Source of the DNA: Physcomitrium patens
Lineage: Eukaryota; Streptophyta; Bryopsida; Funariales; Funariaceae
Direction: 5' to 3'
Assembly (NCBI RefSeq): GCF_000002425.4
Contig: NC_037258.1
Location: 17,596,470 to 17,660,469 of the forward strand
Length of the DNA: 64,000 bases
Of the stretch, positions 1 to 64,000 are shown one piece after another; position 1 is the first letter of the stretch; the number at the start of each line of letters is the position of its first letter. A program made the translations under genes and the position numbers. Under the pieces are notes generated by a model. The model saw only the letters and a program-made list of their open reading frames with translations. It did no database searches and was not told the origin of the DNA.

Positions 1-3
1 CAA

Positions 4-37
<34 letters not shown>

Positions 38-247
38 TTTCTACACAGATTGCAAGAAATAAAAATAAGTCTTTTAAATTAAATTACATGCATTTTTATA
101 TTAAAATATATATATATTAAATTTTCAATTTAAATTAATAATTTATATACTAGATGTAATAAAATAACTTTACAAGATTTGTTTTGTTAAACAATGATAC
201 GATAATTATATAAAACAATACATATAAATATGATATAGGTTGTTATT

Positions 248-283
<36 letters not shown>

Positions 284-1013
284 TTAGATATAATAAAATT
301 ATAAAGTTTAATTTTCTAAATCTTAAAAGCTTAAGTTAAAATTGTAGGTTCTTTTATGAATAATTACAATTTATTTGTTCTTTTTTAAAACACTGTCTAC
401 AAAAAGGTCAAAGGAAAATAATTGGTTATATCTTGTTATAACCTTTATACTACTTTATAACTATTTTTACTAATTCTTTTATAATCATTTGTACAATTAA
501 GTCTATTGTCTATAGTTTTTTAATGGAATAGTATTTAGTTAATAATTAAATTGGAGATTGCTTAAAAATCACATAGTGGACTGGAATCAGTAGACTAATT
601 TGGCTCAATTGATCTAAAAGAAAAAGAAAAATTATTGTATTCTAATTAGAATAGATCAATAAAGTTTTTCACCAAAGAGACTCTAATATTCAAAATCTGA
701 CTAGGTATAGAGCTTTAGTAGCAAAACTAATAGTTAAAGTCAAATAATAGCCTATTTTTATGCAATAAATAATCTTTATTCTTATCTAAACTTTTATTTT
801 TTAACTTCATGAATTCCAATAATAATCCATTATGTATGAATAAGACAAAACTTAATTCAATGTTCTCATGAACACAATAGCTTATTTTTAACCAAATAGA
901 GAAGAATATTAGATTTAAATCATATATGTAGTTGATAGAACTATGGAACAATTATTAGACAAAAAGAAATACTATTATAGATGATTTGAAAACAAAATTT
1001 TGTAATCAAATTA

Positions 1014-1048
<35 letters not shown>

Positions 1049-1694
1049 AAAAAAAACAACAACTAATTAGCTAGAATAGATTAATAACTAAATACATGAT
1101 AAAATACTCCAAAATTATTATAAAGTAGGATTTTAAAATTTTAGGTATTAATGAATTTTAATTCTCCTTAATTATTACAACAAATATAGCACAACTATTA
1201 GAAGGTAAGAAAACAAGAAGAAAAGAAAAAAAGAAAAAAAAATGCTCTTTATGTAGAAAAAGGAAAAGAAAAGCATCTAAATTTGCATCACTTTGTAATC
1301 ACTTATAAACAAGTATTCATAAGTATGAGAAGAATATTTATTTTATATGACCTTCACTTTATAGATTCTGCTGAACATAAGTTTGTTTCTCTTAAAAAGA
1401 TGGAACACAAACTCAATTAATCCTTGGCTTTCAACATCTGAAAAAACATGTTACCCAACTGTTCAAAGTCCACACTGCACCACTCATGGAATTTGAAGGC
1501 AATGCATAGGAAGAGAATGCACCAACTCCTCTTCCTTTTGGCTTGGAATAGTGCCGTTGTGGCCATTTTCACAATCGAATCATATCTCAAAATCCTCAAA
1601 ACTAGACTAAAATGAATCTAATTTTACTTCAAATGCAGGATATTATCTGTAAAGTACTCAAAGGGTCTTTTAAACTATTATTCTACCATCCACT
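1..1694. other. AT-rich intergenic DNA, no gene recognised
   Basis: Very AT-rich, with a poly-A run at the left edge (7-35) and TA microsatellites near 253-281 and 1018-1044. A short, less AT-rich stretch at about 1417-1599 is open on the minus strand for 60 codons, but I recognise no domain, splice signal or neighbour supporting a gene. I see nothing else that can be supported here. Confidence 0.6.
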
Positions 1695-1862
1695 TGTTAA
1701 AAGTAATAATATTATTAATATGATCAATTAATACACAATATATTGTGTGTACAAGGTAGACACCAAAAGTCACAATTCTTACTATAAGGTCAATACAAAG
1801 TAGATAGTATTCTATATAGGAGAGTAATATATTATATAATATAATTCTCCCAATACTCCTAC
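1695..1862 (-). repeat. 3' LTR of the Copia element
   Basis: Aligns by eye with 7140-7309. Both share the terminal TGTT start on the plus strand, the AATATGATCAATT block, the ACAATATATTGTGTGTACAAG block, and the AAGGTCAATACAAAGTAGATAG block followed by ATAATTCTCCCAATAC. The differences are scattered substitutions and small indels, which suggests an old insertion. Only one copy of the 85-bp unit is present here, unlike at the other LTR. Confidence 0.8.
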
Positions 1863-2142
1863 TAGTACACTAATTATCATCCTCGAATTAAATTTCATCC
1901 ATAGCAAAAGCTCATCCATTTTGAAAATGAATATGTGTGAGAAATATAAAGTTTTATTCTCTTTTTTGGGAAGCTCTTTTGCAGCTCTTCTACTGCTTCT
2001 TCAAATTTGAGAAGATATGTATTTATTTGATTATTATTTCTTATTTGTTGTCCATACTTTTTTATTATTATTATTATTTTTTATTTTCTTTACTGTTGTT
2101 TCTCGATTGTTCTGTTGTTGGAAGAGGCATTGTGAATGCAAG

Positions 2143-2454
2143 TAGAACAACAAGTTCCTAAGGAGGCATCTAGGCAAAGTTGGTTGTGGATGCAATTGCC
2201 TCAACAACGAGCTCTACAACAAGCCAGTCAATAGGATCCATAATAAGCATGGCGGCGAGCTCCGTAATAAGCTTAGTTGCAGGCTCTATGGCGGATCTTG
2301 CAATTGGCTCTGTGGTGGATCCTATAACTAACTCTATGGCGGATTCTGCAGCTGGTCCTATGGTGGGTCTTGCAGTTGGTCTTGCAGCAGATCGTGTAGT
2401 TGGCCTTATAGTAGTTTAGACTATGAACCATGTAGTAGGTCTACAAGGGATCTG
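2143..2454. repeat. 24-bp minisatellite, about 11-13 diverged copies
   Basis: Units of 24 bp align in register without gaps, for example 2287-2310, 2311-2334, 2335-2358, 2359-2382 and 2383-2406; earlier and later units are more diverged. A common pattern is TATGGYGGATC...GTTGGCTC. Because 24 is divisible by three, the plus strand reads an 8-residue periodic peptide (open frame 2180-2419) with units such as MADLAIGS, VVDPITNS and MADSAAGP. The array lies between the Copia RNase H end and the 3' LTR. I infer repeat expansion rather than a real gene. Confidence 0.75.
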
Positions 2455-2759
2455 ATTTTTCTCTTAGAAGTCTGAATAGATAGATTTTCTTTAGTATTTT
2501 GATATGTCATGGATTTGGAGTAATTTATCTTATTATATTGTCTTCGACTCAATAATGTATCAAAATATTTATGTTGTATAAAATTGTATTATTTGGAGGA
2601 GATTAGTAATGCTTGAATGATTGTAAAACAGCTTGCTTATTTTGTATTTAGAGGAAGTTGATATATGCCTAATTGTGATAGACATTGTAAATGTTTCTCT
2701 TTGAGAAGAGATTACATAAATATAGTTGTTGTCATATGTGTGGTTAGCACATATTGTAG

Positions 2760-2999
2760 TTAGATTTTGTTAAAAAGGACCTTCTGTCTAGTAAAATGGT
2801 ATTGTGAGTCCATGTATTTGCTCTTAGAGTGATATTTGGAATTTTTACTATGAGCAATGGTACTTTGACTATTTGAATATATGGTAGTTGGTGTGTGTTG
2901 AAGGAATCCAAGTTCATGTAATAATTTTTTCAACCATATGGCATCAACTGTTGCTTTTGTTAAAGCCATGTATTCTGATTCAATAGAGAATAAAACAAC
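2760..2999 (-). pseudogene. Copia RNase H domain (C-terminal end of pol)
   Basis: The minus-strand translation shows the Copia RNase H tail: MALTKATVDAIWLKKLLHEL, then TTIYSNSQSTIAHSKN and KYMDSQYHF. In the family the third motif normally reads C/D-NQS-A; here the usual Asp-Asn pair has become Ser-Asn, so a conserved acidic residue appears lost. The frame is separated from the reverse transcriptase by stops. It is part of the degenerate Copia element. Confidence 0.85.
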
Positions 3000-3140
3000 A
3001 GATTGTTGTTTTTTGCTGCTTCAAAACATAATTCCTTCAGCCAACAAAAAACAAAATCTAGAAGTGGAGTGACGCATGTCCTTTTTACCTGTCTAGTCAA
3101 CATCAAAATAACCATAGAGAATATCACCTTGAGATAAGTG

Positions 3141-3995
3141 TTAGTATTTTATTCCAAAATTTAATGTGCCTTTTATATATCTCATAGTTCTTTTCAAAGT
3201 TTGAATATGTGTAGGTCTTGGTTTAAAAAGATATTGTGCTAAACTGCTAGTAGCACAAGCAGAATCAAATCTAGAATTAACAATGGCATACATTAAACTA
3301 TTAACAACTTGAAAATAGAGGTAATTATGGAAAGTAATGTGATCTTCATTACTTAAATAAATTTTTGATTGAATTGGGGTACTTAATGGATTGAAATTCA
3401 ATATATTGAATTCATTAAGTTTATTTGTTAAGTATTTGGCTTGATGGAGGATGATCCATCCTTCTTTTCTATTTCTGAGTATAACATTACATAAAGTATA
3501 ATGGATTTCTCTTTCATCAGATATGTCAAATTCTTGCTAGAGAATATCTTTGATTTGTTGAATTAAAGGAAGTTTATTGCTCATAAGTATATAGTCATCA
3601 ACATAGAGTATAATTATGATAAAATCCTTATTATTTTCTCTTTTGATATATATGTTTGCATCTGATTCAAGGCATTGGTATTTGTGAAGGATTAAGTATT
3701 GATTTAATTATTGATGCCATGCTTTAGATGATTGTTTAAGATCATATAGGGATTTATTTAACTTATATAGCTTGTTAGTATGTATAGAAGGTAATCCTTC
3801 ATGAATAGTTATATAGATGTCTTCTTCTATAAAACCATTTAAAAATGTTGTTTTAACATCTAGTTGATGTATTTCCAAATTATGTTGAGCAATTAAAGCA
3901 AGAAAAACTTTGATAGAGTTAAGTTTGACTATAGGAGTGTATGTCATTGTGAAATCAATACCTTGAACTTGGATGAAACATCTTGCAACTAACAT
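3141..3995 (-). pseudogene. Copia reverse transcriptase domain, frame-broken
   Basis: The upstream half (3708-3995) contains the hallmark LEIHQLDVKTTFLNGFIEED and a KSLYDLKQSSKAWHQ segment. The catalytic YVDD tetrad is encoded at 3594-3605 and is intact, but stops and frame changes separate it from both neighbours. The downstream half (3141-3401) contains the conserved region around NPLSTPIQ and the SLMYAIVNSRFD block leading toward RNase H. It would copy element RNA to DNA in an autonomous Copia; here it is inactive by frame disruption. Confidence 0.88.
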
Positions 3996-5262
3996 TGCTT
4001 TATATTTGTCAATACTTCCATTAACTTTAGTTTTTATTTTAAAAATCCACTTTTAATTGATTGGTTTTTGATTAGGAGATAAATTTGTCATGTATCATGT
4101 ATTGTTCTTGTTTAAGGATGTAATTTCAGCATTGATTGTTTTTTGCTATTCTTAAACATCAACCCTTTTCATTACTTCTTGAATGGAGTTTGGAACTTCT
4201 ATATGAGTAGAAACAAGGTGGGCTTGATGATGCCAATTACATTATCGTTTATATTCTTTTCTGCCCTATATAGACTCTAACAATCTTGTGGTTGGTTGAA
4301 GAATTCTTGTTGGTCAAAAACAAGAAGGAAGATTTGGGGTTTGGAATGTAGAATAGACTTCATCATCTTCAAGAGGTAAGTTATCTTGATCATTTAGTAA
4401 TGATAGTTGAGAGAAGTCTTCTACGACATCAATGTGAGAAGGAGGTTGTTCTCTCACATTTGAAGAAGTACTATATATTTGGTTGTTGATCAAATACATA
4501 TGTTTTTTGTGGTGGTGGCATTGGTGGAGAAGACATGCCTTAAAAAAGAGGTATATTTTTTTCATTGGTCCTTATAGTTATTAAAGGATGTTTGAATAAT
4601 TCTAAATCTAGTTAGAGTTCTTTATTGTTCTTTTACAAGTATGTGGTTGTTTGTGGATTATATAGATTTTTATTGAAGATAACATCTCTTGAAATAAGAA
4701 TTTTTTATCTTTGTGTATTTATAAGTCTATAGGCTTTAGATTCTTTACTATAGCCTAGAAAGATAGCCTCTTGTAAATGAGAATCTAACTTCTTTTTTCT
4801 TTTTTTAGAAATGAATGCATGAACTTTATAACCAAATATTTTAAGATAGGATAAATTTGATTGCCATTTGTACCATAATTTAAATGGTATTTTGATAACT
4901 TATACAGATTTTATAGGGCTCCTATTTTGGAGGTAATTTGTTGTTTGAAGTGCTTCACCCAAAAAAAATTATGTAAGTTTGAATAGGATAGCATTGCAAG
5001 TACTACTCTTATTAATGTTCAATTTTTTTTTTTTCAAAAACACCATTTTGTTGTAGTATATAAGTTGTAGTATATTCTTGTTTAATACCTTCTTTATTAC
5101 CAAATCAAGTCATTAGATGTATATTCACCTCCATGATTAGATCTTAATATTATGACTTTGAAACTTATTTATTTTTCTACAATTTTTTTATATAAGATGA
5201 ATTTTTCAAATACTTTAGATTTATATTTCATCAAATATACTTGGCAATATCTTATTATTTCA

Positions 5263-5520
5263 TCAAAAATTTGTAATGAAGTAAGTACATTCTGAATGTG
5301 TGCCTACTTGTATAGGACCACAAATGTCAGAATGTATAAGTTTAAACAATTGGATAGCTCTTTGTGTACCTTGTGTAGGAAACTTTTCCTTATATTGTTT
5401 ACCTTCTATGTAAGGTTGGCATAAGATAAATTTTCTTTCATTAAAAGGTTCAATTTCCTTTCCCATAGTTTGTATTTGTTTGAGCCTTTGAGGATTTATG
5501 TGTCCTAGTCTTAGGTGCCA
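5263..5520 (-). pseudogene. Copia GAG-pre-integrase zinc-binding and integrase start
   Basis: The minus strand from 5520 reads WHLRLGHINPQRLKQIQTMG, the His-rich GAG-pre-integrase motif. It is followed by a Cys-containing ILCQPYIEGKQ and then LFKLIHSDICGPIQVG, which carries the first catalytic Asp of the integrase core. The rest of the integrase (about 4000-5260) is only patchily readable through many stops. This is standard Copia pol organisation between protease and reverse transcriptase. Confidence 0.85.
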
Positions 5521-5703
5521 TAAATCAGCTTTATTTAATTGTATTGTTGTTGAAATAGCAATTTGATGCTTGTTTAAAAGTATTGTTGTATCTAATTCAT
5601 ATAAATCAAGGTTTAATTTGTATATTGCAATGGTTTAACCAAATTGTTTTATAAGTGTAATGGTGCTAGCTCTTATGTGAATTTCTCTTCCTGTCTTATC
5701 TAA

Positions 5704-5937
5704 TTATTTGGCAGAGAATAAATTCTTTGCAAGTCCCGGTATATGTAATACATTAGGTATGATCTTCTCATCACCATTTGTAAGTTTGATATTTACATCA
5801 CCATGTCCTACTATTACGTATGATGTAGTATCATCTCTTAAGTAGACAACTTGTTTGTCTTCACTTTTGATGTATTTAACAAATCGTTCTAATTCATGAC
5901 ATATATGTTGAATTGCTCCCGAGTCTACGCACCACAT
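5704..5937 (-). pseudogene. Copia aspartic protease
   Basis: Contains the catalytic DSGA signature in MWCVDSGAIQHICHE, followed by the usual Copia protease spacing to NVLHIPGLAKNLFSAK, a conserved block at the protease/GAG-pre-integrase boundary. The open stretch is about 77 codons. In an active element this protease matures the gag-pol polyprotein; here the adjoining frames are interrupted. Confidence 0.85.
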
Positions 5938-5969
5938 TGAATTTGGATTTTCTTTAACTATAAGTACTA

Positions 5970-6281
5970 CTACATATAATATATTTGTTTTGTAATAACA
6001 TTTGTTTCTTTTCTATTATTACGATTTTCATTTGTTATTCTTATTTTGCAATCTTTGATCAAGTGACCTGATTTCTTGCAGAAAAAGCACTTTTTGTCAA
6101 TAGCAAAATTACTTTTTTCATGTGGTTTGGAGGTACTATTCTCTCCTTGAGAACTCCTTCTGAAACTCTTATTAAAATAAGATTTCTTATTTTTATTTTG
6201 AAATTTCTTACATACATATAAGGTTGAATTATTATTAGATGTTAAACTCATGCTTTTCATGAGTATTTTTTCATGGATCAA
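5970..6281 (-). pseudogene. Copia gag fragment with CCHC zinc knuckle
   Basis: A minus-strand open frame of 103 codons ends in a lysine- and asparagine-rich tail and carries a CX2CX4HX4C zinc knuckle, CFFCKKSGHLIKDC, encoded at about 6048-6089. That is the nucleocapsid-type RNA-binding motif of gag. The N-terminal part of gag lies in the broken sequence at about 6282-7110. Confidence 0.85.
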
Positions 6282-7127
6282 ATCTGTTATTAAGGATGCT
6301 AATGTGATCCCAAGCTACCTTCTTAAGGAGCTAATGAAGGATCTATAATTTTGAGGCAAACTTTTCATTAAAATAAGAATTGCTTCATCATTTGGAATTG
6401 ATAATCATGCTACCAACAATTATTCCATATGAGCTCTAAAAGTATATATGTGTTTAATAACACTATCAACTTCTTTCATTTTTAAGGTATATAATTTTTC
6501 TTTTAAATACATCTTAGTTACTACATTATGTGATTCAAATATTTTTATTAATTCTTACTATGGTGAATTTGTTGATTTACAAGATTGTATATGTGAAATA
6601 ATATTATTTTCTAGGCAATTTTTGATTATGGTTAAAGACAAGGTATCCTTGTCTACCCATGTGCTTATACTCTTACTCCTATGGTAGGTAAAGCTGAGAC
6701 TCCAGCAGCAATTTCAGCTATTATTGGTTCCATTGGTAAGCATTCTTCACTACTTACTATGGACCATAGCTTTTCAGCCTTGAAAACTAATGTTAATCTA
6801 TGTTTCTATATATTAAAATATAAACCATCAGATTTTGGAACATGATTGATGTCCACTTTTTGTGTCATCTTCAAAATTCTTAATTTAAAGTAGAATTGAA
6901 ATTATTTATAAATTTATTTTTGATCAATTCAATTTTATCTTTGCTTATGGATTTTATGTTGCCATTTTCAGGTCTATAATTGCTTCTCATGGTTTGAAGA
7001 ACTTCAAGTTTCTATTATAATGAATTGTATTGATATTATTCTTATTATAAACTATTTTGTAATTTCAGCAATTCTTCTTTTAATAAAGCATTCACCAAAG
7101 CTTTTTCTAAGAATCAAATTTTCTATT

Positions 7128-7139
7128 GCTCTGATACCA
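7128..7139 (-). other. Copia primer-binding site (initiator tRNA-Met)
   Basis: On the minus strand this reads TGGTATCAGAGC, the classic plant LTR-retrotransposon primer-binding site complementary to the 3' end of initiator tRNA-Met. It lies directly inside the 5' LTR, whose inner edge is at 7140, and this fixes the orientation of the element. Confidence 0.92.
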
Positions 7140-7309
7140 TGTTGGAAATAATATTATTATTAATATGATCAATTGATATACAATATATTGTGTGTACAAG
7201 GATGACGCCAAGAGTCACAACTCTTGATGTAAGGTCAATACAAAGTAGATAGTATTTTATATAGGAGACTAGTATATTATATAGTATAATTCTCCCAATA
7301 CCACCATCT
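7140..7309 (-). repeat. 5' LTR of the Copia element, with TATA box
   Basis: Homologous to 1695-1862. Read on the minus strand it starts near TGGTATTGGGAGAATTATA and ends TTTCCAACA next to the primer-binding site. A TATA-like motif, CCTATATAAAATAC, lies at about 7254-7267 and is the likely core promoter of the element. The outer half is the founding unit of the 85-bp array. Confidence 0.82.
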
Positions 7310-7745
7310 TGGTGTAAGGTCAATACAAAGTAGATAGTATTCTATATAGGAGACTAGTGTACTATATAATATAATTCTCCCAATACCACCATCTTGGTGT
7401 AATGTCAATACAAAGTAGATAGTATTCTATATAAGAGACTAGTGTACTATATAGTATAATTCTCCAAGTACCACCACCTCAAAGTGATTTATTCATTACT
7501 CTGCCAAACTGGCGGACTGAACATGGAACACAAGTGAAACCGAGTAGACCGAGTTGTCTTCCTCACAGATTGAAGTGGTCATCCGTGATTGAATGCATTC
7601 ACAAGTAGATAGTATTCTATATAGAAGACTAGTGTACTATATAGTATAATTCTCCCAATACCACCAGCTTGGTGTAATGTCAATACAAAGTAGATAGTAT
7701 TCTATATAAGAGACTAGTGTACTATACAGTATAATTCTCCCAGTA
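7231..7745. repeat. 85-bp tandem repeats derived from the LTR promoter region
   Basis: Units begin at 7231, 7316 and 7401 with AAGGTCAATACAAAGTAGAT (third copy AATGTC...), an exact period of 85 bp. Two more copies follow at about 7598-7675 and 7676-7745. Each unit carries the TATATA-containing LTR segment and ends with CTCCCAATACCACCA or a variant. The 3' LTR has only one such unit, so the expansion happened at this end after, or independently of, insertion. Confidence 0.88.
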
Positions 7746-7877
7746 CCACCACCTCAAAGTGATTTATTCATTATGCTGCCAAACTGGCGGATTGAGCATG
7801 GAATACAAGTGAAACCGAGTCGACCGAGTTGTCTTCCTCACCGATTGAAGTGGTCATCCGTGATTGAATGCATTCAC
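7471..7877. repeat. 275-bp tandem duplication spanning LTR and flanking DNA
   Basis: A block starting CCACCACCTCAAAGTGATTT at 7471 recurs at 7746, an offset of 275 bp. Both copies continue through CCAAACTGGCGG, GTGAAACCGAGT and GTCATCCGTGATTGAATGCA to about 7600 and 7877. In the first copy the flank then runs back into LTR repeats at ACAAGTAGATAG, whereas the second continues into unique GC-rich DNA. The copies differ at about ten positions, so the duplication is not recent. Confidence 0.88.
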
Positions 7878-8740
7878 ATGTATGAGATGGAACGCTGCTT
7901 CAACACGTGGACAGGGTATCTACCCCAGTTAATTGACCAGTTGGATGATAGCAGAGACTATTCACCGGATTTTTATTTATTTATTTATTTTTGCGTGAGT
8001 CATCGATTTCAAACGACTTCAACAATCACCAACAAAGTCTATGTGCTCGTTGGAAGTGGGAGGGAAGTGTCGGTCGTGTCGAAGCCCTGGAACAAGTTAC
8101 ATCACCAAGTGGAGGGGACCTTCTCTCCGGTAAACGATACCTAGCAACGAGGCAATATACGTCAAACACCTGTGAGCATGAAGCTATGCAACGGTAATCT
8201 GAATGACCGGCGACAGTAGATGATATAACTTGCGCTCACTATCAGGGATTCACAGAAATTCGGACCCCACCAAACGGCTCCAGAATTATAGCCTTGTGAA
8301 TGACACCGAGATCTACCTGGCAGACAGCAGTGGAATCACGTTGCCGAAGTGCAATAAGTGACGATTGTTAAACACCTCATGTTCTGCAGCTCTGCGCTAC
8401 TCCTTCTCTTCATTGTCGTCGTCATCTTCGTCTTCGTCTCGCTGTGTCGTAGCATGTTGGCCGCGGGTGCACAAGTTGCTTGTGCTTGTGCCATGGATTC
8501 ACCGCCACAACTAGCAAGATCAACAACTTGATGGTGCAGTCCAGCTCGGCACCCGAAGCCCAGGTCCACGTCCCTTGCTACGCTGTGTTTGGTCCGATGT
8601 TAGACGACCCCGAGGATGCATGTCGGTGAAGCGTGTCAGTGAAGGTTGTCGGTAATCCCTAGTGAGCCTATCGGAAATGCTGACCTGACGTGTCGTGGGG
8701 CCTTGCATCTCAAGTATTGCCATTTGTGAGACCATTTTAA
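7878..8740. other. Orphan GC-rich block, no gene recognised
   Basis: The composition changes sharply to roughly 50 % GC between two very AT-rich tracts. Several overlapping open frames exist (for example plus strand 7773-8144, minus strand 8336-8569 and 8520-8735), but none shows a domain, a consistent intron pattern or codon evidence that I can support. It resembles the composition of the gene islands further right, so it may be a gene remnant or a displaced 5' region. A short TTTA run lies near 7972-7990. Confidence 0.5.
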
Positions 8741-10399
8741 AAAAACAAATATTTGTTTCTCTCTTTGAACCACTTCATTTTTATTTAAACTATGGAACAA
8801 CGTGAGGGGTCAAAACTTTTAAATCTTGTGATTGATTGAAATTAAGAAGTATCTCTTGATTGGCTTTAAGTTTAGAAAAAAATTAGCCAAGAGACCATGA
8901 GAGGAAAAGATGAGGTAGAATTTACTATATTCCTATATAACATGAATAATGTTTCTTTATTAGCGTTGTGATAGACCCATCTCAAAAAAAAGTGGTTTTT
9001 ATAAAATTCAAGAAGTTATGTCAAAAATACATATATATATATATATATATATATAATCACTTTTCAAAGTGGACTTCTAAGCCATCCAAATGCATTACTA
9101 TTTAGCATTCTACTTATTTTAAGTTATACTTTATATCAAACCTATATATTTTTTTTAAATCATTCTTAAAAAGCTATTTACAAAATTAAATTTCAAAATT
9201 TACATAATTTTATAATCAATTTTAAAATATTCTTTTACAAGGTTTTAAATGTATTTTATAATATAGATAGAAGTTTTTTAAAGTTAATTAAGAGCATATT
9301 AAAAATATATCCTAACTAAATTAGTATTAATATTTCTTAATTATATTTAATTAAAATTTAAAAAAGAATTAAAAAATGAAAGTATGTTATTTTCAAAATA
9401 AAGAAAAAACCATAAAAACCATAAAATATTTTTTGCACTGTAATTCTACTAGCACCACATTGCAAAAGGTACATCTTTGCAAGTTTTGGGTGCTCCAAAG
9501 TTATTACAAAACATGTTACATATCATTTTTAATATTTGGATTTATCTAATTAGACTTAATTGGACTTATTTAAATTTTTTAATTTAAAAAATAAAGATAA
9601 ATACTACAAGATTAGAATGTTTGTATGATAAAAAAAAATTAAAAAATTAAAAACGTTAAAATAATTTTATATAATATGTTGAGATCAGAATAATCTTATT
9701 TTTAAAAATCAATTTGACTCATTGAATAAATTATTCATAACTGTAAATAAAAAAATTTCACCTTCTTTTTAACTATATATATATAGATTCCAAATAACAA
9801 TTTAAATTGCAATGGCTATTTTTTCTAAAGATTTTTATTTTGCTTAATCAGTATTTAAGATGAATATCAAAATTATCTTTTAAATATACAACTCTTGTTG
9901 TTAACTATAAAACTTTTATCAAAAAATCATTAATCTTTTTTTTTTTTTTTTTTTTTTTTGGAGTTTTATATCAAAATAATAACAAGCCAATTAGAATATA
10001 TATTTTAAAAGTTTAAAATTTTAAAAAATTATAAAAAAATATAATATGATTTATTGGTTTTATTATTTAAATACTTTTGATGTTTTAAATTTTCAGATAT
10101 TACAATTATTACTTTAAAAAATCCAAAAAAAAAATCCTAGAAAATGATTTAATTATTTTTGTAAAATTTCAAGATTTAAGTGATTTTGACAATATATTCT
10201 AAATTTAAGAAATATACATAAAAAAATATTAAAGTAATTAAGTGCTTATTAATTTTTTATTTTGAATATTTTTCAAATTACAATGAATATTTTAAATATC
10301 AATTAAAAATAATTAATTTTTAAAAGTAAATTTACTAAAGAATAACAAGATACTTACATGACTCTCCAAAAATATTCTATATGTATATGTATGTATGTA

Positions 10400-10442
<43 letters not shown>

Positions 10443-10772
10443 AAAATTAATATTATTGAATTGAATCATAATAAAATATTTTAAAATATATTATGGTATC
10501 ATTATATGTTTTTAGTTTATATATATATATATATATATAGTGTATCACAAAAAGTCATATTCTTTGAAATTATCTATTTTAAAATTATATGAATACATAT
10601 ATCTTAAATTAACTAACACCTAGTTTTCTTGTATCATCAAATAATGATGAAACCAGTAATTTTTGTAAGTAATTAAACAATCTTTTTATCAATATTTTCC
10701 TGAACCTATTATGCAACAATCTACTAGATCAAAAGCCTATGTATTATGGTTCATATCTAGTTCACTTTATGA
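8741..10772. other. AT-rich DNA with TA microsatellites
   Basis: No coding sequence can be supported. It holds TA runs at about 9027-9055, 10400-10438 and 10518-10540, and a poly-T tract at about 9936-9960. The TA run near 10400 is preceded by mixed TATG repeats. It probably consists of old, unrecognisable transposon sequence. Confidence 0.6.
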
Positions 10773-11530
10773 CTAACTTTCATAAATATCACTGCCTTCA
10801 AACTCTTCATGGAAAAAAACCTCAGTCATCCACGCTTTCTTGTTAGACCAATAATAAAAAAAACTCAGCTGTTCGCTTATACAACAGTTGAAGTAGTGAG
10901 ACTTGTAGGCGTGGCCAATAAAAAAATGGTGGCAATTTGTGGGTTCCATCAACATTCACTGTGAATACAATGGTGATCCATAAATTTCCTTCTTGTAGCC
11001 AACGATTTGTTGTTGAGCGATGGTTCAGTTTGGCACCATATTGTAAGATAATCTTGTTTCATCTATGTTATGCACATTGCACAAATCATAACTTGTAATG
11101 TAAGCATGCAGAGTAGACATTGTTGCATCAATACTAACTTGATTAGTTGAGCCTACCTCTCCATGCATTCTGATCACTTTCAGCTTATGGTAAGAGAGAA
11201 ATTACTCAAACCACCCATTTGAAAACTCCATTTTGTCTTCGAGGATTGCAAGCATCTCTATAAAGCATCAATTATGCTCCTTAATGAGCTCTGCTGATAA
11301 CAACACATTTTGAGATTGCCTTTGTACAACCTATAAAGCAAGTAATTCTTTGAGGTTGGAAAAGTGAACCATTCTTGGGTGCTTTGCTTGTAGCTAATCT
11401 TGGTCCATAGCTTCATACTTGTCTTGTTTCTTTAGGATTTTCCTAATAGCAACTTATGAAGGTACTTTTGCAAGCTTAAACTCAGTTTTAGCCCACTTTG
11501 CAAGAACTAGCTATAAGATCAAAGGCTACG
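10773..11530 (-). pseudogene. pogo/Tigger-like (CENP-B type) DDE transposase remnant
   Basis: The minus-strand translation, crossing frames, gives a helix-turn-helix region (LAKWAKTEFKLAKVPS, then VAIRKILKKQDKYEAM) and a CENP-B-type second DNA-binding block with EFSNGWFE, HKLKVIRMHGEVGST and YDLCNVHNIDETRLSY. The NIDET motif holds the first catalytic Asp of the DDE domain. Further on come IVFTVNVDGTHKLPPFF and SNKKAWMTEVFF, typical of pogo/Tigger transposases. At least three in-frame stops and a frameshift at the T-run around 10920 show it is dead. The second catalytic Asp and the rest of the domain are not visible. No terminal inverted repeats were located. Confidence 0.82.
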
Positions 11531-12489
11531 CATCCCTTTGCTTGCAGATTGGCAATTGCTTGGCATTGGTGAAGTACGACATTATATAAGGCGCACAAGT
11601 ATTGGGCATGTAGGAAAGAAAGTACTAGGCTAGCAATAAGTAGATACTTGAGCAAATTCATGATTTCAGCTAAAACTAGTAAGTTTTAACCTCCTATAAA
11701 TTATGTTTGAGGAGGTGGAACTGACCCTAAAACTTATGAGAAGTAATACTATGTGTGTATGTGTGCAATGTTGGGGATTTGGCTTTTTTGAGGGTTAAAA
11801 CCTGTACAAACTTCAATAAGTATCCTCTCTCTTCCCAAAGACCCATTCCAACATCAAATTCAAAACAAACTCACTCTATCACTGCCTTCAAACTCCAACC
11901 TCGGTCTCAAGCACACACAGTGACACAGTGGATAACAAACAACCCACTTGATGTTGAAGGCTCTACAGTGCACACACATTTACACACACACAAATGGTTC
12001 AAAACTGGAGGAAAAAAAAACCAAAGTTAGGTAACCACTCCATGTCTCATGCACCCCAACATGTCCTAAGAAATACTTCAACTTCAAGTTAAAAACACTA
12101 GATAAATAGTGGTCATAAATGGTACCCAGTTCTGACTGTAGTGTGGATCCGTCAGCCAGACTAGTAGAACTGGGATTGAAAGCCATAGACTTCACCATTT
12201 GCGTACGAAAAGATCACAATGAAGAAGTGCAGGGAAAACAAAGAGGGAACATGAAACAGGTGGAAAAAAACGGAAAAAGAAATAATGGTGCAGGGACAAG
12301 GGAATGCCGGCTTGGCTTGTTTGTCCAGTGAAGAAGAAGCAGAAGAAGAAGCTGGGTATGACACTGAGACGACGTGTGAGCTTGTGTGTGTGTATGTGTG
12401 CACTCTCGGCTTGCGCACCGTTCAACATCGCTCCAGCATCAATCCCTCTTCACCACCACACTCTCTGATTGATTTCCAAGCCTGCTAAG
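11531..12489. other. Intergenic region between transposase remnant and NOT1 locus
   Basis: Composition rises from AT-rich to about 45 % GC toward the NOT1-like locus. The opposing open frames here overlap each other and show no domain. CACA/TGTG-rich short repeats occur around 11970-11990 and 12385-12400. I find no gene; the right part may be promoter of the NOT1-like locus. Confidence 0.4.
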
Positions 12490-13301
12490 TAAAGCCGTTG
12501 TTGCATCTATTGCTTCGTTATTCCAGTCTCAAGCTGTGTGTTTTTAGCCTGCCTGCCTGCCTGCCTGCCTGTCTCTGTATACCAAGTAGGGTTTCCAGCT
12601 TCATCGTCTGCGTTGCTGAAGTCAGCTGCTGAATGTTGCCTCGACGCTTCCGTGTTTTTGGTGAGTTGGGGCTGCTGGTTGTGGTTTGGGAGACGGAATT
12701 GGAAGGGGTATTGGGAGGTCGTTGTTCGTGGTTGTGCTGTAAGAAGGGTCCAGAGATTCTAGGGCTGGTGGAGTGCACAGCCATTGCAGTGCGATAGTTC
12801 GGTACCGTCACTTGGATGCACCGAGTATTTGCTTGCGAATGTGTTGTTGTGTGGACGGAATGTGATCGTTTGAATTGTTGTGGAATGGATCTGAGTACTT
12901 TGAAATTCTTGTCTCGTTTATTTATCAATTGTCATGCGTGTGCAAACCAGGGGTTGGTTGGTTGGAAATGGAAGAGCAATGTGAAATTGATAACACTAGA
13001 AGCAGCACCTGGTCCATTTCAAGACTGCTCCAGGCGAACGGAGAGATGGGCACTTGAAATAGACTTGTTTGATCCGAGAGACCATGTGATTTGAGGCTTC
13101 TTCCGAATAATGCAGGTTTCAAGTCACAAGCTTAAGTCAATACGCTTCCGCTTGGCTGTGGAGACATGTACACCCTAACCGACACGCGTAGGAATTCGGG
13201 GATGCAGGAGAGTAGAAGTGATCAATAGGTAGATGCATCCATAGACAGGAGGAAGATAATTCCTCTGTATCTAGGAGTAACGTGGTTTTAGCAGTCAAGC
13301 C
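12490..13301 (+). promoter_or_regulatory. Probable promoter and 5' leader of the NOT1-like locus
   Basis: A GC-balanced stretch directly upstream of the first NOT1-homologous codons, containing a TGCC/GCCT microsatellite at about 12547-12571. No homology to NOT1 is visible and short upstream ATGs are frequent, so I read it as an untranslated leader plus promoter. No clear TATA box was found. The transcription start and any leader intron cannot be fixed from sequence alone. Confidence 0.4.
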
Positions 13302-14614
13302 ATGATTTCGTGTGGATCACCCCTCGCAGCTCAGATTGGTTTTCAGGCTGCTAATCTGAGCAAAGACTATTACAAATCTGTGGCTAAGGAGCTCTATGAG
13401 GTGCTTATCTTTTCTGAAACGAGGGCTGCCGGGAAGCAGGCAAATAAAATTTTCATATATTCTATTACGAAATTGCCTTGAGCAAGTCAATTTGGCAGAG
13501 AATGATCAAAATCTACAAGTGAAACTCGATTTGTTGGCACTTGTTCTTCGAAATTTGATACACCAGCCCAATTCTGGGACTGTGTTATGCGAAGCTTTGC
13601 GAAACCTCCCATGTGTTAGTGAAGAGTTTTTTGCTAACCTGTGTAGAGCGCTAAAGCTTTCCTTGCCGGAGCAAATTGCTCTTGGAATTGCTCTTGCAGA
13701 CGCAGAAGATATTAGTCAACGCCAACAAGGTAAGCTCTAGTGAGGATTTTCTATTGCCTAGTAGGCTGAGTATGGATTTTCTATTGCCTGAAAACTTGCA
13801 ATGGAGTAAGTGGTAGGGTTTCTGTGTTGATTGAGAATTGATGAAGGGGCGAACGAAAGCGTTTGTTTTGGATTGGTGGCGTGCTCTCCATGTGCTCATG
13901 GTAGTTTATGAAAAAGGGCACTACCGTCTGTTCCACTGCTATTTTCACAATGTACAGTGTGATGCTCAAGTGATCATTATGGTTAATGTTAGATGTAAGA
14001 GGTTCTTCGAATGAGTGTTTCACATTTATTGGTTCTCGTACGTTTTTTGTTTTTTGTTTGTTTTTGTTTTTGTTTTTGTTTTTTTTTTTTTTTTTTAGTA
14101 TTTTTTATAATAACATTTAAAGCATGTTGTTTGTAATTGTTTTTCTGAGCTTGCAGGTCAAGCTTTTTTTGAGACGAAGGTTGAGGAGTGGTGTCAAAAT
14201 CCTATATCAGATTTGTCAGAAGATTTGATTGAAAGAATTTTATGGTGTCTGTTCTCAAATGAATCACTTCTGAATCTCCAGTCTTCCTTTTTTTAATTCC
14301 TTGTCTGCTTTGCAACCACTTGCATTTGACTCCTTGACACTCACTCCCTTTCTTAAGGATGCCGTCAAGGAAGTGGAGTGCTTAAGGTATAGTTCCTTTC
14401 TCTCTCCAGTTCTGGAATTGCTGTGCTCTACAATCGCTACTGTGATGTTGTTTAAAGTTAATGTGCTTTCTGAACATGGCTCGCATAAAGTGAGTTAGAG
14501 GAGGTTCAGAGCATACATGGGCCATTCTGTAATGTAATTTGCAGTGGAGAGCCGATATCTTCAAAATTGAGCACTTGGCACGTGGACATTGTTTAGGGTG
14601 CTATTAATCAACTG
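13302..14614 (+). pseudogene. NOT1 N-terminal blocks (exons 1-3), multiply broken
   Basis: The first block starts at ATG 13302 (MISCGSPLAAQIGFQAANLS, then KDYYKSVAKELYE) and later reads LLRNCLEQVNLAEND in another frame. Between them about 28 nt are extra relative to plant NOT1. The exon ends at 13729 and rejoins correctly at 14157 (GQAFFETKVEEWCQNP). A run of seven T near 14285 shifts the frame to an immediate TAA; the alternative frame restores NSLSALQPLAFDSL up to a donor at 14387. The block 14545-14614 matches the ...SSWNVD... region but contains TAG at 14594. Only about 158 bp separate these last two blocks, too little for the roughly 100 residues expected there. Confidence 0.75.
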
Positions 14615-14980
14615 GTGAGCTCCTGCTTTCTTTCTTTTCAATGCTGAGAATTTTCGTACAATCGATTTACTCAGGTAGTCATATCTCATAGTTATCTTTA
14701 TATGGCGTCTACTCTGTAGTTGCTACCTGTTTAGCGAATTCTCCTGTAATTGGTTCTTTCAGTGTCTCTTCTTTTTACCTTAGAAGGATTGAAATAAAGT
14801 TTGTAACGAGGATATGACTATGAGGGTGATACTAACAAACCTATTGAATGACGTCAATTTGGGGGGGGGGGGGGATGCAGCATACTTTGTTACAATTTGA
14901 TGCTCAAATTATTTACATTTTACAAGAATGTTCTAATGCTGTATTTTGATAGTATGTGACAACGTTAATATGTGTTTCAG

Positions 14981-16864
14981 AACCCGAGTTTGAATTGGAG
15001 TTTGATAGTATCGAGGCTAGATTACGAGGGTTTTTATCTGCCCGATGAAAACGCCTTCATTCTATTCATGACTATGTACAAACTGGGGTGTGAGGTAAGT
15101 TTCATGTGTGAAACGATATTTGATCTGTATTACATGTTTTTTGCACATAGATTTTCTTACTAGATTGGAGAACTGCATGTATCGGTGAAATCCCGGACTT
15201 GGTATAAATGTCGCATTATATTTATTCTTTTTGTGAGCAGGATCCTTTTCCTATCGATGCTATCTGTGGCCATGTGTGGAGAAATGATGAGGGCCAATTG
15301 TCTTTCTTGAGACATGCAATTTTATCGGCTCCAGAGGTTTTCAGTTTTGTTCATTCGACAAGGAAACTGGTACGCTTCAATTATTTTTGTAGTTCTTACG
15401 GTGAATACATTGCTAACTATGTTGAAACAACATCATGTGTCATTACCATCCTTTTGGTTTTAAGTAAGTGAAGAGATTCACACCGTACATATGTTTAGAA
15501 TTTTATCAGGGACTGAACCAGGTACTTGGAAGTGTGTGCCCATTATTAATTGTCAAACAGCAATGAATGCAAGGACCTGTGCATGGTAGTGACGTTTGTT
15601 GTTTCTCAGACTGAATATGTTTTTTGCGCACAGCCCACAGTACATCTTTGTCAATTCTCTTAGTGGTTGTCCTGGTTGGCACTGGCAGATGGAGACTTCA
15701 GAGAGAAAGTTGAAATCACCCAACTATGCCTGGCTTTCTCTAGATCTGGTTGAAGTACTTTGTCGCCTTGCAGAGACGGAGCACGTTGATGAGATTCGGG
15801 AGATTTTGGAATTTCCACGTCACCACTGTCCAGAGCTTCTGGCTCTGAGTCTTGTGCAGATCAACAGTGATGTATCTTTGAAGGTATGTTATTCTTAACC
15901 CTTGTATGATGCAACGGTGCACTGTCACTTGCCTGCACCTTAGGGACTATAGGGTCTTTGAAGGAGCTCTGTTTACACCTGTATGCAGCCACTTTTCGTG
16001 GTATAACCAGTATCTTTGATTATTACTATGGGAGTGCAGGGATCTCAACAAAGCTTTCAAGAGGAAATGCTTTCTCGGATACTTGGACCATTATTCTCAC
16101 AAGTTACTCTCAGTGCCGAGGGGGAGACTCTTGATCCTTTGTGGAGTAAGCTTTGGGCTTTGAACCCAGAAATTTTGAAAATGGAAATGGTGAATCTCCT
16201 CTTCTCGAAGGATCACTCTGTATACGACCAGGTCTTGCAGGTCTGCAAAAGCTTGAAGTTTTATTAGCGTTTATATAGCCTCCATTGAATGTTTTTAGTT
16301 AACATTAGTGATTTAACGTAATGAAACATGGATCTTGCTTCCTCTCTCGCTTTTTATAGGTGATCTTCTTGGCAGATTGTAGCACTTCAGGGTTTCTTTT
16401 GAACTTGTTGACAACTTTTTTGTAAAGTTTCATATTACCGTATGTGCTGGCCGTTGAATTCATATTTACTGAAATTATTGATGTCAATGAACTCATGTGT
16501 TTCTGCATGTCCTCAGATGTTCTCGTTTGCAATACAAGCATTGGATTCATTTCGTGAACGACTAAGCGAGTGGCCTGAATTCATTTACCATATTCTAAAA
16601 GTACGGCACATTCATGAAGCCCAGAATGACATTCTAGACTACATTATGAACATAGTTAAAGAAAATCAGGCAGTTGATCCAAGTACAGCTGTTAATGATT
16701 CTAATGTTTGCTCTGTGGTAGCACGTCCGATAATTGTAAAAGCCCCGACGAGCCTTTTGCAAGATACTCAAGTTGGAGTTCGCAATTTGAAATCAGCGGT
16801 TGACTTTGTCTATCCAGCTGGGAATAGGTTCTCTGGCTCTCAGTCACGATATCTATCAGGACAG
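14981..16864 (+). pseudogene. NOT1 HEAT-region exons 4-8, with a large gap
   Basis: Blocks at 14981-15094, 15241-15369 (DPFPIDAICGHVWRNDEGQL), 15689-15883 (AWLSLDLVEVLCRLAETEH), 16040 to about 16258 (LWALNPEILKMEMVNLLFSK) and 16517-16864 (SEWPEFIYHILKVRHIHEAQ) match plant NOT1 in order. Between the VCKSLK end near 16258 and the block at 16517 plant NOT1 normally has about 200 more residues, including the first MIF4G-like/TTP-binding part. The 258 bp present here contain no such exon. The donor after VCKSLK is also unclear. Confidence 0.72.
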
Positions 16865-17056
16865 GTGGGTGATGAATCATGCATGGGGAAATTAGAGACT
16901 AAAGCTGTTAGTTTTATGATTGTAGAAAACTTCTAGGGTTTTACGTTATTTTTTTACAATGATATGTAGCTTCTGATCTTTGTGCTCTCTTTTCCTCATT
17001 GTCGAGGTACTCCAGTTTCCTTGGTGGTCCTTACAATTGTTTGGTTCATCTTTTAG

Positions 17057-20000
17057 GGTTTAGATTCTTTTCTTCAAATATCTGCTAGGAGTTTCTCGTC
17101 AACGGCCGAGGCACAATCGCAGAACAGTACTCAGTCTGTTCCACAAGCATCTTTAGATTCCTTGTTATCGTTACAGTCAGGATTTGGCACAAATTCTCAA
17201 TCACCCTTTCAACCAATATTCCGTGCTACATCTGTAACACCTACACAATATCAACCTTCTCAACCCTCAGCTGAAGAGACGGCTAACAATGTAATGTCCG
17301 ACGCACAAGCGAAGCAAAGTGCGATCACTCCAAGCTCGCAACCCAGTCGAACTACTGAGACAGTAGTGTCATCACAGCATTCAAGTGCAGAGGCTACCAG
17401 CCTTTCTGCAGCAGCTCGTGATTTTCCTTTTTCAGCAGCCTCAAATGGTCACACAGCAAATCAAGCTCACATTCGGACTGGCACGAGGTCTGGAAATGCT
17501 TCAGGTGAGGCGATATTCGTATCAGTGCTGTATTTTGAATTTTATATAGTATGTGGTTGAGTATATTCCCATGGAACTAGGTTTAACGTTATGTTCGAAT
17601 CGGTCATCTTGAGCATGTTGAAACAAACGAATCACCTTCTAGCAGTGAACTTCCATTTCTTGTAACTCATTTGTAAGTGTTTGTTTTAGTACACGGAAAG
17701 ATGGGCCTGATTATCATCCCACATTACACTTTCAACCTAACTTGTATGTTCATTGGTAATTACCAGCCGTGCTTTCGATCATTCTTACTGCCCTTGGCAA
17801 CGTTTGTTTAAATTGTTTGATATATCAGGCTCATTTCGCATAGCTATTTCTGGATTTGGACATGCTCTTAACATAGAGACCCTTGTTGCTGGTGCTGGTA
17901 AACGGGACAAGCCTATTGAGGTATTTTACTTATACGCAATAGTACGAATTCTTACTTGCATGTGGAGACGTACTGAAGCTCCACTTCGTTAGCTGATATT
18001 CGGTCTATCTACTTTGAGATGTGTATATTGTGTACGCCCAACAATTGACTAGTCACTTTTGTTCCAAGTTTTAATGTTTTGATAATTGGCATCTGGTCAT
18101 TGCTTTGCATATCGTTAATTTTTCAGTAGATTTCGGCAACTTTTTCCATTTTTGTTTCTGTTTTTCTCAGGCACCAAGTTCAGAGATACAGGATAAAGTA
18201 GCATTTATAATTAACAACATATCTTGGACGAATCTGGAAGCTAAAGCGGAGGAATGTGCTGAAATTTTGGAAGAGTACTATCCATGGTTTGCCCAATACG
18301 TTGTGATGAAAAGGTAAGCATAGATTTTCTTTTGTTTGTCATGTGCGCCCTTGCAAGACTTTGTTATTTACAAATCAAGGCACTCCTTCTGGGTCAAGAA
18401 AAAGCTTCTTTCTGTTCCTGGTATGACAATTGTATTTTGATTGACAGAGCAAGCATCGAACCAAACAATCATGACACGTATATCAAATTTTTAGACAAGA
18501 TGGATTCAAAGGAGTTGCACAAGGAAGTTCTCAGGACAACCTATGAAAACTGCAAGGTAAAAGCTTGAAAGAACTTTTAACTTTTTGGTGCACTCTGGTT
18601 AATAAAACATGTCAAGTATGCTGATTTTTGAAATTTTAAATACGCTCTTGTAACTTACTGCTTTCCTTTGGAATGTGAGTAGATCCAAGTGTTCCTAGGT
18701 GTCCCTAAAAACGACGTTATCATGCTGCTTGAGTCTGCAGTATAGGTATGTTTTGGAAAATTTCTTACTATGGGGCATTTTTTTGCCAGGTATTATTCGC
18801 CTCCAACTTGATTAAGACTCACTCGGAGGAGAGGTCACTTCTGAAGAATTTAGGAAGTTGGCTTGGAAAGTTAACCATTAGGCGGAATCAAGCATTGAGA
18901 GCCCGCGAACTTGACCCGAAGTCTCTAATTATCAAGGTACTTTTGACATCTGAAACTCAAGCTGCATAAGCTGCTTTTGTTTCATTAGATTTATGTGTGT
19001 AATCAAGTGGTGCTCCACATGCATTTTAGTAGAAACGGCTTTTTCTGGAACGTTTTGAATCACTCTTACAATTCTTTTGTTTTCACCTAATTTTTTGGAA
19101 GGTGTTCAAAATAAGCTTCCTCAGCATATATGGCGTGCATGAGCTTTCGAAACTTCAAACGTTGTGGATAGTTATTTTGTACTGTAGTCAGAGGCTGATC
19201 CCTTTTCTATTGTTTAACAGATTACTCGTGTCGTAATTAGATAACTTTGAATGAATCGTCAATGTTTATGATGAAGCTGTTCATGTCACTAATCTGATGT
19301 GAATGATGTTTACCTCATTCCTTTTGTGTGCAGGCATATCAGAAAGGACTTATGATTGCAATAATTCCATTTACATCTAAGGTGCGAATTGTTAGAGCTA
19401 GTCACATGTCTTGAATAGGGAAATGATTGAGAATGAAAATACAATCTTGCAAAATGAGTACTAATGGAGTCTGAAGCATAAATTGATACGGTTCCTTGAG
19501 ACAACGAATTGTCGGGCTGCAGAATTGTAGTATGTTGTTTTACAATTTGTATTTTCTTCACTTCATACGTCTTTCACAGGTACTGGAGTCCTGTAACCAG
19601 AGTCTGGCTTACCAACCTCCGAATCCATGGACTATGGCAATACTAAGCTTACTTGTGGAGATTTATAACTTACCTAATTTGAAGATGAATCTCATGTTTG
19701 ATATTGAGGTAATGTTTCGACACAGGTTCTTACCATTTGAAATCTGATTCTTCTAAAAATGTATGTAGTCTGCATGGAATCTCTAGCCCTTCAGGTTTTT
19801 ATATACTTATTAATTCGTGATAAAATTATATGTCTGCAGGTTTTCATTTGCACATGTTAATCGCTGTTTTAATTTTTTTTCGACTTGGCTTAAGAAATTT
19901 CAACTAATATTTTTTTTCTAACATTTTCAGGTTCTTTTCAAGAATCTAAATGTAGACGTGAGGGAAGTAAAGCACTCGAAGCTTCTCGAGGGACTGGAGC

Positions 20001-20578
20001 GTGAGGTGGAAGGGAATCCTGATTTTTCAAACAAGGATCCAATATTTTCCCAGTCACCGTCACCAGCCTTGTCGGCAAGCAGTTCTGCACCTACTGTGCC
20101 TGTACCATCTCTACCTCAGCAGTTGGACATGCCTCCTGAACTTCCGAGTGTCATCCAGCCTGCCACATCATTGACTTCATCGGTAATTGCACAGGTTTGT
20201 TTGCTGTGGGCGTTGCTTCTGCAACTATAGACGTTTCTTTTTTTAGTTTTTGTATTATCTCCTTCATGATCCAAGAGGCTTTTGTTCACAAGAGGTGTTG
20301 TTTTCAGTTAATTGGGGAAGAAAGACCATCACTTGCACTGGAGCGCGCTCAGAATGTTCAAGCTTCGTCTACTCCATCTCAACCATCGTTCCCGTCCACT
20401 CAAGTACGTTATCTCCGTCAGGAATTTCTGTTTGCTGCATCTTTTTTGGGTATGTTTGTGGTTTCGGATGCTGACATAATATTGTTGGACAGGCGTCTAT
20501 GGCAATTCCTGATTTGACATCTTATGTTGTTCTAAATGCGAAATTAGCTGGACTTGGTCAACATCTCCAGCTTGCGAG
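17057..20578 (+). pseudogene. NOT1 central blocks incl. CAF1-binding MIF4G domain
   Basis: A Ser/Gln-rich low-complexity exon (17057-17504) is followed by the CAF1-binding domain spread over exons at 17829-17920, 18171-18313 (DKVAFIINNISWTNLEAKAE), 18448-18556, 18790-18936, 19334-19381 (AYQKGLMIAIIPFTSK), 19580-19708 (YQPPNPWTMAIL) and 19931-20194. Then come 20308-20403 and 20493-20578. All borders have GT and AG and the phases join without stops, so this part still looks functional. In the family it recruits the CAF1 deadenylase. Confidence 0.85.
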
Positions 20579-20805
20579 GTACATACATTAATGACTCTTA
20601 TTTTTATCAGTTAGTATGAAGCAATCATTTAATCAACTTCTGAATCTTCTCAGAATTGACTTCAATACACTAGCTTGAATTAGACTTTTGTAACACAGTA
20701 TTGACTGGATAGTATTAATTCACTGAACTACGTACTACGCTAGACTGTGAGAATTGCATTCATGCAGCGTTTAAACTGAAAAATGAAGCATGTTTTGGAT
20801 TGCAG

Positions 20806-21564
20806 GGTTGTTCCTGTGGCCATGGAGCGCGCTATTAGAGAGATTATAAGCCCAGTAGTAGATCGTAGTGTGACTATTGCTTGTACGACTACTCGGGAGC
20901 TTGTGATGAAGGTTAGTTCTATATCTTTCTATTTGGGTGTTTGAATAATACATCCGGGGAGTGCAATACGAGTAAAACTAGGTACTTCTGCCTTAATCTA
21001 TTGTTGCATGCAGAAGATAAGAAGTAAGGATTATCCACAGTAGCATGGCACAATATTTGACTTTGCGCTCTCCTATCGAATTGTCTCTAATCTAATGTTA
21101 TTTTCCTGTAAGATTATGCAATGGAATCGGATGAAAATCGCACGAACCAGTCTGCTAATTTGATGGTAGCTAGCCTGGCTGGCAGTTTGGCCCATGTTAC
21201 CTGCAAGGTATAGCACAAGAGCTTTGACGTTCAGGTCCCTTGCCTCTGTAGTGATAGAAGTAGTAGTTTTGAGCATCTGTTTGCAATTTTTTATGATGTG
21301 CACTATCGTTTATTACTTGAATTACTTTCAAGTTGCTATTCTCTTCTGAATTCTGATTTTTAAATGTAATGCCAAAGAACTCGTCGCCTCACTTGTTGCT
21401 TGTTTCTTTGGCAGGAGCCTCTGCGAGTTGCCATGGCAAATTATTTGAGAACTTTTCTGCAGACAGCTCTCGCCCAAGATGTGCTAGAGCAAGCTGTAAA
21501 TTTAGTCACAAATGATAATCTGGACTTGGGTTGTGCCGTGATTGAGAAATCCGCAACTGAGAAG
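20806..21564 (+). pseudogene. NOT1 DUF3819 (CNOT9-binding) blocks with a lost splice acceptor
   Basis: The exon 20806-20911 reads VVPVAMERAIREIISPVVDR and ends TTRELVMK. Family members continue K-DYAMES. Here the matching sequence is preceded by ...CCTGTAAGATTATGCAATGG, so the expected AG before GAT (21110-21111) is AA. The nearest AG, one base later, shifts the frame. The exon body to 21207 (LMVASLAGSLAHVTCK) and the next exon 21415-21564 (NLVTNDNLDLGCAVIEKSA) are otherwise conserved. Confidence 0.8.
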
Positions 21565-21714
21565 GTGTGGTTCCCATCTTGGTACATTGGGGATTAGTTT
21601 TCAGGTTATGAGAAAATGATGTGTGTTTTTAATTGCAGCTGATGGAAGCTATCAAAGATACTCTCTTTATTATTTGCTATAAGGAATGTTTATGTTACTA
21701 TGGAGTGTTGACAG

Positions 21715-23191
21715 GCGCAACGGGATTTAGAAGAGGTGATTGCACCCGCCTTCGCACAGCGAAGAGCCGACAGAATACGCACGGGTTCTGCTTATCATGA
21801 TAATTATATGTTTACAAATCAGACTCTAAGTAATCTTCCTGAGACCCTGCGTCCAAGACCAGGACAATTATCCATTACACAGGCACGGGTGTATGGGGTA
21901 TGTGTCAATATTTTGTAATTTATGTAACTTTTTGAATGCTGTGATCTCAAAAGTCCTGTGTGAAATGCTCTTTGCTTTTATCACATTTACGTCTTTGCTA
22001 TTTCGAACCGAATGTAACTCCATGTTTGTTGATGTGAATTGATTTTGGTAGGATTTTAGATGTTATTCATTGGGTCGTCGCATTCAGGACTAAATATTAT
22101 TCTGTTGAGTTCCGATGGGTTGTTTGTTGGCAGGATTTTGCTCGATTTCCTTGGCAGAATCAGTCAAGTCACGCACCTGTAACGATGGCAGGTCCTCCAG
22201 GTATCACTAATCTTTCAGGGAGAGGCATTTATTCTGTTCCAGGTCGTGACCCTGGTGCTAATTCTCGTGCGTCATTGAATGGAAATCAATCTTCATCAGT
22301 ACTTGGAGCAACGGCTCAAGTTTCAGATCCATCATCTGATGAGATGGACATTACAGAACCATCTCCGCTAAGGTTTGCTTCTATAGTATTTTGTCTTCAC
22401 AGAAGTTTTCTTCTAGTTCTCATTTAAATATTTAAGTGAACAGGGACTGTATATAATTGTAGCTTGAAAGAAATTGTATCTTCAGTGATGGTTTAAGATC
22501 AACCTTATGATATGGGCGTAACGCATTGAGTCGTATCCTGTATCATTACGTGGTTAGGGATCTTGAATTTTCTCAGAAAATTGATACCAAGTGGCTTGTG
22601 TGCTCTATTTCATCGTGCAGTTTCAGCTCGATGGCTTGTGCTGGTGGAGCGGACGCACAAGCTAGACTCTCTCAAGAGACCTCCCTCTCCTTCCCCATAC
22701 ATTCCAATTCATCAACTCCGCCTCCAGAATTCAATGTGGTGGAGACCCCAAGTGCCTCGAAGGTATGATGGTGATTCCTTCATTTCAGGATTTGAAACCT
22801 GTGAAGCAGGGCAGAAGAATCGTATTATAAGGTGGTAGTTTTAAAAATTAAAAAGCGAATTATCCTACATTTTTTTCTTTTCCGTTGTGAAATTGTTCGT
22901 CACCTGAATAAGGACTGCAGGGTATGCTGGGATCTACACCGTCTTCTACGCCACCTTTGCCTGCTGATTATGTTGGATCTACTGCGCAAGAGCCTTCTCT
23001 AACCACTGGAGAGGCTTTGGAGAAGTTCAGTGTAGTGGCACAAAAGGTATGCTCAACGGCATTCACTTGTGGAGGCAGGTAGCATGAATATTATATATGT
23101 CTACTATTAACAAGCGACTTGGTTAGTATGCACTGTTAGTTGGTATTGTTATAGATTACCAGAGTGATTAACCAGCTAGGTTACTAGAAAA

Positions 23192-23279
<88 letters not shown>

Positions 23280-25240
23280 CCACGAGGGTGTTCAAATACC
23301 TTGAGTTTATGAGGGTGTGATGCCATCAAGTCTGCAGCGATGTTTGCCTGAAAGCCCAGGTTTCACGTACAGATGGTTATTCCCTACTGAGGTGATCCCT
23401 GTGTAGTTGTTGATAAAATTTACCTACAGTGAAGTTTGTGGTTTAGGGTAACGATTTTCTTTGATCTGGTAGAGAGCCTGACAATGGTGGTGGTTTTCAG
23501 TTGGATCTTTTACTCTTAAGGGCAACCTCGTTTAGCTCTTCGTCTCCTCGCTTGATGATGAAGTGCGGGTAGGACTTGCAAGTTCATGCTTTATACTGTA
23601 TTTAATTAATTGAGTTGAATATATGAAGTGTTTTCAGGTTTAATTCAATTGATATTAAAAAAAAGTCGTGTTTGGGTTTTACATCTGATGTGGGGTTTCC
23701 TTTGCAGGCCCTGGCAAACGAGGTGCCCGAAATCATTTTGCAGTGCGTTAGTAGGGACGAGGCAGCTTCAGCAATAGCTCAGATGGTCAGCTGCGGATTT
23801 AAACCTGGAGACTTATGTGTGCATGATACTGTTTGAAACCGTTGCAGTTCGTGGTGGTGCGTCACATGTGTATCTGTCTAATTGATTGAGTGCTTTTTTG
23901 GGATTAGGTTTTTAAGCGTCTATATGACAACACTACCAGCCAAATACATGTACTAGTCCACCTCAACATCCTGGAATCCATTCGAGACGTGTGCAGGAGA
24001 GTGGTCAAGGAATTGACTAGCTGGGTAATTAAAAATCTTTCTTCCTTTTGTAAATTGCTTGTGTTATTAATGTCGATCCCACATAATGGTGTTAAAGGTT
24101 TGATCATATGAGCAGTCTTGATTGAGTGTTTTCTATGACATTATTGTGAAATTCGTGTCTATGCTTGACATCAACGTTCTTTTGTTTTCAGGTTGTCTAC
24201 TCTGATGAGGATCGCAAGTTCAATCGGGAAATTACTGTTGGTTTCATCAGATCTGAGTTGATCAATTTGACAGACTACGGTTTGCACCTGACAAAGTGTA
24301 TTGATGGAGGCCGGAACAGTAAGCTTCATATCATCGTTGAAAGCCCTGGTGGATTGGTAACTGCTGTTTTACTTTGTGTCTCCTATACCTGTTGGGTTTC
24401 AAGAGATGATGAGCCCACGGTAGAATTGAGCCAATAATCACCTTATTTTTCTCGGCCCAAGACAACCTCTAATCTGGTGTTCATTGTTGTGGGATACAAA
24501 GCGTGTTGGGATTTCAAACTTATGAATTTCAACTGCATTGTGCAGATGACGCAGTTTCTTTTGCAGCGTACCTCGTGAAGACGTGTGTCATTGAAGAGGC
24601 AGGTGTTACTAGCACAGAGTTTTACAATGTGATCGAAGCTCTTGGGAAGGTGAGCTTTAGCCTTGCTTTTTCACTCCCTGAATTGACGTGTAGATTCTTA
24701 TTGGAGTTCAATCGTGATTTATGTTGAGCCACAGTTATTTTATCCTAATCATAATCACTGCTAGTTTGAGGCTCACAGTATTTCTATTTTATTTTTCATT
24801 GCGGTTGCAGCTGGCAGCACGACCAGGCACTCCTGAGTCATTGCAGGAGTTGGTGGAAATTGCAAAGGGCACACCAAGTACAAACAAAGATGATAAAGGC
24901 AGGCTATCTAAAGAGAAAAAGGTGTGGCTTCTTTCTGCAGTGACTTAATTAAATTTATTAAATTAAAGATCTCATCATCACTTTATTCATAGATTTTTCA
25001 TTTGTAAGACAAGAAGCTTCTTGTTGTTCTTTTCTTTCGACATCGTATCATATTTGTGTGTCGATTCGTAACTTTTCCCACTTTGGATTGTTTGAATAGG
25101 AGTTGGCTGAGAGTCATTGTTTGAACTCGGAGACTTCACACCCTGTCACTGTTGGAAGCGAGTCCAGGCTGCAAGAAGGATCAAACATGTCATTTGCAGC
25201 CATTGATATGGTTGCAAAGCTTGTTGTTTTGTTGGTGAAG
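21715..25240 (+). pseudogene. NOT1 linker and C-terminal-half blocks, with one lost segment
   Basis: Exons at 21715-21897 (LPETLRPRPGQLSITQARVY), 22134-22372, 22621-22762, 22921-23046, 23501-23568, 23708-23785 (EVPEIILQCVSRDEAASAIA), 23908-24024, 24192-24318, 24546-24649, 24811-24921 and 25100-25240 follow plant NOT1. In 23501-23568 the first half reads LDLLLLRATSFSSSS, but the LDDEVR end is in another frame. Between 24921 (SKEKK) and 25100 (ELAESHCLNSE) roughly 70 residues normally present (the ...FREQV...LLKGDD... region) are absent, and the gap is only about 180 bp. Confidence 0.78.
23199..23280. repeat. Long (TA)n tract inside a NOT1 intron
   Basis: A nearly uninterrupted TA dinucleotide run of close to 80 bp, bounded by GCAA on the left and TTGC on the right, so the whole block is a palindrome. 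It lies in the intron between the blocks ending at 23046 and starting at 23501, next to the frameshifted exon. Confidence 0.9.
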
Positions 25241-25549
25241 GTAAACTACTCAAGAGTTTAACCTTGTGTCCTTTGTGTTGGTTAATTTTGCTTCATTTCT
25301 TTCTTGTATTTCTACTTGTGCTGCTCATGGAATTCTGACCTATTCATCCTGGCTAGTCCAGTGTTCCACGGTTCTATACCTGCATTATACTCAAAAAACT
25401 GGGAATATTGTGTTAATGTCATTGGATGGTATTGAGCTGATTAATTCTACAAAGTTACATGGACTTCGAGATTGTGTGTACTTTATTATTTAGTTCCAAG
25501 GATTATTTTTCCTGTACTTTAATTCTAATGCTGGTGTGTTGGTTTTCAG

Positions 25550-28381
25550 TACTCATCTGAGCCATCCCTGAATAAGGTCAATCTTCTTACTAGGGTAAGT
25601 TTAAATCTCGATTTCAATCTCATTCAACGGAGGCTTTATCCTATTCATATTTTGTTAGGCTTAGCAAATAACTTTGCTATGATTAGTGTATCTTGAGATG
25701 TCTGGTAGAGTCTTATTTTGACGCACTTACGGTCGTGTTGTATCACCAGGTTTTAAACGTGACAGTCCGCACGATGAAAAGGGACCATGACCGCAAAGCA
25801 GGGTTCCATCCTCGCCCATACTTCCGCCTCTTTGTCACATGGCTTATGCATTTTAATTTAACAGATTCCACCTTGGATTCAAGTAATTATCAGGTATTGA
25901 GGGGATCTGTCGTTTTATTTTCCTTTTCCAGTTCCCGAAAAAGAGAAAGCCTGTTTCATTCTTGCATGTGCAGTATGATTGATTTTTGACGAAGTTTTAT
26001 TTTGCAGGTTTTGCAAGCTTTCGGATATGCATTTTTGACTTTGCGACCGCTCGATGTGCCAGGGTTCAGGTATGCGCGACGCTCGTATAATTTGGATTAA
26101 GAGAACTTTTAAAAGTTTGTGTTTTTCAGTATACGAAATGGTGATGCTTTTGGGGATTCCCGTGCAATGTTCACTGATATTATAATCCTATGTTTCTGTT
26201 AGTAGCTTGGCGTGGTTAGAGCTGATTAGTCATCGAACATTTATGCCGAAGTTATTGTTGAGCAACGCGCAAAAAGGATGGTCTTTATTTCAGAAGTTGC
26301 TAGTTGCACTATTCAAGTTTATGGAACCATATCTTCGAAATGCCAACCTAAGTGAACCTGTAAGTATGCATGCCTGAGCACGTAACTTGTTAAGCATTAT
26401 CGTGTAACTACTCCCCCACAAGCTTGCCAAGGTATCAAGACACTTGAGTTCCAAACAAATATACCAGCTGTGGGTGAACCATGCGCTGTTGCTTCATTTG
26501 GACTCGTTTAATATGACAGCTTCCTTTCCTTCCAACTATAATCATGTTTATTTGGTTGAGCTCAATGTTCTTCGATATGGGCTAAGCACGCACATTTTCT
26601 TGTATGTTCGGCTTATAATTTGTACATGTATCTTGTATGTCCATTCACCTGGGACTAAATCTGATCATATATATATAACCTGGTTTCGGCAGGTGCGACT
26701 GCTTTATAAAGGCATGTTGCGAGTTCTTCTTGTGTTACTTCACGATTTCCCAGAGTTCTTATGTGAACATCACTTCAGCTTTTGTGATGTCATTTCGCCA
26801 TCTTGCATTCAAATGCGCAACTTGATTCTAAGTGCGTTTCCTCGCAACATGCGTCTTCCTGATCCATTTACTCCCAATCTCAAAGTAAGACCCCGAGAAT
26901 TACTAACAGATGTAGTGTTTATTTGGGTTCTCTACTTCAAGCGCGACTTTGGCTTTGTTATTCTGTAAACCGTTTACGTGTTCTGACAACTGGAAATGTT
27001 TTGAAATGATTAACGTGAGGTGTTACCGTTTGAGATTAACTAGCTCTTGTTTGTCATTTGGGGGTTCTAGGTTGATTTGTTGCCAGAAATATCTCATTCA
27101 CCTCGTATTCTCTCAGATGTTGAAACAGCGTTGAAATCGAAGCAGCTGAAAAGCGAGGTTGATGATTTCATTAAGGTAAGCATGAGTGTTAATTCTAAAA
27201 AATGGCAAATACAGCGCAAATAGACGCCCTACGCCTCAGTAACTTACATATTATCTAACCTCTTCGAACTTGAACTGAGCAGAACCGGAATCAACAAACA
27301 CTCACATCCATGGACTTGAAGGTACGATTGACTCTGTTACCTCAGGAGGCGCAAGCTTCTGGCACACGCTACAACGTGCCTCTTCTTAACGCTTTGGTGC
27401 TTTACGTCGGAATGCAGGTATAGCAGTGGCGTTTTTGTGGATCTTGTCAACAAATTCAATGTCTTGAATTGTTTTGACCTGAGTGTCGTCATGTTAGATA
27501 TGTGGAAGTCTTTGGTTTTGGTCAAAAGTAGCGTATACAGTGCATGAAAGTATTGTATCAATGCTGCTCTGATTTATTATAGACGTTTAGTTTCTAAGTA
27601 GTTTGATCAAGTTTCTAATCACTAAAGACGACTCTCTTGTGAGTAGGCTATTCAGCAACTTCATAGCAAGACATCACAGCAGGTGGCAGCACTCACGGCT
27701 CCTATTACCCACAGCGCTCCAATGGACATATTTGAGCTACTTGTCAATGACCTTGACACCGAAGGGAGATATCTGTTTCTGAATGCTGTGGCCAATCAGC
27801 TGCGCTACCCCAACAATCACACATATTATTTCTCGTGTGTTCTTTTATTTCTCTCTGCTGAGGCATTAGTAGTAAGTACTCTTCCTCTGCATTCAAGCCT
27901 CTGGCTTTATTTACGATAGCCGAACACGTTAGTTTCACGTTTGAGGGATCAGTGCTAAGTGCTCACATTTACGCTTTGTGTTACGTTTTCAGGACATCGT
28001 CCAAGAGCAGATTACTCGTGTGCTGCTGGAAAGATTAATTGTCAATCGGCCACATCCTTGGGGCCTTCTTATTACCTTCATTGAGAGCTCATCAAGGTAT
28101 ATGCTTGTCTACATTGTTAATAGGCAATCATGCAACCCTTAATTTTTTTGCTGGGGTGAAGCTATGTTGAATGTGTTGAGTTTGTGAATTTTTTTTTGCA
28201 ACACTGACTAGTATGTGGCTTTCAGAATCCACGTTACAGCTTTTGGACACACAGCTTTACACGTGCTCCAGAGATTGAAAAGCTATTTGAGTCAGTGGCT
28301 CGATCATGTATGACTACTACATTGAAATCTAGCGATGATGATCTGTCCGGAATTCCTCCAGCTGACCGCCTGAAAGAGTGA
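25550..28381 (+). pseudogene. NOT1 C-terminal domain (NOT2/NOT3-binding) blocks
   Basis: Exons at 25550-25594, 25750-25893, 26008-26069, 26203-26359, 26693-26884 ([20 protein letters not shown]), 27071-27175, 27283-27417, 27647-27871 ([20 protein letters not shown]), 27993-28096 ([20 protein letters not shown]) and 28226-28381 give the superfamily-homology domain almost completely. The only visible lesion is near 28086: family members read FIELIK-NPRY, while here GAGAGCTCATCAAG has two extra bases and breaks the frame before the last exon (NPRYSFWTHSFTRAPEIEKL). The stop is TGA at 28379-28381. Confidence 0.82.
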
Positions 28382-31300
28382 GCTCCCACTTCGGCAGATT
28401 TCCACATGCATTAATTGAGGAGCTGGGCAGTCATATAAAGACTTTGGGCACGGTTAGATATCCCATTTAGCCAACGGAGTTACACCTGATACAAGGATGA
28501 ATGTTAAGACATTCAAGGTGTGTGAAAGATGGTGAAGCTAGCTAATTGAGGAATTGAGTAGCTTAGGCTTGTATAGGCTGCCAATACTTGTCATCCATAG
28601 TCAGTTGTTGATCGCTTTTCTCATATATTCGTAGTTTTCCTGGAGCACTAAAGCCAAATGGCCATTAGATCAGCTGTACATTATTGTAATTTAAGTGTGT
28701 TTATTGAATTTCTACATTTTTGGATTAGTCTCCTTAAATTATTTTGGTTATCTCTATCTAGCACGTTTGATTCAATCTCCATTAGTGAAGGTAGTAGAGT
28801 TCCATAGGATTATCTTATACGTGACTAACAGAGGCATCTTAAACTCGGGAGCTATTTTGCATTGCTGATTCTCTAGCATCTCACTCTAATTCTGAGCTCC
28901 TGATTGCATAGGGTAATTCAACCAAGTTATTGCTGCAAGCCTTTATTATGTCGTCTTTGATTCTTTTCCTCTTGGTAGGAGTTGGAAATGGTGCAGGTAA
29001 CTCTTTTGTGCACCAAACGGCATAAAATCATTTTCTAAATACGCAATGAAAAATAAATGTATATACATATACATGCATATATATGGTGATAAATATATAT
29101 ATATATTGGAAAATATGTTGAAATATCAAGAATACCCTTGTATTCTTGATTATAGCGAATAGCAAATATACACCTCATTTTTTGATAATTGCAAACTACC
29201 CTTGAGCTTGATAAGGTGTAATTCCTATTTTAGGTGTTGTAGCCTTGGCAATGGCGGCAGCTTGGATGGTCTGACTATGGGATCAAACACCTTCAATGTA
29301 TGGGCACAAGCATAAGCTCACAACCCAAAGAAAGCAAAAATTCAACAACCTAGTCAGAAACAAGTGCAAGTAGTGAGGGAGTTGTGCATGTATTCATTGA
29401 CATGCCCTTGAGTAAGATTTTATGTGGTGCTCAACTCGTGGACACCGAGTTTCAATCACCATAACAGCATGATTGTTTGCAACACGGAAGAAAATTCCGT
29501 TCAAATAGACATTGGAGTTTGTAACTGTGGTGACTATGTTCGCAAGCAATTGCTAGGCTTGTTTGCTCCACCTGCACAACAGACAAGACATGGAAATGTG
29601 AGCGATTCAATTTCTGCGGTCAACCTTAGACTACAGGGCAAGGAGCTTAGAGTAATTTCTCATGCGGGCATAGGAGCAAAGAACACAGCTTGCAGAGCAG
29701 CCAAACAATACATAGAACTCATAATTTGAGTCGGCGTATTTGTGGTTTCGTAGTCAGCGACCTGGCGAATCTGAAGCATGGAAAGGGATTGAGCTTGGAA
29801 GTGTCGAATTTCACACTAGTGACGGTGAAGTTCAGAGCTAATTGATTGAACTTGCAGGCCTTGACGTTGGTCAGATTGCGGGCTTCAGCATTACTTAGCA
29901 CCCAACTCTTGATTTTGATTACAATTGTTAAGAGTATGCCACGTCTTTATCATTTCTCTTTTTCCAATATGCTTTCAATTTTCGCCTTGAACATGCATTT
30001 CAACTTTTCTATCTATTGATACATTAGTATTGCCACACCAAAGCATGTAAACCTGAAAATAACACAATCTTTCATCTTATAGTGGCAGAGGTGTTGACAT
30101 TACAGGTCCACTAAATATACGTATAAGTATTTAGACATAGGTAATGATGAATGATTGTAGAGCCAATTGAGAGAGAGAAGAAGAAGAAGCAAAGAATGAA
30201 ACTACTATTTACGATATAAGGAAGAAAAGAATGGATCATAATTTCACCTTTACATGTATACACATATACTAGGCCCTGTTCTTTATTATTATGATTATTA
30301 TTATTATTATTATTATCATCATCATCATCATCATCATCATTGTCTTTTATTGGTATCATCCATCCAATAAAGAGAATCAAGCAAGAAAATCAACACTATT
30401 TTTCAAAACATGTGTGAAACATGCATGCATGAATGAACGAGAAAAAAGCATGGAAAAGTACATAAAGAAATTAATAAACGATTTGGTGTGGATGGAGGTT
30501 ATTTGAGGTCTATTATTATTTTATTCATGAAGTAAATATGAAGGATAAGAAAGGTCCCCCATTCCCTCTTGGTGGTAGTAGCTCATCCATTCCATTGGGG
30601 CGGCTTGTCTTGGCTGGTTTGAGAATGTCCATTGAATTCAACACAATAATAATAATAATATATTATTATATGAGGGGGTCTCACCACTGCCCACCCCGAA
30701 GTCGGTTGACAGCGTAAATGAAAAAGAAAAATCCTTTTCATTTTGTTCACTCTCACTCTCTATATATAGATATACAGATAGAGGGGGACGGGCTGACATT
30801 GACAATATCAACCACAATCCCTCACTATCTCTCTCTCACTTGGGGTGGGTGTGAGATAGTGTAGAACATGCCCCACCTACACCACCACCATATATTCAGT
30901 ATTCTTATTGATAACTAAAAATTTTACAAATATAAAAACAAGGAATGAAATATCTATCAGTCTACATCCCCCCCCCTCTCCCCTTTTGTGTTTCTACCAA
31001 TTGGGTTTGCTGCTTTAATTCACCACTCAGATTTTGCCCCACTTCATGAGAATCAGTTCCAACCCTCTCATAGGCTGCAAAGTAAAGCAAAGCACCTCCC
31101 CTTTGCTCAATGCCTCTCATCTTCCATGTTCATCCTCCTCCACCTTTGGCTACAGTGGGATCCAGCAACACATGGCTGCCCAGTTGCATGGCCGGTGCTG
31201 GGGAAGGAAGGAAGGAGGGAGGGAGGGAAGGGAAACAATGAAGCAACCCCCACCTATTCTCACCCCCCCTCTCTCTCTCTCTCTCCTTTTAATTTGCCTT

Positions 31301-31942
31301 TTGCATTTCCTTTGATTTTTCCTTTGGCTGGCTGTGTCTGTGTTTTGATTTGTTTATGTTTTGTCTCACATGGAGAGAGCACTTGCATTCCAAGTTTGCC
31401 TTATTCAACTTCCATTCTGTGTTGCCACCACACCCCAGATCCCAATGTAATCCTATACTCCTGCATTTTATCCTGAACAAGAGGAGGGCTGCCTACAGAG
31501 TGAGGGGGGGGGGGGGCAAAGATATTTCTAATAATAGATGAAATAAAGTAAAATAAAATTGCTTCCAGGGCATCCCTGCTCACACAACCTCCCTCAAATA
31601 ATCCAAGGTTTGTTCTATGCACTGTTTTGTGAATGTGGGTATACACCCACAAATGAGGGATCCAATAATCTTCATGGATAAAGCACCAAACCAATCCATG
31701 TCTGCAGATGTTGTTCCTCAAAGAATAAGTATGATGTGAATGAATGGGGCACTGGAATTCAGCACCACAAGGAAGCAAGTTTTGTCTCTAGGATTGGCGA
31801 CCACAGCAGCCTCTCTACCCTAAACCCAGGAGGGCCTGTGTGTGGCTTCCCTGTTCCATGGCCTTGGCTTCTACGCAATCCCCCCCACCCCCCACCCCAC
31901 AAAACCCAATCCCCAAACCCCAAACTACATGTCCCAGTTGTT

Positions 31943-31973
<31 letters not shown>

Positions 31974-33734
31974 CAACTTACTATTTGCGTATTAAGGCAG
32001 AAAACACATAAATAAATAAATAAATAAATAAATATACTCCACCTCCACCTCCCTCTACAGCGAGCTCCACAAAAAGCCCGTTCCCAGAGGCGGGCGGGCG
32101 GGCGGGCGGGCGGGCGGGCGGGTGACCTCCACGTAGGCCTATGCCAAGTAGGCCCGCGCACCACCCCCCACACCCCCACTCTCTTTCATTGGTCCATCTG
32201 GGCGCCATGTGGAACTCATGACCTCCTACTCCTCCGCTTCCAACCCAACCAATTCATTTTCCGACCCACCCATCTACCCCTCTCTGTTCCCTCCTGTTCC
32301 CCTCTCTGTTCCCAACCATGCCAGCAGCAGGCTGCACTGGCCCCTCCTGGGCTTTTGCTTTTTTCTTTCCTGGGGGTTTACTTTTTGCCGTCGTGCATGG
32401 GTGGGTAGTGACTGGATGAGGACCCGATCCACTGTGTCATATGAGGTCTGTTTGGTGACTTCCCCTTCACATGGAAATCCAAAAAACGTGAGGGGACTTT
32501 TAAAATTAAAATTAATATATATATATATATATATGTATATAAATATTGAATATAAAATTAAATTTATTCATAAATACCAAATCTCATATCCAGACTCTCT
32601 TCATGAGACCTTACTTGAATTGATTGGCTATTATTGTGTTCCATGTTTACAGGCTTCCTGTAATCAATCTATCAGCATTTAGTTACAAAGCTCAAAGTTA
32701 AAAGGATCTACTAATATGACAGGGTTCCTTTTCTCACAGAGCAGCAAAGCTGATTACTACTCAAATCCAACCCATTTTGTTGAGAAAGTGACATTTAAAT
32801 CAAGGACCACACTCCTACTGTCTACCTGAACCTTTTGAGGTACAAACTACTTACACAAATTGGGTCAGTTGCTTGTGGCCAAATGAATGCACAGAACCCT
32901 GTTTCAGAATGCTTAATTAACTTGCAGCAACCCATTGCCATTCCAAAGAACTGAAATTCTAATAAGAGCAAGTGAGCAAACCCCCACACACAAGGGAAGT
33001 CGAAAAGGCATGATGGGTACCTTTGGAGATCCAGCCCACCTTTTTGGATTTGGAAATACTTTCTTAATGTGTGGGATGATGGGCGAGAAGTGTTTTATAG
33101 AGACCCCCCCCCCCCACTCAGAGAGAGATAGGAATGAAGGAATGAGAGAGAGGGAGCTAAAGGCAGCCACAAGCTTTGGTTCCCATTATGGAACTGAAGG
33201 GCCTGCCATAAATGGTTTGCCAGTATGTACATAAACAGGTTTAGGGGGACGAAGAGATTGAGACCTTGGTCATAAAGTAGTTGTGGCCCACAACAGGAAA
33301 GAAAAGGAAGAAAAAGAAAACGAAAACGAAGATGTGATGCTGCAGCAGCCAGCATTGTGATGCAACTCTTTATTCCTTCCTTCCTTCCTTCCTTTTCTTT
33401 CCATTGAACTCTATCATCATTAATATTTAGGGCCTAATGACAATTGGAAGATAGATAGAGTTAGGAACTACTTGCATAGTATAGATGGCAGCTTAGACAT
33501 AGTTATATCACAAGAACACAAGCTACAAGGCAAATATACTTACAAGCACTATGGCTCTAATAAGAGCAATAGACAATTGAAAAAAATCCAAGATATAACA
33601 TCATAGATTAGAGGATTTGAATATGAGTGGTATATGCACACTTGTAATTAGTAAACTACCCCTTCTTATCATCAAAAGTAATGCAATAATGTAGAATAGA
33701 GTAGTTTGGATTTGCCTTAACGACCTATCTAATA
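28382..33734. other. Gene-poor, microsatellite-rich DNA
   Basis: After the NOT1 stop I find no gene that I can support. A somewhat GC-richer patch at about 29424-29901 has open frames on both strands (101 codons plus, 60 codons minus) without a recognised domain. Simple repeats include ATT/ATC near 30285-30342, CT near 31269-31285, AAT near 31942-31970, AAAT near 32008-32034, a G-rich GGCG array at 32089-32122, TA near 32516-32534 and a C-run near 33106-33115. The isoleucine-only and repeat-only open frames are low-complexity artefacts. Confidence 0.55.
32089..32122 (+). repeat. (GGGC)n array, potential G-quadruplex
   Basis: About eight consecutive GGGC units on the plus strand in otherwise AT-rich DNA. 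Four or more G3 tracts with one-base loops satisfy the usual G-quadruplex rule. No promoter or gene could be tied to it. Confidence 0.85.
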
Positions 33735-35400
33735 GCAACTTTAGACTACTTAGTTTATATGTTCCTAAATGCTTTTATAAGTAAAGTACATTATGGCAAG
33801 AACTTGATTTAGATCTACCTTCGGACTATTGTTGGTAATTCAATGGCAACTTTAACATGATTAAACGGTTGCAAGATAAATCTTTTCAATGTAAGTGCTT
33901 ATTATTAGGAGGCAAGAAGTTAGTATGGAAGAATTTCAAGGACCACTTTTAATTGTTTGATCCTTTTAAATTTCATGGCAAATTCCAATACTCTTTAAAT
34001 AGTTGAGATAGAGACAAAAGTTGCATTTTGAACCAACTAGACCATCACTATATCTTTAGTGGCCAAACCTTGAGACAAGGTAAGAAATATAAAATTACAT
34101 CATCGTTGAAAATTATACAATTTTAGACTACTTTCCTATTTGTATCAAGTTCACTCTTAGGGATGAAGGTAAAAAAAAATAATAAAAAATAAAAAATAAA
34201 ATAAGATGAGTCACTACTACTTCTTTGTCTCAAAGGTACAAGATGTAGTTATACAAATCTAAACAACGGTAAGGCAACCCACTTCTACCTTCTTTTCTAT
34301 GCTTTAGTGCTTCATTCAATGATGTAAGAAATTTTATTAATTAAAAGCAAAGAATGACCATTAATACAAAGAAGATGATAAAACTATATTAATTTAATCA
34401 CAAGAACTATTTTAGGTAAATCTTAACAATAAGAACTTGCAAATCAACAAAAAAAAAAGTCTAGATGGGCTCTACTTGCCATTGAGACCAAAAAGCTCAA
34501 CGAGTAATGTTTCTACACCAAAATTTGGTAGAAAGCAAAAGGCAATGCTATGACCAAGAAGTTCTTTATAGTAATTTATAAAATACTTGCACAAATCATT
34601 CTCACAAAATAATGGAAATAAAATAAGGAACAAATGGTTGGTAATCAAACTATTATTGCCATATATAGAGTCTACTTCTTAACTTTGTACCATAGCAACA
34701 TCAAAGGCAATAATTTTGTTATCGTGTAGGTAGACATATTAGAGGTTCTCTCAGCTGATATGACATCCATCATGGCACATTTACTACAGTGCATGTTATT
34801 GAATTTAGAACTCTATGCCAATGCATACTCACTTGGGTGAAGCAAAAACTAGCATATTAGTATTCTTTCAAGCTATCCCTAGTCGAATGGTGTCTAATAG
34901 TCAATTATGATTTAATGTCAATGCTATGGTATTTTACAAGAGTTTGGACTAGTTCTAAGAAGAAGGTTAAATAGATGAAGAGTCTCTTTTGCAATTATTT
35001 GTGGATTATGCATGTATATTGGTTATGCTCATGTATTGAGTGGAATATATGCATCCATAAGAAATATTGTAGTGGATTTAATCTCATAGATCCATGCAAT
35101 AGTATGACTATATTCCTTAACAAATTATTGACAAGAACTTACAAATTGAGCATTTGAATTTAGAAGTATTTCTTAAGTATTCATTGTCTTGTTTCTAGCT
35201 CAAGTATAGAAACTAATGGATGCTTGATCTATTGTGGTTTATGCTTCCAAACCACTAGAGCAATCTTAGATCAAAATATTGTGAATATGGACTTGAAAGA
35301 CCTTTATCGGCCGCATCTAGTGACAATGACTCTCTTCCTTCAAATTGGCCCTAAACATTGAACTATGATATAGCCTTGAGTTTGCAAATAATATGCATCT
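33735..35400 (+). mobile_element. LINE (non-LTR retrotransposon) remnant
   Basis: Plus-strand translation across frames gives plant LINE features in order. First an endonuclease part with LWQELDLDLPSDYCW, a GNFNMIKRLQDKS block (the family has GDFN), KKLVWKNFKDHF and LDHHYIFSGQTL. Then a linker around 34540-34760 resembling the FFKVI...NQTTIA region upstream of the reverse transcriptase. Then a C-terminal block at about 34975-35157 with CSGFNLIDPCNSMTIFLNKL, which in LINEs follows the reverse transcriptase. The reverse transcriptase core itself is not visible, so an internal deletion is likely. Many stops are present; boundaries are approximate. Confidence 0.62.
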
Positions 35401-37381
35401 AGTCTTCTTAAGTCAAAGAACCATAAGGCTACAAACAATCAATGACTATTGGGCCTAAAATCCAATTGGCCCACTAATGCAGTTTGTGACAAAATCCAAA
35501 TTTAATTTTTTTAATGAAAAAAATCCAAGTTTGATAGCAATATGAGACTCCATACAAAGAATTTATGGTGAATTATTCAATACAAGTATTACAATCTCTA
35601 GCCAAGAGAATTAACTTAGGTTATTTTTTTAAGAGCTAAACAATCTATTGCTTCTTGTTTTCCATGCTAATTTTAAATTCCAAGTATTGTATGACCAAGT
35701 ATATATTATATTCATTGAGGATCTTGAAAGAGATATATACTTGTCACACTAACTCTACAGACTTTGTCTTCCATCTTTGACATCCACCTTTGGCTCAACT
35801 TTTTTTTGCAACTTAAATTGCTTGTTCCAGGACTTTGTAATCATAGTAAGCATTTGTTGTACCTCTTGTAAGATTAAGGTTATTAATATGGTGAATGATG
35901 TACATAAATATCCCATCAAGTTCTACTATAGACCTATTAAAGATCTCTATTTCAACCCTGATTGTTTCAAATGGCTTGGTAATATCTCCATCTTTTTGTA
36001 CACTAGAAACAACTCATAAGCTTAGCTAAACTATTCTAAAGAAATAATTGACTTCCACAACACAAAATAAAAGGACCAACTCTTAATTGAAATTTCTTTT
36101 GATTGAAAGAACATGTAGTACAAAAAATGTACTACAAAAGAGGCCACTTTCATATAGAGAGTCTACCATAAAGCGATTGCCATCAATAAATAGCAATATA
36201 AGATTTGCAACATTATTAATACACCTGCCACAACAGGATGTAACATAGCCACATCATAAGTCACTTGTATTAGAAAAACCCATTCTTTTCTTAAAGCTTG
36301 CAAAGGGGTGTGAAAAGAGAAAAAGACAAAAAGACAAAAAAAAGCTGTCAAGCAAAACCCATGTGACACCAAACCAACTTACAGTTGAATGTTAATGTGG
36401 TATTAATTGTTGATTGTTATTAAAAATCTCTCTTTGAGCTGCCCAAGACACACAATGAAGCTAGCAAAAACACAAGGTGGATTTGGAGGGAGATAGAAAT
36501 AGAAACGCAATTCTGAGCATCAATCCATCACTCAGTTGATTTGCAGGGGGTGTATGTGTATAATATATATAATATGTTAATAGTATGGCCAACTATTCAT
36601 TCAATTCATCAATCCCTCCTCGTTTTCTTCCATGGATCTATTTAAGATGGGCATGAAAGGGAGGTGGATTATTGGTGGCTGCAAACCAAACAACAAGATG
36701 ATGAAGGAGTCCAATTCATATGAAGACAACAAACATTATTCCCCAGTTGGTGACACTATAGCTGATTTGGCTACTCTTGCCCTGCCCCCATTTCCATGGG
36801 ACACAACATTGTTTGGTCTCTTCGTTTATCAATTTAACAATAAAATGAATGAAAAGAAAACATACCAAAATAAATCTGTTTTAAAAGAGCCCATAATTTT
36901 TAACTCCAAGTCAAGCTCTCATTCTTTGAAAGATAAGTTTCCTGTTTGTGTCCATCAATGCCCATCAAATAATTGTTGCTTCTTTAAGATGTCATGTACA
37001 TGCTCCCTTATCTGAACAGCAGTCTATGATTGACATGTGTATTCTTTTTTTTTTTTTTTTTTTGAAAGTTGATAATGTGGTCCAGGGTGACCCTAAACTA
37101 CCACATGACAACATGAGGTACCTGAAGCAAATGCAGTGGGTATGGGTTCAATCCCTTGCAGTAAAATCTCCTTCATACCTGATGGAAACCTACGGCTCAA
37201 GTAGTTAACCCCCTAGATGTTAAAAATAAATAAATAAATAAAATGAAAATGCAGTTTTTCATTCAAATATTATTAACTTTGTTGCTTAACATGGAAATTT
37301 TTATAGGTTGAGTTGTTGTTGGGAGAAATTTCTGGGTCATATTTTCAATTGAAGAGATTACTTGTGGATATTAGGTGCATT

Positions 37382-37418
<37 letters not shown>

Positions 37419-38293
37419 GATATATATATATATATATATATGTATGATTTATTGTCCATTAGTATTTGGAACTTGCTGTGCCAGTGAAACACCAAATAAA
37501 CAATCATAAATTAAATGCCCGCATGCTGAAAATAAATAGTGCTGGTAAATTGCACATTATTAGAGATGTATACTGATTTTATTGTTTAGGAATTGAATTC
37601 AAATGAGCTCATGCTGTGATTAGAAAATTGTATAAATTTCATTGAACAATCACCTAAGGGAAATGATAAAAAAAAAAAAAAAAAAAAAAAAACCAAGTTG
37701 CACATGACTACAACTCACAATTGATTTGAGTGATATATGTGTATGAATATTAATGAATATGAAATTAGTTGGATCACATGTGTATGATCTACACAACAAT
37801 TGAATATTATCTGCAAAGTCTAAAACAGAATAAAATAATAAACCTATCACATTTTTTAAAAATATTATGCTTTAAAAAAAATCTTACAGAAAATTATTTT
37901 TGCACTACATCCTACATAATCTACTTGTGATCAACATAATCTACTTCAATTGTGTCTACCTGTGACAATGTTTGCCTGTCCATAATTAGAAACTAGATTT
38001 TTCATTTTTATTTATATTTTCTAAAAAAAGTTTACTGTTGACTTGAAGAAAAAGTATGTGTCACATTCTCAAGGTTTACAATTCTCTGTTGTTCTTGTTG
38101 CTGCTACTACTGCAGGCATTATTTATTCATTCATTCATTCAGTTAAGTTATATATATATATATATATATATAGTAAATTGTTGTAATAGTGGTAGTGTTC
38201 CTTGGAAGGAAGCAAAGTCAGGAAGTCACCTTGTAGAAAGTGGTAGTAAGTCTAGAGACTGGAATGAACCACAGTTCCAAGCAGCATGATATG

Positions 38294-38325
<32 letters not shown>

Positions 38326-39500
38326 CGGATATATAGATTGATAGCTAGATAGATAGGACAGGGGTCATACTTTGGCTATTGCTGGCTGTTTTTTCGAGAG
38401 GCAGTTAGGTTTCAGTATCCCATCTCCTATCCAGTGAGCATTTGCTGGGAGACTGAACCTGTTGGGTTTATCTCTCTCCATAGCCTCTAGAATTGAATCT
38501 GCTTGGAAGGAAGGAAGGAAGGAAGGAGTCCACTCAGAGTGAGATAGTTTGTGTCTCATTCAACCCAATTTGTGGACATAAACACACCTGGACTGAACAA
38601 CAAGATTTTTTCTGGTTATTGTTTTAAGAATAGATTTTTTGTTATTTTGTTTTGATAAATTTATTTTTAAGGGTAGCCCAAGTCCCAAGGAAAGAGAATG
38701 GCTTGGGCTGTATTGTTCCTTATTCTGTGATTTTGTGGAGTGTCCAATCTAGTTGCTTTACGTACCGACCATGAGCAAAGCACTATTCTGTATCCCGATT
38801 CTTTGTGTGGCCGGTTCAGGCAATTATTCCCATGGCCCATTCAAGCAAGTAAGGAGTAAAAAATGAAAAATAAAAAATAAAAATGAAAGAATGAAAGTAT
38901 ACAGTATTAAATTGACTCTATGGTTATTACATAGGCAGGGGACAGTGGGAGAAAAAAAAAAAAAACATATATATATATATATATATATATATACACTAGT
39001 CTTAAAAAGATACCTGGCAAGGTGATATAATTATCCGCTCATACTAAGCCCCGATTATTAAATTTCCCTGCAGGTTGTTGTTGCAATGGTTACACATGCA
39101 CACACACAAAATAAATAAATAAAACTCTGCAATCTCACAGGAGATGCATTCCCCCATAAAATCCCCATTTAATGAAATCAAGCCCCTTTCTGAGTTGGCA
39201 TTCTGGTCTCTGTGGCTTGGTTTAAAGAGACTCAGCACCGCATATAGCCAGCTCCACCGCTAAAATAAGGGCATGGGTGTTATAGCAAAGGCTCAGGAGA
39301 TCATAAAAACCGGACAGTGCAAAGCCTACATTTGAGAGACCCTGTGAAAAGTTAAAGCCTGGAAGACAGACCACGGTGGCCAGCTTAACTTAATTAGTCT
39401 GAGTTGAGTTAGACCCCTAACTATAGCAAGAGGGGTGGTGTGGCTTCCACGCACTCCATGTAATTCGTGAGCCTTATTTGAACCGAACCGAACAATGCAT
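35401..39500. other. AT-rich intergenic DNA with many microsatellites
   Basis: No gene supported. It holds a 127-codon open frame at 36632-37015 without recognisable motifs, a poly-T tract at about 37047-37063, CT-then-TA repeats at 37387-37442, poly-A near 37668-37692, TA runs near 38150-38171, 38296-38317 and 38966-38992, and GGAA repeats near 38502-38526. Confidence 0.55.
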
Positions 39501-42500
39501 TATTGTTAAATGGAAGCCAAATGATTACTCGGATTGATTGAGCGGACTAATTGACATCTCCAATGATTTATTTTTATAGGTACTTCGAAGGGAGAGATAG
39601 TAGGGATTGTCTGACTGCACTTTATTGTTACCATAATTGTCTTCCCGGAAACTCATGGCAATGCGCAGACACTCGCCTCCCTCGTCTCGGTTCGGGGCTT
39701 GACATAGGCATTTCAATCCATTATTACCACTTGGGGAATTATGTTGAGGAATTGACATGTAAAGGAGAAGAAGGAAAAAGAAAGAAAGAAAGGGGGGGGG
39801 TCACCTATGATGCCGGTACCCTTCCCATGACGATGTCGATGTTGCAACCGCAAATTGCGGGAAGATTACAACAGATATGATTCAACTGGGTCTATTCTCT
39901 ACAGTGATTTCATCGTCAAGTGGAGCGGGTTCGCAACTCGTAACAGAAAACATCAACCTGGAAACAGGCTAGTGGTATGATTCAGAGCTTGATGATTGTG
40001 GCTGTTCATGGAGTGTCAAGGTGTAACAACTGGGTGATTGCTCTGCTTGAAGGAACAAAGATGTTGTTGCAGAGGCGTAGTAAAATGGTCTGACGACGGT
40101 AATCGGTGCTGATGAATGCGGTGCTAGCTGGGAGATCGTAAATCACGCGCCTAGTTTACTGCAGGAAAATAACATAAAGGGGGTATTTATAGAGAAAACC
40201 GGCGATGTACTGGAGACATTATAAGAGGATTATGAGGCTAATAAAAGTTTTTTTTGTGGGGGGGGGGAGTGATGAGTGAAGATCAACACAACAGACAAAA
40301 CCGGTAAAAAGGCAAAGGAGGGGGGGGTGTTTGAAGTTCGGAAAGCGTCGGGGGCGAGTCTTGGTGGGCCCTCGCGACTCACTGGGCTCGAGCAGCACTG
40401 CAAGGCGGCGCCACCCCCTCGCTTGCAACCTGGCCCAGCTTTTTCTTGCTCTCTGTGCCTTGATTGCGTTGTTTGACTTACGCTTCAGACTCTCCTCAGT
40501 CCTTTCGGTGTCGTCCTTCGGTGTCGTTGCTCATGCCACGCTCTAAATCGTCACATCATAACTAGTTACCCACCTCCAGGGTCATCAGCTGAAGCTCCTC
40601 ATCCGGTGACATGCATATCTACCTCTATGCTCGCTCAAAGGCTGATTGTGGCACAACCGAGATAGCAGATTGGAACCTGGGTTGGAATTAAGTCCGGATC
40701 ACTGTGGGATTTGAGAGTAACCAGCACTTCCAGTCTGTGGCACGTCGGTGGTTACAATCTGCAAGCAACTTGCCTGGTGTCCAGCTGCAGCACGATTGCT
40801 TTCAGTCTTCCGGTCATCGTAGGTTTCTCTCTCTCTCTCACACACACTTATAGCTCACAAGCTAAGTGTCCATCATTAAGTTGAGTACGAGGTTAGGGCA
40901 CCCTGTACGAGTTTTGCAGTTGGAAAAGCTTTGGGTCAGTCGATTTCTTCGTTAAGAAAGTGAGCCGTAGACGTCAATGAGAGCATGTGGGGTATGAAGG
41001 ATTGGGATAGTCTCCTTTATTGTTTTCTACCGATGCGAAACGTGAACTGGACTTGCAATCTAGCGGACGCCATATTGCGTTTCAGCTCTCACTAGTGCTT
41101 TTTTTCGGTCGTGAAGGCTCCGATTTCTATTGTGTCATACACCCGAGTAGCTCTTTCCTTCGTTGTCAACATCTTGGATCAACCCTCAAACTAGGAATCA
41201 GGTACACCAGATTACCTCCCGCTTGACGTCTTAACCAAATGCCCATGTGACAACATTTGGGTTGATCACAATCGTTCAGCTTTATTTCTCTGAATTGCAT
41301 AGGCTTTCATTCCCTACCTGGTGTGTCCCACTCTTTGACTTGGGCGCAGGGATTGCTGCCACAGGAGTCGAACCGTGATCTAGATAAGCTCCTCCTTGAA
41401 CTCTCCACACGTGTGCTTATCCTCGTGTAGCCAGTGTTCGAGATCTGCTGCCTGTTGCGGCCCTCAAGATCGAGCCGAACTTAGTTGTGATCACCCACGT
41501 TGCTACATGTCTCGAAATTTCTCTTCATCAGACCACCTCTGAGTAGGTGATTCAGAACAATGCACCGACACAGGCTACGAGTGCGGTGTTTTGTGTCGTG
41601 GTTTAAATCTCATAGTTAAACTGCGCATTTTCGTGTCAGGCATTCCATACACTGCCTTCATATACCAATGTGATAGTCAATTCCTCAGCGGTTGTGATAT
41701 TCTAATGTTATCTGTTGAAAGCTGTGGTACTCCCCTGACCTTACAATCCAAATCACCTGAGTTGTTTCCCTTCCGCGTTTCGTTAGAGTTGCTTAACTCA
41801 AGCTTTTACTCCTGGGGTTGAGCCGTGAAGTAACTGAGCCCTGCTACATCTGAATATACTTTTCGAACTAGTTTAGGACCGTAGTGTGAAAATCAGCAGA
41901 ATACACTGAAGTAATTTAGTCCAGAAACCAAGTACTTGAAAACAGCTGTAACGTAAGTTGGAGAATTTGTTCACCTGAGCTGCCTGATCTTTCAAAACAT
42001 TTCTTTGTTCAGCCAAGCGAAGTATGTTAAATGCTTATCCGTGTTCCGTAGAACCTCCTCACTCATCACTGTGTGTCGATAGTCAAGCAAAGATGCCTGA
42101 CCTCGGAACAATTGCATTGCTTCACACAACCTTAGCTACGGGATTCTCGAGTGCCCGACGTGCTGCCTCATGCATGGGATTAGCTTCAACATACATCTTG
42201 TAAATAAATTAAATAAACAACAGCTGGTATGAGCTGAGTTCGCACTGCGAATTGACTAGTGACCAACTTCAAGGCTTCATGTCATCGAACATCCGTTTCT
42301 TCCTCAAGAGAGGTTGTGTAAGGATTCAGAATTAACCTTCATTTTCAGAGAATATCTTACTCTGCTTCCCAGTCCATCGTGTTGGATAGCTACTTTTCAA
42401 TTACCAGCATCCGCTTCAAGGGAAAGCATAGTATACATTCAAGTACGTATCGGCTAAGCATGCCTCAAGCGTCTCGAGTAGAGGTCGATTGCGGTTAGTG

Positions 42501-43308
42501 AGGATCTGAGAATAACTTTCCCCTGGAATTCTAATACCAAATGAATGATTGTTTGTTTTACCCGATTGATTAAATTTTACAGGGCTCCGAAGGTGTTTGC
42601 ACATGGATATCGCTGACCAACTATCGTTTTTTTCATGTTGATAGGTACTTTCACTTGTTAACCAGCATTTGGATACTTTCCTAGGGCTTGATAAATTTTG
42701 AAGAGAACACGACCTCGTATTTCGAAACCTCTAATGGGTTCCAGCTACGATTCGTACTACAACAGATCAAGTTTTCCTGGACGTGAGAATTACCTGGTAA
42801 GCCCTTCAGCAATTTCTATCAGTTCGCAATTCGTAAGCCTCGATCACTTGTGTGAAATTACGAGATCGGTCATCCAGCCGTACAAATGGTTCTGGAAAAA
42901 AATCATTTAGATAGCAGATTATAAGCCACACAAGGATACATTCCGTGTTCTGAAATCTCAACATCGACCCATGATGACATTCTAAAAGCTCGAAAAGAAA
43001 AGCAATACTTGCGATGAAAGTGCTCCTTCAACAAACTGGCTGGTCAGAGACCTTGTTTCACAGTTTTCCAACGAAATAATGGAATTCAGTAGCTGTCTAC
43101 GTGATTTCGTGCGATATTTTGTGGTTGTTAGAATTCAAATGGAAGTCTGAGCTCACTCGTCAAGTATTTGGGGTGGACGAGAAATTAATGAAGGGCACAT
43201 CATGATCATGGACTGTAAAGGTAGAGCGGATTGACATGCTCCATAGGGCATCCTTACGAAGTGTGAGACGTGGGTGATTGTAAACTGTAGGATTATTCAT
43301 CTGGAAAC
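39501..43308 (+). other. GC-balanced region upstream of the homeobox gene
   Basis: Composition rises to that of the gene islands. Open frames on both strands are short and overlapping, and none shows a domain. It probably holds promoter, long 5' leader or unrecognised non-coding exons of the HD-Zip gene. No TATA box or start site can be fixed. G-runs occur near 39791-39799, 40257-40267 and 40320-40327. Confidence 0.4.
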
Positions 43309-44343
43309 ATGGGCAGTTGCGAGTGCGCGGAGTCCTCCCTGTCGAGTGCAATGACCTTGCAGGAGCAGCGGGAAATGTTGAGATCGGTGTTTCCTGGCCG
43401 GTGCAGCGACAACAGCCAGGACTACGAAGACGATGACGAAGGTAGGAACATCCAAACATGTCATGTATCGAGCCAGTTCGAGGATGCAATTAGATAGATG
43501 TCTATTACATAATTCTAATGGTATGTGAGAAGTAGAAAATGTTCGAGGCTCCTAAGCTTCAGAACTTTTCATAATCCTGTAATAGAAGCACTCTGAAGAT
43601 GGTGAAGAGCTGCATTTGCTGTGTTGGTGGAAAAACGCGAAGTCCCTAGCTTGACAGACGTAATGAATAGAGAGTATGCATCAGCCTTGTGCTCTCATTG
43701 AGTAACGCCACTTACAATTAGCGCTGGATATGGGGTTAAATAACGCTAAGGAGCTACCAGAAGCCACGATCGATAATGAGCGAAGCCTTAGATTTTGTGT
43801 GTATGTGGGGGGTGTTCAGGATCCAGCCAGAAGTTGAGATTTACGAAGGCCCAATTGCGTGTGCTGGAGGATACCTTCCAGAGGCTGCAGCGGCCAAATG
43901 CGCACCAGAAGAGCACGCTAGCGATGGAATTAGGCGTCCAGACTAGGCAAGTCGAGGTGTGGTTCCAGAACCGCAGAGCCCGAGGCAAGGCCAAGCGCAA
44001 CGAGTCTGACTGTGAAGTATTACGGCAGCGCTGCCAGGACCTGATTGTGGAGAATCACCATCTCAACTACCTGATTCAGGTACATTTGTACCCACCTGCG
44101 CATCCAATGCTCTCTATCTCTCTCCCTTCTTCCAAGAGAAGTGTATTCTCGTTTCTGTTAGAAAGGAGGTTGCACTCGCTACGAATGTGCTGTAAGCGAC
44201 AAGGTCATCCTCATAACTCGTGTGGTTGCCTCTGACCGCAGAGCGAAAGGATGGGCTATGACAGCCGCCACCTAACAAGCAACGGCGGGCCGTTACTGCG
44301 GATGGCTCTATGCAACAACTGCAAGAAGCTCCGCAACTCATGA
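43309..44343 (+). CDS. HD-Zip II-like homeodomain leucine-zipper transcription factor
   Basis: Three exons, 43309-43441, 43820-44079 and 44242-44343, join in phase with GT..AG borders to a 164-residue protein. The acidic N-terminus (DYEDDDEG) leads into a homeodomain at about residues 46-106 with KLRFTKAQLRVLEDTFQ and the recognition-helix core VEVWFQNRRARGKAKR. A leucine zipper follows directly (SDCEVLRQRCQDLIVENHHL), with three leucines spaced by seven, the HD-Zip arrangement. The DCE..L context and a final Cys pair in ALCNNCKKLRNS resemble the HD-Zip II CPSCE tail, but the motif is altered and the zipper is one to two heptads short. The family represses or activates growth genes as dimers on CAATNATTG sites. 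Subfamily II is an inference; an early-diverging or shortened member is possible. Confidence 0.82.
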
Positions 44344-44517
44344 TTCAAAGTCTCGTCAATCGCCTGCTGCATTCCGTGTCACGATCAGCGTTCATGCTTG
44401 GATCGAACGCTCCACGACGTCCAGGAACCTGAGCGTCTCGACAAGGTCTTGTTGGGGGCTCTTGCCTTCATGACTACCGCTGAGTATCATTCATGAAGTG
44501 CAATTTTTTGGTGGACT

Positions 44518-44523
44518 AATAAA
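44518..44523 (+). terminator. Candidate poly(A) signal of the HD-Zip gene
   Basis: An AATAAA hexamer 175 nt after the TGA of the HD-Zip coding region, in T/A-rich context. It is the first canonical signal downstream. Position and sequence only; cleavage site unknown. Confidence 0.4.
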
Positions 44524-46084
44524 TACTACCTTTCCCAATCCTTCTGGTCTCTTGCGCAGACCGAAAGACTTACCGACCGACCGAACGCCCTACCGTGTCA
44601 GTGGATCCATCAAGACTGAACGAGGAGGCCGTTTTTTGCAAGTCGAGCTGCTGTCAAGCTGCTTGTTGTTGCAAGAATGCTCCGCCTGTTGCCTGGCTTG
44701 CTGTGACGGTTACTCAGTGTGCAGATCTCAGGGTGCTTTGTGTAACATACTACAATAGTAACGAAAACTGCTACAAACTCAGAGAATGGCGCAAGTCTCC
44801 GGCTTGTCCTCGTGAATGTGCCAGAGATGATCGATGAGATAGTGATTCGCTTTCAAGTTGGCCAGCCGCGGTAGGCGGTCCCTATGAATACATTGACAAG
44901 CCTGTAAATTCCGGAAGTATGTTTTAGTTTTTGGCCGCCGTAGGCATTGGATTTTTTAGCGGATCCACCGCCGCGATGAATGAAAATTGAGTCTTGGTCT
45001 GCAATGATTCAAAGCTTTTGATTTCTGATTCGGTTGACTGTGGAATTTGCACGAGGGAGAAACTAGATGATAGAACTGGTTGCAGTCGTTGGAAGGATAT
45101 GGCTCTCAATGTTGCGGAACACTTTCGATGTTTGAATAGGTCAAAAGTACGTACTTGTCAAAAATTTATCTTACGTCTGCAGAGGTAAACACTTGAACAC
45201 TTCTGAAACAATTACGTAGACGAAGTGAAACAATTTGGTCTTAGAATTTCCTGACATCAAATAATTCGGTCTCAGACATTCCTGACATAAAATCTTTTCC
45301 TTTGAATGTGCGGATATCTCACAACTAAAGTATTGGGCCAATTAATTTATCTTTTATAGATGTTTGCTGGAAGGTATCGTTTCTGCAGTCATAAAGCAAG
45401 TCTTGCACTATTGTTAACAGTATAAATGATATGTTGTGACAACTACGTTGTTTCTTCGATTTGTTGACTGGCTGGCTATATTCAAATATATGAAAAACTT
45501 TCAAACCTATTTCAGTGGACCCACATGGTTTCCATGTCCGAGATCATCAAGAAATCATCGCTCCAAGACGAAGCATTGCGTTCCCCTAACGATTTTGTAC
45601 TCCGCTGATGTGGTCATCATTGAGCCTTGATTCTGGCAATATTGTCCCCAAACTTCAAACCTGGCGGAAATGTCAAGACTGCGTCGCCCAGTTCCTCCTC
45701 TCGAGGCTCACGAAAACCGATTCACACTGGGATAAGGATTCACCGAGACACGTGCACATAGAATAACTCGTCGTTTGTGCAGGCAGCGCCACATAAGTAC
45801 CAAGGGTGCTAACTGAATAATGGGTTGGAGCCCCGCAGCAGCGGTTGGGGATGGAGATTTTGGTCCCGAAAACTGTTAGGCGTGATGATCTTGGCCGCCT
45901 CTTCACCGGATCGACGCCATGGTTTCCATAACTGATTATTGTGCAATGTCAATGAGATCGGCGATTACACATTCAGCTGGTTCATCCCTTCCTCCCCACT
46001 GTGTCCCTTCGAAACGAGTAACGAGAGATGTAGGTCAGTGATCAGAGAAGGGAGGTGCAGATTGTGGGAGGTTACACGAGTGAG
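44524..46084. other. Intergenic, between HD-Zip and the secreted-protein gene
   Basis: GC-balanced sequence with only short overlapping frames. I see no gene, repeat or recognisable regulatory element. It probably carries the promoter and 5' leader of the following gene. Confidence 0.45.
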
Positions 46085-47320
46085 ATGATCCGAAGCATGA
46101 CCGGGACCATGGGGCAGGTTTGGGTGCTAGTTGCGTTTTTAGCTCTTATAGGATGGCGAGGTGGTGCAGCTGCGCATTCTCTTCCACTTGAACAGTGCGA
46201 CTTCTACTTTCAGGGTCACAAGGACACCGTTCCTATGTTGGATGTCTTGGTGACGCGCAATCTCACTACCTCGCCGCCAATTCTCACCAAGTAAGTGGGC
46301 AGTTCTACATCGTCGAGTCCTCAGCTACAACATGTCATTTTTAATCGAATGGACCGTGATAAGACGGGTATATTATGTCTCGTGTTTTGAATTAGTATTC
46401 CCATAGCAACTGAGGTCAATCAAATCGCAGCTGCTTGTTGTTCTCCTGTCAAGATATTGTCGGTGAACAAGTGAAGAAAAATGCAATGCCTTTTATTTTG
46501 TATTTTTAGATTTGAAACGGAAGTTGTAGCAGCAGAAATTAGCACCGATTGTGCGTTTCTCCCGGATCCATCAATGGCGTTCGAGAAACGGAGTTGCTCA
46601 GGCCACTTCCATGTGCGAAATCACCATCTGTCGGGCCGATTTAGGAATGAAGAATTTTCCACCCTAGAGGCTCTCCGCTTCCACCAAGTGCTAATGGCAC
46701 TTGAGGTAAAAGATTTCAACCCACTCTAAGGAGAAATTTGATGCAACCTACATCTTTGCGATGCTAGAATACTGTTGATGGTTAACTGCTTGCCGGTAAG
46801 AATTCTTGCTATTAAGAACACACCTCATAACCGAAAAAAATCTTGATGTGTGCAGAGCTTAAGGCTTGAAGACGGCACTGAACTGGACCAAAATGACACT
46901 AACTCGCAGTTTCCACATCCCCGGCGGTGTGTCACCTTTCTAACAACCCCAGGTGAGGTCCATGGAGCTCACATATCCCAGCTTGCAAACATCGAAAACT
47001 GTATCACAGTAAAACTAATTACAGCAAACTGGCCATCGTTTTTTTGTATATATACTCCACACCTAGCAACAATTCTGGTTGCCCTGTGCACATTCCTGTG
47101 TTGATAACGAATGTGGCTCAAATATGTGGCAGCGGTCGTGCCCCATTATAACACAGACAGAGCTCTTCCAGACGGAGACGTCATTACGAAAGTTGTGGAG
47201 CTAGTTCCAAAAATGCTGGACAACATGCATCGCAAGAAACTGAACAAAATCAGGGAGTCGGCTCGGCAGCTTGGTCACGACATTAGCCTACTTGGCCAGG
47301 ACATGGCCAACTTTCCATAG
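46085..47320 (+). CDS. Unrecognised secreted or luminal protein, 228 residues
   Basis: Four exons, 46085-46290, 46510-46705, 46856-46952 and 47133-47320, have GT..AG borders and compatible phases, giving 229 codons with stop TAG at 47318. The N-terminus has a clear signal peptide: MIRSMTGTMGQVWVLVAF, then LALIGW, with small residues GGAAA before a likely cleavage near HSLPLEQC. The mature part has four cysteines (EQC, TDC, RSC, RRC) and N-glycosylation sequons NLT and NDT, fitting an exported protein with one or two disulphides. Its C-terminal third is helical and Lys/Arg-rich (KMLDNMHRKKLNKIRESARQ). I do not recognise the family. An in-frame ATG at 46055 is possible but would bury the signal peptide. 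Confidence 0.72.
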
Positions 47321-47595
47321 TCTACAACTCGTCTTAGCTATGTTGAAACATGAAAGACTCTTCTCGCTAGTCCAGTGATCTATCCGCATGAATTTGCTTG
47401 TGTTTCTGTTGTGGACGCTCCAGTCCAGAGGGGCATGCTTGATTTGTTTGGAGTCAACTCTCCCCACATTCAGTATGAACGTCAATAACATACATCGTTC
47501 TGAAAATCCATCGGGAATGCAACAAGCGTATCCACATGTGGCAGGAAAAAGGCAAGTGTCCCAGTGCTTGAACACTGTTTAGAAACAAAGCCACT

Positions 47596-47601
47596 AATAA
47601 A
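47596..47601 (+). terminator. Candidate poly(A) signal of the secreted-protein gene
   Basis: AATAAA 276 nt after the stop codon, followed by A-rich sequence; the only canonical hexamer seen in the near 3' flank. Confidence 0.4.
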
Positions 47602-49801
47602 AAATATAGTTGATGTTTTGACTCGCTTGATTCTCTTGTTGAGAATCAGCTACTGTTCAACTAATCAAATGCAGAGTTCTTCTGATGTCAATCGTTGGCA
47701 CTAATTCCACATGAATCTAACCTGTTTACCTGAGGCATCTTTACCATGTGATTATGGACGTGAAACGTGGAAAATGTTTGTAAATTTTTCAGGATTCTGG
47801 CATTTAGCAACCAGTCTCGGCAGAAAATAATGTAACTGCAATGGATTGGTTATGAGAAACTGGTCGTAACTCGCACTAGGAATATGTTTTTAGGACAAAA
47901 TTTAAGCCTTAATGCAGTTAATGGTATAAATTCATGTTCTCGTAAAGCACGATTATCCGCACATCACCGTGCACTGTTCGCACATATGCTTCACTGTATC
48001 TCAAAGGCTCGAAGATAACAATCGTGGGCGACTTGACAGCACATATTCGTTAGGCTTCACAGTTCATGGATTTAAGCCCCAAATTTGCATTTTGAGTCCT
48101 GGAGGTTTCATATTACACCCATTGATAGAGTTTTGCAATGCCAGATGCTGCTGCATTGATCAGCAATGCAAGCTATTAAAACACACAAATCACACCCTAC
48201 ATTATAAGTCGTAAATCAGTTAAAAGACTCCACGAACAATATAAAACACCTAGCCGTGGATTCGATACAACGCTCAACCAAGTGAACTAACAACATTTTA
48301 CTGCATTAGTTGAGTATCACAAAGAGGTGGAGGCGTTCACAACTTAGCCGTTTACAGAAACACCATAGCCGTCGTTCTGGGCGCTTAAGGGTCATGATTC
48401 TCTGCGAAAATGTTACTTTCAATTCCTCCGTGTGCTTCACGTGCTATCCCTGAATATAATGCAGATTCTCCGTCGGCATCTGATTCACACGTTCCGATGC
48501 ACCACTTACTGCAACTACTTACAGATTGATGCCTCATCTTTAGACATGAGCACTTACAGTGTAGCAAACGGCGTTGCGGTATTATTTAGATACATCAAAA
48601 AAGACCTTTTACTACACAAACCAATAATTATTAACCTTTGATATGAAAGAATAAGCAAGAGGTAGAGTTTATAACTAAAGAGTAGAGTATAGGGTAGAAT
48701 TAGGCCCGGGCCCTTGGCCGATCTCGATTCGGTTCTCCTTGATAGACGTGACAGTTTCGACATGCTATTGGTTATTTGAGTAACTCTTGGCCTAGAATCT
48801 TCTAAATTGGTATCATGATATCTCGGGGATAAGGAATCTAGTATTTTTAGAAGATGCATAATAAGGTACCCAGAGAGCAAAAGTGGTGAGATAGGCAACT
48901 TACTTTCACATACCGAGGTGGGTTTCATCGAAACGGTGTCTTTAATACAATAAGATGCTCTGATCCTCCTTAGCCAAAGGGTTTTGGAATTGGTCAGTAA
49001 CTTGAGACAGCAGTCTGCATGTTCAACTTGCACCGATTTGCAAGGGTACTGACGAGTGACATTCTGTGAGTACAGATTGCTCAAATCCCGTTCATGCACA
49101 TTAGCGTTACAAAATTACCAAGGTAGTCTTGTTCATGCACAGATTACGCAAACCTCGGCGGCCTCTCATGACATTGTTCCAAGAGCTACCACAGATTTTC
49201 AAATTGCACTTAGATCCTCCATTCATGCATGTGAAAAACATGCACCTAAACGTTTTCAAGATATGATCCCTCAATCCAATTGCTGTCAATGTGATGACCC
49301 TGAATCACCAAACGATCAAATCATTTGAGGTTTCTCATGTTTCATCTCTGCCAAATTACAAGGAACACTCTACCGGTGCTGTTATCGTCCTTCCGTGCTA
49401 ATTTCTCTTCTATTTTCATCCTACGAACTCCGGCAAGCTACACTCACTGTAACCAAAACCCCACCTTGGGTAGGCTAATTTCTACAAGTAGTGACTCTGC
49501 GATGTAGCATAGATCACTTGTTACAAAACTGAAACTGAGGACAGTTGAGGAAATGAACATGCTACTATTCGTACTTGAATGGTATTGATGCATGAGGTGT
49601 GATTCAACGATCCTATCACCACCATTATACATCTTCACGACTCCTGAATATCCATTATTGAACTTTCTGCCCCTTCCAACTTTGAGACGCCCGAAGAAAG
49701 ACCCTTGAAATACTTTTGTACAAATTTGAAATGCATTAGTAATTGCAGCACACCAGTACCTTCCTTCGGCGTCCCTTACACTAGTTTGAGGGGCTGCGTA
49801 C
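47602..49801. other. Convergent intergenic region, no gene supported
   Basis: It separates the plus-strand secreted-protein gene from the minus-strand LBD gene. A minus-strand open frame of 181 codons (48554-49099) contains no motif I recognise, is low in plausible domain structure and ends in hydrophobic low-complexity sequence, so I do not call it a gene. The right part probably contains the 3' UTR of the LBD gene. Confidence 0.45.
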
Positions 49802-51072
49802 TCACTGAAGAAGAGGAAGAAGCGTACAATAGGGTGATGGCAGAAATTGTACCCCTAATGCACCGTTGAGCGGCTTTAAAGGTTCACGAAGTGCACTGTC
49901 TAGACTGGTGACAGATCCTTGAGAATTTACTGACTCACAAGGACTGGACAGTCTGGTATTTCCCATCAACCTCCCACCCTTCTCTCCTTTTACTTTCAAG
50001 TTCAAATCCAACTCAAGCTGCTCGTCTCCATGAGCTGGCACGAGTAGATCCTCATGCACTCCTCCACCTGAGCGTATAGGTGCCGGCGGGCTTGCTTCCA
50101 CTCGGGCCCTGACCCGTCGAGAAGCTACAAACGCCCCTGTAGTTCTCTTCTTCAACTCGAAAAACTCGTGCCCAAGCTCATCTTTGTGAAACTCTCTATC
50201 CGACTTTGACTGGGTCCAGCTGTCACATTGTCTATGCTCTTGACAGATGAAATTCGGTTCCGCGTTTTGTGGCACGACTGCTTCCAGATGCTGACCACTG
50301 TTGTTAGCCTTGTCACGAATACTGCTTGGGAATTCTTTAGACTCCTGGTAGTTTGCTTCAGGCAATCCAATTCCAGGGCTCATGGTGCGTGTATCCAAAG
50401 AACTCATTACGGATGCGTTTGAAGATAAAGTAATTTGAGTAAGGTCATCGACTCCCTCAGCTGAAGGAATAGAGGAGTTCCCACACATGTCCAAAGCTGG
50501 GAAACATGGTGTTGTGTAATTCGGGCGAGGCGGAGGGCGAATGAGGCCTCCTTTGAGAACTGTATCCACAGCCGCCTGACAGATTTGCCAATTTCCACTC
50601 CAAAGAAGGCCCATTGCGCCAAGCACTGGATTTACCGTTCGCTCACAGGCTTCATACAGCAAAGACTGAAATAATGCTGCACATCAAGGAGTAAAGAAAA
50701 AAAACCCCAATCACTTCCAAATAACCTCACGACACACACATAGTCCAAATTCATCCCACCGTTCTCAAAGATAAACAAAATTAACTCTAAAATGAGAAAT
50801 TAGATCGTCCAAGCGAACAGGTGAATCTGTAACCGTACGAAACATTGATTCAACAATGTTTCAGTAGTTGCAACAGGAATCAATGCATACCAGATCGTTC
50901 ATTTTCTGACACAGCGCTAATAAAGCCCATGAGCCCTGCCCGACCGAAGAACTTAGCCACTAACACTGGCATGCCCTTGAGCTTCAGGGGTCTGAATCCA
51001 CTGCAGGCAGAGACGTAGAATACAAGTGTCACTGCACCCTCTGCGCAGCACACGGCAACCGTTGCAACTCAT
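49802..51072 (-). pseudogene. Class II LOB-domain (LBD) transcription factor, frameshifted
   Basis: Exon 1 (51072-50891) starts ATG with MSCNGCRVLRRGCSDTC, the class II LBD zinc motif CX2CX6CX3C, and ends with FFGRAGLMGFISAVSE. Exon 2 (50676-49802) continues [20 protein letters not shown], then [19 protein letters not shown], and a long Ser-rich tail with an EAR-like repressor motif LELDLNL (49995-50015). The 214-bp intron has GT..AG borders and sits at the conserved class II position; phase G|CA joins perfectly. Near 50967, however, codons before and after are in different frames (GHA, then VLVAKFF), equivalent to two missing bases, and the starting frame ends at TAA 50953-50955. Class II LBDs act in nitrogen and anthocyanin regulation in flowering plants. 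The downstream 291-codon frame is fully open, so the break is recent or an assembly error. Confidence 0.82.
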
Positions 51073-51969
51073 GTTGAAAAAGATTTTTAGCGTGCTTATT
51101 CCGTCCTCCCCTTCTCCGCTTCGACTTCCTTTCTTTGCTCTTTTGAGAGGTTTCTCTAGAATGCAGACTTGACGTCTTTTTTACCACAGGCTGCTAAACC
51201 ACGCGGTAACCCGTCTCCTTTCTATGTATCAAAACACCAACGCAATCAGAACCAGTAAGTACAGTCGGACACGCAATCTAAACAGCTTTATTTCAAAATT
51301 CACAAGGACCGATTGCAGTGTTTTAAGTGAGCACTGTTGCAAGGCTGAGGAATACTCGTGACTCTGGAAAAACATCGCTGAGATTATCAAATTGAGTCTA
51401 AATTGTGTGCCCAATCGTCTGAGGCTCAACTTAGACGCACGAAAATCCTACCAAACAAAATCGAGAATCTGCACTATAACTAAGCACACGAGGGGCATGT
51501 GGTATGCACGCGTTCAGTGCTAAACTGCACAAGGGAACTCATGATCGCATAATCATATCAGAGCATTGACTGTCAAATCAACTATCTCGCTTGATAAGTA
51601 AACGTAAGTTGACTGAACCTGAAAACTGTACATGTTCAAAAGGGTTGCTTATACAAAATTTTATGTAACTCAAAACTAACAAGTACGGAATACCAGTTCA
51701 GGATAAGCGAGTTTGATTTCAACTTGTCATCCCTGTAAACGACATGCCTACAGTATGCTGAACTTATGACATTCACTATTTTCTCTATGCAAACACATGC
51801 TAAACTGTTCAACCTATACAGACCAGCTAAATTCGCGGCTGAACCATATTAGAGTAGAAGCGTATTTCCCCTCGTGCTGACTGCTCCCACCCCGTAGGGC
51901 ACTGCGGGATGTTGGCTGCAGCATTAACCCCGCCACCCTTTCATCCGGTCAACTCCACCCGCCCCATCC

Positions 51970-52200
51970 AGTCGCGTTCCCCTATTGCCGTCTACCGGCG
52001 CAGCTACCATGTCCCTAATCGAAGATTCTACAGAGTCATGATGTGGAGATGAGATTCTGCACCTAGAGGGATGAAAACTCCATTCATTCATCTTGTCGCG
52101 TTAACTGTTCGTCATCTACGAGCGCAGCTTCTTTGTACCTTCTCAGAGATTCTAGAATCATGATTGTAGAGGTGGAATTCTGTTACTAAGCGGATGAATA
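51970..52200. repeat. Diverged 124-bp tandem duplication
   Basis: GTCGCGTT and GCGCAGC at about 51971 and 51998 recur at 52095 and 52122, an offset of 124 bp. The shared pattern continues as GATTCTA..GA.TCATGAT..G..GAG.TG..ATTCTG and ends GGATGAA in both halves. Identity is roughly 60-70 % by eye, so the duplication is old. Confidence 0.65.
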
Positions 52201-52264
52201 AGTGGCCTCAGTTGGGATGTTAGGTACATCGCGCTAAATGAGGTAAATCCTCTTCATATATTAT

Positions 52265-52316
52265 GGGGAATGTTAAATACACCCAAGTTTTTACCTGAGT
52301 CTATTTAACATTCCCC
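52265..52316. repeat. Perfect 15-bp inverted repeat with 22-nt spacer
   Basis: GGGGAATGTTAAATA at 52265-52279 is the exact reverse complement of TATTTAACATTCCCC at 52302-52316. The spacer of 22 nt would form a loop. It could be a hairpin in an RNA, a protein-binding palindrome or the core of a small transposon relic. No longer stem extends beyond the 15 bp. Confidence 0.85.
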
Positions 52317-52330
52317 TGCAGTAAACCGTC

Positions 52331-54969
52331 TAGTATTCGATTAGATTTTATCACAGGAAGTGGAGTGGTAATTGGCAAATGAGACACACTTTTTCTTTTT
52401 CTTTTTCTTTTTATTTATTTTTCTCGGCACTAATGAACACAGGTTTCACTGCATGGAAAAATAGTACAACCGCTCAGCTGTATGCAGCCTGAGGGAAACG
52501 ACAAAGTTAGAAATTAGTAAGATGAGACACACTTTGGTTTAACCAAGTTGGCAATTTGAGAAATGGAGATTGTATTTTTAATTTTGTATGTGGTGGTTGG
52601 AAAGGGAACAAGGTTGAAAGGAGATGCAGCCAATAGCATTTAAGCATTGCCAATCAGTAAACTCCTAACCCTAAACCCATAGCAAAAGAGTGTTTTTTTC
52701 CATCCTTTTTTGTTGTCATTCAAATTTTCTCATCCAAGAACAGTCTCTGCACAACCCTAATAATACACCTCAAAGTTACACACAAGCATTCTATGTCCAT
52801 TAGAGACCCACTTATTTTTTTCTCATGGGCTGTACCACAAGTTGATGCAAGCCCTCTTCATTGAAATGACCATGAGTTCGTGTACCCACAAACATTTCTA
52901 TCCTTAAAGGGTTCAAAAGGCCATGGATTGAATATTCAATAGAGAATGCTTTAAGCTAAGATAGGCGACCACACATTTTTTTTTTTTTTTTTTTTTTTTT
53001 TGTCTTTGGATGTAATTTTACTTTTTAATCCCCTAGTTCTACAAACAACTTTCAAGCCATTTTCCTATTGCAGCCGCCAAATACATGGCTGCAGTACAAT
53101 CTATTCTATTTGTGACTCAGTATTAATAGCAGAAAATTGGGTAATATGCATAAATTATGGTGATTGAGGGTGGTTTATATATTTGTTACTTAATGCTTAT
53201 TTCACAAACTTACCATGTGAAATGTAGATATTTCCTAGGGATGAATTGAAGTGGGTGTTCTTACACCTATCTGGTATCCAACCTTGGTGTTTGAGGTGCA
53301 CTTTTGAACAACACTGAGAAGGAAAGGGATAGAGTCAACAACAAATCTTATTATTGTGTACATGATTATGGACACAAGTGAATCATGTTGAGATACATTT
53401 TTTTTAGAGAATCAAGATCTACATGGGGCTGGGGTTGATGAAGTTTTATTTTTTTTATTATAAGCAATAGCAACCTTGACATTTTAACAATATATGGGGT
53501 GTTTACATGACCACATATGTGGTCTTTGTTGGTTGGAAGTAACACATCTTCAATTAGTAGGTCTAATTAATATGATACAAATATAGACAAACAATTTAAT
53601 TAAAATAACTGGTTACTTCCTAATGGGTTATAATTTTGTTTCACATCACTCTTTCATATATTATTAAAATTTTCTACAATAAAGGATTTTTTTTCTTTGC
53701 ATATCCGTTTTGTGCAATTTAATTTCTACCTGAGGTTTGGATTAAAAAATTATAAAAATAAATATGTCCTACTAAATAAGTCTATCATATATTTTGTAGA
53801 AAGAATTTGATGATTTAGATTTAAATGTGGTGACAATTTTGAACATGCTCTTCCTATCTATTGCTGATTTCTAGATCTGTACTCCTATTTGTTTTGTAAT
53901 AGGAAGATCCATGTACAGCTAAGCAACCCATTACTTGATATTTTACATATAGCTACCATGAAGATTTGTTCAATGAATAATTTGATGCTAGAATGATTCG
54001 GTTGAAGTATAAATATAATCATTTTAAGTATGAGATCTACCAATGCCTCTTTTAGTACAATCAATCCAATTCCTACAACCTTTTTTTATATTTATAACAT
54101 ACATTTTAAGTTATTTTTATTCTATGTAAATATTAGATGTTGCTCTATGAAGATATGAGGTCTTATTTTCTATAAAGTTTTTATCCATTGTAAAAATCTT
54201 CTTTATGACTTTTTAAGAACTTTCCTATATTAATATAAAAAAGAGTATAAATGAATATAGGATTTTATTTGTAATATTTTTTCTATTTTTTATTTAACTT
54301 TGCAAAATACACATAGTCTAATTAGGTTTTTAGTGTATTTTCCAAATTTTATTAACACATTGAACTGTAAAAATAGGCCAAATGGAATATTTATGAGTTT
54401 TATAATTTTATTATTTTGTATCTAAGACTACATATAATTTATTCTTTATTAGAATTCTAAACTCTTTTTTTTTGCTAATACATGGATAATTTAATTTAAT
54501 TGACAATTTAATCAAATTTAATGCTAAATTAACTAAATATTTTATTAAATTCTTTAAAATAGTTCTATCTTTTTATTTTATATTTACAATAGCTTATTAT
54601 CTATTTTTTTATTTTTCTACCATTTATTTTAATGCAAAAAGAATAGTGACATTGACATTTATATAAATTACAATTTTTATATTTAAAAATAAAATTTTAA
54701 TCATATCTACAAGTTTTTCTTGAAACCAAGACTTGATAATTTTAAAAATAAGGAGTTCTATGATAGTATATCACATGTCTTAGTAAAATCAACATTGAAC
54801 ATAAAAAGAAGTTAATTAAATGATTTTTTCTATTTTATAATTTTTTGAATAATTAATATGTAATTTAAGATATAATATAAAATCAAAAAAATATTACTTA
54901 CTTTGGATGGATAATCTTTGTAAATATTACTTGCATTTATTTTTAAAAAGGTCTTTACATAGATTTTGT
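52331..54969. other. AT-rich DNA, no gene recognised
   Basis: GC content drops abruptly from the gene island. It contains a poly-T tract at about 52978-53001 and scattered short T-runs. No coding sequence, domain or clear repeat could be supported; the stretch is probably old transposon sequence. Confidence 0.55.
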
Positions 54970-55450
54970 ATAAGATGTTGCCAAAGACATGAATCACAAA
55001 GAATCTAATGACCAATATACTCTTGTATCACTAAAAAAGAATAAATAATTACTCAAAGATGGTAAAATATTGAACTAAAATGGCTATTTTAAAGGAAAAA
55101 AATAAATATACAAAAATAAAAATTAGAAATTATAAACTCTTGAAATATGACTAAGAATAAGAAAGATATTGATAAGAATAAAAAAAGACTTTACTCTTGA
55201 TTCTATATATATTATCTAATTAGGACCTATATGGCTATTTTCTATAGAACCTTCAATATGTATCTAACTTGCAAGACATATATCAACAAGCAAGACAAGT
55301 TTCCTACATGTCTACTACATGGCCAACTTGTTAGCTAAGTTTTCAATCTACTAATCACTTATAAATACATGTAAAATCAAATCCACATCTATTAAGCTTC
55401 TAAGAGACTTTTCTATAAAATATTATCAAATCTATTTACTTCTATTTATT
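54970..55450 (-). repeat. 3' LTR of the Gypsy element (approximate)
   Basis: Aligns by eye with about 61815-62290. Shared strings include TCACTAAAAAA..AATAATTACTC, ACAAGTTTCCTACATGT, TGGCCAACTTGTTAGC, AAAATCAAATCCACAT and TATTATCAAATCTA. The left boundary is uncertain and may extend below 54970. Confidence 0.7.
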
Positions 55451-56699
55451 TTTATCTATTATTTTAATTTAAGTAAATATATATGTTAGTGACATTAACT
55501 CTCTTCTATGTACAAGTTCCACAAAGAATAGTAATCACATGTTGAAAAAGTCCAAGATGCAACAAATTGTATTTGCCACATGTTCTAATCATTGTTCCTT
55601 TTGAAAGAAGTTGATAAGTCTTTTCAGCCATTATTAGTATCTTATATCAAAGCAAGAAGACCATCTAGATATTAAATCATTTTTTAGGCCTTTGTAACTT
55701 TTTTTAAATAAAAAATTTGAAATACTATCAAAGGTGGTTCCTACCTCTATTAATATCATCAAATATTGGAAGTCTCTTTGAAGGTTGTGATATCAAATGC
55801 ATTGTATTTTACCATCAATTCAAAGAAAAACATGTTGTTCTTAAGGGTCTTCATCTTTATTATCTTGTCTTGAAGGTTGTAATAATTTTAATGTTTTCTC
55901 CAATAATTCTTGAGTTAAATCTATTTGTTGTTAATTCTTTATTTTTTAGCATAATAAATAAATAAAAACCATAAATAAAGATAAAAGATAAAATATAATC
56001 TTTATAGAATATTATTTTTTATAGCAAATAATTACTTAACTCTTTATCTTGATTTTGATGGATGTTGTTATTAAAAAGCATCAATCTTTTTCATTGTATT
56101 TATAAGATTCTTGATTGGTTGCTATATATGTTCACTAATATCATACTTGTGCTAATATATAAGATATTCCAATCTATTTTGGCATTGTCCAAAATTTGAG
56201 ATTTTTTTGACTTCAAATTCTTAATTATTATCAATTTCTAAAAAAAAAGTGGCATTTGTTTTCTTTCAAGTATATCAATTATCTTGTATTGCTCAAAAAG
56301 AGACATGTAAAGTACATGATAGATTTTTAGAGGCTTTGTTAGATATAATTAATAAGCAATTAGATTGATATATTCACATAAAAAAAATATTCTAAGTCTA
56401 TAATAATCGAACTTGTCACTAAGACAATTAATCTTGATATTATAATGACATAATTATATCTTAATGCTAACATGGAATTAAGATTTTTCTTTGCAATAGG
56501 TATCTATATTGATTCTTTGTTGTTCTTGAGTTTTTTTAATTGTACCTTCATTGTTATATGTAGCTCTTATTAATATTTTTTCTTAAATCTTTTCCTACAA
56601 GATTTTTAATTTTTGAGAAGTCAAAAGTATCAAGTTATTGATAATAATTATAATTAATATAAAAATATATTTTTAAAGTAAAAGAATGTATTATATCCT

Positions 56700-57200
56700 T
56701 ATAAACAAATTTTACTAATGGCAAAAGAGTTGTCCAATCATCTTTATAGTAATTAATAGTACATCTCAAATACTACTCTAAAATTTGATTCACTTATTTT
56801 GTTTATCCATCAATTTAAGGAGAGAAAGCCAAAGTTAATTTTATTTATATCTAATATATTTTAAAATGGATTTTCCAAAACCTTGATACAAATTAAATCT
56901 TTCTATCTAATACAATATCTTTTAAAAATCTATAATAACAATAAATATTGTCAAAAATAATTCAGCTATTTCTTTATCCATGATCATATTTTTAGATAGT
57001 ATAAAAAGTTCCATCTTTGTGAAACAATCTACTATGACAAATATAGAATCATAAGAACTTGAAATTGAAAAGTCCATGGTAAAATCCATAGAAAGAAAAG
57101 ACCATGATTGTGCTCATATAGATAATGGCTAAAGAAGATCATAATATTGATGACAAGAAGTTTTTGGTCTTAAACCAAAATTGTATGATTGTACAAAGTT
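56700..57200 (-). pseudogene. Gypsy integrase (zinc-binding end and catalytic core)
   Basis: The minus-strand reading gives SWSFLSMDFTMDF (first catalytic Asp, codons about 57081-57089), VIVDCFTKMELF, then KDIVLDRKI and FVSRFWK (second Asp), and later the NQILE..YLRC and WTTLLPLVKF blocks. Upstream, the HHCC zinc finger has lost its cysteines (VQSYNFGLRPKTSCHQ). Several Gln positions of the family are TAA or TAG here. This is a clear Ty3/Gypsy integrase, non-functional. Confidence 0.82.
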
Positions 57201-58139
57201 TTTGATTGTCTTCTATATTTGGGGCAATAAAAAAAAACTCTAAATATTAATTCCAAAATCTTATTATATCCAAAATATCTTATAATTAAAAAATTATGAT
57301 AAATTTTAAAAATATATAATTATTATTTATTTTTTAGAATATATAAATATCTTTTAAAATAGAATAGATTTTTTTAAATTTTAAATTTAGAAGTATCATG
57401 AGATTTGAAAGAATTATTCTTAATATCATGAATAAGAAGATTTGAAGATATACTTAATTGAACTTCATTAAAAAAGGTTGAACAAATAATTAATATTGAA
57501 TTTAATGCTTAAACATGAAATTACTTTGACTTTAAAAGAATTGTACGATTTTGATCAAAAGTTGCATGATTTTTTTTTGTACAAGATAAAGACTTCTAAA
57601 AAAACTTATTATTTTTTTAGTTGATAATTGAACTTGAATTTAAATTTACACAATCATATATTCCAATTATTTAGAATATATATTGATATAAGATATTGAA
57701 GGTTCTTGTAATTTATATAAATATTCATAAGATTTAAAATGAATTTTAGATAATAATATCATTCTTAAAACAAATCTATAATTTCTAGAAATTCTTTGCT
57801 GTAAATCTTGCTTTTTATTTTTATTTTAAAAAAAATAATAAAAAATAATAAAATAAAGTTTTTTATTTTCTCCTTTTTGTAATAATATCACATTTTAAAT
57901 AATATCCGAAGTATTTGATCTCATAAAAAATATGTTGGAAAAGTCAATGCAATATAAGATTGATACAAAAATAATAGGTTATTTTTAAAGCTTCAATTGA
58001 TATTTTAGCTTATTTATTTCACAAAAAGTTTTTTTTTACAAATCAAACGTATAGGTAGAATTGCAACTTAAAAAATATTTTCAATAAAGATGCAATAGTA
58101 ATTAAAAAATCTCAAAAAATATTAAGCATCACTTATTAT

Positions 58140-58700
58140 TTTTGAAATATTTTAATCTATGATAGTTTGAAGTTTCTTAGGATCCATTATAAATTCATCA
58201 TTTAAAATGATGTATCCTAAAAAATCAACTTAAGTAGTGTGAAATATGTATTTTTTATTCTTGGCATAAAATCTTGAATTTTAAAGTTTCAATAATATAT
58301 GACAAACATGAAGTTTATGTTATTTTATATTTTTAGAATATATTAAAATTTTATTTAAGAAAAAAATTTAAAAAATCATTTAAAAACTCTTTAAAATATT
58401 TTTCATAAGACATTAAAATTAATTAGCATATTTGTAAGTGTAAAAATTATGAAACTATTTTCAAAATATCTATACCTAGTTTAAAATTTAATCTTGAATT
58501 TATCTCTATCTTTAATATATATTAGGTTGTATACTCTTTATAGATTTATTTTTGTATAAATCTTTTCTTGATTCAATTAATGAAAAAGTTATAATAAAAA
58601 AGATAAAAAAAAACCCTATTTTTAATGGTAATCTTATTAAATCCTCAAGCATTCACATACATTTGCAATGATTCATCTTTTTATTTTATGAATAAGATTA
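58140..58700 (-). pseudogene. Gypsy reverse transcriptase, catalytic residues lost
   Basis: The minus strand from about 58690 reads KDESLQMYVNA, stop, GFNKITIKN, matching the start of Gypsy reverse transcriptase. Near 58350 the position of the catalytic Y/F-x-D-D motif reads FLNKILIYSKNIK, so both aspartates are replaced. The block ends with the HKLHV...FLGYI and MDPKKLQTI region that precedes RNase H. It is inactive both by stops and by loss of the catalytic pair. Confidence 0.78.
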
Positions 58701-61613
58701 GGATTCTTATAATAGTTTTGGATAGCATATAAATTCTTAGCCAAATTTTTATCAATATGTTCTCTCAATGTATCCAACTTGTTTTGTGATAAGCTCTAAA
58801 TTAATCTAAATGATAGTTCAACTCTTTCTTAAGGATTAATTGAACAATCATAAAGGCAATGGCTTTCAAAAAATATCGGCATTCTTCTTTTTAAAATATC
58901 TTTATAATTTTGATATTAGCTTGGAATGCCACTTGAAGTCTTTTAACTATCAAAAATGGATGTAACATAAATAATAAAAGGTAATTCGTTATTCAAAACA
59001 TAATTGAAAGCTCTTACACCTATCAATAAAAAATTAAACTTATGAATTTTTACTAAAATAAATTTTTTTTTGATTATGCAATAAGAAAAATCAAGATTAA
59101 AAGAACTTTAGTCTATTTGAGGATTATTCTTCTTTAACAATAATAAACCTAAAACAATTGATTTAAAAGAAGATCTAATATCATTTAATAGTATCAAATT
59201 ATTATGACTATTAATTATTACGTCTAAAGGAATAGTTTTTTAGGTAATTTATCGAAAAGATAAAAAATAAATATGTATAATTTTTATATACACATGCTTA
59301 TTATTTTTTAAAAAAATATTTATTTATTAAACAAAGTAAGGTCCTTAAATCTAAGGAATTTCCATTAATGTATTTTGATTGGTGGATTAATTAAAAATAT
59401 ATTTTTAAATTATTTAATTATATAAATATTAAGATCAGAGATTATTTTTATCTATTTAAATTATTTATTAGAATTTATAAGTTTTTATAAGTTACAAAAG
59501 TCTTATTATAAAATTTATAAAAATTGAATCTTAATAAATCTTTGGAGTAATTATCTTAGTTGGTTTAACAATTTTATTTATTGTTGAGTATTAATAATTA
59601 TTTATTGAAACCAATGTCTATATTGGCCTTTTATCTACATGTATTACTTATAAAAATTCTATTAATGATTAGTTAGTAGTTAGAAGAAGCATAAAAAAGA
59701 ACATGTCTTTTTAATTAATTATATAAAAAAAAATAATGGATTTAAAAAATATATATTTTATAAAAAAATCAAATATATATATATATATATATATAGTTTT
59801 AAATAGCTATTAATATTTTTAAAAATTAAGATTTTTTAGAATTTGTTTAGAATTTATTTTTAAAAATTTTGGAATTTTTAGAGAAGATTTCAAGATCTTA
59901 GTAAAATTGAGTTTTATCACTTTACGAGCCATTATGAAAAAATGAAATAAGATTTGAAGGCCATGGAAGGTTCCTTGGCTATTTGGATATTTTTAAATAC
60001 TGTAATGAAGTCAAAAATATAAAAATATGAATTCTATTAATAAAAAACAGGAAGACTAACTGCTAATTTATTCCTTGTAGAAAGAGAGGTGAACAAGTTC
60101 CATTTAGATTGTAGTACCTTCGATGTATGTAGGAAGATAACACTAAGGCCTTGAGGCCTCTTTAGACAATCTATATATACTATATGTGAACCTTGGTGAG
60201 GCTTGAATCCTTGATCTATAAGTAAGTTATCCTTGAGGTAATATATTTTTATTTAACTTTTAAATTATTTACTTTTTATTTTAAAAACATTTATTTTAAA
60301 ATTCATAATAATTTAGATTTATATTTTTTATGTCATTAAAAATAATTTGGGTTGAAGGAGAAATTTTCCCTCACAATTTAACAATGCAAAGACTTTGTAA
60401 ATTTTTGGTCTTAAGAAAATATCCATTTTAAAGCAAGGTGAAGAGTGTGAAGAGAGAATAGAGCCTTTATTAAGTGTTGCATATGATTTTAGTCACATGG
60501 TCCTTCTTATAGTTAAATAATTTTTTTTTCAATACATTTTTCTTTTGGGCAATCACACTACTCATCTTGTAATTATATTGCTTCTTTGTACAATATTGAG
60601 TAGTGTGTTTAGGTTCTCTATAATATAAGCATAATCTTTTTTAGTAATATCAAGTCTTTTTTTTCTCAATAAGAGATTTAAATCGTATTATACTAATTTA
60701 TATAAATTTTAGCTTTCATAAATAATTTTTTGAAAACTTAAGAATTATTGTCATGACTTGGCTTGTTCTTTTTTAATCAAATTTTTATTTGTAGTTTTTA
60801 TCAAAAAGTTGATTATTATATGCAATAGCTTAAGCAATAAATTTTTCTAATCAATCTATTCCTAGCATTATCAATAATAAGTCTTTAACTTTATCTTTTA
60901 ATTCATATCAAAATTAAATGATAAGAACTTTGTCATTTTAATCCATATTATAAACAAGGTTTTGGAATTTTGTAGAATATATGATAGCTAAACGTAATTC
61001 TTATTGTAAAAATAAGAATTTGATCTTCATTATTTTTTCTTGATTACTTTCTTTAAATGCGGCCATAAATACTTTTTAGAATAAATTTAGATTATAGATT
61101 TTTTTCCATCAAAAGTGAAAATCAAGAGATAATAATTTTAGATAGAAATGTGCCTATGAACTCAACTTGAATAAATCTATCAAAATATTAAGAAGAGTAT
61201 AGCCTTAGATAGAACTTAATTTGTTATAAAAATCATAAAAACTTTGATCTCATTCCATCAAACTTTTCTAGCATACTTATCTTTGCTTCACTTATACTTA
61301 TAATAACAAGACTTCTTGGATTTAATTATGAGGTTAATCTACTTGCTTCTCTCATTTGCAAAAATTCTTGGCATAAATATTAAACTTCATTCTTGACTTC
61401 TTCTATAGGCATAGAAATAATACATCCATGATTAATGTTGATAATACATGAGATTCTCATTCTAAAACTATTAATAAACTTGTGAATCTTTATAATAATT
61501 AAAAATCTATTTTTACTTCTATTAAATATAGTATCTATAATTTATCCTTCTATTTCTATAAAAAACAATTATAAAAAATTTACAAGTCAAATTAAAAGAG
61601 GAAAATTTGCAAC

Positions 61614-61624
61614 CTCTAATACCA
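61614..61624 (-). other. Primer-binding-site-like motif of the Gypsy element
   Basis: The minus strand reads TGGTATTAGAG, one change from the tRNA-Met type TGGTATCAGAG. It sits just inside the right-hand LTR, as expected for a minus-strand element. Confidence 0.6.
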
Positions 61625-61626
61625 AA

Positions 61627-62295
61627 TAAAAATTTTTACAACGAAAGATAATCAAATCTCTTTAAGGAAAAAATCAATATTAGAAAAAAAAAATATTAGT
61701 TTAAAGATAAATAGTATGCAATTTTTAAAATACAACAAAAGAAGTGGACTAATTTTCTTACTTCTAAAACAAAACAAGAATAACAAGTTATCATACTTGT
61801 CAAATTACCAAAAAGATGAATTATATAGAATCAAAAGATCAATATATTTTATGTCACTAAAAAAATAATAATAATTACTCCAAGACAGTAAGATATTGAA
61901 TAAAATTTATTATTATTAAAAATAAAAAATAAAACTATAAATTCTTAAAATATAACTAAAAATAATAAAAAAATATATTGACAAGAGTGAAAAAGTCTTC
62001 ACTTTTGCTTTTATATAAACCATCTAATTAAGAGCTATGTAACAATGTTTTATAAGACATTTTGTATATATTAACTTAGAAGACAAGTTTCCTACATGTA
62101 CACTATGTGGCCAACTTATACCACAAGTCATCAACATGTGCAACATGTGGCCAACTTGTTAGCCAATTTTTTAACATACCAATTACCTACAAATACATAT
62201 AAAATCAAATCCACATTTATAAAGCTTCTAAGAAGTTTATCTATAAGATATTATCAAATCTACTTACTTTTACAATTATTAAAATCAAAATCAAA
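61627..62295 (-). repeat. 5' LTR of the Gypsy element (approximate)
   Basis: Right-hand copy of the LTR, matching 54970-55450 over its outer part. It contains an internal short duplication of the CTATGTGGCCAACTT / CATGTGGCCAACTTG string (about 62103-62160) that the left LTR has in simpler form. The inner boundary is set by the adjacent primer-binding motif. Confidence 0.65.
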
Positions 62296-63229
62296 TATTT
62301 GGATCAATAACTAAAATAAAATGAAAATAAAAAATGATTTTTTTTTCTATGACATGGAAAGCAATGACACCAGATAGTTTGAGTATACAAAGTACATACA
62401 ATCAAAGATTCACACTTAAATCACCATACAAAAAATCTAATATCTATGATAATAATGCAACTATTGCAAGTGCTCTATGTTGACATTCCATGAATTATAT
62501 AATCAATAACAAATTGACTAAGTCTACTAGTGTACTTAATAAAAATAAATGCATTAGGAGTGATTATTAGATTGGTGATTGGTACTTCATGCTATTGGAT
62601 CTTTTTTACAAAATGATACATAAGTTTATTTAGACTGCAAATTATGATTGGAGCACATTGTTATATAATGGCAAAGTTGATGATTATGCCAAGACAAAAA
62701 ACCATTCATATATTTAAATATAGAAGAATCTTTTTTAGTTAAGTTAAAACTATGATTTGTAGTACTAACTAGGTGACCATATATCAAGTATCTTACTTGA
62801 TTTTAGAGGTGTATATTTAAAGTAATATTAACAATTGTTATAATCATATAACTTGCTAGTAAAGATATAAAAAAAGAAATTTTGCTTAAATATTATGTCA
62901 AATATCTTGTAACAAAGTTTTAATTATAATTGGTAGTTATTCTATACTTTTTAATATTAAATATTTATGAAAGCCATTAATAACAAGTTCATTGTTTTGT
63001 AGAAAGTAATTCCAAATTTTGATAGTGCAAAAAGCCTCTAATTGTGAGTAAAGAAATTAAAACAAATATCTAGAGAATCTTCATTAGTAACTTGATTTGC
63101 TTGCACAAATAACTTCTTTTCTTTCATTAATGCAAAGGTTAAAACTTTCATAATAATATTACAAAAAAAAAAAAAAAAAAAAAAAAAAAACATTCAAAAT
63201 ATAGAGAATCTATGGCTTATTAGATTCTA
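62296..63229. other. AT-rich DNA between Gypsy element and MULE remnant
   Basis: No gene recognised. It includes a poly-A tract near 63162-63190. It probably belongs to the 3' flank of the MULE remnant or to older repeats. Confidence 0.5.
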
Positions 63230-64000
63230 TCATTGCTATTATTTTTTTGGCATGACTTTGTATAGCTTAATCAAGATATTGACATATAAGATCCAAATTA
63301 CCAATTAATACTTTAAAGTCTCCTTTTATGGTTGCATATTCTTCCTCCATCCTTCAAGTTATTGCATTATCAAAATATACTTTATGGTCTACTTAAGCAT
63401 GCATAAAGTACTGCTTCAAAAAAAATCCAATTTTATTTCAAATAGGCTACTATACAATGCTTTGAAAATTATATTAGGAATTACTATGAATTATTAATGA
63501 ATTCTTTTGTAATCTTTGATTGCTTTACATTAGTCGAATTTTGAAAAAAAAAACATATGATGCTTTGTTAGTGGTGAAATAGCTCTAAAAATTGATTTGA
63601 ATGTTCTTTTTTATGTACCACATGTACAAAAGCAATGAAGCATTTGGAAATACAATAGCGAAGGCATGCATCAAGGCTAACTTGAAATCCAATAAAATCA
63701 TTCTAAACATAAAAATCTATACATACAAGGTTGTAATTCAGTATAAAATCTGTTAATAATTTTTTTGTATTTTCAATTGTACAAATGTGAAGTATGAGAA
63801 AAAGTGGTATTCCATGCCATCATACCAACTAAATAGATCAACAACATTTTGAATTTGTTGGTGTTGAATGTGCAATCCATCAATAGCACTGTATCATTCT
63901 TTTTGATCAACTCAATTGCCAATTATTTTATAAAAATAAATCAATAATTTGGACAATTTTTTCATATTTCATATTATGTGTATTTTTTTTTTAATTCATC
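63230..64000 (-). pseudogene. MULE / FAR1-type transposase remnant, runs off right edge
   Basis: The minus-strand translation across frames shows the Mutator-like transposase core: KKNDTVLLMDCTFNTNKFKM (about 63808-63900, with a catalytic Asp in MDCTF), then MHAFAIVFPNASLLLYMWYI (the family has a CRWH motif at its end; here Cys and His are replaced), then KQYFMHA, DHKVYFDNAIT and MEEEYATIKGDFKVLIGNLD. These match the domain shared by MULE transposases and FAR1/FHY3 proteins. Stops and frameshifts show that it is dead. The N-terminal part lies beyond the window. Confidence 0.8.

Follow-up and report, generated by a model that had tools for sequence, protein, structure and literature searches.

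NOT1 is the scaffold of CCR4-NOT, an mRNA-shortening machine. The window analysed here is a stretch of 64,000 nucleotides from the Physcomitrium patens assembly (470 Mb, 101 contigs) with the coordinates C6:17596470-17660469; C5, C9 and C21 denote further contigs of the same assembly. Two P. patens EF1-alpha primers quoted in PMC6001459 match the assembly exactly, one on C2 and its partner within the same 3-kb locus; as EF1-alpha is a conserved gene, these matches fit P. patens or a close relative without proving the species. Positions 13302..28381 on the plus strand of the window (C6:17609771-17624850) contain a NOT1-homologous locus that is near full-length, intron-bearing and disabled. It extends from an ATG to a TGA that aligns with the stop codon of an intact NOT1 gene on C5, and its whole length could be aligned to this gene. 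The copy in the window is referred to as the relic and the two other NOT1 loci are named after their contigs, C5 and C21. Downstream of the relic, the window contains a homeodomain exon (43822-44079, plus strand), identified by the Pfam match Homeodomain and presumably part of an HD-Zip gene, and an open frame for a LOB-domain protein (49802-50683, minus strand). Rfam at gathering scores and a tRNA scan gave no matches in the whole window.

Exon structure, domains and lesions of the relic

Lesions were called by alignment to the C5 gene and with a frameshift-tolerant spliced aligner. The relic keeps 43 of the 49 C5 exons, 41 of them in full extent and two, 1b and 3, in truncated form, which is close to the approximately 42 exon blocks reported in an earlier note on this DNA. 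Nine disabling lesions are present: four deletions, three frameshifts, one stop codon and one lost splice acceptor. The deletions together take out six exons and parts of two more, and by arithmetic the coding loss amounts to approx. 1,174 of the 7,563 nt of the C5 gene.

The lesions are spread over the whole plus-strand locus. Exons 1a and 1b (13302..13729) are separated by an intron that is mostly gone, because a 179-bp deletion at 13458 removes the intron 1 acceptor together with 30 nt of exon 1b. Exon 2 (14157..14386) carries a +1 frameshift in a T run at about 14286-14294. The remnant of exon 3 (14494..14614) contains an in-frame TAG at 14594 and is preceded by a 374-bp deletion (14493/14494), in which the exon 3 acceptor and its first 217 nt were lost. 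Exons 4-7 (14981..16258) have an open frame that ends without the exon 7 donor at the junction of a 1,864-bp deletion (16258..16259), in which four exons and most of the TTP-binding domain disappeared. Exons 8-19 (16517..20911) are again open and include the CAF1-binding MIF4G domain. The acceptor of exon 20 (21110..21111) is destroyed by a change from AG to AA, and the following exons 20-25 (21112..23046) provide an open frame for the end of DUF3819 and a linker. Exon 25b (23501..23568) has a +2 frameshift at 23549-23553, exons 26-30 (23708..24921) are open, and approx. 715 bp with two exons are deleted at 24927..24963 (458 + 257 in the alignment). Exons 31-40 (25100..28096) encode most of the Not1 C-terminal domain and acquire a +2 frameshift near their end (28080-28084), before the last exon, exon 41 (28226..28381). 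Frameshifts placed by the aligner at 13401, 14490 and 16419 and a second stop at 25097 correspond to deletion edges or intron sequence and were not counted as lesions.

The domain content was assessed by submitting four pieces of the relic to Pfam, namely exons 3 (after the stop)-7, 8-19, 20-25 and 31-40, so that the matches do not cover the ARM/connector domains. Exons 8-19 matched CNOT1_CAF1_bind (PF16415, E = 1.5e-84). They also matched the beginning of DUF3819 and an end of the TTP-binding domain (PF16417), 51 residues long, which is the only part of this domain seen in the relic. Exons 20-25 matched the rest of DUF3819 (E = 1.9e-29) and exons 31-40 the Not1 domain (PF04054, E = 1.9e-126), while no Pfam match was obtained for the first piece, which runs up to exon 7. 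With E values of this size for Not1 and CNOT1_CAF1_bind, the NOT1 identity of the relic is not due to chance. The relic resembles NOT1/CNOT1 in its CAF1-binding, DUF3819 and Not1 domains and has its exon structure in common with intact C5. It differs by the nine disabling lesions, by a TTP-binding domain that is mostly gone and by a coding length reduced by about 15%. The C5 alignment and the Pfam matches together confirm the homology, coordinates, introns and lesions that the earlier note had described.

Comparison with C5 also revised several details. A first, paralogue-free reading, guided by angiosperm NOT1, had suggested that the missing exon groups were cut out exactly at their borders and in frame; this was ruled out by the C5 alignment, which showed that the deletions run into exons and that some of the borders used earlier are cryptic sites next to the deletions or the lost acceptor. 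The statement that most borders are GT..AG is therefore right, although it cannot be extended to all of them, even with 40 of 40 in the reference-free model. Exon 25b, initially thought to be missing, is present with its frameshift, and a one-base loss as the cause of the exon 20 lesion was rejected because the alignment shows an acceptor substitution. The earlier note had counted a minimum of five frame lesions, plus three missing segments; in the comparison with C5 these become a +1 frameshift, the TAG, the lost acceptor, two +2 frameshifts and four deletions.

Before the paralogue was found, the losses seemed frame-neutral at GT..AG sites, as they might be in a shorter, exon-skipping but working NOT1 gene. 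However, exons 1b and 3 are partly deleted and the exon 7 donor is gone, the borders there are cryptic, and the frameshifts and the stop codon persist, so that a full-length frame is refuted. A working gene of this kind is therefore exceedingly improbable.

A functional NOT1 would have one continuous frame that includes all NOT1 domains present in the intact copy, whereas the frame of the relic is broken. Its ATG opens only 59 codons if the remaining intron 1 sequence is retained, and since further lesions affect the 5' end, the middle and the 3' end, the relic most likely makes no NOT1 protein. We infer that the relic is silent or that its RNA decays.

As the earlier note had concluded, a processed copy is also excluded, because introns, which are absent from processed pseudogenes, are present and shared with C5. 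The intron structure of the parent is retained between the ordered exons, except for the largely deleted intron 1. The common introns are partly alignable and show 61% identity in gap-free columns, compared to 82% in exon columns (first exon set). Nine small exon indels distinguish the relic from C5, and six of these unpolarised events are multiples of three, a pattern expected of a gene that was long in frame and was broken late. This count covers exon 25b as well; it excludes the 179-bp deletion and two gaps, one of 9 nt at 15647, which is intronic when compared with C5, and one of 17 nt downstream of the stop codon.

Intact NOT1 genes and collinear neighbours

Pfam Not1, searched in all six frames against the complete assembly, gave 13 matches among the best-scoring candidates, and a second search with the MIF4G part of C5 as query gave 17; in both cases, the matches listed fall into the same three places, C5, C21 and the window, although a far-decayed fourth copy may have escaped these searches. 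The search for an intact NOT1 in the same genome thus yielded two genes, and the assumption of the earlier note that NOT1 is a single gene does not hold in this moss. Both gene models were derived from the genomic sequence alone. The C5 gene (minus strand, about 4599781-4581711) has 49 exons and encodes 2,520 amino acids in 7,563 nt without internal stop; its protein matches seven NOT1-specific Pfam families. The C21 gene has 51 exons with GT..AG borders throughout and encodes 2,490 amino acids without internal stop. Three of its introns were set by hand, and the stretch between exons 8 and 10 was modelled in this way because the aligner had placed a frameshift in a low-complexity part there.

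Amino-acid identity between the relic and C5 is 81.4% over 2,023 comparable codons. In the three-way set of 1,681 codons, identity is lower for C5 and C21 (65.1%) and for the relic and C21 (62.0%). Judged by these comparisons, the relic is the sister of C5.

The relationship between C6 and C5 extends beyond NOT1. The best paralogues elsewhere in the genome are located at C5 4510679 (minus strand) for the HD-Zip gene and at C5 4391454 (plus strand) for the LOB gene, and the three genes NOT1, HD-Zip and LOB have the same order and relative orientation on both contigs. The C5 block is spread over a longer stretch than that on C6, and the part of it that was read is repeat-rich. A blastn comparison of 124 kb of C6 with 105 kb of C5, which stops short of the C5 HD-Zip and LOB genes, recovered repeats and the NOT1 region with its upstream part. 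Because the three genes are collinear, the C6 and C5 regions have the appearance of a block duplication and not of a lone gene copy. C9 also contains paralogues of both HD-Zip and LOB, about 111 kb apart, and no NOT1 match on C9 was among the matches listed in the Pfam Not1 search of the assembly.

The synonymous distance between the relic and C5 is 0.57 (ML) or 0.67 (NG86), and the neighbours on C6 and C5 show values of 0.82 (LOB) and 1.39 (HD-Zip, 86 codons). P. patens has Ks peaks at 0.50-0.65 and 0.75-0.90, which were assigned to duplications 27-35 and 40-48 Ma ago (Lang 2018, as quoted in the consulted part of PMC9247546). The NOT1 value suits the younger moss genome duplication; this assignment is not firm, and the higher values of the neighbours leave room for the older one. 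The relic is very probably an unprocessed (duplicated) pseudogene. In this reading, a large-scale duplication, most likely of the whole genome, would have produced two copies of a divergent moss-lineage NOT1 gene and of the genes next to it. The low replacement-site rate suggests that purifying selection then acted on both doubles for long, until the C6 copy would have lost its constraint and acquired deletions, frameshifts, a stop codon and the loss of a splice site; its C5 counterpart remained intact.

The relic is alike to other pseudogenes that are left unprocessed by whole-genome duplication (gene fractionation) in its kept introns, its intact homoeologue, its collinear neighbours and its accumulated disabling lesions. 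Nothing essential sets it apart from them; the gene concerned is a large core-complex scaffold, and its lineage has another, older paralogue in this genome. The relic shows that a moss could lose one double of such a gene after duplication, and the pair of intact homoeologue and relic is of some value for research into the survival time of redundant scaffold genes.

Selection on the relic and its sister gene

For the rate comparisons, codons within a few residues of an indel or frameshift, the deleted parts and, for C21, the poorly aligned C5 residues 861-1040 were dropped. This left 1,681 of 2,520 codons for the three-way comparison, 1,680 for the ML fits (stop codon out) and 2,023 of 2,520 for the pair of relic and C5. 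When changes were polarised by C21, 143 changes at codon positions 1 and 2 fell on the relic branch versus 83 on the C5 branch, and the amino-acid changes were 96 versus 43. Third positions were almost equal, with 164 changes versus 168, but this parity is weak evidence because C21 is saturated at synonymous sites. The contrast between positions 1+2 and position 3 differs between the two branches (Fisher P = 0.0013).

In a clock fit with equal neutral time on both branches, omega was 0.104 for C5 and 0.197 for the relic (2dlnL = 17.6). The neutral part of the relic branch is estimated at approx. 10% (6-13% in 40 bootstraps), assuming a clock, the C5 omega before the loss and an omega of 1 after it. 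Without a clock, the saturation of C21 prevents rejection of omega = 1 on the whole relic branch, which is 1.1 units worse (lnL -14100.27 versus -14099.19); in the free codon model, the synonymous root is not placeable and the C21 branch reaches the bound of the fit. Thus, under a clock, the relic appears to have been constrained for long and relaxed late; without one, full neutrality on a short branch fits nearly as well as a late loss.

The increase is unevenly distributed along the protein. Omega of the relic exceeds that of C5 in the MIF4G domain (0.117 versus 0.027; 2dlnL = 5.3), the middle region (0.227 versus 0.082; 2dlnL = 11.6) and the C-terminal domain (0.158 versus 0.060; 2dlnL = 8.0). 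In the N-terminal 536 residues, the relic is not faster than C5 (0.267 versus 0.309; 2dlnL = 0.19). The MIF4G, middle and C-terminal regions of the relic hence look unprotected, and the N-terminal region is loosely constrained in the relic and C5 alike. As a whole, C5 evolves under purifying selection, with an omega of about 0.10 that rises to 0.31 in the N-terminal region.

These regional rates bear on the idea that the relic is transcribed and regulatory, either as RNA or as a partial protein, e.g. the MIF4G or C-terminal block, which acts on the C5 NOT1 mRNA or competes within CCR4-NOT. The relic does contain long open blocks with strong Pfam domains, 907 codons from exon 3 (after the stop) to exon 19 and 925 codons from exon 20 to exon 40 in a joined reading. 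In addition, 84 positions of 21-mers in its exons match the C5 coding sequence exactly, and the region upstream of its ATG aligns with C5 at 73-75% identity. However, omega is raised above C5 in three of the four fitted regions, including those of both candidate blocks, and does not differ in the N-terminal one. Moreover, both joined readings span deletion sites, and that of 925 codons in addition leaves out a frameshifted exon and disregards the acceptor loss. A role as interfering RNA or fragment is conceivable, though unsupported, and we consider it very unlikely.

The excess of replacement changes is also independent of the lesions, which matters for the suggestion that assembly or base-call errors have disrupted an intact third NOT1 gene. 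One frameshift does lie within a T homopolymer, and the 124-kb stretch formed by the window and its flanks contains 3,236 N. Four exon-removing deletions, a stop codon created by substitution and the loss of an acceptor are nevertheless atypical of read errors, and neither the C5 nor the C21 model, both built from this assembly, requires lesions of this kind. Errors of this kind can be practically dismissed as the explanation. The earlier view of a NOT1 duplicate that is being lost, which would be nothing unusual in kind, is instead supported by the lesions, the intact paralogues with a sister gene on C5, the shared introns, the collinear neighbours and the raised replacement rate.

The intact genes on C5 and C21

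More surprising than the relic itself is that a single moss possesses two intact NOT1 genes which diverged from each other in ancient times. Their synonymous distance is saturated, and NG86 gave no value for C5 and C21, nor for four of six HD-Zip pairs of 85 codons, so that saturation alone is a rough clock. With queries from the N-terminal half, C21 outscores C5 on all 11 solved CNOT1/NOT1 chains found by both, e.g. with 340.9 versus 282.4 bits for 8fy3_A and 146.4 versus 108.0 bits for 4j8s_A, although many of these chains represent the same protein and are not independent tests. On MIF4G chains, C21 is ahead by just 3-8 bits. Thus, the divergent NOT1 lineage that apparently comprises C5 and its dead twin would be older than either duplication peak, with C21 as the conserved copy.

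It is tempting, if rather doubtful, to speculate that the moss runs two anciently diverged NOT1 scaffolds and hence two kinds of CCR4-NOT complex, one built on the conserved C21 protein and one on the divergent C5 protein with its loosely constrained N-terminal part; the relic would then be the dead genome-duplication twin of the divergent scaffold. In a literature search for NOT1/CCR4-NOT in mosses among open-licence papers, the consulted part of PMC10762896 did not treat moss NOT1 copies. The occurrence of two such genes in a single moss genome, both old and intact, would be relevant to whether plants have alternative CCR4-NOT scaffolds.

Relic NOT1 locus and the intact pair

Upstream of the ATG of the NOT1 relic (13302-28381, + strand), two blocks can still be aligned to the intact sister gene on contig C5, 12554-12670 at 75% and 12919-13301 at 73% identity; they perhaps represent a 5' UTR with an intron. 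The relic intron preceding exon 25b (23501-23568) contains an (AT)39 microsatellite at 23200-23277, which is not seen at the corresponding place in the C5 gene. With the copies on C5 and C21, a single moss genome carries two intact NOT1 genes that split anciently. The divergent lineage seems to be that of C5, above all in the N-terminal part.

Downstream neighbours

The HD-Zip-like homeodomain exon at 43822-44079 (+) has three near paralogues, on C5 (95%), C15 (92%) and C9 (81%), with which it perhaps forms a quartet derived from two rounds of duplication. Divergence is strong between the LOB-domain open frame at 49802-50683 (-) and its paralogue on C5, with an identity of 61% and a dN of 0.26.

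Retroelement and repeats

Fragments of a Copia-type retroelement, split up into short frames, lie at 3141-6314 (-); of its four open pieces, three give RVT_2, GAG-pre-integrase and zinc-knuckle matches. The segment 7222-7882 is made up of tandem repeats whose units measure 85 and 275 bp. The strongly AT-rich segment 54976-62297 (G+C about 20%) is similar to dispersed repeats close to the NOT1 genes of C5 and C21.

Follow-up and report, generated by a model that had tools for sequence, protein, structure and literature searches.

Does the NOT1-like locus in this stretch of Physcomitrium patens DNA still encode a working scaffold of the CCR4-NOT complex, or is it what remains of one? Homology to NOT1 runs on the + strand from a start codon at 13302 to a stop codon at 28379-28381 of the window, by which we mean the whole 64,000-nucleotide stretch that was analyzed. 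Tblastn of a sister protein from the same species, P0002, together with Pfam matches, delimited this NOT1 paralogue as 42 exon blocks (13302..28381; coordinates below are on the + strand unless stated otherwise). The homology is not due to chance, since the annotated protein of the locus itself, P0001, matched PF04054 with E = 5e-125 (417.6 bits, positions 7-343/372, the end of the domain having been removed by a frame shift) and PF16415 with E = 1e-83. We put a probability of roughly 0.7 on the locus being an unprocessed NOT1 duplicate with its frame broken in nine places, one that likely served as a coding gene through nearly its whole history and has likely become a young pseudogene. The timing of the loss, the loss of function itself and the fate of RNA from the locus copy are what we infer from the features described here.

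An earlier, sequence-only reading of the window had reported about 42 exon blocks with mostly GT..AG borders, and the delimited blocks agree with it: GT is the donor in all 41 of blocks 1-41, and AG is the acceptor in 39 of the 41 blocks 2-42 as placed. In block 3, the AG is internal to the exon and homology begins at 14498, the block's own splice acceptor having gone with a deletion described below. The AG of block 20 sits one base further in, and the acceptor AG of block 6 is at 15689. The same reading had called the locus a full-length relic, which holds for its ends only. Start and stop are both in place and the tblastn alignment spans sister residues 1-2519, but 380 of the 2520 sister residues are gone from the interior. 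A tRNA scan and Rfam at gathering scores returned nothing in the 64-kb window, and a search by titles and the beginnings of abstracts (NOT1/CNOT1 in Physcomitrella/Physcomitrium; pseudogene, paralogue, duplicate) found no literature on this locus.

A second, intact NOT1 was looked for by protein search, and P0002 was found, a 2520-aa frame in P. patens that is 79% identical to the locus copy in the best local alignment. P0002 is named 'uncharacterized protein [Physcomitrium patens]' and is CCR4-NOT transcription complex subunit 1; its sources are ncbi, nr, uniref, eukprot, metaclust, and lgn, with 94 contigs. The presence of this NOT1 frame in the same species confirms the duplication of NOT1 in P. 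patens. In a tree of 21 proteins (the locus copy and 20 of the 120 listed matches), the locus copy groups with P0002 as its sister (SH-aLRT 97), the protein P0003 lying outside the pair, and the branch to the locus copy measures 0.15 versus 0.082 to P0002. The stem that leads to all three is long, at 0.53, so the NOT1 family evolves fast in this line. With the full-length sister, the tree, the kept introns, the faster evolution, and the relaxed constraint described below, the earlier suggestion of a duplicated NOT1 in the course of loss stands. No further P. patens copies beyond P0001 and P0002 were named among the best 120 matches, which are not a genome search and many of which carry no species label or a truncated one. 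When the 643-aa C-terminal piece of the locus served as query, no separate cluster near 100% identity appeared among the matches listed; identical fragments may sit within P0001's own cluster, and the fragment search is not evidence of silence. Beside the NOT1 locus, a neighboring gene on the minus strand is 100% identical over 90% of the query to P0241 (UniRef A0A2K1KHA9_PHYPA). For the neighboring LOB-domain gene, the best chromosome-placed P. patens match listed is P0250, on a contig of 17.77 Mb, and another match, P0242, is closer. P0002 lies on a contig of 20.70 Mb versus the 17.77 Mb of P0250, which neither backs nor refutes an origin by whole-genome duplication.

Measured against P0002, the damage comprises five indels that break the frame, a TAG within the frame, and three deletions, in keeping with the at least five frame lesions and three missing segments counted in the sequence-only reading. 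From the ancestral start codon, the frame stays open for 59 codons (13302..13481) and closes with a stop at 13479-13481. Block 1 carries 40 nt in place of the sister's 4 codons (13413..13452), a net change of +28. In block 2, a +1 shift in a T run (14288-14294) brings a TAA into frame (14288..14296). The first deletion (14387..14497) took sister residues 211-283 along with the splice acceptor of block 3, and the in-frame TAG stands in that same block (14594..14596). The second deletion (16241..16516) took sister residues 542-770, including HEAT and most of the TTP-binding domain. Block 20 starts one base short at 21112-21113 (21109..21116), the exon of block 26 measures 68 nt where 66 are expected (23501..23568), the third deletion (24922..25099) removed sister residues 1956-2033 and left the frame intact, and block 41 is shifted by +2 at about 28086 (28084..28096). 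The deletions amount to 73, 229, and 78 codons. Searched by tblastn at permissive settings, the three joints yielded only exon ends already known and matches due to chance; no credible remnant of any of the three deleted segments was found. The locus thus has the marks of an unprocessed pseudogene: introns kept, a full-length parent copy in the same species, and an ancestral reading frame disabled by six frame lesions and three deletions. An intact ancestral frame, as in a specialized NOT1-G-like paralogue, is not found at the locus.

One source, UniRef, already annotates the locus as protein-coding. The 1964 aa of P0001 were rebuilt letter for letter from 41 exons of the window (13396..28313, 1964 codons), with GT..AG at 40 of 40 introns, a start ATG at 13396, and a stop TGA at 28311-28313. 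This start lies downstream of the ancestral ATG at 13302 and out of frame with it. The model bypasses each lesion: it begins at an alternative start, skips exons, and inserts a 10-nt microexon. It takes a short part of block 2, skips block 3 together with its TAG, splices in frame at CAG/GTCTGC (16240) into the exon past the second deletion, compensates for the base missing from block 20 with the microexon (21014..21023), and skips block 26. Without the microexon, splicing at AG/21113 leads to a stop 16 codons later. The P0001 frame ends out of frame past block 41, where the counterpart of the last 55 sister residues is out of frame. P0001 has UniRef as its only database source, with no contig, and its absence from ncbi, nr, and lgn is weak evidence of low expression. 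Its cluster holds 11 member sequences, which could be transcript or annotated isoforms.

What P0001 keeps is the CAF1-binding MIF4G domain (PF16415, 280 bits), DUF3819 (PF12842, 154 bits), the ARM/connector, and most of the Not1 domain; a putative NOT2/NOT3-binding part is also retained. PDB chains of CCR4-NOT subunit 1 match the kept domains, ARM/connector excepted, and CNOT1 chains match P0001 residues 634-846 and 946-1156. On the DNA, the region of the CAF1-binding domain (17915..20005) is open and 94% identical to the sister, DUF3819 (the CNOT9-binding domain) occupies 20568..21771, and the Not1 superfamily homology domain, at positions 7-343/372, occupies 25861..28085. CNOT9 as the partner name for DUF3819 is taken from an excerpt of PMC8009681. 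The N-terminal arm is not kept: P0001 is without CNOT1_HEAT and matches TTP_bind at 133-185/189 only, and P0002 has CNOT1_HEAT, TTP_bind at 27-183, and seven NOT1 Pfam domains in all.

Constraint on the two copies was compared at 1573 of the 2113 aligned sites, in columns with at least 60 residues among 117 other NOT1 proteins. Sites were dropped for gaps or X in the locus copy or P0002, for want of an inferable ancestor, or when both copies had changed. P0003 ends early, and where it is absent the majority residue was taken as ancestral if it reached at least 95%; domain borders were set by us. The locus copy changed at 23 and P0002 at 5 of the 570 conserved sites (sign test p = 0.0009), and at variable sites the counts are 128 and 65 of 1003. 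In the still-open C-terminal domains, the conserved sites changed number 15/470 for the locus copy and 2/470 for P0002 (p = 0.002), in the N-terminal arm they number 8/77 and 3/77, and in the linkers none of 23 changed. Selection on the locus copy has, by these counts, probably weakened outside the lost N-terminal arm too. Both copies change less at conserved sites, so selection acted on the locus copy through much of its history; the slower change there would reflect past constraint and possibly some present constraint. The arm of the locus copy changed more often than its C-terminal domains (p = 0.009), and P0002 has a like slope. Decay of the N-terminal arm only was considered and rejected, as sister residues 1-846 hold five of the nine lesions (p = 0.15), the slope in the arm is shared by P0002, and the C-terminal domains are relaxed as well.

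The age of the loss can be bounded from stops and splice sites. Between the indels, the ancestral frame holds 1 stop in 2117 codons, and no GT or AG dinucleotide of the retained introns is substituted. Under a mutation model, about 4 stop or splice hits would be expected once fully neutral decay had reached 1% substitutions per site, and the upper bound on neutral decay is K < ~0.0126 (95%), or about 1.3% substitutions per site, counting 39 introns as scorable. A branch neutral over its whole length would be expected to show about 29 stops and splice hits, where 1 stop is seen; K = 0.015 would give 6.1 expected hits versus 1 seen (P = 0.016). This near absence of stops and splice hits suggests that full loss was recent. 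The five frame-shifting indels fit K of 0.006-0.011 at assumed indel:substitution ratios of 1:6 to 1:12. From the replacement excess alone, K is about 0.014 (0.006-0.023), at which about 6 hits are expected and 1 is seen (P of 0.01-0.02, depending on transition weight). The estimates from hits and from replacement excess overlap at 0.006-0.013, and a recent death after a relaxed phase would therefore account for both. At a rough rate of 9.4e-9 per site per year, obtained by halving the Ks of 0.85 that PMC1952061 reports for 45 million years, the neutral phase would span no more than about 1.3 million years.

Two features that go beyond the sequence-only reading speak against a dead gene: P0001 threads an open 1964-codon alternative splice path through the locus over 40 GT..AG introns, and the replacement excess predicts more stops and splice hits than are seen. 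An expressed, truncated scaffold would explain both. The locus would then still yield a shortened NOT1 without the N-terminal arm, made by way of the alternative start, skipped exons, a cryptic donor in frame, and the 10-nt microexon, that keeps putative CAF1-, CNOT9-, and NOT2/NOT3-binding parts and competes with or modifies CCR4-NOT. We consider this unlikely. More doubtful still is a living truncated NOT1 in which the microexon path gives a 1964-aa scaffold with CAF1, CNOT9, and NOT2/NOT3 sites that competes with full NOT1 and retunes CCR4-NOT. The exact encoding of P0001 with every intron GT..AG would suit a shortened product, but a gene predictor would seek such a path in any fresh pseudogene, and the start ATG of P0001 is preceded by an out-of-frame ATG. 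CAF1_bind, DUF3819, the ARM/connector, and Not1 are retained, with conserved sites altered less there than in the N-terminal arm, yet these retained domains are themselves relaxed relative to the sister. The 11 members of the P0001 cluster likewise favor a product, whereas the lack of an ncbi, nr, or lgn source does not. In line with a shortened NOT1, an excerpt of PMC8009681 describes a piece of Arabidopsis NOT1, comprising MIF4G and DUF3819, that binds NOT9B in competition with phyA.

Assembly errors, or lesions confined to the strain that was sequenced with the gene intact in most plants of the species, are very unlikely explanations in our estimation. The single-base T-run insertion in block 2 could be a sequencing error, but the long insertion and the large deletions could not: the 40-nt stretch, the TAG, and the loss of 73, 229, and 78 codons are not base-calling errors. 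The window also encodes the UniRef protein P0001 letter for letter, though P0001 may share the assembly. A processed, retroposed NOT1 pseudogene is extremely improbable, as 40 GT..AG introns are kept where intron loss would mark such a copy, and the earlier contention that the retained introns exclude a processed copy is sustained. A recently disabled duplicate, by comparison, accounts for the lesions and the relaxed domains as well as for the full-length sister.

For such a recently disabled duplicate, the course of events may have been as follows. A duplication at the DNA level, after the split from the P0003 line, would have produced two NOT1 genes. Both copies would have remained coding, with the locus copy evolving about twice as fast, until selection on the whole locus-copy protein lapsed. 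Indels and three deletions would then have cost the locus copy its N-terminal arm and some of the connector region and thrown the last exon out of frame. In transcripts that follow the ancestral splicing pattern, translation would run for 59 codons before a stop, with about 40 introns still downstream. A transcript with a stop upstream of many introns is expected to be cleared by nonsense-mediated decay. The sister P0002 would carry the CCR4-NOT function. On this account, an essential scaffold gene can duplicate, persist for long as two coding genes, and then lose one, and the loss of the one copy here looks young enough that its order and effect remain readable. P0001 also illustrates, for those who annotate genomes, how a gene model may mask a probable pseudogene by skirting its lesions.

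The sequence-only reading took NOT1 to be normally a single gene, an assumption that other plants do not support. Two NOT1 clusters on contigs differing in size occur in at least 13 other plant species among the 120 matches listed (Sphagnum jensenii, Tasmannia lanceolata, Telopea speciosissima, Protea cynaroides, Aquilegia coerulea, Xanthoceras sorbifolium, Thalictrum thalictroides, Manihot esculenta, Aristolochia californica, Bauhinia variegata, Reevesia pubescens, Hibiscus trionum, and Cornus florida), as judged from the name and longest contig listed for each cluster, although some of these pairs may be haplotypes or split assemblies. These plants appear to carry two NOT1 copies, and duplication is seemingly not rare. 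An excerpt of PMC8562791 states that NOT1 duplication is, to its authors' knowledge, unique to Aconoidasida; the moss pair and the listed plant pairs contradict that statement and place NOT1 duplication in land plants as well as in one parasite class.

The same excerpt describes one of the closest known arrangements, Plasmodium NOT1 and NOT1-G, two paralogues of which one is without a detectable TTP-binding domain; in contrast to the moss pair as we read it, both Plasmodium copies are functional (PMC8562791). Closest to the locus in sequence is its own sister P0002, from the same species and adjacent in the tree, which differs in its 2520-aa frame, its CNOT1_HEAT, its nearly whole TTP-binding domain, and its presence in ncbi and lgn. 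With unprocessed pseudogenes, the locus shares kept introns, a full-length parent copy, several frame lesions, and relaxed constraint. It differs from them in having few stops and splice losses for its divergence, which points to a recent loss, and in the survival of a long alternative frame. Loss of one copy is an ordinary fate for a duplicated gene, and a decaying extra NOT1 is unusual, yet not a new kind of thing.

Sequence comparison indicates that the NOT1 scaffold has evolved unusually fast in the P. patens line. This assessment, which set P0002 (the full-length sister of the NOT1 copy) and P0003 (the next protein outside that pair) against P0006 and P0010, is based on the long stem of the P. 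patens NOT1 family in the tree (0.53) and on an identity of only ~56% between P0002 and the NOT1 proteins of Ceratodon and Sphagnum, as against 65% between the latter two.

Other features of the window include a degenerate Ty1/copia-like retrotransposon on the minus strand (3708-6314), in which separate ORFs match RVT_2, GAG-pre-integrase, Pol beta-barrel, and zinc-knuckle domains. A 162-nt direct repeat with copies at 1695 and 7140 (89% identity) may represent its LTR remnants. Conceptual translation of three plus-strand exons (43309-44342) gives a 164-aa homeodomain protein that ends shortly past the homeodomain; this is possibly a truncated HD-Zip gene. Across the 10 kb at 54001-64000, GC content is very low (19-25%), and none of the stop-to-stop ORFs exceeds 85 aa.

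Downstream of the NOT1 copy, a minus-strand LOB-domain gene (49802-51072) also looks frame-broken. Its cysteine block lies in one frame and the remainder in another, the sequence being 2 nt short at the lesion (GCCAGTGTT|AGTGGC) in comparison with relatives. Two frame-broken genes within ~38 kb of sequence may reflect regional gene decay. The annotation pattern is likewise shared: P0241, the 318-aa database protein of the LOB-domain gene, starts at an out-of-frame ATG located at the lesion, much as P0001, the annotated protein of the NOT1 copy, starts at an out-of-frame ATG.
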